Origin: Hydractinia symbiolongicarpus
Lineage: Eukaryota > Cnidaria > Hydrozoa > Anthoathecata > Hydractiniidae
DNA: 64,000 nucleotides
Reading direction: 5' to 3'
Assembly: GCF_029227915.1 (NCBI RefSeq)
Contig: NC_079882.1
Span: 22,945,001-23,009,000, forward strand
The position numbers were made by a program, and so were the translations under genes. This document shows positions 1 through 64,000 of the stretch, piece after piece. The notes under the pieces were generated by a model, which saw only the letters and a program-made list of their open reading frames with translations, did no database searches and was not told where the DNA came from. Within the stretch, counting starts at the first letter, position 1. Each line of letters opens with the position of its first letter.

Positions 1-181
1 GATCACTAAAAATTAGGTTCAGTTATAGAGAAATAACGGTTTGATAGTGAGTCTGAGATAAAATGAAATTCGCTCAATTATCTTTTTTAACCACATATAT
101 TATTCCAAATTACAAGTGTTAAAAAGTGTAATGCATGTTTTTACTGCTGAAGTATCTTCTTTCATTTTTTGAACTGTTTAG

Positions 182-1304
182 GCAACACATCCTGTCAACA
201 TTATACAGTTAACAAATTGGTCTCTTAGCAATCTGCCAAAGATTGAAGACATGAAGTTAACTGTCGAGGAACTTAAAAAGTCTCAGGAAAGATTGGATCA
301 TGGAACAATTGTGGTAACGTGCGGGTAAATTTTCTGTTCGCATAGTATTTACAACTTGTACAAATCCTTACCCTTTTTTTCAAGGCACATTTACTGAAGT
401 TAAAAATTAATACCTTACTGGGAAATACAAAAAGTAGTCTGCTTTGCATAATGCGAAACACTGTAACTCCTGTGTTACAATTATTGAGTTTGTTGTCTGT
501 TACTAATAAAAAATGTGTCGAAATCAGAGAAGGTTATTAACGACTGCATTGTATTATTCACACATATATATACATGTAATCAAAAGCACATATGCATACA
601 TTAACATGTAAGTATTTGATTTTCTTTAATTTAGTGATGGTGCTTACCGAAGTGGAACATTCATCGCTTGTATGAATGCGTTGGAACAAATAAAGGTAGA
701 AGAGGGCGTCGACGTATTTAACATCGTAAGATGTATGAGACAAAGCCGACCAGAATTTATTTTGAATAAGGTATGAGCTTTCAAAATTTTCTTTAACGTT
801 AATGTGGTTACGTAATTAAAATCTAATTTCAGACAGGTAGCGAATTCTTTACACAACCACTTCCATACTTTGGTTTACCCTCACAATCAGTAAACTACAC
901 ACATTCAAGAAGTTTTATTTTTCCATTATTTTTTTCTGTGCAGCGTGGTGAAAGTGTACCATTTTAAGCTTTTTACACACAAGAAGAAAATTTAAGGTTT
1001 TACGTCTATGATTAAGTGGAAAATTATAACTAGTGTAACTATCCTTTTATATATTTGTAATAGTTGATTACAATCAATAAACTGCACAGATTTAGAAAGC
1101 TTTATTTTTACAATAATTTTTCTGCGCAACAAGTGTAAAAGGTTACCGTTTTAAGCTTTTTATATATTCTTTTACATATTTTTTATTCACTTCATAAAAC
1201 TTCTGTTTTTTTTTTGTTTTTTTTAGCACCAGTATTGTTTCGTTTACGAAGTTGTTAATTCGTTTATGGAGAATCACTCTGCTTATGAGTATATCAACAC
1301 ATGA
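182..1304 (+). CDS. Receptor-type protein tyrosine phosphatase, C-terminal exons (D2-like domain), partial
   Basis: Three exons join in frame: 182-324, 635-770 and 1227-1304 (stop TGA), all with GT-AG borders; upstream exons lie outside the window. The product is the end of a class I tyrosine phosphatase domain. It shows the strand reading VNIIQLTNW, the P-loop VTCGDGAYRSG, the helix with LEQIK, then DVFNIVRCMRQSRPEF and a final HQYCFVYEVVNSF, which is the usual order to the end of the domain. The CX5R signature is kept, but the histidine normally before the cysteine is threonine, and the WPD loop reads NWSLSNLP with no aspartate. Those two losses, and its position at the protein's end, point to the membrane-distal, regulatory D2 domain of a receptor phosphatase rather than an active D1. 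The tail after the domain is only a few residues (AYEYINT). The family is certain; the subtype cannot be told. Confidence 0.88.
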
Positions 1305-3290
1305 CATTTTATATACAATAATTTCAATATAAATATAAGATGTAAAGCCTAATTTTAACGTTTTTGCAGCGCTGAATGGTAATTAAAGTATAACTGAATC
1401 ACATATCATAAAACAACACATATTGCAAGTTATTGGGGAACATATTTGTGGACTCTACTGTTAATTCAGCATTGAACACTTCAGTAAAGTTTGACATTCT
1501 ACAAAGCACAGAGTAACTAATACTTGCAATTTTATTTTATATTTTTAACATCACTTGTCTAAGTATTTGTTAATTACTTCCAGTTTTCAAATCATACATT
1601 GTTGACATGATTGGATGTAAATGATCTTAAAGATTTTTTACAACAGGTTGGATATATTTTTAAAATCTAAAATTAAAACAGGCGGATATTGTGAAACAAG
1701 TGGTACCGAAACAAGTGATTAAGTAGAAATTATGAAGTCCTACACATCATCATCAAATGCTAAGACTTTAGGCTAACTTGAAATTACCAAGTTAGCAAGC
1801 CTGAATACAAAAAGTTTTCCAAAACGTTGGATGTGTACATTTATTATAATTAATTTCATACTTTATGATTCAATGATTTCAGTAATTCCCTACGTTCACG
1901 GATGCACGGATGCACATTCTGTATTATGTGTTTTATTGCACCAGAGTTTATCCAACCGCGTATTGTGGCTGATGTAAAAAAGTACGACTTTATTTCCGTA
2001 AAACATATTATATCAGCTATTAAACTATTTTCACCAAAAAAAGGTTTTTAACAAAACTTTTAGATTTTAAGTCTCCTTCCTTTTTGATTAGTTTCAAATA
2101 TTTTTAACTTCTTACCACTTACGACTTCCTTGCTTGAATACTGGAATAAAATCATTTGTCAATTGAAAGCCTCAATTTTGCAAAACCACGCATTCGAGAT
2201 TTGAACATTTACAATAATTGTTTTGATTTCCAACATCACTTATAATCCAAGTTACAGGCTGATAAAAAAGTTGCAAGTACTATGATTTTATCTTTATTAT
2301 GTCATGCACTGGATAAAAAGTAGAATTGCCTTGGTATAATTTAAAAAATTAGCAATTTTGTTAAGATATTGAACAAAAACATAGTACTAGTAAAACGCTA
2401 CAATAAAGATTTTTTAAATCTTTTTATCTCTGATTATATATTTTCATAAATATCTTTATTATTGTAAGCTTAATAAATTTTAATTGATCTTATATTGGGC
2501 ATTGCGGTTATAAAATATCCTATGGGTTCTGCTGGGGTCCTGTAGATTTAATCACATTAAATAAATTGGTGTAAGCTGTGTTCATGAAAATAAGTGGGAA
2601 TAGAGATGGCATTAATTAATATAATCTTATAATTATAATATAATTTTTGAGGGCAGGCGGTTTTTGCCGTTGAGCATCACGTCATTGAGCTTTTAGAGTT
2701 ACTGTAATTAGCTTAATAAGAACAGGGTTTAATTTTTGGGCCCTATAATGCAGCACAATTGCAACGACAGAAAAAATATTATGAAAGGTTGCCAAATGTA
2801 GAAAACATATTGAAAGTCTTATCTATATATCAGTATTTTAGGAGTTATACCTAAGAAATTAAGTTGGTGGTAAATGCAACCCTCCTAGTAAATAAGGGTT
2901 ATCATAGAATGATGTCAATTGTACTATCTTATATTTGTGATACCTTGTTATTTTTTTTTGTTAATTCTTTTATATATAACTTGTTATTATTATTAAATAT
3001 TGTAATACTTTTTTCTAATTCTTTTTGTAAAAAATAGTTAAAAATCTCACGAAAATGCGCGATTTGAAAATGCGTTATTAAAAGACAAGAAAAATCAGTT
3101 AGAATATGACGGGGTTTTTGTGACCCAAAATACAAATAACAAATATACTATGGTTTGGTATGTAATATAAGAAACAATGCAAATAATATTTAGAAAGACA
3201 ACGGTTACAGTTAAAGCTGTTAAAGAATTTACCAGACTATGATTGTACGTGTGATGACATACCGCAGAATGACTAACCTCAACTTGACGT
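1305..3290. other. Intergenic, no gene seen
   Basis: AT-rich sequence downstream of the phosphatase. I see only short frames with no recognisable domain. An imperfect direct repeat of about 70 bp (cagtaaactacacacattc near 889 and caataaactgcacagattt near 1074) flanks the last phosphatase intron. Confidence 0.5.
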
Positions 3291-3301
3291 GTACGTGAAA
3301 A

Positions 3302-3574
3302 TTCCTTCAGTCGATCGACGATCGTGCACGAAAAATTGTACCATCCGTGATCGAGAATATTATAAACCGTTGTCTTTTGGTGCGAAAAAGAATAAACAGT
3401 GAGAACTTTAATGACTATTTTGTATTAATGAACCACGACCATAGCACCATAAATGCGTATTCGTTACTACGGCTTCCTGCAATTCTCACGGAATATGTAT
3501 TTAAGTTTATGACAAGTAAAATAATTAGGACCTTGCCAAAAGACATTTCAAACAATAATAAAATAACTAGTTAA
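3302..3574 (+). pseudogene. 3' end of a LINE reverse-transcriptase ORF (fragment)
   Basis: The frame running into the stop at 3572-3574 ends with the pattern NHDHSTINAYSLLRLP, then a segment ending RTLPKDI. This matches the tail of many non-LTR retrotransposon polyproteins (H-T-R-N...L-LP-RTE...F...GA...N-LP-IR). No RT core or endonuclease is found upstream, so this is a 5'-truncated copy, the common outcome of target-primed reverse transcription. A comparable tail ends the split LINE at about 59260-59390. The assignment rests on a short motif and is moderate. Confidence 0.4.
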
Positions 3575-4140
3575 AAATTATCTGGGCATTATAAGTAATT
3601 TATTTTTTCCAAACCTTTCTGCGGTCCATGATTTTGTTTTCTCTTCTTTTTTTTTGCGACATGTTCTACTCACTGTCTACGCGTTTTGACTTTTAACACA
3701 CATACACATGTATTTACTTATTTGTTCTTTGCAATTTATAACTGTTTTCGTATCCTTGTCATTTGCTTTCACTTTTCCAACAGATTCTATTGCGGTTTTA
3801 GTTTTTCTCACCCACTTAACTGACGCCTTCTATTATTTTAAATAGAAGAAATAAAATGAAAAAGTATTGGTGCATCATCTTTTAAGTAACTAGCATTAGC
3901 ATTTTAGGTACATTCTGTTATTATTCTAGAACGTTTTTTCTTTACTTCTTCTCTTCACCACACTTGGATGTCATCATGTGAAGGTCTCACCACTTACATT
4001 TACAACATGCAAACTGTAGTAAAAATATCTATGAGACAGCGTAGTTCACCTTAGCTGATCTTATTAACTAACCATAGCTATATGTTATCTTAACACTAAA
4101 CCATGCGAATAAATATTTCATAACCTAAACAAAAAACTAA
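3575..4140. other. Intergenic, no gene seen
   Basis: No supported coding frame, RNA gene or repeat with clear boundaries. Confidence 0.5.
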
Positions 4141-4556
4141 AATGGATCACTATCACTTCATTTTTATGCCTATCTTCATTCATTCAACGATCAATTTGAC
4201 TGAACATTTTCTTCATTGAACCCGCATAAGCATCAGCATGGCATATCCATGCACTATTCGGATCATAATAGTCTTTCCAGCAAGTATCAACATCAACATA
4301 ACGAATTCCAAGATAAAGTTGACCTCTTTGTCCTGGTTGCGATCCCATCAGTTTAATGCTCTTATTTTTACCGAAAATAAACGAAAATTAGAAAAAAGTA
4401 TCCGAAATACTTTGCTGTGCCTATAATGATAGTTTAAATGGCCATCAAAACCTGTTCCGGAATTATGCGTTAATCACAGAGTTCTTCAATTCCATTGCAT
4501 TTTGTTGCATATGTATTGCTTTGCGTCCCGATAAACAGAAGAGTAAAAAAATTGAA
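4141..4556 (-). pseudogene. Decayed copy of the PI-PLC X-domain-like gene
   Basis: On the minus strand this segment aligns closely with the intact gene at 12157-13176. The plus-strand stretches gcatcagcatggcatatcca (here near 4231) and the region around tgcactattcgg are almost identical to the intact gene near 12814. The copy also keeps the intact gene's 5' flank (gacgagtaatctaaa, near 4570). It lacks the part encoding the loop between the start of the domain and the central strands (a deletion near 4365-4440), has frame breaks, and lacks the C-terminal half. It is a duplicated gene fragment, not a processed copy, because the upstream non-coding flank is included. Confidence 0.8.
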
Positions 4557-4884
4557 GGGTACATTGCTGGACGAGTAATCTAAATAAGTAAAATGCTTTA
4601 GTTGTTAGCCAGCACAAAATCTGTCATACTACAGGTTTCCGTCCATCCAAACACTACTATTTCATGAGTCCTTTACAGCGTTTAACTATAAAGCATGGAG
4701 AGAGACTACTGAGTAGCTTGTGGAAATCCAAAATTTGATTTCATGGGCTATTTGAATTTACATTATGGTTATCTAATGAGTTCTTTTCACTTTTCCTTGT
4801 TCGTTAAGTAATATGCTTCTCAGGGAATTGACTGCTATTATCGATTTTCTTATTTGTTTTATTCAATTTCTATTTGCACTAGCG

Positions 4885-5181
4885 TTATGGTTGTTGTACA
4901 TTTTGTAAAATCACTTCTGAGAATGTTTTTATCTCCATTTGTTGAATTGCGTCAATTTGTGCGGAATTCATTTTCGCAGTGTCTTGTAAGAGAACATTTG
5001 GCTTGTCAAAGATGACTGGTTCCGTCCTTGGTTTTGTAGATTTTAATAATAATAACAAATCATCAATTATGTTGTTTTTAAATGTCTCTACCTTCATTTC
5101 ATTGCATAGGACGTCTGAAAGTAAACACGATTTCGAAACTCCAACTAGGTTGGTATGTAAAGCAAGAAGCTTGGATTTCAT
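4885..5181 (-). CDS. Hypothetical 98-residue ORF
   Basis: An open frame from ATG to stop with no family I recognise. It is fairly hydrophilic, with a run of leucines (DDLLLLLKS) in the middle and a glutamine-rich C-terminus, and no signal peptide or membrane segment. It has no splice context that would make it part of a larger gene. The plus strand has an overlapping shorter frame. A chance ORF is quite possible. Confidence 0.15.
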   Translation of the reverse strand: MKSKLLALHTNLVGVSKSCLLSDVLCNEMKVETFKNNIIDDLLLLLKSTKPRTEPVIFDKPNVLLQDTAKMNSAQIDAIQQMEIKTFSEVILQNVQQP

Positions 5182-5221
5182 TTACGTAGAAAACAACAAA
5201 ATAACTTTAGCCAAATTTTAA

Positions 5222-6783
5222 AGTTTTCGATAATTTGTATTTTTTCAACAAACGCTTACATGCCTAAATGTTTTTAAACTTTCATAGATTCACGTCTTTA
5301 TTAGAATGTTAAAGCCAATAATCTAAAGTTGCAAACAAAATCAAGACGAGGTAAAAAATGCTAGTTACCAATTCCTTTGGTGTTTACCTGAACGAAATAG
5401 ACTTGCATTTTGGGACAGATAGCCATAAGATTCTTGTCCAATTAGCAAGATTAAAAAGTTATAATTATTTTCTCCTATGCGAAAAACATTTCAGACACAT
5501 AACTAGGCGACATCCCGCTAAAAAAATTAAATAATTCCTTCGTAATGACTTTGTATTTCACAGTAGAACATCAAAACCGGTCAGTATCCATTTATAACAT
5601 GTCGGTTATTGCTAGTCTTTTTGTGATACATTTATTTTATAAGGATGCGGTTAATATGTATCGCAGTGAGTTACTTTTGTATAATTTCTATCGTGATTAA
5701 GGTGAAGTTTGCTACGTTCCTGTGTCGTTTTAGCACAAATATTGCAATACTGGTGTTTCCCAGCATGTAATTACGGTTTCTCCTATTATGGTCTCCATCA
5801 GTGTCTTTATAACTAATTTGACAGTATTCAAACAAACGTCATTTCAGAACGGTAGGTGAATAGATTTGATAATATTTAGTTATGATTATTACATTATTGT
5901 TCATTTTTACCAACATGATAGTAAGTTTTTCGCATCACAATTTTCTTATTGGATTAGTGTCCGTTACTCAACAAAGGCTTGTCTGACGATGCCGATGGAT
6001 CCATATCAGTTATTTCCAAACAGACAGCGTGTTAGGATAGGGGCCCAAAATAAGGGAGATTTTTCTGACACAAGATCCAAGTGTCTGTCCTAATGTTATA
6101 GCTAGTTATCTAAATACAAATGGATTGGTAAGTAAGTGGTTAGTGTTATGGTATATATTAATCATGAAATTATTTATGTTCTTAAGTCTTTTAACTCATT
6201 TCGGGGTTTTGATCAATAGCAAGACCCAGTGTGATCCGCCACAAGGAGCTATGTAACTCTTCGTAAGAAGCTGATGTAACCATAAGTTAGACCAGCAAAT
6301 ATTTTTATGTTGCATAATAGATATTTAAGTTAGATTTTTAAATTGAAAAAATAGTTAGAATTAAAAACTTTATGATATTGTGCATTACACATTCAACTCC
6401 CGGGCGTTTACTTATTTTCTTTTCGCTGGACTTTAAAAATGTTTTGTTATGAATTTGCATAGCGACAGCACATATTAAAAATTCATAATTTAATATTTTT
6501 ACGTTTTGGTGTCCCCAATCGCCACAAATAATCAAGGGGGTAAAATTCATCAAACTACCATTAAAACAACTCCTTTTTATTCTTCATTCTTGGATTTTTG
6601 ATCTTTATACTATCTCTTTGTTGAGGAAACCTTTTTTTAAAGGACATCCTATATACCAGACACCTCTCAACAATGAAACTTTTTCAGGAATGGATGAAAC
6701 GACTGTCAAACTCCTATAACAAAACCTATTCTGGCGAACTATTTATAGCGAGCACCTGTTTTATTGGACGTCATTAGCATAAC
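5222..6783. other. Intergenic, no gene seen
   Basis: AT-rich; only short frames without recognisable domains, including a 75-codon frame at 5866-6093 on the plus strand that I cannot assign. The segment ends where the hAT terminal sequence begins. Confidence 0.4.
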
Positions 6784-7146
6784 CAGGGGCGCAGCCAGAA
6801 AAAAATTTAGCTTAGTCGAAATATTGACCGCAGGGTCAACATCGGACCAAAGGTGCGATAATAACCAACTGGGGGTTTAGGCGTAGCCCTGTAAGCCAAC
6901 GCCCTTTAACGCTCTTTAAGCACTAAAACACCATAAAACTGACTCTCTGAGATACGCGATACACGTTAAGTATTCTGAACAATTGATTGAAAAAGGGGAA
7001 TAAATGAAACATAAAATACATTAAATCTTTATCAGCAAGGTTGTAATCAAGCCAGCAATAAGACAGCACAACACTATCTTAATGTTTCTTATAGATGAAA
7101 AGCTATTAAAACAATAATTAAAATCTTCGTTCTTCTTTCTTCATTT

Positions 7147-7452
7147 TCAGCACCAAAATAACGTCTTTTGCAAATTGGAGGTTATTAAAAAAATAACCAA
7201 ATCAAAATCTTCTTTCTTCATAAATATAATAAAAATTTCAAAAATATAATGAAATGGAACCATGGACAAAATGCCTTCAAACAAATCATTGAAAACCCTC
7301 ATGCCAAAAATACGTTCCACCCACCTTGCGTTACAAAAATTAAATATGGCATGGTTGGGATTATTAGTTAATTCAGAAATATTCTTACGTAAAAGTTTTA
7401 ACCTACTTTTAGAAAATCTGAAAAATATGTTAAGTTTGATTTGATTCATCAT
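7147..7452 (-). pseudogene. hAT transposase fragment (RWVER region)
   Basis: A 101-residue frame containing CNARWVERIFGMRVFNDLF. This corresponds to the conserved hAT segment usually written C-x-TRWVERH...VF...(L/F), found ahead of the catalytic core in 52-kDa-repressor-like and ZMYM/ZBED-type hAT transposases. The threonine of TRWVER is alanine and the histidine is isoleucine, and no flanking transposase domains are in frame. It is a relic. Its place relative to the dimerisation fragment at 7708-7947 is the reverse of the canonical order. Confidence 0.5.
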
Positions 7453-7707
7453 GTTTCAGAAATAATGTAAAAAGCATGAATTACAGACAACTAATGTTAG
7501 GGAGTGAGAAGAACAAGGATATGTATAAAGCTAATCTGTTTTGCTTTTAATTGTTAGCATGAAAACTATTAATTTTAACAGATACATTGCCGGCATACTC
7601 ATAACATTGACCTTAACAATTCTGTATATATTTTAAGAGAAAGTTCATTTAAGGTTCTTAAAATGACCTTTGAAAGAGACAGAGCCCTTTACTACAATGA
7701 ATAAACC

Positions 7708-7947
7708 TTAAGACATCCTCTCGCAAGTTATAATAGGAAGACTTATAGTGATCACTGAGGTGTGGAGTTTGTTGCAGTGAGTGCCTACATTATATTTTCC
7801 AATACCGTCAATAGAACCTGAAGGGTTTTGCAGATAAAACGTTTTCAGCTTTAATAGGTTTCGATTTGGAATTTCCATTGACGAAAAAGTTTCTAAGTTA
7901 AGGGATTGCTTATTACAAAGTCTCATCATTAGTGCTAGAAGTACCAC
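7708..7947 (-). pseudogene. hAT transposase fragment (C-terminal dimerisation motif)
   Basis: A 79-residue frame ending SVITISLPIITCERMS, which resembles the hAT C-terminal dimerisation motif (L-I-LTLPVTTCEAERSFS). The frame stops immediately after the motif, where further helices would be expected. It is on the same strand as the 7147-7452 fragment but lies upstream of it, whereas in an intact gene it would be downstream. This suggests internal rearrangement or two separate copies. Confidence 0.4.
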
Positions 7948-9594
7948 GTTGATTAAAACACATTTGGGCTAATGAAAGACGAACAATTTGGAGATGATAC
8001 ACATAATTTTTTTTTAATTTTACTTTGTCTTCATAACGCATGACAACCTAAATTAAAATATTAAGCAGGATGATTTAACGTAGCTTTACTCAAACTTAAA
8101 GAAACTAAGGGGACAAAATGATTAGGTTCATCAAATTGCCTAGAATATATATTGCACAATGAAATAAACTAGATACAGGCTGAAAATTTTTATTTAAAGG
8201 CGGATGAGGAAAAATATTCTGATCTAAAACCGTCTTGAATCGTAGCTGACCACAATCAGTATAAGAAATTGGAATACTTTTTTTAAATAAACTGTGAAGG
8301 GCTTATAACAATAGCTTCATTCTGTAGCTACAAGATCTGCTGCCCTAATCCAATAGAGAGGAATGGCTAGCTAAACTGAAAACTTGCAAGTGCCTTATAC
8401 ACAGGAAAACAAATCTGATTTTTGACATACAGATACAAAAATTGGATGGTTCGAGTAAAGGGAATTTAAGTAAAACTCTATACAAGTCACAAGTTAAAGC
8501 TAAATACGATTCCACGTTTGACAACAACATCATGCTTGTTTCACTTCACCTTCACAGATTTGCTGGCCATGTTTACATTTTTGACTTTCTTGCGTATTTT
8601 TATAAGCCATATATGGAGCGAATTTATAACCTATCTGCGAAACTTACTAGCCAATAGGATGCGTCCAAAATTACCATAAATGGAAAACACATGACCGTAC
8701 ACCGGCATAATTTTCGCAGGCAATCTGCGAAATACGCTATCTGAGAAACAAAGTAGATATTCAACACTTCCAGCCAGCAAAACAAAGTAGATGCTGTTAA
8801 ATCCTGCGGAAACGACGCGCGAAGCGCTGAAGCCCGTGGTGTGACCCAGGGGGAGAAGATTTGTACAAATGCACAACCCGTGCGCCCGTCGTGTGTTGGG
8901 CAGAGGTGATAGAAAAAACGACGTGTTGGATGAAAAAAGTAGGTCAGTCGATCGCAGAGACCGACTGACACTGGCTACGCCCCTGATAACCTATTAGAGC
9001 TGACCTCTCACAGATAAGTACAACAATGCGTTTAACAAAAAATTCCTTCTAAGACATGTTTTACTCTATATTTAGGCTAGGCTGCTCCATTTTGTTACAT
9101 GCTAAGGTCCGTCAAGAATTCTATCAAACTCGTCATTCGTCTTTTATAGAAATGTTATTACAAATGCTTATTGATCGTGGAAAGATGTACAAACGATAGC
9201 CGACAAGCTTTGACATTAAGGTATAGCTGAAGCAAGCGTTGTGTAGTTGATCTTCGCTATTTTAATTTTATTTTAATTTACATTAGTTACAGTTATTTTA
9301 TTTTAACAATATTTCTTTCTTTTTTGTTGAAAAGTAAACATCAAATGCATCATTTGTTGAAATAGAACGATGTTCCTTACAAGTTTATTCTATGCGGTCT
9401 TTCGAACGGTGTTTTCATTGTAAAATGTATCCTTTTCTTGGACAAATTTAATTCGAATTTTTGGCTACCTCTGTATAAAAAATTCTGAAATATCAAAACC
9501 TTTATTTGTACGCCAATTATTGCGAATGTAGTTAGTTGTTTGTTTCTTGTGAATTTATCTTTAAAACGAAAAGAAATGATGACATTCATTTCGA

Positions 9595-9935
9595 ACGAGA
9601 TTATACTTGTCTTACAGAGACCAAATAAAGACGTCTTTGAGACGTTTATTCCCAACGAGATTTTACTGGTCTTACAGAGACCAAATAAAGACGTCTTTGA
9701 GACGTTTCTTTCGAACGAGATTTTACTGGTCTTACAGAGACCAAATAAAGACGTCTTTGAGACGTTTCTTTAAAACGAGATATAACTGGTCTAACGGAGA
9801 CCAAATAAAAACGACTTTAAGACGTTTCTTTAAAACGAGATATAACTGGTCTAACGGAGACCAAATAAAAACGTCTTTAAGACGTTTCTTTTGAACGAGA
9901 TTTTACTCGTATTATAAACACGTCTTTAAGACGTC
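9595..9935 (+). repeat. 60-bp tandem repeat, five full units plus one partial
   Basis: Units of exactly 60 bp start at 9595, 9655, 9715, 9775 and 9835, with a partial sixth from 9895. Each contains two small inverted repeats, GGTCT-n5-AGACC and an AAAGACGTCTTT-GAGACGTTT block. Because 60 is a multiple of three, the array reads open in two plus-strand frames as a 20-residue repeat. That is a by-product of periodicity, not evidence for a protein. The last two full units share changes (aacgg, taaaacg), so they duplicated most recently. Confidence 0.92.
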
Positions 9936-10017
9936 TTTTTCTGGTCGAGAGACGTCCGAACGAGCTAGAGACGAGAAAAGACGTCTTTAAGACGTCTTTG
10001 TGTTTACTGGGTACCTT
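9936..10017. repeat. GACGTC-rich inverted repeats next to the tandem array
   Basis: Directly after the array, the palindrome AAGACGTCTTTAAGACGTCTT-like sequence occurs twice, around 9918-9939 and 9977-9998, with GAGACGTCC between them. This extends the hairpin content of the array without the 60-bp period. Confidence 0.6.
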
Positions 10018-10021
10018 AAGA

Positions 10022-10047
10022 GTATTAGTTTTCGCGAAAACTAATAC
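10022..10047. repeat. Perfect 26-bp palindrome
   Basis: Two 13-nt arms, GTATTAGTTTTCG and its exact reverse complement, with no spacer. It sits at the edge of the tandem repeat region and may be a transposon terminus or recombination scar. Confidence 0.9.
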
Positions 10048-10198
10048 ACACTTTTACAATTCCCGCTGTTTAAAGTTTCGTTTGTTTTAAATTGGGTGCA
10101 TGTAAGGTGCGCACGAAAAAATTGAGCTGTTTTGTTATTAGCGGCCACTTTTCTTGGTTGTGGACTGTTTATGTTTCATTTTTGATCTGATCAAAGAG

Positions 10199-11510
10199 AT
10201 GGCAACTTCTATTTTTTGCGCCGTAAAGGACTGTAAAAATGGTTCCAGAAAGCTTGAAAATTGGAAATTAATTAATTGTATGATCCACGATGGCATTATT
10301 CATAAAAATTGTTCTTGTGATCCTCCATTTTTAAATTATACCCATTTCCCACTGTAAAGAAAGATCCTGTTCGCCGTGATAAATAGATTAGACTTATTAA
10401 TCGTGTGGATGCTAAGGGTAAACCCTGGACTCCCAATGTGCATAGCAGAGTTTGTTCTGAACATTTTGTAGATGACGAACCCTCCTTAAAAAACCCTTTG
10501 CCCACACAAAATCTTGGATATAATGCTTCTTCAAGAATTAAAAATTGTCTGCTCATTCGTCGAGAAGAAGTATTACATATTCTTCAGAGGATTCATTTAC
10601 AGACAAATCTAGTTTATCTTCAATATATATTATCGATCTTCTTGCTTCTTATCATGAATAATTTTTTACTCAATAATATAACAAACAAGCTAAAGAAAAC
10701 AAAATATGTTATATCACAGAAAAAGCCAGGTGCTACTCCATTTTATAAAACTTTCCTCACTCAAAATTATGTAAAATGTTTTAGCAATGTCAAGTCAATT
10801 GAAGTATTTAATATCCTTCCTGATTTTATATGTCCATATGTTTAGAAAAGATTTTGCTCTGATCCAGTGAAAAGAAAGTTTAACGGTACACCTAAAAAAT
10901 TTGGCAGACAACGGAAGTTGCATTCCAAAGATTTTTATTGATGTTGTTAAAGTTTCGTCTTGGCCTACTTAATAAAGATATAGCTCACCGATTTATTATA
11001 TCTCTTAGATTGGTGTCAAAAATGTTTCATTCTTGGTTACGAGCAAATGCTGAGGTCTTAAAATCCTTGGTTTATGTTCCTGACCCTGGTACAACTTATG
11101 TAGTTAGACCTTGTTGCTTTCACAGATTTCAAAAATTGATGGCTATAATTGACTGCACAGAAATTTTCTTGAAACTCCTAAAGATTTGAAGCTACAAAGT
11201 GCTACATGGGGTGAATATAAGCATCACAACACTTTGATATTTTAAGTTTGTAAATCACCAAATTCAAGCATTATTTTCGTCTCAAAAGCTTACACTGGAA
11301 GGATTTCAGACCAGGCATTGACTCTTGATTGTGGATTTTTAGACATTTTACCAAAATATTCAAGTATTATGGCAGACAAAAGTTTTAACAATTTTGAATG
11401 AATGTACAGCAAGGTCCATTTACTTTATTGATCCACCTGATAGAAGAGGTGCATCACGAATGACACCTAGTGAGGCACAACAGACAAGTAATATCGCAAA
11501 AGCTTTTTAA
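10199..11510 (+). pseudogene. Decayed THAP-domain DDE (DDE_4, Harbinger/ISL2EU-like) transposase
   Basis: The start ATSIFCAVKDC is the first half of a THAP C2CH zinc finger (C-x4-C). The second half (VHSRVCSEHFVDDEPS) is in another frame near 10435-10490. Downstream come a helix-turn-helix region (KFGRQRKLHS, then LLKFRLGLLNKDIAHRF in a shifted frame, 10890-11000), the first catalytic segment MAIIDCTEIFLE (near 11140), SKAYTGRISD (11285-11315), MADKSF (near 11370), and a final SRMTPSEAQQTSNIAKAF ending at a stop at 11508-11510. At least four frameshifts and stops separate these blocks. The order matches the intact transposase at 16531-18054. No partner gene or terminal repeats were identified here. 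Confidence 0.75.
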
Positions 11511-12156
11511 TAAACTTCTTTCTGTATGCTTACAGTCAGGATCAACATCACAACAATCACTTATACGCTCCAATGCTAGTGAATGACTGTGTATTCATGC
11601 ACTGTTAACTGACTTAGAGTTGCGAAAGATATCTAGCACACTTTTTTAATATGTAAGTAGTTAAGCTATTTATAGCTAGCTAGCTCAATTATACAACCTA
11701 AATAAATGTTAAAGTTATCCTCTATATGTTATTTAACCTTCGCCAGGATAATGTTTTCCTAAAATGTAACCCACTAAAATTATCCATGCAGTTAGTATTT
11801 TGTTCTTTGTACCTGGCTGCAAGCTCTTCATCACTTCTAACAACTTGTTTTTTTCGTATAGAGAGAAATTTTGTGAGTGCCAGATGACTACTAGCCATGA
11901 CAAACCAACAATAACAGTTTTCTGACTTAACTTGAGGCACCGGTAGCTCAAAATTTACGTGACTTCGTGGCACGGATTCAATATAAGGTGCATGAATTTA
12001 ATTCCAGCAGGCTCGGCACGTGAATCAATTTTTCGACATTTTGATAAAATTAATTCCCTTAAGGTTTTTTGAAACCAAATCCAAGTAAAATACTCATTAG
12101 ATATGTCGATATTTTCTATATTTGAAATAACTACAATTGAAATATTTAATATAAAC
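11511..12156. other. Intergenic, no independent gene
   Basis: The part next to the PLC-like gene (about 12030-12156) is its 3' flank. It is repeated in inverted orientation after the truncated copy at 26318-26430. The rest holds only short frames. Confidence 0.5.
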
Positions 12157-13176
12157 TCACTCAGTTACAATTTTTCCTAAATACATTTCAATATTTCTTA
12201 TATTTTGTTTCTTTGTAGCTTCGATCACTTGTGTGTCAGCATAATCGACAACGAAGAAATTCACTGTTTTTCCTCTAATCTTAGTTCCACTGAAACACCT
12301 ACCACGACCTTCATTTATGAGTTTATTGCAAAGTTCAGCATTATACGTATTGCACGGGGGAAAGGGGGAAAGGTACAAGTCATATCGGACAAAATTATGT
12401 ATTGCCGCCTCTGCCTCACACCTTTCCTGCCCCATCTCTTCAACCAATTTGCGACAATAATTAGAACCGAAGTATGACATGCCGATCCATGTGTAACCCA
12501 CGCTCTTATGTGATAACGCCCAGTTTCTGTAATTATGATTCGAAAGACCGTCATGCATGATGATATAAATGCGTTTGTTTTGATTCACTGCTGATCGTAG
12601 TGTTGCATTCTTCGATGGTTGAATAGCAACCTTGGAGGAGTTGGAATGGATCCATTTTCTTTCAAGTTGTTGAATGATATCACGTGCTGTCTTATCACTA
12701 TTTTCTATAGCAAAATCACGATTAAAGTGGATCACAATAACTTCATTTTCATGCCCATCTTCATTCATCCAACGATCAATTTGGGTGATCATTTTCTCTA
12801 TTGAACCTGCATAAGCATCAGCATGGCATATCCATGCACTATTCGGTTCATAATGGTCTTCCCAGCAAGTATCAATATCAAAATACCGAATGCCAAGATC
12901 GAGTTGAGCGTAAAAACTTTTGTCCTGGTTGCGCCACCAGCAACTATATACTACTGTTTTTTTTGGTTGATCAACAGATAAAGCGAGTCTCCCACCAGAT
13001 TTCCACCAATGATGGTATAAATCACCATCAAAACCTGCTCCGGAATTATGCGTTCCTGCCAAGGAGACTTGCTCAATGGTTAAATCACAGAGTTCTTCAA
13101 ATCCATTGCATTTCGTTGCATATGTATAGCTTTGCATCATGATAAACAGAATGGTGAAAAACATTGAAGCGTACAT
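12157..13176 (-). CDS. Secreted PI-PLC X-domain-like protein
   Basis: An intact intronless 339-residue ORF. Residues 1-20 form a signal peptide (hydrophobic FFTILFIMM, then YTYA). The body is a phosphatidylinositol-specific phospholipase C X-domain fold of the PLCXD/bacterial PI-PLC type. It has SLAGTHNSGAG (first catalytic His about 43), LGIRYFDIDTCW (a strand with acidic residues, about 95-105), WICHADAYAG (second His about 118), and later EVIVIHFNRDF and VNFFVVDYADT strands. Cysteines are frequent, as in extracellular proteins. Enzymes of this family cleave the phosphodiester bond of phosphoinositides or GPI anchors; activity here is inferred only from the two histidines. Two damaged copies are nearby (4141-4556, 25930-26317), so the gene sits in a locally duplicated family. 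The ATG is supported by the signal peptide and by conservation of the same start in the copy at 25930. Confidence 0.85.
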   Translation of the reverse strand: MYASMFFTILFIMMQSYTYATKCNGFEELCDLTIEQVSLAGTHNSGAGFDGDLYHHWWKSGGRLALSVDQPKKTVVYSCWWRNQDKSFYAQLDLGIRYFDIDTCWEDHYEPNSAWICHADAYAGSIEKMITQIDRWMNEDGHENEVIVIHFNRDFAIENSDKTARDIIQQLERKWIHSNSSKVAIQPSKNATLRSAVNQNKRIYIIMHDGLSNHNYRNWALSHKSVGYTWIGMSYFGSNYCRKLVEEMGQERCEAEAAIHNFVRYDLYLSPFPPCNTYNAELCNKLINEGRGRCFSGTKIRGKTVNFFVVDYADTQVIEATKKQNIRNIEMYLGKIVTE

Positions 13177-13460
13177 TGCTTGACGAGTAATCTAAACAAG
13201 TAAAAATTTCTTGACGTTTTAGAGTATTATTTTTTACCTAGTTGTTAGCCTGCAGAAAAACCGTCATACTCGGCCACCGAGTTGTAGTTCATCCATTTTA
13301 TTCCAGGCATAGCTTTTTCGTGTATCAGCACATAATTTTGAAGCACGAACCGTTAAAAAAGATTCTTACTTAGCATTCATTATTCTTTCAGTATTTGCTA
13401 TGATAAAAGTGTAACTAACTGACACACAAATAAATAGAGAAGAATAGAAGTTATTCTTCA
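13177..13460. repeat. 5' flank of the PLC-like gene, present again in inverted orientation near 25610-25930
   Basis: The flank includes gacgagtaatctaaacaagt just upstream of the ATG and, further out, tttcagtatttgctatgat. Both recur in reverse orientation ahead of the truncated copy (the second as atcataacaaatactgaaa-like sequence near 25646-25670). The duplicated unit therefore spans non-coding DNA on both sides of the gene. Confidence 0.7.
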
Positions 13461-13976
13461 GTAAAAATCGTTCTTACCAGTATGGCTCGTCTTGTCTTAA
13501 TAAGAATTCAATGTATATCTACAAAGGATGATGATTTCTGAAATAATTAGAGCAGAAAATTTGGTAAATATAAAATTATCTTTTAATCTCTCTCACACTT
13601 TCGGAATTTAGCCAACAGAAATAAACGACGACTGATTGGTTTCTCGAATACAGATTAAGGAAACATTTATTGGTGCATAAAATAACTGGTTTCTAAAATA
13701 GCTAGAGCAGAAAAAATTTTTAAATAAAATTTACGTTATTTACTCTAAAGAATTTGTTTATAAAATATATTCTATGAAAAATTACACATACCTAAAAAGA
13801 GTTATCTGTTGAAATAGCTAGGAATTAATTAAGTCTATTAGCCTCAGTTCTAGTGCACCATGTTCTATGTATTATGCAAAAGAGGTAGTGTCAGTTTTAA
13901 TGCATCTTTTATTAGCCTTGGTTCTATTGTGCTATTGTTATAGTATTCTACTTATTCTTAAGAAAAGGTACGTCTG

Positions 13977-14035
13977 TAGACCGAACCAAGGATCTTGTGA
14001 TTACGAAGCGAACGTCATAACCACAAGGCCACAAA
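13977..14035 (-). repeat. tRNA-derived SINE-like segment
   Basis: Read on the minus strand it has an A-box-like GGCCTTGTGGTTATG and a B-box-like TTGGTTCGGTC about 35 nt apart. It is closely related to the segment at 49792-49851 (shared core TTCGCTTCGTAATCACAAG). Two dispersed copies with polymerase III box spacing suggest a tRNA-derived SINE head. No tail was identified. Confidence 0.55.
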
Positions 14036-14040
14036 CAAAA

Positions 14041-15600
14041 ATAGTAAAACTAGATAGCTAAGCAGTGATCGCCACTTGAAAAAAGTACGCCCTGAATGTA
14101 TCTGGTGTAATATCTAAAAATAAAAAAATAAATGCATGAGAGGATTTGATGCTTGATGAAAATAATCAACTGCTTGGTAAGAAAAAGATGTTATGATGAG
14201 AAGACGTCTTTTCCAAGTAAACGCCTATATCGCATAATAGTGAATTCTTGAGTTTTGAATAAAGACCAGGGCGTTTTATCGGTTAAATACGGTAGATATG
14301 TATAATATAGAATAATACCTAAATAAAACACTTTGGAACCAGAAAACTAAAAAATCCACATGGTAATGCATTTTCCTGAAAATCACTGTCTTATTCCATT
14401 CAGTACTCACATTTATTTCTAAATCATTCATTTTAATACTTCTTATATGTTGATGTCGTACATTTTTAAAAACTTGCTTATCTGCAACTTTCAACGCGTG
14501 TCTATTTGCTCGACGATATAACCTAAAGAAAAAAATTAATATTGTATTTATAATGTACGGTAAATAATTTTTTTGCTAACTGACCTGGTTAGTTTTTTTC
14601 ATTAAAAAAGGACGGCTGATGTGAATTTTTTGACGTCTGATGAAAGACTTCGCAAAGGTAATGATTTTTAATATTTAAAGCAAAAAATTTGTATCTTAAA
14701 AGCTTTCTTCTACGGCTTACCATGATGATTATTTCTGAAATAGCTTTCTAGAACAGAAAAAAAATTATTTTCTTAAGCATCCATATCTGCAGAAAAGACG
14801 TCAAAAAACCTTCTTCCACTCCTTCTTTTCGCTTTTTTGCTAGCATTTACGTGCTTGATTCACGTAAAAAAGAATAGATGTATTGGCGACAATTTTCAAA
14901 CCAATAAAAATTCATAAAAATTTTTGTAACTATTGTGAGCTAACAGTTCAATCTGATAAACGAATCGTTTATGCTTCAACAGACAATGGTGTAGTAAACG
15001 TCAATCTTAGTGTAGCAATTCTTAAAGGGCAGAAAAAGTCTTTTTATCAAACTACATCAAAGCAGTTCCATGAACTACCAAATGTTTCCACGAAATAACC
15101 AGCTATCAAACAAAGATCTTGCCATAGGAAGAAACATTAGCTGTATGGTTAAATTGCAGTAATAAACGGTGACTGTACTTATAGCGCATTGTAAAAAACG
15201 AACATAATACTTAGGGCTATACCCGGTTTTTACTCACTTCACTTAGCATTGTAATTCGACCTTAATTAATATTAGTTTTAGAAACATGGCAAAACAGGAA
15301 CAGCGTTATACATTTGTTTATGAGACAATCGTCCTGCGCTTGACAAAGGGTATGGTTGAAACGTTTTTAGTTTTCTTCAAATCAAGCATTTTTTTAACGA
15401 CGATCAGGGTTCTTTTTTTTGCGCGTGCGCTGTCGTGAAATATTTGATGATTGTCGTGTAGATCATCTAATGTTTTTTGAGAGTGTCTAGAAAAAAAAAA
15501 CATTTGAAATTCTCCACCCTGCGTAGCACTTAGTATATATATCATTTCAGTAGTGCATGTTGTGCCGCGTGATACGTTTGTGATACGTGCAGCATTTTGT
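14041..15600. other. Intergenic, no supported gene
   Basis: Contains a 71-codon plus-strand frame at 14883-15098 and a 75-codon minus-strand frame at 15318-15545, neither with a recognisable domain. The phrase tttctgaaatag recurs (13535, 13690, 14734), suggesting a diverged low-copy repeat. Confidence 0.4.
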
Positions 15601-15699
15601 AACTAAAGCGGTTTACTTCGTAGTACTTGCCGCGCTTTTTAATAAAAACAACTCATTTTGAAGTAAAAAAACTGAAGCGTCTCCTTTATGGAATGAACT

Positions 15700-16335
15700 G
15701 CCACTAGGGTTAAACTTCGCGATTTCACAAACTGTTAGTGTTTTAGCGAATTCCGCTGTCATCATTCGCGAAAATATGTTCTCGCGAATTTTTGTTAATG
15801 TTTGCATTAAAAATTAAATTCTATTCTATTTTATTCTTTATTTTTCACAAGCTTGTTTTGTGAGAAATTTAAGTAAATTGTGTTTGTTTAAGAAGAAAAT
15901 ATTTGACCCCGCGAAGAAATATATTTTTCTTTAGCTGACATTGTACCATTTGATGACTTTCTACCCAGTCCTCCGATGAATCTAGGCTTTGATGTGGATG
16001 AAGAACGAAATACCTTTAACTATTTTCTGAATAAACATTAACTTTTGCTACTCGCTTCTCCTGAATAAAAATAGACTTTATAAGAATATTAGGCTGGAGT
16101 TTTAAGTTAAAACACAACAGGTCTATTATTTATAATAACAGAGAAATATAAATAATAACCAACCCGGCTAGAAATTTTGCACTCTTTTTAAAAAAGTGAG
16201 AACGAACGAGAATGAAAACTTTTATGTAATAAAGACTTTTCATTCGCGAAAATAAATTCTCGAGAAATTTATTGAATCTATTTATTCGCCAAAATAAGTT
16301 CTTGGGAAAATTAATTCCTGCGAAAATATATTCCA
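15700..16335. repeat. TTCGCGAA-rich repeat segments (MITE-like)
   Basis: Blocks at about 15700-15795 and 16240-16335 carry repeated attcgcgaaaat and tctcgcgaatt motifs in opposing arrangement, so the pair forms an imperfect inverted repeat around about 450 bp. Between them is a short frame (ending at 16041) that follows a good splice acceptor (tttttctttag) and would encode about 36 residues rich in D, F and P. I cannot link it to a gene. Confidence 0.4.
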
Positions 16336-16345
16336 CTAGCGTAGC

Positions 16346-16393
16346 AAAGGTCAGGAAAAAAACCCAGATCTGGCTTTTTTCCTGACCTTTTTA
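16346..16393. repeat. Near-perfect 48-bp palindrome
   Basis: The arms AAAGGTCAGGAAAAAA and TTTTTTCCTGACCTTT are perfectly complementary and enclose a second small palindrome, CCAGATCTGG. It lies about 55 bp outside the left end of the ISL2EU-like element. Confidence 0.85.
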
Positions 16394-16530
16394 CCTTATA
16401 ATGATCCTCGAACCCTACTATGGTTTAACTGGTGTGTGTTCAGTCTATAGACCTTTTCATAAATTATTGCGCAATAGTATGCCTCGTATTGAAAACGAGA
16501 CAAGCGGTGCTAAACTTTTTTGTAAACAAA

Positions 16531-18054
16531 ATGTCGGAGGGGAATACGAAGAAAAAACATAAAAGATCTCAAGGAAAGCAATGTGCTGCCTGGGGATGCA
16601 ATAATCGTAGCCTGGTTGAATTTGAAAATGAATTAATATCTTCAACCATAAGTTTTTTTAAATTTCCGAAAGATTCAGGAACAAGGAAAGTGTGGTGCAG
16701 CCGAATTAAACGTATTGATGGACAAGACAACTTTAGAGTAACCAGCCATACTGTGCTGTGCGAAAAACACTTTGCAAAAAGTGATATAATAAAAGCCCCT
16801 GGAGGGACACGCCGCAGATTGAGAGATGGAGCCAAACCTACACTATTTGAAAATGTGGAGGATTTTAGCAAAAGAAAAGCTCCTGTTAACAGACCATCTC
16901 CTCGAAAAAAATTTAGAGAAACATCCACTCTAATTCCTGATGAGACTGATATAGGGGATGATTCCACTGAATTTGTAGCTGAGCCAGACTTTATTATGAG
17001 GGAGGAACCAGACGCAATTTTTTTGTCAAAAGAAGTTGAAAAGCTTACAGAAGAAAAAAAGAGTTTGTGTAAAGAGATAGAAATGTTGAAACACAAACTC
17101 ATGGAAAAAATTTCTACAGTTAAAATAAAATTTGTCGAAAATGTTTTGTCATCTGATGCATCATGTAAACATTACACTGGCATACCAAACATCGAAGTGT
17201 TTAAAGAATTATTAATTTTTTTAAACCCAGGACAAAATGGAGAAAATGTTATTCTTTACAATAATCAAGATGTCAAAGGTTTTAGTGATAGAGGTAGACC
17301 ACGTACGCTGTCCCCTCTTGAAAGTTTTTTATTGACCCTTGTTAGAATGCGAAGAAACTTTGATGTTTGCCATTTATCATATTTGTTTGAAGTGTCTGAA
17401 GGTACTGTAACAAATACTTTTCAAACGTGGGTAAATTATATGTATGTTAAGCTCGGAACAATATGCATTTGGCCTTCCCGCAGTCAAGTTCAAGAAAATA
17501 TGCCAGCTAGTATGAAAGAAAGATTTGCAAACGTACGATGCATTATAGATTGTGTAGAGTTTAAAATTGCAGTGCCTTCATCTTTATATTTACACAAAAT
17601 GATGTACTCAGAATACAAAAGTCACACCACCGTTAAAGTACTTGTTGGCATTGCTCCTGGTGGAGGTTTCACATTTATATCGAGTGCCTACCCCGGTAGC
17701 ATCTCAGATAAAGATATTGTTGTCAAAAGTGGTTTATTATTTCCAGAACTTTGGCAGGCAGGAGATGCTATTATGGCTGATCGAGGTTTTTTGATAGAGG
17801 ACTATGTAAAACCTCTTGGTGTGGAATTAATTATGCCATCATTTTTGAAAGGACGCGAGCAATTTTCAGAGTCTGAAGTAGTCAAAAGTCAACAAATAGC
17901 ATCAGAAAGAATTCATGTGGAAAGAATGATTCAACGACTCAAATGTTTTCGAATATTCGATCGAGTTATTCCAGTAAACATGTTGAACTCCCTGAATCAA
18001 ATTATTTCGGTATGTGGTATTCTCACAAATTTTCAAGACCCTATTTTAAAGTAA
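16531..18054 (+). CDS. THAP-domain DDE_4 transposase (ISL2EU-like)
   Basis: A 507-residue intronless ORF. Residues about 18-100 form a THAP C2CH zinc finger (CAAWGC, then VLCEKHF), which would bind the transposon ends. A lysine/glutamate-rich coiled coil follows near 180-205. Next is a Tnp_4-type helix-turn-helix (RGRPRTLSPLESFLLTLVRMR, then LFEVSEGTVTNTF). The catalytic domain has CIIDCVEFKI (about 335), GSISDKDIV (about 390), IMADRGF (about 415) and HVERMIQRLK (about 461), giving the acidic residues expected of a DDE nuclease. I chose the ATG at 16531 because it starts just before the THAP domain in an adenine-rich context; the frame is open for another 33 codons upstream, but those overlap the terminal repeat. 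The gene converges on the SWIM/YqaJ gene with 92 bp between stops. No histone-like hairpin follows this stop, unlike elements A-C. Confidence 0.9.
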   Translation: MSEGNTKKKHKRSQGKQCAAWGCNNRSLVEFENELISSTISFFKFPKDSGTRKVWCSRIKRIDGQDNFRVTSHTVLCEKHFAKSDIIKAPGGTRRRLRDGAKPTLFENVEDFSKRKAPVNRPSPRKKFRETSTLIPDETDIGDDSTEFVAEPDFIMREEPDAIFLSKEVEKLTEEKKSLCKEIEMLKHKLMEKISTVKIKFVENVLSSDASCKHYTGIPNIEVFKELLIFLNPGQNGENVILYNNQDVKGFSDRGRPRTLSPLESFLLTLVRMRRNFDVCHLSYLFEVSEGTVTNTFQTWVNYMYVKLGTICIWPSRSQVQENMPASMKERFANVRCIIDCVEFKIAVPSSLYLHKMMYSEYKSHTTVKVLVGIAPGGGFTFISSAYPGSISDKDIVVKSGLLFPELWQAGDAIMADRGFLIEDYVKPLGVELIMPSFLKGREQFSESEVVKSQQIASERIHVERMIQRLKCFRIFDRVIPVNMLNSLNQIISVCGILTNFQDPILK

Positions 18055-18146
18055 ACAAACAACTTTAGACTGAAGCAATGTTTTAAATCAAAAATATTTA
18101 CAAAAAGAGTGATATATATACATTACAAATATATACAGGTCTTATT

Positions 18147-20633
18147 TTACATCAATTTGTCCTGATCTTTCTCTATGATTTGTGGTAGCATATATGTAAA
18201 GTAAAACCGTAAAATGTTTTTTTGTAGTTCTTGCCAGTATTTCATGTCAAATGGCACTCTGTCGATTACAAGACCTTTTGAGGTATAAAAAATAAAATCA
18301 CACCATGTTTGACATGTGATAGCCAATTGCATTTGTATCTGATTGTAATATGTGTGATCTTTATTTATTTTGATATTTTCTGTATTGCTGTCATAGAGAA
18401 TGCAAGGGTTTTTCGCCACAGAACACACTAACTTTGGATCTATGTCTCTGTACAAGTGACTGCATTTTACCTCAAGGATGCCATAAAAGCCATTGCAGTT
18501 AACTCTTCCATCTGGTGTAGCTCCAAGCACATAATTATTTTGATCTATTGTTAAACCATTATTTTCCACAACAACTTGGAAACCTGCAATCTTCATGTAT
18601 CTTTCATAATGTGCAATGGCTATGGGTTCATGATATCGTCCATACTCAAATTTAACTTTTAAAAACTGTTGTGGTACACAACCATGCACTATATTTCGTG
18701 CTAAAGTTTTTAAGCCTCTTTCTGTTTTGGGTCCACTGTTTCCAAGTTTGTTGCACAGTGAGGCAGTAAATCTGTTTTCTCTATACTTGAACCAATTTGG
18801 ATTGTTAGCTTGGTCTCGTGTATTTTTTTCGATGCTGATTGCATCAGCTGCCTGCTCTTTTAAATTTTGTAGTAACATTAGCTTTTTTTGCTCAACTAAA
18901 TGAATTTCATTGGCATAATTATCGATAACATTGTCATTTTGTTTAAAAAAGTGGTCAGTAAAATCTGAAAACAAAACCCGGTCGCCCTTGTTTCCATCCT
19001 CCTTAATGTTACAGTAAACTTTAAAATCTGGTGGCATTAAGGCACATTGGTAGCTCAGAATAGATCCAAATGGCACCGGCCCAAATTGTGTTTGCGTGTA
19101 TAGCTGAGGATTTGTGTTCATAATTTTTGGTGCATGTGCTTTGCCATGAAAATTAGTGACGTTGTCAAGCAAAATTCTCAAACTGTCACTACGTGTGTCT
19201 CTGTTATGTTCAGATCTTGGCTCGTACAATGAAGATGTAATTCCTTTTTTAGAAGCTCCTTCAGTATTTGTGGCATTCCTTTTTGAATCTGGTGATTTAA
19301 TGGTTAGTTCTGAGACAGGTGGCTTTTGCATATATTCTCTTGCCTGCGGTACATTCCAAACACATGGCATTGATGTGCATGCTTTAGGCTCTGGAATCAT
19401 ACGCAATTCATCAACTACCCATTTAGCTAACAGTTTCATAACGGCATAGCAATGCGAACATGTGCCGGTTTTTCCGGCTGGACATTGACAATGTGCAAAT
19501 ACAACTTCACCATTAATTTTGTTAAGTACAATAAACACCCATCTATTCATTTTTTTTAAACTTGCAGCAGCTATACCTTTTATACAAAATATATTATTGT
19601 CTTGTTTGACATATATTGTGCTGGTATCAATGTATTTTTCTTCTACAAATTGTTCACCTCTTGCAAAATGTTTTTTAATTGTTTTAGCCTTTTCAACAAA
19701 TGTATTGTTTACTTTTGTGTGATAGTCTGTCATTTGCGTAACGGTAAAGACAGGTACACCTTGCAAAGACTTTGACCAGCCAGTGAGGTCCAATGGATTT
19801 TTCATATCATTTTGTATTGCTGAGGGTGCTTCAGGTAGTGAGCCTTCTTTCCAAAGCGGTTTTAAAATTTTTCCTAGCTCCATTGCTTTTTTCCTAATCC
19901 AAAGCTTATCAGGTGTTGGATCAACAATCTTCTGATTGTTTTTATTCTCAAAGTAGTTCCATACTCTAAAGTGAAGAAAAATACATTGAATACAAATGTG
20001 TTGCTTTTTATGCATACAAAATCTTGAATTTAGGAAAATATTTTTTTAGAATATATATTATATATAAATAGCTACATACACATATGATGGTAAAAAAGCA
20101 TGTAAAATAATTTTCTATGAAAATATTATAAAATCCAAGTTTATTGAGGTTGCTCTGACTTCTGTTGTGAAATTGTAATTACCAACATTCCACTTTTCTT
20201 ATGTTTCTAGATTTGTGTTTGCAATATAATAAAGCCATAATTCTGTTCAGCTTCTCTCTACAATTTAATATCACTTACCTAACTTGGGCATCTTTTAGTG
20301 TGTGAATACCACGTAGAGTGTCTCCTCTAAATACTAACCACTGTTTTAAATGTTCCATAGGATATTTTGAAAGCATTGTAACATTTAATTTTACATATGG
20401 GTTGTCAATATCATCTTCTGTGAGAGTAATGGCATCCATATCTACATAAATTTAAAAAACCTATATATATACATTTTTTATAGTTTTCGTTTTCCTAACA
20501 ATCACTTTTTTCCATTAAAACGTAAATTTCTCTTGCTAGCTAGCTTAAAAGTTTAAGGTTACTTACCAACCATGTTGTTTTTGAAATAATCATCAAAATC
20601 TGGTATCTCCAACTCGTGTTTTTTAAAATCCAT
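18147..20633 (-). CDS. SWIM zinc-finger and YqaJ-type nuclease protein of the ISL2EU-like element
   Basis: Three exons join in frame on the minus strand: 20633-20567, 20441-20279 and 19965-18147, with GT-AG introns, giving about 682 residues. Exon 2 encodes a short SAP-like helical segment (YPMEHLKQWLVFRGDTL). Around residue 236 is a SWIM zinc finger, CQCPAGKTGTCSH. The C-terminal third is a YqaJ/lambda-exonuclease-type PD-(D/E)XK domain, with ENRFTASLCNKLG, YGRYHEPIAIAHYE, LGATPDGRVN and GILEVKCSHLY. The D in TPDG and the E-x-K of LEVKC are the catalytic residues. ISL2EU elements are known to carry such a nuclease as a second gene, and a role in processing transposition intermediates is assumed, not shown. 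The PHD finger seen in the relative at 61755-62365 is absent here. All motifs are intact. Confidence 0.88.
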
Positions 20634-20893
20634 ATTGAGCTGAGATTTAGCTATTAAAATAACTGTTTTTTACAAATTTTAGATATAATATTTCTGAAAT
20701 AAAGCTTGTCACAAAACCAACACTTCCACAGATCTTGTCTTCAAACTCAGAATGCCAGCGCTTATTAATGTCAAAAGATGCGTAACTTTATAGAGATAAA
20801 GCCTTTTATTAAGGAGTTAACTCGTTTTTATGTAAATATCGCCCTCATAATAATGTATCTCCGCAGCATTTTGAATCTGTTGTTAGCGTAAAC
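20634..20893. promoter_or_regulatory. Presumed promoter region of the SWIM/YqaJ gene
   Basis: About 260 bp between the start codon and the retrotransposon insertion. No definite core element was recognised. The insertion separates this region from the element's right terminal repeat, so transcription in this copy may be altered. Confidence 0.3.
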
Positions 20894-20906
20894 AAAGAAT
20901 CATATT

Positions 20907-23900
20907 TATATATATTTTATATATATTTTATTATATATTTATATTATATATTTATATATATTTTATTATATATATTTTATATAGACTGCAATAGCTTCCC
21001 AAGATGGCGGACGCTTTTCCGTAACGGAATTTTAGTGCTGTTGGTGAATTTAAAATTATGATAACGCAACGAGTTGCTGAGATAATATCAAGATAGTTAT
21101 TTTCAATAATAGTACTAGCTGAAAGCAGAGAAGGGCGAATAATGAATGGGGGGAATGGCGATTCCATCGGAAATTCAAGACCTGCAACTGCAGCAGACGA
21201 AGTGATGGGCCAAGGCCTACCATCGACATCAACGGAAGTTCCGTGTGTAAAGTGCAGAAAATTATTCCGTACGGCGAGAGGTGCTCTACAACATCAGAGA
21301 CAATGTAAAGTAATTGTGTCAAGAGTCGATCTTCTGCCTGCAGAAGAAGAGGTTCCTATGCATGAAAATTCTAACAACAATGCAACAGAAGTAACAACTC
21401 CTGAACAGTTTTACTGGGGTGAAGTGAAGGGAAGTGATTTTACAAAACTGATTGATTCATGCTATGAAAAAATCGTTTTCTGGAGAAAAAATCTTTTCAT
21501 GCTCCCAAGTGGAGGCGCTGGCAAAGACTTTACCCGGGAAATAACTAGATTGCTTAATGCTTGGGTAGAAGATAGCCCGCTGGGATCGATATCTATGAAG
21601 GCGATTCACATCATGCCAGCCCTTTTACTCCAAAAACCAAGCAAAACCTCCAAAACCAGAGACCATGTAAAAGCTCTGGAAAGAAGACTGCGTTTATGGC
21701 ATGGAGGGGAGATTAATGCGTTGGTGAATGAGGCAGAAACACTACAATCAAGACTGCCAAAAATTATGGAGAAGAAAACAATTGAAACAATCTCAAAACA
21801 GTTTAAGGAGAAAATGGAAAGAGGTGATGTGCATGGCGCAATCAAATTGCTTACAAACAATATGAGTGGAGGAGTGCTTCCATTAGACGATGCGACAATT
21901 GCAACACTGAAGGAGAAGCATCCCAAAGGACAAAATACTAATGATTACAATCTACTGCATGGCCCTGTTCAACGCATCAATCCGATAATATTTGATGCTA
22001 TTGATGAGCAAATGGTACTAAAATCTGCATTGGCAACACAAGGTGGTTCGGGTCCTTCTGGTTTTGATGCTGATGGATGGAGAAGGCCGCTGACATCGAA
22101 AATGTACGGAGAGTGTGGCAAGGATTTACGATCATCCATTGCAAATGTCACAAAGAAAATTTGCACCCAACAAATAAATGATCAATCGTTGCAGGGTTTT
22201 CTAGCTGCAAGGTTAGTACCACTTGACAAGCAACCAGGAGTCCGACCCATTGGGGTCGGGGAAGTGCTAAGGCGGATCTGTGGAAAGTTGGTTATGTCAA
22301 TTGTTAAAGGAGATGTTATCATATCGGGGAGCAGGGTGCAGATGTGTTCTGGTCAAAAAGGAGGAAGTGAGGCTGCAATCCACTCGATGAGGAAAGCATT
22401 TGAAAGTGAAGGAGCTGAGGCGGTGATACTAGTAGATGCCGCTAATGCTTTCAATAACATTAATCGGAAAGCTCTACTTCACAATGTGCAAATATTGTGT
22501 CCAGAGTTCTCAAATTATGTCGTCAATTGTTATCGTGTGCCTGCCAGATTGTTTGTCATTGGTGGAATTGAACTTCGCTCTAATGAAGGGACCACTCAAG
22601 GAGACCCAATTGGCATGGCAGTTTATGCTATGGGAATTACACCACTCCTTAACATCATGTTGTCAACAATTGCTGATGTTCCAGATCAAATGGCAGCATT
22701 TGCGGACGATATTACATCAACAGGAAAATTGCAATCATTAAAGCAATGGTGGACCAATATTACAACAATCGGTCCACACTTTGGATACTTTCCCCAGCCA
22801 ATGAAATCATGGCTAATTGTAAAAGAGGAACACTTTGATCTTGCCAAAACAGTGTTTGAAGGCACAAATATACAAATATCCAAAGATGGTGAGAGACATC
22901 TTGGCGCCGTTATTGGAAGTAAAACAGCCAAAGATCAATACTGCAAAAAGAGGGTCAAACACTGGTCTGATGAATTGACCTTGCTGACACAGATTGCAGT
23001 CACCCAGCCACAGGCGGCATATGCATGTTATGTGAGTGGCTTTCAGCATCGCTACTCATACTTCATTCGAACGATACCTCAAATGGAAGATTACCTCCAA
23101 CCAATTGAAGATATTTTGAGACATCAATTTATACCAGCCATCACTGGTGGGAAAGTCATAAACGACACAGAAAGAGATCTTCTGTCCCTCCCGCCTCGGA
23201 TGGGCGGGCTTGGTCTTAAAAATGTCTGTGAAATTGCACCGATCGAGCACGAGAATTCAAAGCAATTTACATTTAAACTTCAGAATCAGATACTTGGCAC
23301 CACTGAAAATGGGGAAATAAAATCAATTGCAATGATTAAAAGTGAGAAGAACCAACGAAATAAAGAGAAACTGGTGCGAGTCAGAGCCGAGTTGAATGAA
23401 GATCAAAAGAAAAAGAACGACTCCAATTGCCTAGTCGGTTCTTCAATCTGGTTAACAAATCTTCCAATCAAAGAGCTTGCGTACGATCTCAACAAAGAGC
23501 AGTTCCAGGATGCACTGCGTATTCGATATAACTGGACCCTACCTCGATTACCCACTGAATGTATCTGTGGAAGCAGTTTTGATGTTTCACATGCGCTGTC
23601 CTGTAAGAAAGGAGGGTTTGTGGCATTAAGACATAATGAGATTCGCGACATAACAGCAAAGCTAATTGATGAGGTATGTGTCAATGTTCGAAGCGAACCA
23701 AGCTTGATGGCTCTAGATGGCGAGCAGTTTCAATATCGTACTGCCAATCGCAGCAGAGAAGCACGTTTGGACATCAGTGCTACTGGGTTCTGGACTCCTG
23801 GGCAAAGAGCATTTTTCGATATAAGGGTCTTTGACCTAAGTGCTCGAAGATACAGGGGTCTGGAGCTCAGCAAGTGCTTCAAAAGGAATGAAGATGAAAA

Positions 23901-24406
23901 GAAACGCCATTATAACGAGAGAGTAAACACCGTAGAATATGGGACCTTCAGTCCCCTTGTCTTCTCAACAAATGGAGGAATGGGTCGTGAGTGTGGAGCG
24001 TTTTACAAACGACTATCAGAGATGATTGCTGAAAAGCGGGATGTCACAGTTCAACAATCGACCAAATTCATAAGGTCGAAGATCTCATTCAGTTTGTTAA
24101 GATCAACTTTACTATGCATCAGAGGCGCACGCTCATTGTGGGGTAGGGAACCTGCAACAATCAATGACATTGAACTCTCCAATTCTCTTTCAAGGATTGT
24201 AGGCAGCGATTAATCAATAATCTATTCTGTGAAGAGATTTTAAAATTCAAAAACAATCAAAACACTCGAACAATCAGATTAAATAGACAGTAGTACAGTA
24301 TTAAAAATTAATAAATTGTTGCTATAATTGTAATGTAAGTTAAATATGAAATTAAAATCAAAAAAAAAAAAGTCACCGTACTGGAAACGTACTGGAGGCC
24401 TGAATG

Positions 24407-24440
<34 letters not shown>
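20907..24440 (+). mobile_element. RLE-type non-LTR retrotransposon nested in the ISL2EU-like element
   Basis: The 11-bp sequence agaatcatatt lies immediately before the element (20896-20906) and immediately after its poly(A) tail (24441-24451): a target-site duplication. The 5' part starts with AT-rich repeats, then AAGATGGCGG (21001-21010), a YY1-like motif placed as in other LINE 5' untranslated regions. One long ORF (21142-24213) follows, then about 130 bp of 3' untranslated sequence, an A-run at 24359-24370, a 37-bp unique stretch and a second long A-run ending at 24440. The copy looks full length and intact. Confidence 0.9.
21142..24213 (+). CDS. Retrotransposon polyprotein: zinc finger, reverse transcriptase, restriction-like endonuclease
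   Basis: An intact 1023-residue ORF. Residues 35-55 form a single C2HC finger (C-x2-C-x12-H-x3-C), probably for target or template binding. The reverse transcriptase spans about 350-640, with GVRPIGVGEVLRR, VDAANAFNNINR (motif A aspartate near 431), GTTQGDPIGMAVYA and FADDITS (catalytic DD about 520). After a linker comes CICGSSFDVSHALSC (about 807), a CCHC knuckle like the one ahead of the R2-type endonuclease. Then come RHNEIRD, and EARLDISATGF...FFDIRVFD (about 872-895), which fits the PD-(D/E)XK-like restriction endonuclease of RLE non-LTR elements. There is no APE endonuclease or RNase H. The clade is not assigned. Elements of this type insert by target-primed reverse transcription, in line with the poly(A) tail and target duplication. 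Confidence 0.88.
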   Translation: MNGGNGDSIGNSRPATAADEVMGQGLPSTSTEVPCVKCRKLFRTARGALQHQRQCKVIVSRVDLLPAEEEVPMHENSNNNATEVTTPEQFYWGEVKGSDFTKLIDSCYEKIVFWRKNLFMLPSGGAGKDFTREITRLLNAWVEDSPLGSISMKAIHIMPALLLQKPSKTSKTRDHVKALERRLRLWHGGEINALVNEAETLQSRLPKIMEKKTIETISKQFKEKMERGDVHGAIKLLTNNMSGGVLPLDDATIATLKEKHPKGQNTNDYNLLHGPVQRINPIIFDAIDEQMVLKSALATQGGSGPSGFDADGWRRPLTSKMYGECGKDLRSSIANVTKKICTQQINDQSLQGFLAARLVPLDKQPGVRPIGVGEVLRRICGKLVMSIVKGDVIISGSRVQMCSGQKGGSEAAIHSMRKAFESEGAEAVILVDAANAFNNINRKALLHNVQILCPEFSNYVVNCYRVPARLFVIGGIELRSNEGTTQGDPIGMAVYAMGITPLLNIMLSTIADVPDQMAAFADDITSTGKLQSLKQWWTNITTIGPHFGYFPQPMKSWLIVKEEHFDLAKTVFEGTNIQISKDGERHLGAVIGSKTAKDQYCKKRVKHWSDELTLLTQIAVTQPQAAYACYVSGFQHRYSYFIRTIPQMEDYLQPIEDILRHQFIPAITGGKVINDTERDLLSLPPRMGGLGLKNVCEIAPIEHENSKQFTFKLQNQILGTTENGEIKSIAMIKSEKNQRNKEKLVRVRAELNEDQKKKNDSNCLVGSSIWLTNLPIKELAYDLNKEQFQDALRIRYNWTLPRLPTECICGSSFDVSHALSCKKGGFVALRHNEIRDITAKLIDEVCVNVRSEPSLMALDGEQFQYRTANRSREARLDISATGFWTPGQRAFFDIRVFDLSARRYRGLELSKCFKRNEDEKKRHYNERVNTVEYGTFSPLVFSTNGGMGRECGAFYKRLSEMIAEKRDVTVQQSTKFIRSKISFSLLRSTLLCIRGARSLWGREPATINDIELSNSLSRIVGSD

Positions 24441-24443
<3 letters not shown>

Positions 24444-24540
24444 ATCATATTGGAAGCAATTAGTAAAGAATTTTAAGCACCGCTTGCCTCGTTTCCGTGC
24501 AACGAAGCAAAGTTACGCAATCATTTATGAAAAGGTCTAT

Positions 24541-25610
24541 TTGTATAATCTATTTGATTCCAGATGGAATCAGGTGTACAAAGGTGGGATATGGCTCTAG
24601 TTTAAGTGTTATTGTATGTTCAATTTCACGCTAATACTGTGCGTCAGTCAGCTTGTTTGCAAAAAAAGAAATTAAACATTTTTGTTCCAAACTTGTGTTC
24701 TTCAAAAATTTGTTCCTGTTTTAGAATATCCCTTTTTTACGGCGGAAGAATTGAGGGTCATGAAGATGCTTGTTTCGAGAATGCTTAAAACGCCATATTA
24801 ATGATAATAACCAGTTCATATAATCAAACTAATTAATTGGTTAAAACTAAAAGCGACACTGTCAGATTAGATTCAACCAAAATTCTAAAGACAATAAAAG
24901 CAATTTATACAAGGATTGCTTAGTCCAGTATTTTGAACCCAAGGTAATTACAATAATATAAATAGAGCCTTATTTAGGAATTCTATCCAATATCAATCCA
25001 TCATCTCCTTAAGCCTTTTTTAAATGTTAAGAATTTTACATGTCTACGATGTCGTTGGATCATTTAAATTATCTAACTAAGTTTTTTTCCTATAGTAGTT
25101 TTAACATTTAAACCTTTTATTGTTGTATACCTCGATCATTATTTATGAGCATCTAAAATTTGTAATTATTGTATTTTTCAAACTTGTAACCTGATTTGGT
25201 ATTAGGTTTTTTCCTATTCGAATGATTTTCAGTATGTTGAGACAAATCAAATAATTACACAATTATTTACTTTAAAAATTAACTTTTTTAGCCATGCGTA
25301 ATTCTTCATTATAAACAAATTCAGTGAAGCAAGTAAACGAATTTTATTTAATAATTTTTTATGCTCCAGTTATTATAGAAACCAGTCATTTTGTGCACCA
25401 TTGAATTTTTCGGTAACAATCAAAACAATTATTCGACGTGAATGAATTCTGAAAGTGTGAGATAAGATAATACCATATTTTTTCCTCGAATTATTTCAGC
25501 AATCATCTACATTAAATTCTCATCAAATTGAATTAGATATACATTGAACTTTCATATATGACAATACTGAAACATCAGACCAGATTAGCTAATAAAAAAA
25601 AATTATATCC
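24541..25610. other. Intergenic, no gene seen
   Basis: AT-rich, low-complexity sequence right of the ISL2EU-like element; no supported features. Confidence 0.5.
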
Positions 25611-25929
25611 TTCTCTATTTATTTACGTTTTATTTAGTTACACTTTTATCATAACAAATACTGAAAGAATTATTAATACTAAGTAATGTAAGAACCTTTT
25701 TACTAACAGCAGCATTTGTATCGTGTACGCCAAAAAACTTGTCACGACGTAGCAAATACGATATATTTTTATCGAATTTATCGCGAAAGACGATGTCTGC
25801 AGGATTTCTTCACGGGCTACTCCTTTAGTATGAGTATGTCAGACAAAAAAAAAATTCAGGCAAACAACTAGGTAAGAAATGATATCCTAACATAAAACAA
25901 TTTTACTTACTTAGATTACTCGTCTAGCA

Positions 25930-26317
25930 ATGTACGCTTCAATGTTTTTCACCATTCTGTGATGTAAATCATGGTGTAAATGCAACGAAATGCAGGAACA
26001 CATAATACCGGATCAGGCTTTACGAACACGAACTGCAGATCACTTTACGAACACGAACTGCAGAGGCGTTGCATGCTTTTGTCCGATATAATTTGTACCT
26101 TTTCTCCAGTTCATTTCGGTGCCTTTGGGATATGGTTTCTTACTGCAATCAACTCATACAGGAAGGTCGTGGTAAGTGTTTCAGTGGAACTAAGATTAGA
26201 GGAAAAACAGTGAATTTCTTCGTTGTCGATTATGCTGACACACAAGTGATCGAAGCTACAAAGAAACAAAATATAAGAAATATTGAAATGTATTTAGGAA
26301 AAGATGTAACTGAGTGA
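25930..26317 (+). pseudogene. Truncated inverted copy of the PI-PLC X-domain-like gene
   Basis: The start MYASMFFTIL matches the intact gene at 12157-13176. The sequence then jumps through short scrambled pieces to the C-terminus, where the last 50 or so residues (from EGRGKCFSGTKIRGKTVNFF to the stop) are almost identical to the intact protein. The central two thirds, with both catalytic histidines, are missing. Homology continues beyond the gene on both sides (25610-25930 and 26318-26430), in reverse orientation relative to the intact locus. This identifies an inverted segmental duplication followed by internal deletion. Confidence 0.85.
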
Positions 26318-26430
26318 GTTTATATTAACTATTTCAACTTCTTTACATTAAAATTGTAGTTATTTTAATTACAAAAAATAACGACATATCTAATTGGTAT
26401 TTTACTTGGAATTGGTTTCAAAAGACCTAG

Positions 26431-27420
26431 GAAGTTAATTTTAGCAAACTTTTGTTAATTTCGCGAAAGTATTGCCCGCAGAAATTACTTGGAAATTTGC
26501 TAACTAAATCATATGTACGGAGTATGAGATATGTTGGTTTATCCTTTCGTCGATGCGCCTGGGGCTTTTTTTAACACATTGAATTCGCATCATTGTAATT
26601 GCTCATTTTACTGGATTAAAAATTCTCTACTACTTTCTTGCGGAAACAGAAAGCTGTTGTTTTGTTGTTGAAGCTCTTATCGTCATTATGGCGACTACTT
26701 TACAGGGCCGCGGGGTAATTGTTGTTATGCTCTCATGATATACACTTGTGGAAAAAGACCAATCTTTTAGCTGTTTTTATTGAAGCGTGGCGCTTAGTTA
26801 GTGTTGCTGTACTATCTATGAGTTTTAATATTTTTCCAGCAAAAATGAAGTGAAGAAGCATTTAAAATAAACGATTTTTTAGGATTACATGAAAGGACAA
26901 GAAATCTGAAATTGTTTTTATGCTACAATACGTAAAAAATCATGTTTGTAGAGTTTTCTTCAGAATTTAGACAGAAAGGGGAACTTTTAAATTTTCCTTT
27001 TTGGCAAAACAAATAAACAAACACAACCAATTTTTATTATAATGTGTATATAGCTATGCATTTAAGAAACGCACCAAAGAATTTTTGTGTCGTATAATCT
27101 GGACAATGTTGCATTAACATATTTTTATTTTTTTAAAAAACATGAAGTTCATGTTTCCTATTTTATTTTTATACGTGAGCTCTCACAAAAGCGTTCTTTC
27201 AGCACAATCTTTTGAAATAAGCTCTCACGCGCAGAGTATAGAGCTTACATACAAAAGTTAGATATTTTTAAAAAGAAGCTCCTGTCTGGAGTAATAAGAA
27301 TGGTTGATGAAATTTGAAAGCTTTAGTTGGTAGCCCGCTATTTACTGCACTTTGTGTGTCTCGTTACTGCAGTTACCATTTTGCGTGGCAGACAGACAGA
27401 CGTATACGGGTATTATAATA
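26431..27420. other. Intergenic, no gene seen
   Basis: No coding frame or repeat with clear limits. Confidence 0.5.
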
Positions 27421-27850
27421 TAGATAGTCGTTAGCCTGTGAAAAAATATCCACGGGTGCACCCGCTTTTAAATTTACTTGTCTCAGCAAAGTAGATAAAA
27501 ATATATCGCATTTAGTATTCGTGCGTTATTAAATATTTCGTGTTTACGTAACAGGACGCGTCTTTCGCGGGTACACAGACAAAGTACGACTATTATTAAA
27601 GAGACTGTCCTTAACCCGTGGATCCACAGGTTGTTCGTTTTTAAATTACACGGTATTTTGTGTGCCCGTTGCACGACACTTTTCTTGCCCGTCCTTTAAA
27701 TTTATCCGTCGCAACACAGTGGATAAAATTATATCGCATTTGATATTCGTGTTTCCGTAGCACGATTGTCTAACTCAGCGGGGAGGTCCGCGAAAAAGGT
27801 CGGGCGACTCCGTGAATTTTTCCACGGGTAATACGACTATTATGAAAAAG
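27421..27850. repeat. Diverged direct repeat, about 230-bp period
   Basis: The sequence aaatttacttgtctcagcaa...tatatcgcatttagtattcgtg near 27470-27525 recurs as aaatttatccgtcgcaacac...tatatcgcatttgatattcgtg near 27700-27755, with related cacgggt and cccgtgg motifs around each. Probably a decayed MITE or satellite pair. Confidence 0.6.
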
Positions 27851-28357
27851 ATGCAGAACGTTTGACGACCTCGTACAGAGAGCTTTCTTAAGGCAAGAAT
27901 ACCTGGTGAAACATTTTTTTAAAAACATTCGACGTTTTTCTTTCGAAATTTTTATATTGTGTGTATTTTAAGAAAGAATTGTTGCTCGAGATACGTAAAA
28001 AATGAAGTCGCAACGCAAAGTAACTTGTATTATAATAATTGAAATTTTAAGCAAGTTAAAAAACGTGAAAAAAAGAAAAAGACGATTCTACCGGGTAAAA
28101 CCATTAACTAAAAGAATATCATGAAGTTAAAATCTCTTCACGTTCCATCTTCGCGCACATTTTCCTTCTAACAAAATTAGAAATGCGCAAAAATCTTTGT
28201 TTACAATAAACTGGTGCGATCTTTCTTTTAAGACAAGAAATACCATAGTCATAAGAAAAAAAGATAGTCTGGCGTCTCGGGGCCGTTTCTATTGTTCTCG
28301 CTAATCATGTTGTCAAAATGGGGGTGGCACGAGCGCCAATACACTAAAATCAGCAAG

Positions 28358-29557
28358 ATGGCTGCCGCAGCCGAAGATTACTTTGGAGATGAAGATTTGG
28401 ATGCTATTTTGTTGATACTTGAGGAGAATATTCTCGAAAATAATACAGATTTTACTGGAGAGTTCGAGGGAATAGTTGGTGAAATCAATGATGAGGTTCC
28501 TGCCGCGGGATTTCAGTGTTCTGAGTGCGAAAAAGTATGCAAAAGTCAACGTGGTTTAACCAGGCATCGTAATGTAAAACACGCACCCACAAATACTGAT
28601 TCTGCCATTGCTTCGACATCACAAAATGTGAAAAAGACCCCTGAAGAGTTGCTACATCCTCTATACTTCAAGAAATATGTAAACGCTAGTGCATTGAAGC
28701 TAGCAAAGGATGAATGTTACTCTGAGAAAACACGTGAAGAATTTGATGGCTACACAGTGACACTTGATGAGGCAAATGCATCATATGCTTATGTTCGTGA
28801 TGTAATTGGTCAATTCAAGGGAAATGCTGAGAAATTTTATCCAAAATTTTACAAATGTATATCAGCAGATGAAGTCATCTTTCAGAAATTATCACGGAAA
28901 TGTTCAGTTCTACTTGGTTGTGAGGTAGCAAATCATGTCTTGGCTCATATCACAGGTTCTATTGTGAAAGAAAACACCGTTGAATTTCCGAAACCATGTT
29001 ACAGTGCCAAGGAAATCAATATCATAATATATTTGAGTGGTTATGTCTTTTCCACAATGTACAGGCGATTGAGACGTTCAAAAGCTACACAGAGTATGTT
29101 GGGTGTTCAATGTTTGAACATACTTATAGTTGGCAAGCAATCGGCCGATGAAAGTTGCGAAAGTGATGTCCTAATAAAAGCTAAGGATAGAGGCGGTCTA
29201 TGGAGTGTTACCCCAGAAGTTCATGCAATATTTACCGAAGTCGAAACATCATTTCGCGAATCAACAGCTAATTTTGGTAGACAAATAGACAGCAAAAAAA
29301 TGGTATCAAAACTTATGGAAAATTCATACATTTTGTGTAATTTCAATAAATTGAGAAATATTTCTGCTGAAAAAGTTGAAAAAGAAATAGCGTTGAATTT
29401 GTTGGATCACTTGATAACACTTTACATCCGTGTGCGAACGTTTTCTTTGGTGAAAGATAAAATTAAACTACATAAAATTGCCTCGAAAAAAAAGAAGACC
29501 AGATCACTTCGAACCGAGATAAAAAAATCATCTGTATCACTGGACAAAGGTCATTGA
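28358..29557 (+). CDS. C2H2 zinc-finger partner protein of P-type element A
   Basis: A 399-residue intronless ORF with an acidic N-terminus (AEDYFGDEDLDAIL), then one C2H2 finger, CSECEKVCKSQRGLTRHRNVKH (residues about 52-73). A long conserved region follows without a family I know. Its marks are LHPLYFKKYV, AEKFYPKFYK, YLSGYVFSTMYRRLRR, KDRGGLWSV and LYIRVRTFSLVKDK. The YLSGYVF...R pattern faintly recalls C-terminal parts of P-type transposases (inference). The start at 28358 is chosen over an earlier in-frame ATG because element B's homologue begins at the equivalent AAAATGGCTCC. The start codon lies in AAGATGGCTGCC, a YY1-like context. The gene converges on the transposase gene, so both were carried together in at least two diverged elements. 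It could be an accessory DNA-binding or target-selection factor, or a repressor. Confidence 0.8.
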   Translation: MAAAAEDYFGDEDLDAILLILEENILENNTDFTGEFEGIVGEINDEVPAAGFQCSECEKVCKSQRGLTRHRNVKHAPTNTDSAIASTSQNVKKTPEELLHPLYFKKYVNASALKLAKDECYSEKTREEFDGYTVTLDEANASYAYVRDVIGQFKGNAEKFYPKFYKCISADEVIFQKLSRKCSVLLGCEVANHVLAHITGSIVKENTVEFPKPCYSAKEINIIIYLSGYVFSTMYRRLRRSKATQSMLGVQCLNILIVGKQSADESCESDVLIKAKDRGGLWSVTPEVHAIFTEVETSFRESTANFGRQIDSKKMVSKLMENSYILCNFNKLRNISAEKVEKEIALNLLDHLITLYIRVRTFSLVKDKIKLHKIASKKKKTRSLRTEIKKSSVSLDKGH

Positions 29558-29581
29558 ACCTCTTATACAAACTAATTAAAC

Positions 29582-29597
29582 GGCTATTTTTATAGCC
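29582..29597 (+). terminator. Histone-like 3' stem-loop after the element A zinc-finger gene
   Basis: GGCTAT-TTTT-ATAGCC, a 6-bp stem with a 4-nt loop, starting 24 nt after the stop. The 5' flank is TTAAAC and the 3' flank ACACAC, followed by a purine-rich GAAAAAAG 6 nt later. Histone mRNA 3' hairpins have a 6-bp stem beginning GG, a UUUC or UUUU loop closed by U-A, an A-rich 5' flank and ACC(C)A after it. The fifth stem pair here is A-U where histones have a pyrimidine-purine pair. Confidence 0.65.
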
Positions 29598-30150
29598 ACA
29601 CACTTGAAAAAAGCATTATTATGGCAAATGGCATATAAACTTTATATTTTAGAAGGATACTGTATCCCAGAATTTCATATCTATGGTAAGGCACTTATTT
29701 TTTATTGCTGTTATATAGAAAAAATATGTTGAACTTCATCCCTATATATAGCAGATTTCGTGAATTTTGATTCTTTTCGCTTAAAATTTGGGAAGGAAGA
29801 AAATAATTTTTTCAATACAATGTTTCGCAAATGTTTTGAAAAGTCAAAATAATTTTTGGGGTTTTTCAGCTCTTGAAAGTTTATGTATCACACAAAAAAG
29901 ATTTTTTCAATATTTTTCTAATTTTTCATTAATCGCTAAATTAAATCTCGTAAATTTCTGCCTAAGGTACTAAGATTACAGTAAAAAAGAAAATAAAGTA
30001 AGCTAATTTTATCATTGCCAAAAACCGTGAAACTGAAAAAATAAAGGCAAATAAAAATTTTTGAAAAAATACGTACCTTGCAAAAATAGTTCACATTGCA
30101 GCAACTTCATGAGCAAGATTAATACCAAAAATATGTTTTTTTAAATGTGT

Positions 30151-30166
30151 GGCTATAAAAATAGCC
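30151..30166 (-). terminator. Histone-like 3' stem-loop after the element A transposase gene
   Basis: The same 16-nt hairpin on the minus strand, starting 25 nt after the stop at 30192-30194, with flanks AATTAAAC and ACACAT. It forms an inverted pair with the hairpin at 29582-29597, 553 bp apart. The intervening DNA is unrelated to that of elements B and C. Confidence 0.65.
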
Positions 30167-30191
30167 GTTTAATTAGTTCGTTGTGTACAAG

Positions 30192-32876
30192 TTAGTTCTT
30201 TTTGTTTCTTTTACGGCATGGAACAGTCTCAACATCTATTGTAGCGAGTATAGGGTCATCATTGCGGCAGTTACCAGCTATCGGTCGAAATAATTTTGAT
30301 GTATGAATTGTATTGTCGTTGTAACCAAAATCCCTAAGTGAAGGATTATCTTTACGGTGTCCAATTGAATGTTGCTGGCCAAAATAATTTTCAAGTGGAT
30401 CTTGACAAAATCTTTCGGTAAATACATCAGGTACATTTTGAGATAGCAAGTATTTTATGAGCTCAATACTGGAGTAAACGGTCAATTGAAGTCCCTCATA
30501 GGTTTGCCAAGAAATAAACATATTCGCTCTAGCATTATCGGTATACTGAGCATCATTTCGGTCAGCGATAGAAATTTTCCAGTCGGTGAAGTATTTTAAG
30601 AAGGTATCAATCAACCATGTGAAACGTTCATCATCAAGGTTTTCATATGGTTTTAGAAATGGTTTTTGTTTTCTTACACATTCCACAGAATTTCTGACAT
30701 TCATACAGTCAAAAAATTTGTCCAACATCCTGCAATATGTGGCCGTACCAATTGCATCCGGTGGACCATATGTCTGTAAAGCTTGAAATACAGATTCGCT
30801 CAACACTTGAGCTGCAAGTCGCACATTCATGACTGAAAAGGGTGTCAAAGAAATGTGTTCATTTGTAATTTTTGGTACTAAGTGTAACCCACAATCTAAA
30901 TCATCATGAAAAAGCTTTGAGATATGATTCCAAGTCAAATAATGACCGTCATTCCACATACTGCGAGTAGCACGGCCGGATAACGAATTAAGTAAACAGT
31001 TCCGGGATGTCTTAATCAAGTGCGGCGGGTCAGATATAAAATAAATAAAACGTTTCTCTTCTGCCATTATGTTCAGTGTACGGTATGTAACATCAATGTG
31101 AGGATTAAAATCTTCAACTCGTTCCATGTGTTGATGCATCCGATACATAGTATGGTTTGGCGAGCCACCATCACTAGTCACTCCGACAACTTTCATACCA
31201 ACATTGTCGTCTAAAATACCAACAGCTTTCCAAAACAACGGAAATAATTGTATTGAAGTAGCATTTGATGTAGCAAAATATGCTAAAGAAAATTTAAGAG
31301 GATTAACAATACTTCGGACCAGAAAAACCAAAACATGACTGGCTATATCTTCTGATTTTGATTTTGGTAAGGTGGCATAATTCAGTTCTGTGTCTCCCAG
31401 GTCAACAAAGCCAATTAAATCACCTGTGTGCTTGTCCCACACTAAATTCTCTTGGATTTTCATTTCGTCCATCAAAATTATACAATACTTTTCTATTTCT
31501 TGAAATTTAGAAACAATATTTGCGAGCTCTTTGATAACAGGTGGATTAAATCCTTGTTGAGGCCGGATGTAATTTTTGTAATCTCTTAAGCGTCTACGAC
31601 TTGGCAAAATTAAAAAACCTGTTTTATTTTTTTCATCATATCTGATTTCATCGTATACCGCGGGTGATTTTGCTGCCAAGGCAAGACAATATCGGATGAT
31701 CATTGGATGATATCTCACTCCTTTTTCTGATGTTGATAAATAATTTTGTTGTTCTGCCCAAAATTTTTTCATAAAAGGTGTAATTTTACTTTGGTCTGCA
31801 CCAGACATGATAGTCGCAAGATCATCACCAAGAGTTTCAGGAACCGGTACAGATTTCTTATTTATTTCAATGAGCAGTTGCTTGTTTTCATGTCTCGACT
31901 CTTAAACATAAAGTTTTACACGTTGCGGAGATGTCAATGTTATCGGTGCTTTCGGCTTGGCAGGAATGTTCATATTTGCTCTTTTTCTTTTCAAACTAAG
32001 ATCTTCCTTCTTCTCCACAAGAATACATTCAGCACATTTTTCAATTCCTTTTTGTATCAACAGGTAACAATTTGTTGGCCGATACCACTTTGTTTGGAAT
32101 AAAGGCGAAGAGGTGAATGATCCCATAAAGATTTTTGGTACGGTATGTTCCAAACAGCTAGCAGAAAATTTTTTTGACAGTCCAGGGCATAATGTTAATG
32201 ATGAAACCAAAGAACATAAATTAGAAATAGTAACATTTTTCACAGATCTGTCATGATTTTCATATATTTCATGTTTCACGGGAACTGACCACAAAAAAGC
32301 GCGTACTACAAAATCAAGGTGTTAATCAACATAAATCTCAAACTTTGGTACGGAATGAGTTTGATCATGGTGAAAAAAAGACATGCAACTTGTCGACGGT
32401 GAAGATACTACCCAACTGTTCAACTTCAAAGAACTCACACGATTTTTAAAATCATCAAATGATTTGTAATATGATGATCAAGTCTGTGTAGTTGATGCAT
32501 ATAAAAAAAATTCCCTTTTATTTATTATTGTGGAAGCATAATCACGAGGTTTGGTGATGGTGGAAGATGAAGGATGACTTTTTGTTGGTAAATTCAGTGT
32601 TGGTAAAACTCCTGGATTAAGGGTTGCTTTTGTAATATGTTTGTAGTATTCATCCTCCTTGAAATGACGTTGACAAATATGTAAATTACACTTTTCAATT
32701 TGACCACGAAGTGAATTATCGATCACGCGATCTTTAGTAATAATTGAGATTAGTTTATCCCTCCAATTCTTGTCGAAATCGCTTTTTCCAGCTGGCACTT
32801 TGAACAACGATAAACCCTTATACTCTGGTCGACGTGAGACTGAACAGCCGTAAATAGAACAATTAGCACCAGGCAT
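30192..32876 (-). pseudogene. THAP-domain P-type transposase of element A, with inactivating changes
   Basis: The N-terminus MPGANCSIYGCSVS...LHICQRHF is a THAP C2CH finger (start ATG at 32874-32876). A region follows with PGVLPTLNLP. After a frameshift near 32465 and an in-frame TAA near 32330, homology to element B continues (KFEIYVD, VKHEIYENHDRSVKN). A further TAA at 31902-31904 precedes the long open core (30192-31808, 538 codons). That core has the P-element/THAP9-type RNase H fold, with ILMDEMKIQENLVWD (Asp 114 counted from the ATG at 31808), VGVTSDGGSPN (Asp 213), FISDPPHLIKTSRN and the late acidic CQDPLENYFGQQ (Glu 472). The catalytic core is intact; only the N-terminal third is damaged. 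The two introns present in element B's gene are absent here. Confidence 0.85.
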
Positions 32877-33106
32877 AACAACTTTCAACGTATCAAATAA
32901 CAATTTCGAAGTAAATTTCCAAAATAAAACCAATGTTAGCAAACAAAACTTTCGATTTCCCTAACGAACATGCTAGAAAACCGCCATTTTAGATTTTGAT
33001 GCATTCGAGAGAAAAGGCCCGAGTTTAGAAACGGCCACAAAACGATAGAACAATGGCCTATTGTTACTGTCCAGACTATCTTTTTTTCTTATGACTATGG
33101 AAATAC

Positions 33107-34490
33107 TTAACCGTTCAGTTGGTAAAAATCGTAAACTTTTGCAACACGTGAAATAAACTTTTGTTGCGTATAAATTTTTTCTAAATATAGCATACATTAC
33201 GAGAGAAAAGTTTAGAAAGAAAAATTTTGAAAGTTTCTAGAAAAATACTTCACCGTGTATTCGCGCCTTAACAAAAGTTGACCACAAAATATAAAAATAC
33301 AAAGTTACATTACTTCTACCTGTTACTCAAAAATTTCTTATAATATCCAGCTTATAAATTGTAAGTGAACTAAAATCAATTATTTCTGTCCGTCCTCTTT
33401 CACATATGTTCTCGGGGAGACGAATAGTTTTTGATGACCCTTACCTTTGTCAGAGTAAGGCATAGAATTACGTGCTTTGCATGGAGCGTTAAGAAATATC
33501 ATGGTTAAAAGAATTTTTGATGGTGTCAGCAGACTTTTTTATTACCTATTGCACACAGTTTAATCATTCCGGGAGACTCTTGCAAAATTTAGTAGGTATA
33601 AGCACACATTCCATAAAAAAAAATTTGGTTTGACAAAGTGCAGAAAATTATTTTCATACAAAACAGAAATACAGGTTGTTGGCCCGGTTGGCGGGTCAAC
33701 TCGTTTAAAAAAAATGCATAGCGTAATTTTGTAAAAATGGCGGATTCAAGATGCATACAAACAAGCAAAATTTAATTAAAATTATCATTTAGGGAATTTA
33801 TAAGCTACTCCACAAATTCTAAATTTATTTAAACTTCTTGTCTGCTGCTTCGCTTGCCATTAGTTATTTTTGTTTTGCTTTGAATCGCAATTCGCATGCT
33901 CTCATTTTTCAACCCGACGCCTGGATTGGTAAATTGTTATTATATGAACCGAGTTAACCCACTTAACCAACCCCTGCCAGGTTGAAAAAACAAGCCAGCC
34001 CGCCTAAGGGCTCATATAGCGTCAAACATTTTAGTAGTGATCTGGCATTATGCCGAACTGTTTAATTTAAATCATGCTGAGCATGTGGCGAGCCAACACC
34101 GAACCAACTCGCCGTATATAATCAGGCTCTTAGCAATGAAATATAGTCACATCTCAGAGCATTACAGGTCAGATCATTGTCGCCTTTTTACCTTATCGTG
34201 ATAACAATGCAGCGTTTTCGAATTTACGAATAGAATATATTCCATACGATTGTAACGTAACATATATGTAAACATTGATTTAAGTTTGTTTATATTTTGT
34301 TATGATTTAATAACGACAACAACACTGAATCACCCTGTAGTGTTATAAACAGTAACAACGGAAAAAAAATTTTTTACAACTTATTAAATTCTTCTCTTGG
34401 AGAAACACGCTGTTTTAATAAGAACAGTCTTTTTTCGTTTCCGCCTGAAAATTCTAAACCTTTGGATAAATAGCATTCTCATTATTCTTA
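33107..34490. other. Intergenic with a MITE-like GC-richer segment
   Basis: No gene seen. Around 33675-34130, GGCGGGTCAACTCG (33691) and its near reverse complement CGAGTTAACCCACTTAACC (33949) face each other, and AGCCAACACCGAACCAACTCGCCG follows near 34089 as a related copy. This suggests a short foldback-type element. AAAATGGCGG occurs at 33733-33742. Confidence 0.4.
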
Positions 34491-35033
34491 AAGCCTGGTG
34501 CAAATCGATCAACATTCTGATGCGATTTGCTATACCCTCGTCAACATTCTCGTCAACATTTTAAGCAACTACATTCTTCTGAAGCGTGGCCATTCATTCC
34601 CTCTTTTTAAAATGGCGGAGAAGGAAGCTACAGCATGTTTATTGCTGGCATTAATAATAGATGACAATGAAAAAAGAAACCAAGGCCCTACCAGGAAATG
34701 GATTCAATAAAGGGAAGGGAAAGGAGTCTATGCTAATGGCTGAGGATACTAGAACGTGTAGAGAAATGATGAGGATGGATTGTAAATCAATCCGCCATTT
34801 TCAAAATGAATATATCTCTTTGATATAATATTATGTTCATGCAAGTTGTGTATACACTCGAACAAAAACATTCGAATTCGTGCTAGAACATTCGAATTTG
34901 CAATTAAATGATTTGAAAATACTGAAAAATGTTGCCGGAAATGTTGATACCCATAGCAAATTGAGTCAACATGTTCATAAACAAATGTTGACGGGTAATG
35001 TTGCTCAAAAAGTTGCCTCGATTTGCGCCGGCC
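34491..35033. mobile_element. Short Harbinger-type derivative with a transposase remnant
   Basis: The ends match as inverted repeats (AAGCCTGGTGCAAATCGA on the left, AAGGCCGGCGCAAATCGA read inwards on the right) and are flanked by TTA/TTA, the 3-bp duplication typical of PIF/Harbinger. Related CAACATT motifs recur inside both ends. The interior keeps the start of a HARBI1-like protein: a frame beginning at the ATG at 34612 with LLLALIIDD and GPTRKWI, and shortly after, in another frame, REMMRMDCKSIRHF. The rest of the transposase is deleted. AAAATGGCGG overlaps the start codon, and CCGCCATTTT recurs at 34792-34801. Confidence 0.65.
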
Positions 35034-36849
35034 TTAATTTTTAGCATGACTTTGGCCTAAAATATATAATGCCTTAACAAAATAGAGCTTGCTATAATTT
35101 GCTATAGCTAATGGCAAATTCTGCTCAATTGTTGCTTTGGACGAATAAAGATGTTCAGTTTACTTGATGTGCAATAGGAAAAGTAAGCTTCTAATAAAAT
35201 TTTGTGCATCATACAAACTTTAATATTTAGAACAAACCATCGAGCTTGGACATATTCATAGAACATTCCTAACGTCTCACCTAATTGTTAGACTATATTC
35301 TTATATTAAATGCTTAAAAGAAACTTATTCAGATTCAAAACCCAACAAAGGAACTAAATATTTAAGGGGAAATTGAGATTTGAAAATTTAAAACGTATAA
35401 AAAATCGTTAGCTACACACCTAAATCTTCTTTCTACTAGATACTCTAAACAGCAGTAGATCATCTTTTTAATGTTGCACCTGCTTTCCTTTGACTTTCTC
35501 AGTAGGTAGCTAGAGTTCTCTTGATGAAATTCCAATCAGTTTTTTTAACCTCGATAACTACACTTCTTTTCATCCCAAAGAAAACAAATTGGAAACGAAT
35601 ACAATTGTTCGATGCATTTCCAATCAGTTCTCTTTGAGATGTATATCTTCGTATGTTTTTCTTCTTTATTATTTTTAACCAACAACACCAACTTTTTATA
35701 CCCAATAACATTTTATATTCGAATTATATTTTAATATTTATAATTATCATTTTATGTTCGAATAACATAAAGCAGCAACCTTGGTCACAGAACACAAAAG
35801 CTTTAAAGTAACCTTGTGATGAGTAAACATTGTCATGCCTTGTTTATAAATACTTTTTTCAGAATTAATTTTAAGAAATCAGTACAAAAGTAAAAAAAAT
35901 AAAGACAACTTTGTGCGCTTCGGTTTCCTCTGATAAACTGAACTTTTAAGTGAGATACGGCAAGCCAAACCGAGAGTAGAAGGGTATTATTTTTAACCAT
36001 CTGCCTTGAATGGAAAATAAACCTCCTTTTCGCCTTTTTTATTTAGTAAACTTTAGCGCAAAGCCACGCCTTCGGGAGAAATGTATAAGCCATAAGAAAG
36101 TTAATGTTGATTTTTGTGCCGTGGAAAACCATGCTTACTCACACAAGGGAATTAATATGTAAGACTGAAGGAATTCCTGTGGAAGAATCCACTGTATCCC
36201 TCTCTCATTAAATTCATGTAAGGGATACCAAACAAAAAGATACAACACAATAATTTAAATCTGCATTATTCTATGTTAATACCCGCTGAAACAAAACGTC
36301 GAAGAATATAAGCAGGTGCATGAAAAAATAAATAAATAAATGAGAATTAAATTGCATAATGTCCAACAAAATCAGAGGTGTCTAACAACCGTCACGGTAA
36401 AAGCGAAATCAAGTTATTACAGTTTGTATATACCAAAATCAGCTATTTAGTCTATTGCATACAGCATCCAAAGTTTTACACAAAATATAAGAAATCAACG
36501 GCTATCAACTCATAAAATAAAAGAAGAAAAAACATGAATAGATACATTTTCAATCAATTCTCTTTGTGATCTTATATCATCCTACGTTTTTCTTTTTTTA
36601 AGAATATTTTTAACTAACCACACTAACTTCCGTCGACAACAACAGTTTGTGTTTAACACTTTAGATTTGAATTTGCAAATTCATACGGCGGTTAAGTTCG
36701 TCTGAATTCACTTGTAGGAAAAAAAATCATAATGGCAGCGATTGTTTTGGTGTACTTGGCTAGATAAATAATAATAAATCAAATAAAAACGTTGTATATT
36801 GAAATAGTATATAGTTTATTTATGATATCAATTATTAAAGTTTATAAAC
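35034..36849. other. Intergenic with an imperfect direct repeat
   Basis: No gene seen. A segment of about 100 bp near 35610-35700 (gcatttccaatcagttctct...) recurs near 36541-36630 (acattttcaatcaattctct...) with about 80 percent identity by eye. It may mark the ends or copies of an unrecognised element. Confidence 0.45.
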
Positions 36850-37660
36850 ATGGACAATACAAAGAATGTTAGCAATTATAGCCGTGAAGAATGTTCAGAA
36901 TGGCTAAAAAATATAGGTCAGTGTGCCGCAGGTAATGTTCAAGAACTGCAGATAAAAATTAGAAAGTTCAAGCGATATCCTCGTTTAGTAAAACGTCTAG
37001 AAGACAAAGTAAAAAAAAATTACAAGTTAACTTGTAGCTTAGATCCCACAGATATTCCTCCAATTGCACTGAAGTGGTGTAAAAAAGATGAGGATCTACC
37101 ATCAATGAAGATATATTTAAAAACTACTGCAAAATAAAAACATATAGTAGTTTAGTCCAGCAAGAAAAAGCTATTAGAATGTTACAAAACAGAAAGATAA
37201 TAACTGTTAAAACTTTAGTTGATAATTTGTGTGCATTTGCAAAAGCAATAGTAAAAAATTCATATGGTACTGAAGCAAGGCCAGCAGTGCTTTTTTTGAA
37301 AATGGGTACCCTTAAAACGCTCATTGCAGTTGTCCAGTTGGTGCAAGTGGCTTATGTTGTCATTTTCTTGCAGTTTTGTTATTTTTAAAACATTTCCACC
37401 ACACTGGCAATCAAATTTCGGAACTGACTGTGACATAACAGTTACAAAAATGGCATCGGCGGTCTAAAAAAGGCTCTATTTCAGTGGTTCCGTTAAAGGC
37501 TATGAAAGTTAAGTCAGCAAATGTAAAAAAGAAAAATGGAAAAGTTGTTCTTAATGCTGCGGATTCAAGTGAATCTTATTTTAAAAGAGATGTCACTTCA
37601 ATTATGAAAACTTTAAAGGAAAAACTCAAAAATGTAAAACCTGTAGAACAGCATGTCTAG
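36850..37660 (+). pseudogene. N-terminal half of a SWIM/YqaJ-type transposon protein, decayed
   Basis: The opening frame (36850-37137) has a SAP-like helical segment (SREECSEWLKNIGQCAAGN, then VQELQIKIRKF), as in the second genes of ISL2EU elements. Further on, in shifted frames, are MLQNRKIITVKTL, NSYGTEARPAVLF and a clear SWIM zinc finger HCSCPVGASGLCCHFLA (37322-37372), then VPLKAMKVKSANVKKK. The YqaJ nuclease domain is missing: the coding similarity ends at the long palindrome at 37676-37761. At least three frame breaks are present. No matching transposase gene or terminal repeat was found nearby. Confidence 0.65.
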
Positions 37661-37675
37661 CAAGTGTTAATGAAA

Positions 37676-37761
37676 ACTGATTTGGGAAAAACTCACTTGG
37701 CCGACAACTACAATACATTTGTATTGTAGTTGTCGGCCAAGTGAGTTTTTCCCAAATCAGT
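37676..37761. repeat. Near-perfect 86-bp palindrome
   Basis: Two 42-nt arms (37676-37717 and 37720-37761) are exact reverse complements around the 2-nt centre tt. The left arm continues the reading direction of the SWIM-protein remnant (its frame reads KTDLGKTHLADNYNT). The right arm is an inverted copy of the same stretch and then gives way to unrelated DNA. Confidence 0.95.
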
Positions 37762-38597
37762 ACACATTAAACTACACATTAAAACTAGCCAATACTTTAG
37801 CTGATCATGACTATTGTGGTGTAGCCTTATACAACGAAAATATTATAAGACTCTTTTTTATTTCCGTGACTGATTTTTTTACCAAATTATTAGCATTCTC
37901 ATATTTCTGTTAAAGCTTTTGGGAATTTCTTTCTGAAACAACAACATCTGGTCAGTCTGTCAATGATAATCTCTCATTGAAGCTCCAGTGTACACAGCAT
38001 TTATACCCATTTTTCCAGTTAATACCATCTGCTCTAAACAACATATTGCAACATCAAACAAATAAAAAGTGTGTCTTTATGTCTAACTAAAAGACTTTAA
38101 AATCTATCCGCATCCTTGTTTACAATTAAAGTAAAAGGAGTCTAAGTTGTTGTCACACTTTGAGTTTAATGGTATCTGAGTTTTAGTTAAGCACAGTGCA
38201 TCACTTACCATGAGAATGCAGTCAGATGAAATATCTTCTTTATTTTTGTTGTAAGACTTTGTATTAAAAAAAGTTATTATAATTAGAATCGTCAGTTATT
38301 ACATAAGAATTGGTATCAATTATGAATGTTCTCGTATAAAATTTTATTGTTTGGTTGCTCAGGCGTCTGCTTTAATAGCTGACTTTTGCTGGTTGATTTT
38401 CACGACATTTGAAGTATGTCTTTATCTTTATTTTTTGTTTGTTTATTTCACTTTCAATGTTTTAACATGTGCTCCCAAACTCAAACAATATCAGCGCCAC
38501 TGCATAATACATAGTCGCTCTTAAAAAGGACTTTGTGGGAAGGTTGATTATACATATAAAAATTTTTGTCCAAAAGGCATTAACAGATTCTTCTGAT
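37762..38597. other. Intergenic, no gene seen
   Basis: AT-rich sequence with short frames only, between the palindrome and a MITE. Confidence 0.5.
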
Positions 38598-38600
38598 AAA

Positions 38601-39394
38601 GGGGGGTGTTCACACTAGAATTATAAAAGCATGGTATAAATTTAAAGCACGATTTAAAGCGTGCTTAATAATGTGAACGCATTCTTGCTTGATTAAAATA
38701 CTAGTCGAGTGCCCGTGGAAAAATCCACTGAGGCAGGATAAAAATTAAAAGGAAGCGTCATTTAAATTTTCATGACATCAGCAACCCATATACAAAAAAA
38801 ATTAGAACCTGCTTTCTACGTTGCCTCTATTGTGTAGAGCTTAAAGCGCTGATCAAAGAAAATGTATGTAATCACGTGCTTTTGATGAATGGTTATTGAG
38901 ATATAAGGGTTTAAAAATTTTGCTGACGTCAGCAAAGTCCCTAATAAAACAACAAAAATTTTTATTTCGAAACTTGTATACCCGTTGCCTTCATCTTATA
39001 GATCTCGAAACGCTGATCAAGAAAATGTATAGCACCATGTATCTTTGACAAATGGTTGCAGAGATATTAAGGTTTAAAGATTTAATGATGACGTCATCAA
39101 CCCGTCCATTCCGAAACGGATTTGGGGACCCAGGTTTGGGAAACTTACTCAAATTGGTCCCAGGTGATCCTTAGTTACCTATGCAGGAAATGACGTCAGT
39201 TATTTCCACCCGTTTCCAAGATTTTGGGCGGGTATTATGAAAGTGAAAGTTCATTCGTATGTGAGAAAAACAACATGAAAGCTTCGTTTTAAATTTTGTT
39301 TACAACTCCCCCTTTGAAGTTACCGGCAACTTGCTGTAGTCAAAGCGTGCTTTATTTTTATACTAAGCATGCTTTATTCTAGTGTGAACCCCCC
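38601..39394. mobile_element. 794-bp MITE with long terminal inverted repeats
   Basis: The ends read GGGGGGTGTTCACACTAGAA on the left and, inwards from the right, GGGGGGTTCACACTAGAATA. Similarity continues past a shared TAAAGCACG block for about 50 bp. The flanks are aaa on both sides (38598-38600, 39395-39397). Inside is a diverged direct repeat of about 155 bp (agcgctgatcaaagaaaatgta near 38848 and aacgctgatcaagaaaatgta near 39010), with TGACGTCA-like motifs near 38930, 39090 and 39192. There is no coding capacity. The terminus and 3-bp flank suggest a PIF/Harbinger-type MITE. Confidence 0.8.
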
Positions 39395-40776
39395 AAACTC
39401 ATAAACTTTCCTCGGTTGTGTTATGTTATATTGTCTTCATTGCGGAAAATTTTAATACCACTGAACTTCTTATTACTATTACTTTCATTGTTAAAGATAC
39501 TTTCCTTGGTCAACGGTTTTTGGAGCAATAAAATAATGGAGATGATGCGATGCTGTTGTTAAGTCTGCTTTAAATAATAAGTCAAAATCGTTTTTTGTAC
39601 GTGGCCTTACTTAGTTCCATATTTACGAGAAATAGTAAAGAAAATTTGTATACAAAAAACACTAATTAAAAATGCAGTTGGATGTACAGTTCAAAAAAGG
39701 TTACTGTCACTTTAACAATCTTTGCAAGCGTTTCAAGAGACTTATTAAATCTGAGCCTAACAATTCAGTGGCTATCGACTTTGACATTACTTACAATAGG
39801 TGCACAAACAGAAAAAGAGAAAGTATCAAGAAAAGATTGCGGAAGTCAATATAAAAACAAATTATTACAAAGCGTTGGTGTTTAAGCTGGACCTGGAGGA
39901 TGCTGATTTCTTGTGTCAATCAAAACAAGATGTAACATCGTTTTATCATTATTTTGTGAAGGTTAAAGTTCTTTTCTTTTTAACTCCCTTACTAATGCAA
40001 GTAGAGAGCTACTTATCTTGCTTGTTACTTCTTCCACAATACCACGAGGATAGTGATAATAATGGTCATGATCCAGAGGACCTTTTAAGATGAAGTAGAT
40101 AAGGAAAATATGCTTAACCAAGTAGCGAACAGTTGTATCGTGTTGTACAACGCAAGAGAGTTAAAATACTTTTTCAGTTGACTGGGAGTTAAAACAACTT
40201 TTTAAAAAAAATCCAAAGTTCAATCGTACAACAAAGCTTTGTGAAAATGATATCAACAATGAGAATGAGTGGATTCCTAGGTCTTTAAGAGTCGTAACTT
40301 GGCGAGTCTGAAGTGTTATTAGATCTTTTCATTTCTTAAATAAAAGCTATTTAAATGTACATCAGAGAACTCTAATTCAGCTTCTACCTTTTCGACCATG
40401 CTAACAAAAAAGCAGAAGATACCTCAACAAATGAACCCTTGCGCAAGAAATATGTTTTTGGTTTACGAAGAGCAGCTTTAATAGTTCATGCGTTATTATT
40501 GTAAAGCAGTGAATCTATTCTATACATTTATTCTTGCTCCTAACTTCGTGGTGAAAATCTCCTAATCTTCCATCTCGTTCAACAAAAACGTAAAGATCAT
40601 TTTAAAACCAATGCACTTCGAATAATGCTCAATTTTTATTTTTTCTGAAATCCACATTGCATTGTAATAATGCAACCTGTAAAAATTATCAAAAATTCAG
40701 GAAAAGATTACACTTTGCAGCTGACAGTAACTGTAGTTCGCTGGTGCATAACGCGACATTCATCAATGTGTCTTCT
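39395..40776. other. Intergenic, no supported gene
   Basis: Overlapping short plus-strand frames at 39672-40093 are lysine-rich and lack a recognisable domain. Nothing else can be supported. Confidence 0.4.
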
Positions 40777-40974
40777 ATGAATGCATAGTCACAAGAAAAA
40801 GAATAGTCTGGAGACTCGTGCCAACGCGCTCTGCTCCCGGCAAATAACTCGGGTTCCTACATTTTCTAGTACCCAGACTACTTTTAGGGGCACCAAAATT
40901 TAAAAAACAAGCGGGAAACCTTAGCGAAGCTTATATTTTTTTAAAGTAATTTTTCATTTATGCTGTAATTTGCT

Positions 40975-43889
40975 ATGCCTGGTGCTAATTGTTCGATTTT
41001 TGGTTGCTCTACTTCGAGAAGAACTACTGCCATCTCAGTATTTTGTATTCCACAAGGAAATGATGAGTACAACACATCTTGGAGACAGAAACTTATTGCT
41101 GTGATTACGAAGGATCGTGTTGTTGATAATAAGTTGAGGACACAGATTGAAAAACGTAATTTACATGTATGCGAAAAACACTTTCAACAGAGTCAGCTTA
41201 TACAACGTAGGTGCTATTTTATGTACTTTTAGCTATGTAAACATTGGAAACACTATTAATAAAGCTCTCTCTTATACCTGTTGTTTATTTAGATGAAAAA
41301 AGAAGAACACTAATTCCAGGATCTATTCCAACACTAAATTTACCAATAAAAAGCATTCCCTCTTCCAGGTATGAGACCATATATTTTTTTGTACAGATAC
41401 GTATATAGCTAGCTATTTATAAACATTTATGCATATACAGAAAATATGACCACAGGAAAAATATATATTTACAGTAAATTATATTTTTATTTCGCACATC
41501 AGTCAAGCCAAGACCTTCTGCTGAAAAGATTGCTGTGAAAAGAAACAGTACAATAACTGTTGATCAAAACCAACACATATTCTATCAATCCTTTGACAAC
41601 TTCATCGGCCGAGTAAAATCACTAAAGCTTCCAGAGAGTTGGAGTGTAGATATATCTCCAGACTTAGTAAAGGTTTGGATGTGCGATGAAATTCATTCCA
41701 GTGCACAGTTTGAAATATATGTTGACGATAGTTTGTCATTTACTATTCAAGGCTATACATGGAGTCTACCTGATGATCACGAAATATACAGTACATATAA
41801 ACGATCAGTCCGAAATATTACACTGTCAAATTTAATAAAAGTTGTATCCACCTACAAATTCTGTCCTGGAGTAATTGATTTGTCATTTGTACATTCACAC
41901 CACTTAAAGAAACATAACATCTCGAAAAATTTTTGTCTTCATTTTGATGAAATACCCTTACAACAGTCAGAATATCATCGATCTATGCATTGTTCACTGT
42001 TACAATTTAACGATGAAAAAATGTGCATGCAATGTGACAGTGCTGCTAAAAAATCGCAAAAATCTGTAAAACGTTCATCAACAAATTTGACTGTTCCAAT
42101 TAAATGCACCAATTTCGTTAACATCACCAGAACGTGTTGTGCTAAGGCTTCGCAATGAACGTGAAGAAAACAAGTCCTTGAAAATTGAGAACATGTCATT
42201 AAAACATGAAATAAAATTGCTACAAGAGGAAATATCTTCTTCTTCAGTCCCTGTTAGTTCAGAGCTAGGTTCAGATTTAAAAACCATTATGTCAAACACC
42301 AATACATCGACAATTTCTCACTCATGAAATTCTTCTGGGAGGAGCAACAAAAGTATTTGTCGTCTACAAAAACTGGTGTCCGTTACCACCCAATGGTAAT
42401 TAAATATTGTTTGTCATTGGCAGCAAAGTCACCAGCTACTTATGATGATATCCGTTATGATGAAAAATCTGGTACTGGTTTTGTGATTCTACCTAGTCGA
42501 CGTAGATTGAGAGATTATAAGAACTACATCCATCCACAACGAGGATTCAATAAAAGTATAGTTGAAGAATTAAAACTTAAAGTTGAGCATTTCAGTGACA
42601 TTGAAAAGTTTGTTGTCATTTTATTCGACGAAATGAAAATCCAAGAAAATTTAGTCTGGGATAAACAAACAGGCGAACTAATTGGATTTGTCGATCTCGG
42701 AGACATAAATATAAACTATGCAACATTACAAAAAGTAGATGGGTTAGCATCCCATGTTTTGGTTTTTCTTGTTCGGAGTATCGTAAACCCTTTTAAGTTC
42801 AGTCTGGCTAATTTTGCAACAACTGGAGCTACAGCAAGTCAAATGTTTCCTTTGTTTTGGAAAGCAGTTGGCATATGTGAACTACAATGCAATCTAAAAG
42901 TAGTTGCCGCAACATGTGATGGAGCATCACCAAACAGGAAGCTTTTCCGTATGCATTTCAACTTAACAAAAGCTGACGATATAAATCCAGATGTTGATGT
43001 TACATATCGCACAGTAAATTATTTTAGTGCTGAAAAACGATACATCTACTTTCTCTCTGATCCACCTCATCTGATAAAAACTGCTCGTAATTGCTTGTCA
43101 AACTCTGGTGCTGGTAGATGCACAAGGTTTATGTGGAATGATGGAATGTTCCTCATTTGGAATTACATAGCTGATATATTTTATGAGGATCGTGAATGTG
43201 GATTACACCTTCTACCTAAATTATCACATGATCACATTAAATTATTATCTTTTTCTGTAATGAATGTTAAGCTAGCAGCACAAGTTTTGAGTTCAACAGT
43301 CAGCACAATTTTGAATAATTATGGCCCTCCAGAAGCAGGTGGTACTGCTAAGTTTTGCGAGATGATGGATGGGTTCTTCGATATTTTGAACATCCGAAAC
43401 ACGGAAGAATACAAGCAAAAGAGGAAACCATTTCTTGTTCCATTTTCATCAGTCGATGACGCACGCTTTGTATGGCTACGTAAAGTTTTCCTTCAATATT
43501 TTGAAGATTGGTTACAGTCCATTGAGGAACGCCCAGGTGATTTTTCTAAAAACGCAAAGTCAAATATGTTTATATCTTGGCAGACATATGAAGGCCTCAA
43601 AATAACTGTCAATTCTATTATAGAGTTGGTTCAGTTTTTAGTAAATAATAATGTGCCTTATATTCTTACTGAACGTTTATGTCAAGATCCCTTAGAGAAT
43701 TATTTTGGTCGTCAGAGATCCATGGGAGCACGAAAAGACAACCCTTCAATGCGTGATTTTGGCTACAATGATAACACTATCAGGAACCAAAAAATCTTCA
43801 GGCCTATTTCTGGAGGAAATGTAGCTGGTAATGCTGTAGTGGATTTTAGTGATGAACCTGTTCCTTGGAGAAAAAAGAAAAAACTATAA
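40975..43889 (+). pseudogene. THAP-domain P-type transposase of element B, two frameshifts
   Basis: The exons read 40975-41206, 41293-41368 and 41513 onward (GT-AG introns of 86 and 144 bp; the second acceptor is inferred from frame). They give a THAP finger (MPGANCSIFGC...LHVCEKHF), GSIPTLNLP, then a region with QFEIYVDDS and a coiled coil (REENKSLKIENMSLKHEIK). The coding frame shifts by one base near 42105 and again near 42322. The core ORF 42324-43889 (521 codons) is intact, with ILFDEMKIQENLVWD, ATCDGASPN, FLSDPPHLIKTARN and CQDPLENYFGRQ, the catalytic set of P-element/THAP9-like transposases. It is slightly damaged; a sequencing error cannot be excluded, as each break is a single base. 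The stop is followed after 21 nt by the histone-like hairpin. Confidence 0.85.
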
Positions 43890-43910
43890 AGAAAAACACT
43901 TAAAAAAAAC

Positions 43911-43926
43911 GGCTATTTTTATAGCC
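43911..43926 (+). terminator. Histone-like 3' stem-loop after the element B transposase gene
   Basis: GGCTAT-TTTT-ATAGCC beginning 21 nt after the stop, with 5' flank AAAAAC and 3' flank ACACATTC. No AATAAA or ATTAAA occurs on the plus strand between the stop and the converging gene. Confidence 0.68.
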
Positions 43927-44065
43927 ACACATTCTTAAAAACATTATACTTGACTTTAAAACAGTTACACTTATGCCTCTCACTAGCCTAGCTAGCTATA
44001 TGCTAGTAACTAGCTATCCAGCTATGTGCTAATAATGCCATAGGTAATGATTTTTATAGGTGTGT

Positions 44066-44081
44066 AGCTATAAAAATAGCT
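44066..44081 (-). terminator. Histone-like 3' stem-loop after the element B zinc-finger gene (compensatory change)
   Basis: On the minus strand AGCTAT-TTTT-ATAGCT begins 24 nt after the stop, with 5' flank AAAAC and 3' flank ACACACC. The outer G-C pair of the other copies is replaced by A-T on both sides, so pairing is kept. No AATAAA or ATTAAA occurs on the minus strand in this intergenic region. Confidence 0.62.
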
Positions 44082-44105
44082 GTTTTGTTAGTGGTTGCAG
44101 TACTT

Positions 44106-45295
44106 TCAATGACCTTGATCCAGGGTGGATGATTTCTTCTTTAATTCTGTGCGTAGAGATATTGATCTCTTTGTATCGGCCGATATTTTGTGAAGCTGCA
44201 TTTTATCTTTGACAAAAGAAAATGTTCTCACTCTGACATATAGCATGAGTAGGTCTTCTAGAAGATTTAAAGAAACTTCTTTTTTCAGTGATACATCGCA
44301 GAGGTTAACTATTTTCGTGAAATTTGACTTCACATTAAAATTTTTCATAAGAAAGGAAACTATTTCCTTGCTATCAATTTTACTGCACCCTTTATTGGTA
44401 TATGATCGAAAATATTCCTCGGCAGCTGTAAAAATTAAAATTATCTCTTTTCTGACTTTCCATAGACCACCACGATCCCTAGCATTAACCAATTTGTACT
44501 CTGGTATATCTTCTGTGTCATCAGATTTTCCAGCCAGAAGAACTGCCAAATACTGTTGATGATATATTTGTTGACATGTGTTTTTTGAGGAGAAACGTAT
44601 TCGCCGATACATAGTACTAAAGATGTATCCACTAAGATAGGATATGATGGACGTTTCCTTATCTGAAAAGGTGTGTGGTTTATTTGGAACTTGCAAAACA
44701 TCCTTGAAATCAGACTTAGACAAGTGACACAATACTTGATTTGCTAACTCAAATCCTAGAAGAACAGTACAGTTGTGGCTTAGACTTGCTCCAAAGGGGT
44801 GTTCCATGTCCAAAATATTTTTATAAAATAATGGATAAAACTTTTCAGCATCTCCATCAAAAGATTTGATAACATTTTTCACCAGACTGATGATGGCAAA
44901 ACATTGTCAAGGCTACCAATTTTAAAAAACTTGAATTCGTTTGTGATTTCAGAGGGATAACATTCATCACCTGTCAATTTTATTATTGAATCCTCGATAT
45001 ATCGCTTAAAATACAGCGGATGCAGAACCTGTTCAGCTTCCAAACTTGCATCACTTTCCTTTTCTTTACTGTGCTTAGTGTTGTTGTGGCGGGATAACCC
45101 CCTTTGTGATACACAAACTTTAGAGCACAAACTACAGGTAAATGTAACCTTGGCCTTTTCTTTGGGTATTTCGTCAATTACTGAAGTTAGTTCCACTTCA
45201 AACTCAGTATTACTTTGTAAAAAATCTTCATCTATTGCCTCCAAAATAGCATCCAGATCTTCACCATAAAGGAAATCCTCTGCAGCCGGAGCCAT
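44106..45295 (-). pseudogene. C2H2 zinc-finger partner protein of P-type element B, one frameshift
   Basis: The start APAAEDFLYGEDLDAIL parallels element A's protein. A C2H2 finger follows, CSLCSKVCVSQRGLSRHNNTKH, then LHPLYFKRYIEDS. The frame breaks once near 44885-44900, after which the second part (44106-44882) continues with AEKFYPLFYKN, YLSGYIFSTMYRRIR, ARDRGGLWKV and LYVRVRTFSFVKDK to the stop. Similarity to element A's protein covers the full length. The C-terminus (LDQGH against LDKGH) and the stop position are conserved, which argues that the protein was under selection within the elements. Confidence 0.8.
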
Positions 45296-45413
45296 TTTTT
45301 AAACTTTGGTGCCCTTATATTCCGGCCACCCCAGTTTTTTGAAGTCTCTTTACGATACGGCCCGGAATGGTCGATTAACCAGACTATTCTTTTTCTTGTG
45401 ACTATGATGAATG

Positions 45414-46090
45414 TTAACAACAACAAAGTAGTAAATTTCGACATCGTTCACGTTAAGGTTATTAAGTGGGTGTTGCCAAAATGTAAAACTCTGAATGGTT
45501 TAAAATATGACGTTTATGTTATTAAAATGGTCTATAGACCATATGAAGTGTGTCAATTAAATTATGAACATTGGCATCAATATTGCCATCAAAATTGTCA
45601 AAAATTGTCATTATATTTTTGCATGTCGTTTTGAAACTTTTATCAAAACTATGAGTTACAAGAAATCTAAAGTTTGAAATAAACTCTCAAAGTTACATAC
45701 GAGGCGAGAGAGTTTGAATTTTTGTCATTAAAAATATTTAATAACACTTTAATATTTTGTCGAACGCCCTGATAAAGGATGTCCACTTTAGTGCTTGAAT
45801 AAATCTCGAAACAACTCACTGAAACCAACAGTTTAGTTGTAAAAATAGTTTGCTGCTAACCTTCCCCCCCTCCCTCTCCCCCTGTACCCCTTTATTATAG
45901 GGAAAGTGAGATGGAGGAGTGGGAATAAAATACATTCCACCCACGTTTTCTGTTTTGTTAAGATTTCTGATATTTTAGAAATATCTATTCACCCGTGCAT
46001 GTCTAAAAAGATGCAAAAAACAGTAAACCTAGTTTTCGCTGGGAATAAATGCAAAGGAGAGAAAACAAGCGTGATACAAGAGTACATATT
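45414..46090. other. Intergenic, no gene seen
   Basis: Contains a C-rich run near 45862-45892 and AT-rich low-complexity sequence. The START-domain gene's 3' flank is included. Confidence 0.5.
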
Positions 46091-46780
46091 TTATTCAAGT
46101 TTTAGGTAATTCTCATATCCCTCGATTAGACTTTCACGCCAGACATTAAATGTTTTTGGAATTGCTCTTGAAATCAAACTTTCAAATCCGTTATTTGGAA
46201 GAATTCCGTTGTAGTTGTTGTTTGTAAGTGCGAATGTATGGCACTTTTTGTCGGGTTCTTCTTTATCAGGAATGACAATAAAATAATTTCCACCATTTTC
46301 AGCTCTGACTGGACCGAAGAATGATGTTGATTTAGACGCATGCCAAGCATTTCTTTGCAAAATCATAAAAGCTTCCTCCCCGAACCAGTTAACCTTTTGA
46401 GCAGGTGGTATAAATAAAACAAATTCTCGGTCTTGTAGCGGCCAAGATGTTTCTGTCACCATGTAGGTCACATAGCCTTCATTATTTGGAAAAGTTTCCA
46501 ATACTTGATGTTTTACAAACGCTTTGTCCCATTTTAAACGTGTTTCTTGCATTGATGGGTGTAAGAGTTTAACAAAAGCTTCTGCAGGCATTGGCATGTC
46601 AAAAGTAAACAACACCTTCACAGGAATCTTTTCTTCTCTGAATGTTTTCATCCAATACTGTGAACCTGTATTGTTATAGATTTCTTTCCAACCACCGTTT
46701 TGCAGGTCTTCTTTAAACCATTTTGCTCTTGCTAATTCTTTCTCAAACGATATCTGTCTGAATGACTCTACCTCTGTCAT
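46091..46780 (-). CDS. START-domain lipid-transfer-like protein
   Basis: An intact 229-residue intronless ORF that is essentially one START domain. Its marks are GGWKEIYNNTGSQYWMKTF near the start, then VKVLFTFDMPMPAEAFVKLL, RLKWDKAF, YVTYMVTETSWPLQDREFVL (the conserved W-P-REF core), and a C-terminal amphipathic helix from SRAIPKTFNVWRES to the end. START domains form a hydrophobic cavity that binds a lipid; small single-domain members such as the PCTP/STARD10 type move phospholipids between membranes in the cytosol. No signal peptide or membrane segment is present. The ligand cannot be told. It lacks transposon features and looks like a host gene; lack of introns could mean a retrocopy or a lineage trait. 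A retroelement starts 75 bp beyond its 5' end on the other strand. Confidence 0.88.
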   Translation of the reverse strand: MTEVESFRQISFEKELARAKWFKEDLQNGGWKEIYNNTGSQYWMKTFREEKIPVKVLFTFDMPMPAEAFVKLLHPSMQETRLKWDKAFVKHQVLETFPNNEGYVTYMVTETSWPLQDREFVLFIPPAQKVNWFGEEAFMILQRNAWHASKSTSFFGPVRAENGGNYFIVIPDKEEPDKKCHTFALTNNNYNGILPNNGFESLISRAIPKTFNVWRESLIEGYENYLKLE

Positions 46781-46854
46781 GGTATGACTCTAAATAAAAT
46801 GAACACATTAAGAATAATGGAATTATTTAAACGTGTTTTCAGAAACCCTAGCTG

Positions 46855-48168
46855 ATGCATCGCGAACTGCTTGAGAGTGGAAGGATTCGGGAAACTGCAT
46901 TCACTCCTCACGTGGTAAACCCATTATCCGTCTCTACTCAAGGTAATGGTAAAAAACGCCTTATCTTGGATTTAAGACATGTAAATAAGCATATATATAA
47001 AGACAAAGTAAAATTTGATGACTGGAGAGTCATGGAAGAATACTTAAAGAGGGATAGCTTCATGTTTCAGTTTGATCTGAAGCAAGGTTATCACCATATT
47101 GATATATTTGAAGAACATCAAACTTATCTTGGATTTTCTTGGAAATTTGAAGGGATAACAAAACATTTCGTATTCACTGTTCTACCTCTTGGCTTAACTT
47201 CTGCCCCATTTATTTTTACAAAAGTAATGCGTTGTCTGGTTAAATATTGGAGGAAAAGCGCGATTTGTATTTCTGTGTACCTTGATGATGGATTAGGAGT
47301 CGCAAGCTCATACGAAACATGTTTAAAACAGTCGGAATTTGTTCAGGAGACTTTATTTAAAAGCGGATTCGTTGTTAACAACGATAAAAGTGTCTGGAAT
47401 CCACAAAAAGAAGTAATCTGGTTAGGCGTTAAAGCAGATTTGCATAGAAATGTTTTCACTATCCCTCAAATACGAGTTAACTCCATCTTAGATTGTATTA
47501 ATAAGGCCATTCAAAACTTACCGTATTCAACAGCGAGAAATTTAGCAAGGCTGTGTGGCAAAATTGTTTCTACAAAGTTCGTTGTGAAAGAATTAATTCA
47601 ATTAAAAACTAGAAACTTATACAAAATCATTGATGCAGAAATGTCTTGGGATTCTCGAATTAATCTGAAAGAAAAGGATCAGGCTATTAAGGAAATTATC
47701 TTTTGGCGTGATAATTTTGAAATGTTTAACAAAAGAGAAATCATTCCCTACAGAATTCCACAAATTGATGTTTATTCGGACGCTAGTGATTACGCTATAG
47801 GAGCGCACGTAAGAACGGACAGCAAAACATACACCTGTTTTAAGAATTTTAAAGTTCATGAGAAAAACTTTAGTTCCACATGGCGGGAATTATATGCAAT
47901 TCTGTTCACATTAGAAACATTCAAAACCATATTAAAAGGAAAAATTATAAATTGGAAATCGGACAATTTCGCAGCTACTATAATAACAAAATCAGGTAGT
48001 GCAAAATCCCAGCTACAAGAAATAGCTGAACGTATTTTCAAAATCGGTTTTGATTATTCTATCGATATCAATATATCATGGATACCTAGAAAAGAAAATC
48101 GTTTGGCAGATAAAATAAGTAAATATTTTGACTACGATGATTGGCAAACTACAGAAAAGTGTTTTTAA
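46855..48168 (+). CDS. Reverse transcriptase-RNase H of a tyrosine-recombinase retroelement (partial)
   Basis: A 437-codon open frame. The RT has KKRLILDLRHVNKHIY, FQFDLKQGYHHIDI (motif A), LGLTSAPFIFTKVMR and ISVYLDDGLGV (catalytic DD). RNase H follows, with IDVYSDASDYAIGAHV, TWRELYAILFTLE, INWKSDNFAATII and ISWIPRKENRLADKISK. These are the DIRS-type variants of each motif. The N-terminal fingers region is short, suggesting the true ORF began further upstream. At 48160-48165 a run of T shifts the frame, and the natural continuation is the overlapping ORF 48128-48589. Encoded enzymes would make cDNA that the recombinase integrates. Confidence 0.85.
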   Translation: MHRELLESGRIRETAFTPHVVNPLSVSTQGNGKKRLILDLRHVNKHIYKDKVKFDDWRVMEEYLKRDSFMFQFDLKQGYHHIDIFEEHQTYLGFSWKFEGITKHFVFTVLPLGLTSAPFIFTKVMRCLVKYWRKSAICISVYLDDGLGVASSYETCLKQSEFVQETLFKSGFVVNNDKSVWNPQKEVIWLGVKADLHRNVFTIPQIRVNSILDCINKAIQNLPYSTARNLARLCGKIVSTKFVVKELIQLKTRNLYKIIDAEMSWDSRINLKEKDQAIKEIIFWRDNFEMFNKREIIPYRIPQIDVYSDASDYAIGAHVRTDSKTYTCFKNFKVHEKNFSSTWRELYAILFTLETFKTILKGKIINWKSDNFAATIITKSGSAKSQLQEIAERIFKIGFDYSIDINISWIPRKENRLADKISKYFDYDDWQTTEKCF

Positions 48169-48589
48169 TACACTGAACAGATTATGGGGCCCCCTGACAA
48201 TTGACCGATTTGCAGACCACGAGAATGCGAAAACGCCAATATTTAATTCCCGATTTTGGTGTCCAAGAACAGCGATCGTCGATGCGTTCACTGTCGCGTG
48301 GGGAAATGAAAATAATTACTTAGTCCCGCCTACGTCATTAGTGAGCAGAACTTTAAGTCACATGGAGGCGTCGAAAGCCATAGGTGTGCTAGTTGTTCCA
48401 TACTGGAAATCTGCAAAATTCTGGCCGTTATTAATCAACTCAGATTCGAAATTTAAGACGTTTGTCAAAGAATACCGTGTTTTTAAAAACACTAGCGAAT
48501 ATGTTAGATTGGGAAATAACCGTGATGCGATTATTGGCTCTGCTGCTTTTAAAAGCCCAATGATTGCGCTAAGAATAGCATTTTCGTAA
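48160..48589 (+). pseudogene. C-terminal extension of the RT-RH polyprotein, frameshifted
   Basis: From about 48160 this frame reads VFNTLNRLWGPLTIDRFADH, then NSRFWCPRTAIVDAFTVAW, YLVPPTSLVSRTL and GVLVVPYWKSAKFWPLL. The pattern (DRFA...P...VDAF-W...PP...P-W-S...W-P-L) is the conserved region after RNase H in DIRS-like polyproteins. It was probably joined to the preceding ORF before a one-base change in the T-run. Confidence 0.7.
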
Positions 48590-48655
48590 AACCGAGACAG
48601 TAATTTTATGACGGATACAAAATTGTACATCATGAATTGTTACGAAATATGTAGG

Positions 48656-48960
48656 TCAGCAGGATTGCAGATCCCTACTGCTGTGGAAACACAATCGTGA
48701 AAAGTGTAAACAGACGGGTAGTCAAGCCCCAGTTTAAGAGGAAGGTAGCATTAGCAGGAGTGCAGATGGCTACTGGATATAAACTTTGGGTAGCTTAACC
48801 CACTATTTTAAGGAAGGTAGAATCAGCAGGATTGCAGATGTCTACTGGGCATTGAAACGACTTTATTAGGATTATATGTTGCCGGTTGTGCAAAACGTAA
48901 TAAAATTAGCAGGATTGCTTAGGTTAACAAAGTAGGTTAGCAGAATTGCAAAAAACAGGT
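48656..48960 (+). repeat. Five imperfect copies of an AGCAGGATTGCAGAT motif
   Basis: Copies near 48657, 48754, 48828, 48907 and 48944 share tcAGCAGGATTGCAGATnnCTACTG, most complete in the first three. The spacing is about 75-95 bp, then shorter. They lie in the non-coding spacer between the polyprotein and the recombinase ORF. Confidence 0.75.
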
Positions 48961-48983
48961 GTTGTACTAAAAGATGAGTGTAA

Positions 48984-49634
48984 ATGCATAATAATTATAT
49001 TTATCCTCTGAATTTAGACTTTGTCAAATCTTACGTTGAAAAACAAACTCCTGGAAATGCGAATAAAGAGCTTAAAGTACTAGCTGATCAAATTCCAAGT
49101 GTTTTGGACAAATGTCGAGAACCAACTACTCTAAAGAAGTATACTTGTTATTTTAACCTTTGGAAAGATTGGGCCGAGCGATACTCATTAAAATGTTTCC
49201 CGGCCGACGAATTCCAGGTGTTATTATTTCTGTTGAGTTTAATTCAAGGTGATGCGTCTATTAGTATAATCGAAAGCTGTTTCTATGCCATAAAGTTTCA
49301 CCACAACATCATTTCATGTCATGATCTTTGCGAAGCTTCTATCGTTAAAAACATGCTTGAGGCGGCAAAAAGAATAAAGAAGCAACAAGTGAAGAAGAAA
49401 GATCCTATAACAGTAGACCACCTTAATTCGATTTTTAATTATTTGGGAGGTGAAAATGCCGATTTGAAGAATTAAAGAACACTAGTGATATGCTTGATAG
49501 GATGTAGTGGCTTCTTAAGATTTAATGAAATTGTGAACTTAAGTCGATCTGACATCATTTTCTTTGACACGTACATGACACTTTTCATCAGCAAAAGCAA
49601 AACCGACGTTTATAGGAAAGGTTCAACGGTGTAG
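48984..49634 (+). pseudogene. Tyrosine recombinase, truncated
   Basis: The N-terminal core-binding region is open (48984-49475: EPTTLKKYTCYFNLWKDW, then FPADEFQVLLFLLSL, VKKKDPITVDHLNSIF). After a stop at 49473-49475, similarity continues in another frame into the start of the catalytic domain (GCSGFLRFNEIVNLSRSDI, with the first catalytic arginine, then SKSKTDVYRKG) and ends at a stop at 49632-49634. The second H-x-x-R box and the nucleophilic tyrosine are absent. The same region in the element at 55382-56020 reads GYSGFMRYCEISSLKRSDF. Confidence 0.78.
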
Positions 49635-49791
49635 AATACCGAAAATGACTCCACTCACTAAGTTTTATTTCTCGAATAGCGTCCTAAGTCTTGAAGAGAT
49701 TACGTATACAATAAGGCTCTTATTTTCGGTTGAACAAAGTGAATAAGAAAATAAGTGTTTTTTTAATGTTTGTAATTTTATGGTCTTGAAA

Positions 49792-50045
<254 letters not shown>

Positions 50046-50079
50046 TTGCTGTAATAAAAAGCTAATAAAAAATGTTAAA

Positions 50080-50155
50080 AACAACGATGGAGATAAAAGA
50101 ACTGCGATGGAGATAAAAGAAAACTAAAAACTACGATGGAGTGAAAAGAAAAAAG
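50080..50155. repeat. Three short repeats at the 3' side of the Penelope-like element
   Basis: The unit acgatggagataaaagaa occurs near 50082, 50103 (gcgatgg...) and 50133 (acgatggagtgaaaagaa), spaced 21-30 bp apart. Confidence 0.75.
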
Positions 50156-50182
50156 GAGAGCAGGTTTAAAATTTATTAAAAG

Positions 50183-52180
50183 TCACCAATCGCCAATTAA
50201 ATGTTTCTGTATACGCTTCGTACGTCGCCAATCGTGGAATCCATTCAAGCCTTGATGAATCGCGCACACCGTACCAATCCAAAACTTCTTCTTTTCGAGC
50301 AGGATTTATTCGATCTTTTCGTTCGAAAGCTGATCAGTATTGTCTACATAATCGATCAGAATGAAGCGAAGAAATTTCGTTGGATTTTCGGCATCGTTGC
50401 AACATTCGATGAAGTGCTTGACAATTTGACAAGATTTAACTTGGTTCTTGATGTGGCTTTTGTAATTGGCCAAACGATGTTTCCAGCTGTTTGTGGATCC
50501 AATGCCTTGTTTTTTGCATTTAAGACAATAGCACATGTCTACGACGTGTTTGGTAGTACAAGTGAGCTGCTTACGGATTTTGAAATGCTTCTTTGTAGCG
50601 TTGCAGGTAAAAGAGTCGACGTGATCAACAAAGTTGCTGCAAGAATCGCATTTCTTCTCACATGGTACGTATCCAGGATTTTCGTCGTCTTTTGTGGATC
50701 TCGTAGTATAAAGATCAGCTCGAACCATTAGTTGTTGCAGGTCTTTCAACGTTTTGTTGGCAACCATGATCGATCCACGTGGAAAAACTTCAGCAAGCGT
50801 CGGTGAGTCGTATATCAAGTCAACGTGTTTCTTGACGATACTTTTGATATTCGGACCGCATGGATTGTATTCCGTAGAGAATATGGTCATTTTCGATTTG
50901 CTCTTGGTAGTTTTCTTGCGAGCTTCGGATCTTGTTTTTTGTTCAATCGCATTGAAGTTTTTTTTGATAGCTTTCGGATCGTGATTACGAGCAGCAAGGT
51001 AAGCTTTGTATTCTTTCGCTTTTAGGTTGAATTCGTCATCTGAAGAGCAAATTCGACGCAATCGTGTAGCAACGCCAAGCGATATGCCATCTTTTAAGCG
51101 TTTTGGATGGCACGAGTTGCCGTGGAGATACATAAGACTACTTGTTGGTTTGCAGTATACTGATGTAGAAAGTTTTTTCTCCTTTATTTCGATCCGCAAA
51201 TGAAGAAAACATATGGATTTCCCGCCAACTTCCATTGTGAACTAGATTCCAGGTGCTAAGGTGTTGATGAAATCGAGAAATGTTCGTAAACAATTCGGAT
51301 CGCCACACCAAAGGGACAAACAATCGTCGCGGTATCGACCAAAGTATTTGATCTCTGGAAATTCGTTATCCATTGTCGCAAGAACAGCATCATCAACGCA
51401 TTTGATGGCGATGTCAGCGTATGAACAAGAGTTGGCAGCTCCCATGGCAGTTCCATTCGTTTGCATGAGATGCTTTCCATCGAATGTAGAGTTGTTGTGC
51501 GTGAGGCAAATCTTCAGTGCATCAACAAGGCAAGCAGTTGAAGGTGATTGTTCTGCTCTGGTTTCAAGACAGCTACGTACAGCATTCATTCCTAAAGTGT
51601 TGTCGATGCTAGGAAACATGTTTACGATATCGAATGAGACAAGTATGGTGTTGTCGGTAATCGTTTTCAAATTCAAGTTGTCAATTATTTGCAAGAGATG
51701 TTGGGTATCCTTGATCCTTGTAGCAATCGATTCGGCCATTGGAGCACAATGCTTCTCAACAAAGATTGCAAGATTGGCGGTGTTGCATCCTGTAGTGAGG
51801 AGACGAACAGGTGTACCAGCCTTGTGTGTCTTGTAAAGGGTTGAATTTTTACCAGGTTGGGCGTTATCGTTGACAATGAAGTTAGCCCATTTGTAGGATA
51901 AATCGCCTTTGTTTTACCATTTTGTAACAAAAAGATCTACCACTTCAATGTGATTTTGTGTTGGATCGTTGTCAATCTCGATAAAGTTACTTCTTTCAAT
52001 TTGTTGACGTGCCTTTTCACGATCTGTTGTTTTATTGACTAAGACGAAACGATTTCCCTTATCTTGAATACGAAGGATAGTTTGGTTTTCGGGATCGTGC
52101 ATGTGTTTTTTCCAATCGTTTAAAGCTTGTTTTTCCTCTCTTGTCAAATTTGATTGGTGTGGTTTTCTAGTCGTATCAGA
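50183..52180 (-). pseudogene. Penelope-like retroelement: reverse transcriptase and GIY-YIG endonuclease
   Basis: A single minus-strand frame runs from about 52180 to the stop at 50183-50185, interrupted by three in-frame stops (near 51914, 51242-51244 and 50306-50308). The RT has RIQDKGNRFVLVNK, KNSTLYKTHKAGTPVRLL, VSFDIVNMFPSID (motif A), NGTAMGAANSCSYADI and FGRYRDDCLSLW (catalytic DD). After YCKPTSSLMYLHGNSCHP comes a linker with CEKKCDSC. The GIY-YIG-type endonuclease follows: CYCLKCKKQGIGSTNSWKHR, SCQIVKHF, then FWIGTVCAIHQGLNGFHDW at the end. The GIY motif is degenerate (CYC...GIG). This is the domain order of Penelope-type elements with a C-terminal GIY-YIG. The N-terminus is not defined. 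With three nonsense codons it is inactive. Confidence 0.87.
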
Positions 52181-52407
52181 AAAAAGATCATTTTCAATCC
52201 GATATATATATATAATCTAGAGGTTTACCCAAATCACTTTTTACATCTTATCTTACTAACATATCCCGAATCGTCACCATTTAAGGAAGTTCTCAAAAAA
52301 GTCAATTATTAAACGTGAGGGTTCTCAAGGTCAGTTTTAAGTCTTATTTTTTGACTTTTTTATCATAAATGCTAAAGTGATACATTTTGTTTATGGCACA
52401 AGTTTGA

Positions 52408-52743
52408 TTAACACCCAGCATCCACTGAAAACAATAAACCAACAGGTATATCTTGATCTAAACTTACTCGATGAAAGGTTAAGCGCAAATGGAATTTCAC
52501 CACAAAACATTCAAACGATAAAGAGTTCATCCATTGCTGAAAAAGAAAATGGCAGACGGACCGAAGGAGTTCTGCAGTGCTGCTTATGTTGCTAAATTTT
52601 GTTCTTAGCCGTGGAACCTTCTCCTTTTTTTCTTTATTCTTCTCTTCCAAAGCCATCTCTCTTGCTATTTTCTGTTGTTCCTTTTTGTGTTGTTCGAATG
52701 CATTCCCTTTCACAGGGGATAGCTCTTCCTCACTGCTAAACAT
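52408..52743 (-). CDS. Hypothetical charged ORF
   Basis: A 111-codon frame starting FSSEEELSPVKGNAFEQHKK and continuing with a strongly charged, probably helical stretch (EQQKIAREMALEEKNKEKKEK), then a hydrophobic C-terminal half. I recognise no family. It lies upstream of the Penelope-like ORF on the same strand, but no link is shown. It could be a first exon of a host gene or a chance frame. Confidence 0.2.
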   Translation of the reverse strand: MFSSEEELSPVKGNAFEQHKKEQQKIAREMALEEKNKEKKEKVPRLRTKFSNISSTAELLRSVCHFLFQQWMNSLSFECFVVKFHLRLTFHRVSLDQDIPVGLLFSVDAGC

Positions 52744-53149
52744 TTTTATATCTTGTGTAGTAGAGTACTGATCTGATGTGATCTGCTATGTCTGCCGAAA
52801 TGATAATGTTTTTTTTAAAAGCATCCAATCAAAAACATTCCATTCAAAAATTTGAGCGTTTGAATGTTTTCGAACGTCAATTTCAGTTGTTCCACATTCG
52901 AAATGCGCGGGATTTTTGGTGTCGTTTTTCAGAAATAGACGAATTTAAGCTGAAATTTTGGCAATGGAACTTATCTAAAAGTAATGGTTTTGTTATATAA
53001 CATAATTCAACAACAACAAAAGTGGTTTTGGATATGGCGGATACGTTTTACAACGATTAAGTAATGTCTTGCTAGGGGAAATTTCAATGAACATAAAAAA
53101 ACACAGCAAGTTCTACCTACTGAGAGTAATTATGAGTAAAATATGTACT

Positions 53150-53345
53150 CGAATCAGTCGGAGATTTTCTACGCAAGGAATCTGTTCTGTGGTTCTCTGA
53201 TGATGCTAACGTGTCTAAAATTGTTGATTTAAATTGCTTTAGTCATCTACGACCTTTGTTAAAAATTCAATGTTACTCTGAAACCAACTTGGCTCTAAAG
53301 AGAGGAAAATTATTTAGCTGATCAAATTTCAAAATTATACGATAA
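53150..53345 (+). pseudogene. Fragment of a DIRS-type RNase H
   Basis: In changing frames the sequence reads KESVLWFSDDANVSKIV and then REENYLADQISKLY, close to the end of the RNase H domain seen at 47990-48125 (SDN..., RKENRLADKISKYF). It is a short relic just before the LINE. Confidence 0.45.
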
Positions 53346-53460
53346 CGATAACGAAACTTGTAAAGAAGGAGAATCGTTCGAAAGAGATGATTTATCCAAT
53401 CTTTCATGATCATGGCCTTATAAACGACGTAGAAACATAACAAATCAGTATTCGAAATCT

Positions 53461-54955
53461 TTTACTGCTCTCATTTTCATCATGTTATGTGGAGGTGTCC
53501 AGTTGAATCCTGTTCCTATTTTTATGTGTATCGCGGACTTTGTAAATCTAAAGGTTTTACTGTGCTCCATCAGAGGGTTATGTGGAAGAAGTATCTCCTT
53601 GAAGATGCTTTATTTGAAAATAAAAAAATCAACATTCTCTCTTTGAGTGAAACATTTGTTGCTGACGACGAGTTATTTGACACAGAAATCCAGGGCTTCG
53701 GCTTCGTGCATAAGAGTCGTACAACTGGAATAGGAGGAATTGTGGGTGCACATATTAAGCAAGGTGTTCCATACGTAAGAAGAAACCTCGAGAAAAAGGA
53801 AATTGAGGTCCGAAGTATCATATAAAAATGCGAAGAAATTGCTCATTAGTACTTTATATCAACCCCCAGATTCATCGCAATATTTTCAAAAAAACTTTAC
53901 AACAACGTTGAAAGAGTATTTACAAGTCGCATCAAATGAACATTAGGAAATTACTATCTTGGGAGATATAAATTGCGATTTTCTTATAAAAAACGATCAC
54001 AACGAGATAAAAGATATATCCACTACCTTCGATATCAGAAAATTAATTACACAAGCAACGAGAATAACCGAAAATAGTGCAACTTTATTAGATTCTCCGG
54101 AGACCATCTCATATAGCAAAACGCTTTTATCAAGTTAAGTGATCACGACATGGTTGGCTATATCAGAAAGAAAGTTGTTACAAAATTTGCTCCAAGGAAA
54201 TTATTGAGTCGAAATTACAAACATTATAATCCAGAAAAAGTCCGAGATAAGTTGGGGACAATAGGTTGGGAACCTTTCACGCAATTTTATGATTCGAATA
54301 AATGCTGGAATTTCCTAAAAGAAACACTAATTTCATGTATAGACACCAAAACTGTAAAAGGTTAGCCAATTCCATGGCTCACGAAAAAGCATTAAAAGCG
54401 AAATGAATCATCGTTACAATTCAATACGGAAAGCAACAAAGTCAAGTAAAGATTACGACTAGTCAGTCTATAAACGGAAGAAAAAATACGTAAGTAATCT
54501 GATAAAAAAAGGCGAAGCAGAACACAAGAAAAATCAACTCGAAGAAAGTATTCCAGTGATTAAAAAGCATTTACGGGAGCTACAAAAATATAAATCAGAC
54601 GTTACAGACAAATTTCCAGGTCGTCTACTAAAGGACTATGAGCATGAGCTAGATCTACTGATAGCTTTCTTGATAACATTTTAAAAGCTTCTATAACTTC
54701 AGCAGATTTTAAAAGTGGCAAGGATACACTTATTAAGAGTGAAAAGAATCACCTTTTCGACAACTGTCGGCCAGTAACGATGTTACCAATCATATCAAAG
54801 ATACTCGAGAAATGTGATCATCAACAACTTTCGAAATACCTGGAATCGAATAATATCTGAAACTGCTGCATTCTTGCTCTCAGATGACATTCACAAAGCA
54901 GTCATTTACAGATTACTTGTTTAACCGTTGGCAGCACGTTTTCTACAACACCATG
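53461..54955 (+). pseudogene. LINE ORF2, 5' half: 2A-like motif, APE endonuclease, RT start
   Basis: The frame opens with GGVQLNPVP (53491-53517), a degenerate form of the 2A-like D-V-E-x-NPGP motif known at the N-terminus of some LINE ORFs. The endonuclease follows in pieces: KKINILSLSETFVADDELFD, TGIGGIVGAHIKQGV, STLYQPPDSSQYFQKNF and ITILGDINCDFLI, where GDIN-D holds the catalytic residues. Further on are SDHDMVGYIRKK and, after several frame changes, DNCRPVTMLPIISKILEK (54770-54812), the RT entry motif, and TDYLFNRWQHVFYN at the insertion point. The frame is broken at least seven times. Confidence 0.78.
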
Positions 54956-55081
54956 TTATTTTCTAATGCATTGCAATCGAGTTAATAAATCAAGTTAATA
55001 AATCAAGTTAATTTCAATCGAAAATAACTTTATTAAGTCTATGTAACCTTCGCATATGCGATACAAGTGTAGCAAATCAGA
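54956..55081. repeat. Split direct repeat B, outer copy
   Basis: Starts ttattttctaatgcattgca at the LINE junction and ends near gatacaagtgtagcaaatcag. Contains an extra local duplication of taaatcaagttaa compared with the inner copy. Confidence 0.8.
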
Positions 55082-55221
55082 CTAGATGAATGTAGTTGGG
55101 ATATAAAATTTACAAAAGAATTACAAGAAATATATATTTATTTTACTCAAAAAATCTCACACTAAGAGCGGTTGGGTGGATGTGCAAAACTAACTAACGA
55201 TGAGTGATATTTTCCTGCTTG

Positions 55222-55293
55222 GTCACGTGACAAAGCAAAGTGTACATTGACTGTATCTTTAACATACCCGGTTATAAGCCTTTAATAAATTCA
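55222..55293. repeat. Split direct repeat A, inner copy
   Basis: Matches 58434-58504 over about 70 bp with two or three differences. It is directly joined to the inner B copy at 55294. Confidence 0.88.
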
Positions 55294-55385
55294 TTTATTT
55301 TCTAATTCATTGCATTCAATCGAAAATAACTTGATTTATTAACTTTGTATAGCCTTCGTATATGCGATACAAGTGAAGTAATCAG
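55294..55385. repeat. Split direct repeat B, inner copy
   Basis: Starts ttattttctaattcattgca and ends gatacaagtgaagtaatcag, overlapping the last codons of the recombinase ORF. Confidence 0.8.
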
Positions 55386-56020
55386 CCTAAGCTATGCAAT
55401 CCAAAGTCTTTCGGGTTAAGTTCGATGTGTTTCACAGCGTCTAAAACATTTTCTCTAGCGGCTGTGTAACTTATTGGTTTATTCAACATGCACAGTTTGT
55501 AGACGATGAGAGACTTAAAGTACGAGACTGCTCTGAACATAAATTCATCTGAATCTTCCGTAATTTTACACTGATCAAAATATTTTCGTAGCAACATAAC
55601 AGGACATAAATTAGTCCCTGTCTTGGCCAAAAACAACCAATGTCCGTCTCTGTATACGTCGATTTTGCTTTTCTCTATAAATATTTCAACGAGCGTATCG
55701 TTAAATAGGAAGTCGCTTCTTTTGAGAGATGATATCTCACAATATCTCATAAAACCACTATAACCAATTACAATCATAACAATAGTCCAGAAATTTGTTA
55801 AGTTTAACTTACGTTAACCAAAAAGATGATAAATCATTTTCATGTGATCAGACGTTATTGGTTCTTTCTTCTTTCTTGGTTTCGAACACAGCCTCCTACC
55901 CAGCACCATTTTGCACAAACTTGAATTGCAGGGATTTTTTTTTAATAACGAATGCAGATGTTTGATTGCATAAAACGAACTTTCTATATCAGACACAGTT
56001 GATCCAGATTGGATTAACAA
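55382..56020 (-). pseudogene. Tyrosine recombinase of the Ngaro-like element, truncated
   Basis: Two minus-strand frames carry it. The first (56020-55814) covers part of the core-binding domain (VSDIESSFYAIKHLHSLL, KKKEPITSDHMKMIYHLF). The second (55777-55382) starts the catalytic domain, with GYSGFMRYCEISSLKRSDF (first Arg), EIFIEKSKIDVYRDGHWLFL (the beta-strand lysine region) and finally FGLHSLG. The last piece is the beginning of the H-x-L-R box, but the arginine is replaced and the frame stops there, where repeat B starts. The C-terminal histidine and tyrosine are missing. Confidence 0.82.
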
Positions 56021-56199
56021 TACCAGGTAAAGCGAGATGGAAATTAACTTTACGGGAAATGCTTCAATTTATGGGAACTAACAGCGCCATCTCTCGTGCT
56101 TTTTCTTATTAATGGCACCCTGTGCCTATTTTTCTGATGTCCGGTCACCTGTACAGTGTAGAATCAATCTTCAAGGCGATTAAATTTCCTTTATAACTA

Positions 56200-57540
56200 T
56201 CGCGTCCTAAAATGCTGAACCATGAAACGCCTTGTCTGAGCCGTTGAAACTATTGTTATTAAAAATTAAAGTGTCTTTGAGAAATGGTTTAAATTTATCC
56301 ATTGTTCTGAGACATGCCCAAAAATTGGCTGATTTCCATAGTGGAATTACTAACACACCTTTAACTTGTTCTTTTTAAATTTTGTTAATGGTTTTGAAAA
56401 TGCAATTTACAGGAGGCACTAGGTAGTATTCATACTCCCAAGAATAACAAAATGCATTTGCGCCTGGACACAGAAATTTCGAATAGAATCTATCATTTTT
56501 CTTATTTTGAAAAGTAGCGAAACAATCAATTGTAAAAGGTTCCCATTTTGCGTGGATTATCTGGAAACATTCTGGACTAGGCTGCCAATCTATAATTTTC
56601 GAGATTTTATCAGCGTTTTCATTAAGGGATCTGGGAATCCAGTTGGTTATAAGATTGATATCATAAACTCTTGATAATTCAAATATCTTTAACGAAATAC
56701 TTTGTAATTCAGTTTTACTACTCCCAGATGAATTTCAAAAGCTGCGTAATTATCAGTAAACCATACCACAAACTTGTACTGAAGTTGTTATTTAAATGAC
56801 TCTAAACCGAACTCTACAGATTTCATTTCTCGCCAAGTAGAACACTTTTTTTGTTCCAAAGAAGTGAGCATTGTGTGACTTTTTAAAGATCTAGCGGGTA
56901 TTATTGCTCCTATAGCTACATCGCTAGCACCAGAAAATGTTTTAAAAGTTTTCTTATCTAACACCGGCAGTTAAGCAATGGAAAATTATCTCTTAAAAGC
57001 TTCTGGGAAATTGAGTATATTAAGGATAGCATTCCATGAGGCCCTTTTTTATATGGTTCCGTGGATTTCTCTTGTCATTAAGCAAGTAATGTCACTCAGA
57101 ACAAATTTTGTAGAAACAATTTTGCCTGCAATTTTAGCTCTTTTTCTTGCAGAGATGTGCAGTTGTGGTTGTGTTCGAGATACTTTCAAAAAAAGAAAAA
57201 ACTCTTTTTTCACAGGCTTGGATAATGTTTGTATCACAATTCGGGGTGAGTCCAAGCCATGTTATATTTTTGGTGGGTTTCCAACACGACTTTTCTTCGT
57301 TAACTACAAATCCTGCCTTATACAGTGTGTCTCTCACTAAACAAGCACTTTTATAAGCAAAATTTCCCTTTTTCGTAAATTCTTTAAATGACTGTCAGTC
57401 ATCAAACTTGATGTAGTTCTTTTTAAGATGTGAATTTACATAAATAAGTCGTTTTATCCCCACGGAATTACAGCTAACAGAAAGGGGATTTACAACTTTT
57501 GGTGCAGCTAAAGTTTCTAGTACAGATTCTTAAAGGGCTG
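56200..57540 (-). pseudogene. RT-RNase H relic of the Ngaro-like element
   Basis: Pieces in changing minus-strand frames: RDTLYKAGFVVNEEKSCWKP followed by NITWLGL (57337-57250, the RT thumb region), then KIAGKIVSTKFVLSDI (near 57110), GASDVAIGAIIPARS (56945-56885, RNase H start) and STWREMKSVEF (near 56840). The catalytic YLDD box is lost. The order and wording match the related ORF at 46855-48168. Confidence 0.7.
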
Positions 57541-57682
57541 TAACTTCTTCAGTGACAAAATATTCCTCGTTCAATGATGATTTGTTATTTGAAAATTGAG
57601 CCCTAACTGGATATTTTAAAAATGGAAGCTTATAACCATGTTCAACACTTTCTAAAATAGTTTTACTTGCTCCTAATTCTTC

Positions 57683-58410
57683 TTAGTATTTAATATTCTT
57701 AATTCTTCCCTTAACCGATATTACAGAAGTTAAACACTTATCTTTTTTACTTTCTTTAGACTGTTGACTGGTTGTTGATGGTTGGGCAATTGTCCTCCAG
57801 TGTCCCTGTTGTTCACACGCAAGACACACGTCTGTGGGCTTTGGTCCCCTTGTCGACCAGTACTGATTCTTGTGATGGTGGAGGATGAACATGGATACCT
57901 TTTGTAACTGCGGCTGTTTGGGTATGTGACATGGGAAAACTGTTGGTGCTTGGGGCAAGAAAGGGCTGCTGGTATGATGAAGAATTTGGACGAAATGGCT
58001 TGTGAAACGATTTTGGGATAGAAACGTGGCCCATTTTTTCATGGCTCTTTTTTTCTGGAGGTTTTATCTTCTTATCATTGTCTGGATTGCTTGGTAGCTT
58101 GTCTGAAACATATTCTGATACGGTGTCCCATCCTGCGGGCGACCTATCAGCAATTCTAATGACTTTATTGCACTTTCAATTCGTCAATTTCTTGCAGAAC
58201 TTCAGTGTCGTGATCGAATTGATTGCTGTTACTTTTAAACTTGAACAGAAATCGTGGTTTCTTGTTTGTTCTTTCTTCACTGACCATTTCTCTTTAAAGG
58301 TTGGAGAATTTGGCATCGAAATACGTGCGCATCAGTCGGAAGGTGTCTTCATGCGACATGTTTGATGCTACGGATTCTTGGTCCTCTTCCAAAGTTGGCT
58401 GCTCTTTGTC
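57683..58410 (-). pseudogene. Gag-like region of the Ngaro-like element
   Basis: The 5' part (58363-58180) encodes HEDTFRLMRTYFDAKFSNLQ and a basic stretch. The later frame (58042-57683) has a proline/serine-rich region and a zinc knuckle, CLACEQQGHWRT, in which the last cysteine of the usual C-x2-C-x4-H-x4-C is lost. A position ahead of the RT and the knuckle are typical for the gag-like ORF of DIRS/Ngaro elements. Confidence 0.6.
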
Positions 58411-58433
58411 AGTTTAAATTTCATAGATTGAGA

Positions 58434-58504
58434 TCACGTGACAAAGCAAAGTGTACATTGACTGTATCTTAACATACCCGCTTATAAGCCTTTAATAAAT
58501 TCAT
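58434..58504. repeat. Split direct repeat A, outer copy (5' end of the Ngaro-like element)
   Basis: Starts tcacgtgacaaagcaaagtg and ends cctttaataaattcat, after which the LINE resumes with ctatctcgagtcaaccc. Confidence 0.88.
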
Positions 58505-59395
58505 CTATCTCGAGTCAACCCGTTTTTTTGGCGTACCTGAATGATCAATACTGGGTCCGCTGTTCTTTTTACTCTATTTTAATGAGGCTGAAAAGCAACT
58601 CAAGAACTGTGAAATTATAAGGTATGCCAACGACACGGTCATTTACTTTCATCGCAACAACATCTCTTCAATCGAACATGTACTCACCAATGACTTAAAG
58701 AACTTTACTGACTGGTTAGAAGAAAATGAACTCATCTTGAACCTTAAACAAGGAAAAACAGAGGTCATGCTTTGTGGGACACAATCATCAGCATCATGTA
58801 TCGCTGATATAAAAGCAACAACACTGAAAGATACAAGTATCTAGCAGTCAACCTGGATCCATCACTAACCATGGCTGATCATTTCAACTCCGCATACAGA
58901 AATTATCTAGGGGACTTCGACTGTTACGTAAAACAAGATTTCATCTAACAGCTACCGCAGCACTGCGTATATATCAGGCTATGATCGTACATAACATATT
59001 GCTTACTTAAAAATGACTTCCACCAGCGATACAGAATGCGTAAGTTGGAGTTACTAGACAACATAGCACATAGCATCATCCGATGTGACACTAACATTAC
59101 AAAAATTCATAACTATCACATGAGAAAGCTCTGTACCACCGTGCATAAATGCTTATTATGCCACGTTCCTATTTTGAGGTGATATGTCACAACAACGGGA
59201 CAAGGAACAACCAACCTTCTTTGTGTCCCAATAGTTAAGCGCTTCAATCGACAAAAAGGCGTTTTCTTCAATGGTGCACTAAACTATAATAAACTTCCAC
59301 TTGATGTACGTTCAGAAATTGACACAAAAGACTTCAACGCTGAGTTAAGATTTTTTTTGTATGACTTTAACATTGAGTTTTTAGTAGTTTCATAT
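58505..59395 (+). pseudogene. LINE ORF2, 3' half: RT motifs and C-terminal tail
   Basis: Pieces read SILGPLLFLLYFNEAEKQLK and EIIRYANDTVIYFHRN. The catalytic motif is mutated from the expected ADD to AND. Further on are LKNFTDWLEENELILNLKQG and KTEVMLCGTQ and, after several frame changes, GALNYNKLPLDVRSEIDTKD ending near FLYDFNIEF at about 59380. This matches the RT palm, thumb and tail of an APE-type LINE and continues the half at 53461-54955. Confidence 0.78.
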
Positions 59396-59750
59396 ACCTA
59401 TCAGTTCGGTATGTCAATTGTGCTATTTACTCACTTCTTGTCTCTTTCTATTTCACACAATTGCGTTTCTTTCTTTTTTTCTCTTCGCGGTCCTCCTGTT
59501 GTTTCTAATTTCTAATATTTTTAACTGTGTTTATAATGTGCATATAATAACAAACAGGACTTTATAGGAAGAACAGTTTATTTTTAACTAATGTTGAGAA
59601 CCTGTAAAAATATAAATAAAATATGAATAATTAAAAGCGAGAGCGAAGAATCCACAATCTACACCAGTTGCTGCTGATATGGTTAAAAACATAAATTAAA
59701 GTGTTGATAATTGACTTTCGACGAGCGAACAAAATTGCTTACAAAATACA
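59396..59750. other. LINE 3' flank, no gene seen
   Basis: AT-rich; ends with ataaataaaatatgaataattaaaag near 59610, which may be the LINE's 3' end. Confidence 0.4.
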
Positions 59751-60163
59751 TTATCGGTAAAAAAAATCGGCTAGGTGATTTTGATGATATAGGTGATAAA
59801 TTTTGGCTTGGTGATTAATATTTTTTGTCGACTAAAATTTTTGCCGACTTTTTTATTACCGACTAAACTTTTTTGCCGACATTTTTTTCCAACCAAACTT
59901 TTTTTCCGACCACCTTTTTGCTGTTTTTTCTTCCTTGTTGCTAATTTACATTAATTTTATGCAATTATTCTTTATTTGTGACTAAATTCAAAAATTAAGT
60001 CAGCAGAAAATGATTAAATTCAAAAATTAAGTCAGCAGAAAATGATTAAATTCAAAAATTTAGTCGGCAAAAAGTGACTAAATTTTGTCCAAGTGACTAT
60101 TATTTTTGCTGACTTTTTATTTTTGCCGACTAATTTTTTTGCCGACTAATTTTTTACCGATAA
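59751..60163. mobile_element. 413-bp foldback/MITE-like element with GCCGACTAA repeats
   Basis: Begins TTATCGGTAAAAAA and ends with its reverse complement TTTTTTACCGATAA. Inside, gccgact and gtcggc motifs with T- or A-runs are repeated in opposite orientation on the two halves, and ttaaattcaaaaattaagtc occurs in tandem near 59981-60060. There is no coding capacity. The flanks (aaatacat, aggtacat) share only a partial match. Confidence 0.75.
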
Positions 60164-61611
60164 GGTACATCAACAACGTTATTGGTGTTACTGTGTAAGG
60201 AATCTGGAACAGGCTGGTCATGTGACACAATAATGCCCAGATATACTGAGCATTTTTGAAATTCCGAAGATAATAAGATACAAATTTGGCGCTCGCCTTA
60301 CAAGCAAGATTTAGAGATGGCGGGCGAAAAAACACACAACGTTAAAGAAACTATTTTGTCGATAAAAGCAATATTGTCAGACTAATACTGACGTAAAGTC
60401 TATTAAACTGGATTAACTTGATTGTTCAATATTGGCAAAAGGCTTTTTATTTAGAAACTGTTTTGAAAGTTTGTTTCCATTAAAAATCATGAGCTCTAGC
60501 AAGCTAGCTGGGCTGTCAACTATATAAGGTAGCTGCCTAGCTGGCTAACGTGACATCCTGAGACAGCTTTACTTTTAAAGTTATAAAGGACATATGGCTA
60601 TTATTTTCCAGGTGGGTGATTTTGTTAAGAACACGTTAGAAATTGTAGGAGAAGATTTGGGTACTCTAGTTGCACACAAATTTTTCTAATATGCAAAACA
60701 AATTCTTCTATTTTTAAAATCAAAAGTAAGAATGACATGCTGTAGTTCTAAATTATGGACTATTCTTAGATCCAGGTTAACATGATGACACTTTCTGATC
60801 ATTTTCAACCAAAATGACCAACATTTAAATTCAGCATCAAAATTTATGGAATCTTGCATTTTTCAAATTTATACTCGAATTTAACTGCCCCTTTTTAATG
60901 AAAGGACTACACGAATCAACTGCAGTAAAAATGGTTCACTACAGTTAAATAATACAGTCAAACTCTTATAAAATTAAAAATATAACAAATGTGTAAGTCA
61001 TTTTCTCCAAAAGTTTTTTTATTTTATCTTTTAAAACGGCCATAACCGAGACCTGAGAATAAAAACTTTATTTCTACCAGTTCTAAATTGTAAACATTTG
61101 CCATGTTGTTCCTAATTAGATATATATAAACTGCCACGCCGACAAGAAGCCGTTTTTTGAAGATTGATATTTAGAGATTTTGCGAAATCTTATTTAGTAA
61201 AAGGGACAATATTTGATATCATTAAACGATATAAATAATGTATTAAGTTAAAGCTGGTTTATTACATACGTGCACTGCAGGTATTAATTCCAAAAATGCC
61301 ATCTGTACATGGCTACTATATGTAAAAATATGCTGGTGGAGCATAAAAGGCACTGCCAAAAAAAGCACAATACAGGTTACATTTAAGTGCCTCACTTAAT
61401 GTACATTCTGTGGGCCTGGTTAATATATCCAATAAGCTCATCATATGTACCTACTTATATATATGAGTTCGAATGTTTACATTCTGACGTGTTTCCTAAG
61501 CCTCTTACGCAAACCAGCAGGCAAAAAATGCAGACGGTAACCCGTGTGACATTCCATATCAAACTTTTTTTTCAGGTAGAGACATATCGTCAACGCTAAA
61601 CCTTAGCTAGT
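60164..61611. other. Intergenic; possible small spliced gene, not supported enough to call
   Basis: A short frame from an ATG at 60317 in GAGATGGCGGG reads AGEKTHNVKETILSIKAILSD before a stop. Downstream, after a good acceptor (ttattttccag), 60612-60689 would encode VGDFVKNTLEIVGEDLGTLV and a few more residues to a stop. Linking donors were not convincing. No other features. Confidence 0.25.
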
Positions 61612-61627
61612 ATTCTCGGATTCGGGC

Positions 61628-61670
61628 TGACGTCACACCACTGAAGATTGGCAAATCTTCGCGCATGCGC
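61628..61670 (+). promoter_or_regulatory. Left terminal promoter-like cluster: CRE, CCAAT, NRF-1 sites
   Basis: Within the left terminal repeat lie TGACGTCA (61628-61635), an inverted CCAAT (ATTGG, 61647-61651) and GCGCATGCGC (61661-61670). They match CREB/ATF, NF-Y and NRF-1 consensus sites, 85-130 bp upstream of the ATG of the plus-strand gene. Function is inferred from motif matches only. Confidence 0.5.
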
Positions 61671-61754
61671 GAGTAACTGCAGTGAAAACAAACATTTTGC
61701 GCTAGCTGTGGAAAGCTTTTTTCACTGTAGTTCACTGTAGGAGAAGGTCAAACA

Positions 61755-62365
61755 ATGAGTTACAACATTGAAGAAAAAAGTGTCGATGCGAAAACAAGAT
61801 ATTTTAATAAGCTAAAAATTGTTAATTTGGATACTTGTCCATACCAATTGCCAGCAGGTGCTTGGATCAACGATCCTTCGAAGTGCCCAAAGTTGGAGTA
61901 TCCTAAGGTTTATGATTACTTGGTAAACACCCCTGGCGTTTTTACAAGAGAAGCTATGAAGAGTAAAGAGCACATGTATTACTACCAAGTACAGTTTCAA
62001 ATGTTTGTTTTCAATTGCAAATGCTGTTTTTTTATTGTGTGGACTCCACATTGGTTACATGCTGTTGAGGTTTTGTTTGATGTGAACTTCATCAATTTGA
62101 ATGTGGACAAAGTTGAACAGTTTTATCTCCGACACAATATACCAGAGTTATTGACAAGAAGACTAGAGCGTAAAGTTGTTAAAGCTCCTCCTCATCAAGC
62201 AAATGCAAGTGAAAAATTGTATTGTCTCTGTGTGACTCTACATCTTGTAAGTATGAATGGTTTTATTTGAGCTGTGTTAAATTGAAAAGAGTCCCAAAAG
62301 GTTCATGGTATTGTCCCTTGTGTCGAAAGGCCAGAAAACAAAAGGTATCTCAACACAATCAGTGA
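61755..62365 (+). pseudogene. YqaJ/PHD protein of element C, internally deleted and frameshifted
   Basis: The N-terminal segment (LPAGAWINDPSKCPKLEYPK, VYDYLVNTPGVFTREAMKS) is the opening region of ISL2EU second-gene proteins. At about codon 72 it jumps to the end of the YqaJ nuclease (HMYYYQVQFQMFVF, FIVWTPHW). The middle, with the SWIM finger and catalytic residues, is deleted. A C-terminal ING-like PHD finger follows in two frames: EKLYCLC, then CDSTSCKYEWFYLSCVKL and GSWYCPLC. Part of the finger is missing and the histidine is tyrosine. The original stop is probably TGA at 62363-62365, 21 nt before the hairpin. Confidence 0.75.
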
Positions 62366-62386
62366 CATGACTTTAAACATCAAACC

Positions 62387-62402
62387 GGCTATTTTTATAG
62401 CC
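62387..62402 (+). terminator. Histone-like 3' stem-loop after the YqaJ/PHD gene of element C
   Basis: GGCTAT-TTTT-ATAGCC, 21 nt after the stop, with 5' flank CAAACC and 3' flank ACATCT. The core and ACA flank are identical to those of the unrelated P-type elements A and B. Confidence 0.65.
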
Positions 62403-62408
62403 ACATCT

Positions 62409-62483
62409 GTCTTGGTCGTCCAATGGCAGGACACCGCACTGTTTTAAACTGTAGGAAACCCAGTTTCGATTCCTGGTCAAGAC
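62409..62483 (+). tRNA. tRNA-like sequence downstream of the hairpin, plus arm
   Basis: A 75-nt stretch with acceptor arm GTCTTGG/TCAAGAC, a D-arm-like GTCC-AATGGCA-GGAC, and a T arm with loop TTCGATT. The B-box-like GTTTCGATTCC is close to consensus. The anticodon arm is too long (about 22 nt) and partly unpaired. It starts 6 nt after the hairpin stem. More likely a tRNA-derived element than a working tRNA gene. Confidence 0.4.
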
Positions 62484-62672
62484 TTTTTCCATTGACTTGA
62501 TACGAAAGAAGTGGTTCTTTAAATGATTTTCAGAAAATTGGCAATTTTATTTATATAAAAATTAAGGATAATCGTGAAACACACAAGTTTTTACGCAAAC
62601 ACTTTGTTCACTTGAAATATTGCTTGTGATGTTAAAACTTTTTTTACAGTTCCCAATATTGCAATTATAAAG

Positions 62673-62747
62673 GTCTTGACCAGGAATCGAACTTGGGTTT
62701 CCTACTGTTTAAAACAGTGAGGTATCCTACCACTGGACGATCAAGAC
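62673..62747 (-). tRNA. tRNA-like sequence downstream of the hairpin, minus arm
   Basis: On the minus strand the acceptor stem GTCTTGA/TCAAGAC pairs perfectly over 7 bp. The D arm is GTCC-AGTGGTA-GGAT. The anticodon-like arm pairs over 7 bp with one bulge around loop TTTTAAA, whose central triplet TTA would read UAA. The T arm CCAAG-TTCGATT-CCTGG has one mismatch. The mismatch differs from that of the plus copy, so the common ancestor had a fully paired T stem. It begins 6 nt after the minus-strand hairpin. Confidence 0.42.
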
Positions 62748-62753
62748 AGATGT

Positions 62754-62769
62754 GGCTATAAAAATAGCC
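62754..62769 (-). terminator. Histone-like 3' stem-loop after the transposase gene of element C
   Basis: The same GGCTAT-TTTT-ATAGCC hairpin on the minus strand, 21 nt after the stop at 62791-62793, with 5' flank CAAACT and 3' flank ACATCT. Inverted counterpart of 62387-62402. Confidence 0.65.
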
Positions 62770-62790
62770 AGTTTGACGTGTAAAGTCATA

Positions 62791-63399
62791 TCACTGACTT
62801 TTTGGTTCACTGTACACTATACCATCACCAAGATTCACAAGTGCAGCACAAACAGTAACAAGCTTGTCGATACTAGTAAATTCTGATTCATTTGCTTCAT
62901 CAGAGAGAGACTTTTGCTAGGCTTCTTTTTTTGGCTGACTCGAATCTTTCTATTTTATTCTTCTTTTATTCTGAATTATTTTGTGTATACACAAATATAG
63001 TTGGTATGTAGTCAGAATGTGTAGGATCTTTTACTGGTTTCCCTAATAAAGAAAAACAAAGACTGTACCTAGCTAGCTAAACAATGCCAGCCTAAAAGAG
63101 TTACTAATCTAATATAATATAGCACAGAGCATGGTCTATTTTACAATGAAGAGAGCTTTTTTATAATTTTTTTATAAGTTTTATAAATAACACTTACCAG
63201 TTGTAAAATGTTTTCCATACAGATAAACATTTTTCCCAGTTGGGTTCCAGTCAGCAGTACCATCCTTGTTTTTCCTTTTACATGCGCTTATCCACAATTT
63301 TCTTCGTTCTGGATTGTTATTCTGAAATCTATAGAAACCAGGTTTATTTTCCATTAAATTATGGTTTTTACAACCAAAAGCAGCACAACTATTTGGCAT
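62791..63399 (-). pseudogene. THAP-DDE transposase of element C: only first and last parts remain
   Basis: The first exon (63399-63198, donor GTAAGTG) encodes a THAP finger start, PNSCAAFGCKNHNLMENKPG, and ends VYLYGKHFTTG. The zinc-binding cysteine expected before GKHF is tyrosine, so the finger is damaged. The last piece (about 62925-62791) reads SLSDEANESEFTSIDKLVTV, then CAALVNLGDGIV, and ends EPKSQ with a stop. It corresponds to the C-terminus of DDE_4 transposases (compare NQIISVCGILTNFQDPILK at the end of the 16531-18054 protein). The helix-turn-helix and the catalytic domain are deleted. Confidence 0.75.
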
Positions 63400-63482
63400 T
63401 TTAAAAACTTCTATTTGTTCACTCCAGCTTCGCTAGGTTAAAATGACTGCTCCGACAGAGTTTGTTTTCACTGCAGTAATTT

Positions 63483-63492
63483 GCGCATGCGC
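63483..63492 (-). promoter_or_regulatory. Right terminal NRF-1-like site
   Basis: GCGCATGCGC inside the right terminal repeat, 84 bp upstream of the ATG of the minus-strand THAP gene. It is placed symmetrically to the site at 61661-61670. Confidence 0.5.
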
Positions 63493-63528
63493 AGAAAATT
63501 ACCGTCAGTGATTAACCCGGATCCGAGA

Positions 63529-64000
63529 ATTATTATCCACTCCACAAAATAAATGAACGGCAATATTTGTTGTACTCTTGTTTGCATAAAACCCCAGCGC
63601 GGGGCAGAAATGAATTTTTGCAAGCCAAGAACTGCTCATAAATTATTATTTTGGTATAATTATCATAAATTATAATTCATCATGTGACCAGCCTGTTCCA
63701 GGGCCTTTTCCCCGCTATCAACTTATCAACAAAGCAAATTGCCCTGAAAACGAGATTGCCAGTAACAATCTTCATGTAAAATGACAAGTTTAGAAAATGA
63801 CATCATTTTAATTTTTTCGCGTTTAATTTTTTCTGTATCTTTGTACCCTTCACCCTATAATGTCTTTGCATCATCTAAGCGAAAGCTCCAACTCTTCCAA
63901 TAAAAGGATTTTCTTTCGGCTTTGATAAAAATCGGCTATTGCTCTTTTGTGTTTTTCGCTTTAATTCTGTTTTTTTCTTTCGATTAACTAGCTCATCATC
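63529..64000. other. Intergenic, no gene seen
   Basis: The segment tcatgtgaccagcctgttcc near 63681 is the reverse complement of sequence near 60203-60224, so a short dispersed repeat is present on both sides of element C. Confidence 0.45.

Follow-up and report, generated by a model that had tools for sequence, protein, structure and literature searches.

Passages of two papers (PMC6303110; PMC1924863) describe histone mRNAs as the only protein-coding mRNAs of animals that end in a stem-loop instead of a poly(A) tail. A stretch of the genome of the hydrozoan Hydractinia symbiolongicarpus raises the question of whether certain DNA transposons end their mRNAs in the same manner. The stretch (herein the window) comprises 64,000 nucleotides of contig NC_079882.1, positions 22,945,001 to 23,009,000 of the forward strand. 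A sequence-only reading of it had reported that both convergent genes of a P-type transposon, element B, are followed by histone-like hairpins, and had taken the transposase mRNAs to be processed like histone mRNAs.

We read these hairpins, with a probability of roughly 0.85, as histone-type mRNA 3'-end signals of P-type, and of some ISL2EU-like and PIF/Harbinger-like, transposons. The putative signal consists of a stem-loop, an ACA flank and a downstream element (the latter not in the family of element C), and it stands after both or one of the convergent genes, as in the replication-dependent histone genes of the host. A signal is indicated by identity with the host module, a near-constant distance from the stop codon, sense orientation, conservation across saturation and compensatory changes. 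No precedent for a histone-type stem-loop on transposons was found in the open-licence literature, which is no proof of absence.

Convergent genes and their paired hairpins

Elements A (28.2-33.1 kb) and B carry the same two convergent genes (Table 1). Pfam finds TNP-like RNase H and GTP-binding insertion domains in both transposases, and a two-sequence profile built from them matches the P transposase of PDB entry 6p5a (E 3.3e-18). The P-type transposase domains, together with the terminal inverted repeats, place A and B in the P superfamily. All of these features are also those of the Drosophila P element; on the other hand, A and B differ from it in having a second convergent zinc-finger gene and histone-type ends, and the Drosophila P element uses ordinary polyadenylation. 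No Pfam domain was found in the C-terminal part of the second gene (ORF2) of element B. The target site duplication of the P superfamily is 8 bp; the repeats that flank A and B are 7 bp long (GAAATAC and ATGAATG, respectively) if the terminal repeat starts at CATAGTC, a border that is uncertain.

Element C (61.6-63.5 kb) is a shortened ISL2EU-like element, with AT beside TCTCGGATYCGGG at both ends (by eye) and a THAP domain (E 1.4e-9). Neither a DDE nor a YqaJ domain was found in the pieces of element C that were tested, and since the element is apparently internally deleted, it is called "ISL2EU-like" only.

Table 1. Positions of the features of elements A, B and C within the window
Feature	Position	Strand	Remarks
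Element A, left 30-bp terminal inverted repeat	28243..28272	+	7-bp flank GAAATAC, repeated at right end
Element A, ORF2, C2H2 zinc finger protein	28361..29557	+	finger E 5.3e-4, under Pfam cut-off; 49% identity to B ORF2
Element A, ORF2 stem-loop	29582..29597	+	24 nt past stop; Histone3 31.5 bits, E 4.2e-5; histone-only model 47.2 bits, E 1.8e-7
Element A, ORF2 downstream element AAAAAAGCATTA	29607..29618	+	from histone-only model, four-way comparison
Element A, transposase downstream element AAAAAAACATA	30132..30142	-	from histone-only model, four-way comparison
Element A, transposase stem-loop	30151..30166	-	25 nt past stop; Histone3 32.5 bits, E 1.7e-5; histone-only model 58.0 bits, E 7.8e-10
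Element A, P-type transposase ORF	30192..31808	-	62% identity to B transposase
Element A, right 30-bp terminal inverted repeat	33071..33100	-	pairs with left repeat
Element B, left 28-bp terminal inverted repeat	40784..40811	+	7-bp flank ATGAATG, repeated at right end
Element B, P-type transposase ORF	42324..43889	+	Pfam PF21787, PF21788; upstream part in separate ORFs or exons
Element B, transposase stem-loop GGCTAT-TTTT-ATAGCC	43911..43926	+	21 nt past stop (43889); Histone3 31.3 bits, E 5e-5; histone-only model 62.4 bits, E 8.8e-11
Element B, transposase downstream element AAAAACATTA	43937..43946	+	common to host histone genes; candidate histone downstream element (HDE)
Element B, second-gene downstream element AAAAATCATTA	44045..44055	-	from histone-only model, four-way comparison
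Element B, ORF2 stem-loop AGCTAT-TTTT-ATAGCT	44066..44081	-	24 nt past stop (44106); outer pair doubly changed; histone-only model 46.0 bits, E 3.3e-7
Element B, second gene (ORF2), C-terminal part	44106..44882	-	ORF
Element B, right 28-bp terminal inverted repeat	45379..45406	-	pairs with left repeat
Element C, stem-loop of PHD-ended gene	62387..62402	+	21 nt past stop (62365); histone-only model 24.7 bits, E 0.014, stem and ACA only
Element C, tRNA-like structure	62409..62484	+	Rfam tRNA 33.2 bits (gathering 29); replaces histone downstream element
Element C, tRNA-like structure	62672..62747	-	Rfam tRNA 39.1 bits (gathering 29); ARAGORN anticodon UUA
Element C, stem-loop of THAP-side gene	62754..62769	-	21 nt past stop (62791); histone-only model 24.7 bits, E 0.014

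When the window was scanned for perfect hairpins with a 6-bp stem and a 4-nt loop, the core GCTATTTTTATAGC turned up six times, as three convergent pairs that belong to elements A, B and C. The stem begins 24, 25, 21, 24, 21 and 21 nt past the stop codon, so that all six ends fall within 21-25 nt, and every one of the loops reads TTTT on the sense strand. The two hairpins of element B were confirmed as the sequence-only reading had described them, including their distances from the stop codons, the 5' flank AAAAC, the 3' flank ACACA and the sense-strand TTTT loop. Its claim of a compensatory change likewise holds, the outer pair being G-C on the transposase side versus A-T on the ORF2 side. 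By an order-2 Markov model, the two strands of the window together should contain the exact 16-mer 4.6e-5 times, versus five occurrences and one A-T variant observed; this expectation and the reversed-pattern control in the genome (see below) rule out chance or low complexity as the origin of the hairpins. Besides the two hairpins, the gap of element B contains many AGCTAT/TAGCTA words (43980-44045), which are found in other parts of the window as well.

The hairpins are kept despite saturation at the fourfold sites of the two transposases, where 31 of 111 bases are identical between A and B (31% expected at saturation); for the second genes the figure is 17 of 42 (33% expected). Between A and B, identity from -3 to +20 of the stem reaches 88-100% in 4-nt bins, as against a background of ~27% that some upstream coding bins exceed. 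From +21 to +36 it amounts to 50-81%, and this block contains the AAAAANCATTA element. The four-way match score of AAAAANCATTA, 28, was reached by none of 300 dinucleotide shuffles; the single cross pairs are weaker, being reached by 4, 4, 22 and 143 of 1000 shuffles.

Poly(A) signals had been reported as absent. This is correct for the 216-bp gap of element B, which has neither AATAAA nor ATTAAA on either strand; it fails as a generality, since the gap of element A contains seven AWTAAA, including an ATTAAA one nucleotide 5' of each hairpin, and the gap of element C contains one. Even in element B, 1.3 AWTAAA are expected and P(none) is 0.28, so their absence carries little weight and was dropped as uninformative. 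A neighbouring gene, which we take to be START-domain-like, shows an ordinary arrangement, with an AATAAA (46089-46094) overlapping its stop codon (46091).

The window holds further features. A reverse-transcriptase ORF at 21142-24213 lies just under the Pfam cut-off, and one of another kind, at 46855-48168, has an RNase H domain. At 37670-37767 (minus strand) there is a long near-perfect inverted repeat, perhaps a small inverted-repeat transposon, which resembles the microRNA precursor family MIR1319, with 53.8 bits, far under the cut-off of 116.6.

Comparison with the histone genes of the host

The sequence-only reading had called for a comparison with the organism's own histone stem-loops. 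The histone loci (contig 9) were reached through their similarity to the gap of element B. H1 and H3 were identified by Pfam above cut-off, H4 by its sequence and a sub-threshold histone match, and H2A and H2B by sequence motif. Genes for H1, H2A, H3 and H4 end in exactly GGCTATTTTTATAGCC, the same 16-mer as in the transposons, and those for H2B end in GGTCTTTTTTAAGACC. The stem typically begins 21-32 nt past the stop codon in copies with intact frames, and 5, 61 or 65 nt past it in a few altered copies. The histone hairpins are then followed by ACACATCTTTAAAAAAACATT or close variants, and their flanks and the downstream element AAAAACATTA are as in the transposons. A motif scan of loci L039-L042 gave 33 matches, 24 with the hairpin and nine without it by the pattern used; of the nine, some apparently sit at the edge of a locus and others in a frame that is altered or unrelated.

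The histone repeat of L040 also contains U1, U2, 5S rRNA and tRNA-Arg beside H1, H2A, H2B, H3 and H4, so that histone genes and small RNA genes are mixed in one array; L039, L041 and L042 show this in part. Histone arrays of Hydractinia with an arginine tRNA have already been published, according to passages of PMC5011920.

A covariance model was built from histones only, with one end each of H1, H2A, H2B, H3 and H4. Applied to the window, it gave 32 matches with E values of up to 10, headed by the six transposon ends at 62.4, 58.0, 47.2, 46.0, 24.7 and 24.7 bits (E 8.8e-11 to 0.014); the seventh match, at 20.0 bits and E 0.15, is without a stem. With the Rfam family Histone3 (RF00032), three of the six hairpins were found at E 1.7e-5 to 5e-5 (below 1e-4 over all 4,227 families). 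The A-U variant of element B is not listed among the Histone3 matches, and the hairpins of element C, in which the downstream element is absent, score 16.1 and 15.5 bits. At 32.5, 31.5 and 31.3 bits, the best three transposon ends fall 1.5-2.7 bits short of the curated cut-off of 34 bits. As a control, the histones of the host gave 38.9 (H2B), 36.9 (H1), 35.1 (H2A), 30.8 (H3) and 29.2 bits (H4). The three best transposon ends therefore rank between host H2A and H3, and since H3 and H4 also miss 34 bits, this cut-off fails to distinguish histone ends from other ones here.

The sequence-only reading had regarded the A-U at the fifth pair of the stem as a departure from the histone consensus. This objection does not apply here, as the same pair occurs in the host histone genes and is thus no departure in this host. 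The 5' flank is A-rich, but a C adjoins the stem in most transposon ends; the host histones have the same C. The C. elegans histone mRNAs, in the passages of PMC1924863 drawn on here, also have this C beside the stem, with flanks AAC and ACAT that are close to the present ones, and they end 3-6 nt past the hairpin with a 3' hydroxyl. Histone pre-mRNA is cut at a CA 5 or 7 nt past the stem (passages of PMC6303110), and elements A and B provide ACACA for comparison.

To compare the stems for covariation, the transposon ends were grouped by hand and one was taken for each family and gene; in the resulting 23 ends, of which 20 are distinct, 99.2% of cells are paired. Among the 20 distinct ends, the outer pair is G-C in 13, A-U in five, U-A in one and unpaired in one; at the third pair, 18 have C-G and two have U-G, and at the fifth, 19 have A-U and one has U-A. 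The second pair is G-C in all 20, and in 25 of 26 in the wider set that includes the histones, the other being G-U. This is the pair with which SLBP makes base-specific contacts and at which a G is required, as stated in a passage of PMC10388802. The covariation score of the transposon ends was 0.211, a value that none of 500 shuffles reached (mean 0.087) and that lay above every slid version (maximum 0.057), although some stem changes are shared by descent and so represent few independent events. Less extreme among the five measures were double-change pairs (18 of 500 shuffles) and further pair types (54 of 500). With the histones added, the set comprised 68 rows, of which 26 are distinct; here 97.4% of cells were paired and the score of 0.278 again exceeded all 500 shuffles, while further pair types were not extreme (250 of 500). 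A lack of covariation had been named as something that would speak against the histone reading; the outcome is in its favour.

At the level of sequence, the histone reading is thus borne out by the letter-for-letter match of the hairpin and by the match of flanks, stop distance and downstream element. The transposon ends share with the histone 3' stem-loop (RF00032) a stem-loop identical to that of the host, the flanks, the stop distance, the downstream element and the invariant G of the second pair. They differ from the histone system in that they follow transposases and second genes, mostly in convergent pairs, in that the outer pair can also be A-U or U-A, and in that poly(A) signals are sometimes present.

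Relatives elsewhere in the genome

The sequence GCTATTTTTATAGCNACA has 3,654 exact matches in the 481-Mb genome (~0.27 expected), versus none for the reversed control. Most of these are presumably in histone arrays (compare those of echinata, in passages of PMC5011920). Among the first 100 matches, which are those listed (contigs 1-6), 39 GCTATTTTTATAGCNACA places were read: 30 from the start of the list, all on contig 1, and nine more from seven regions of contigs 5 and 6. The loci read among the matches listed contain 49 hairpins, of which 31 stand after P-type second genes, 13 after P-type transposases, one after a YqaJ gene, and four after none of the proteins tried. Without five loci that repeat a neighbour, the corresponding numbers among the matches listed are 39, 26, 8, 1 and 4. 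Weak assignments are those of L050, with 34 aligned residues (E 4e-6), and of L079, with 51 residues (E 8e-10).

The position of the hairpin was further compared among P-type copies, of which 110 C-termini were placed; ends with fewer than 100 nt beyond, or outside the alignment, were dropped, and a hairpin was defined by at least 13 of 16 letters. In 71 non-histone loci a hairpin lies within 130 nt of all 47 transposase ends and of 60 among the 63 ends of second genes (the exceptions being L037, L049 and L065), counts that express consistency and not frequency, as the loci were chosen by resemblance to the hairpin or its region and some overlap. Copies without conservation of position would have spoken against the histone reading; the position proved to be conserved. 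The downstream element AAAAACATTA or close variants occur in A, B, most of the other families listed and the histones, and not in C. No relatives were found in viral and prokaryote contigs.

Hairpins of this type are not confined to P-type elements. Three of the unassigned ones, in L044, L047 and L068, follow ORFs that share one end, and the ORF of L068, the only one of the three tested, is a PIF/Harbinger-like DDE_Tnp_4 transposase (E 8.6e-22). This gene ends 13 nt before the stem, versus 21-25 nt in the elements of the window, and no Pfam match was obtained for its convergent second ORF; PIF/Harbinger elements combine a DDE_Tnp_4 transposase with a Myb/SANT second gene and have a 3-bp duplication. 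The hairpin of L075 follows none of the proteins tried. L079 is ISL2EU-like, judged by its tblastn similarity to YqaJ and by a transposase recognised on reading its ORFs, and the module is present on both sides (62.4 and 54.0 bits). Element D of the window (16432-20015) is of ISL2EU type, its THAP/DDE_Tnp_4 and YqaJ genes (Pfam) converging over a gap of 92 bp; unlike L079 and C, it has a histone-type hairpin at neither gene end. With the features of the PHIS group taken for comparison from passages of PMC4482050, the likeness to ISL2EU and PIF/Harbinger elements (PHIS superfamily) lies in THAP-DDE_Tnp_4 and YqaJ for D, in the gene content of L079, in the AT flanks and THAP domain of C, and in DDE_Tnp_4 for L068. 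The histone-type ends of L079, L068 and the C family distinguish these from known ISL2EU and PIF/Harbinger elements.

A particular feature of element C is a tRNA-like structure on each arm, separated from the stem by a 6-nt spacer, ACATCT. ARAGORN did not accept the structure on the plus strand. The genome contains 25 matches, full or partial, to the module of element C, including the two arms of the window; 13 regions were read, which cover 15 of the 25. Thirteen arms were recognised, and no recognisable arm was found in L090 and L091. Nine arms have the exact stem-loop, those of L087 and L092 have one extra T in the loop, and those of L088 and L089 have substitutions in the stem. With 4-9 nt allowed, the spacer between stem and tRNA-like structure is 6 nt in all 13. 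Nine of the 13 passed the tRNA cut-off, at 36.3 to 48.1 bits; L086 missed it narrowly (27.9 bits), and the arms of L088, L089 and L092 have no listed tRNA match. All arms accepted by ARAGORN (nine in L080-L087 and one of two in the window) have the predicted anticodon UUA. Such an anticodon would read the stop codon UAA; the arms lie on both strands of the element. The unit is possibly a suppressor-type tRNA, or only a processing signal.

Alternative readings and a possible mechanism

That the hairpins are part of, or a backup next to, ordinary cleavage and polyadenylation signals, and that the transposase mRNAs are polyadenylated as usual, appears improbable. The ATTAAA just 5' of both hairpins of element A, the further AWTAAA downstream and the CA cleavage sites offered by ACACA would suit such an arrangement, but the hairpin is constant even where the gap contains no AWTAAA (B) or one (C), an ordinary signal has no need of a host histone stem-loop and downstream element, and the ordinary layout is seen in the neighbouring gene, with its AATAAA over the stop at 46091. 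Still less probable is a role of the palindromes at the level of DNA, whether transposase binds them as internal inverted repeats or they form a barrier that separates the convergent genes, with the likeness to histones due to descent or chance. The hairpins do form inverted pairs between the genes of A, B and C and are palindromic in DNA; however, histone genes have identical modules and no transposase, the TTTT loop is on the sense strand in six of six window ends, and a single sequence is common to three types of transposase, with chance excluded. Furthermore, the double change in element B preserves the local hairpin and, by inspection, would disrupt long-range pairing of the arms. Since it would break that pairing, long-range pairing, considered on account of sub-threshold matches to microRNA families, was rejected as the selected structure.

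The near-identity of the stems would also fit a module captured from a histone gene and carried along without function, and the module probably came from histone arrays, by recombination, in the first place. As an account of its persistence, mere carriage is the least probable of the readings weighed here. It predicts that hairpins decay as fast as their flanks, and the opposite is seen between families A and B, which are saturated at silent sites yet have preserved the stretch from -3 to +20 along with much of the downstream element; moreover, the stems change in pairs.

For the tRNA-like unit of the C family, a serious contender, held at somewhat less than even odds, is an inserted SINE-like or suppressor tRNA gene that has nothing to do with mRNA 3' ends. 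The unit qualifies as a tRNA with the anticodon UUA, and tRNA-derived repeats are common, in keeping with that possibility. Against it stands the start of the unit 6 nt past the stem, on both arms of the window and in 13 of 13 arms elsewhere. In the C family the tRNA-like structure would stand in place of the U7 site, and RNase P, by cutting at its 5' end, would produce an end of the same kind as in histones, with a 3' hydroxyl 6 nt past the stem. The noncoding RNAs MALAT1 and NEAT1 have 3' ends that are stabilised by triple helices. Their ends are cut by RNase P at a tRNA-like structure, and in element C such a unit likewise lies directly 3' of the expected mature end; unlike them, element C has coding genes with a histone stem-loop. 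Among long noncoding RNAs, only MALAT1 and NEAT1 mature through the tRNA machinery, according to a passage of PMC12941219.

Under the histone reading, SLBP would bind the stem-loop of the transposons, in which the G that it requires at the second pair is invariant, and U7 snRNP would pair with AAAAACATTA. The transcript would be cut ~5 nt past the stem and receive no poly(A) tail, and such an mRNA would be stable and translated mainly in S phase. We infer from the shared module that transposase mRNAs end at the hairpin and that transposase is thereby limited to S phase. P elements repair the gap left by excision from the sister chromatid, and in S phase a sister chromatid would be available to refill it. 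Short convergent 3' ends would, in addition, keep the two transcripts from overlapping. The broader view, namely that three kinds of transposon took over the histone 3' module, with poly(A)-less transposase mRNAs coupled to S phase, and that one family exchanged the U7 cut for an RNase P cut at a tRNA-like structure to obtain a histone-like end, is put forward tentatively, at just under an even chance.

If the histone reading is true, transposase would have a built-in link to DNA replication and would escape control that is based on poly(A). It would also explain how the two convergent genes of element B can end within 216 bp without overlap, and poly(A)-selected RNA-seq would miss transposons of this kind. 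If it holds for the family of element C, the RNase P route would be a third way of finishing a protein-coding mRNA. The finding makes it testable whether DNA transposons may use RNA, and not the protein, to set their activity to S phase.
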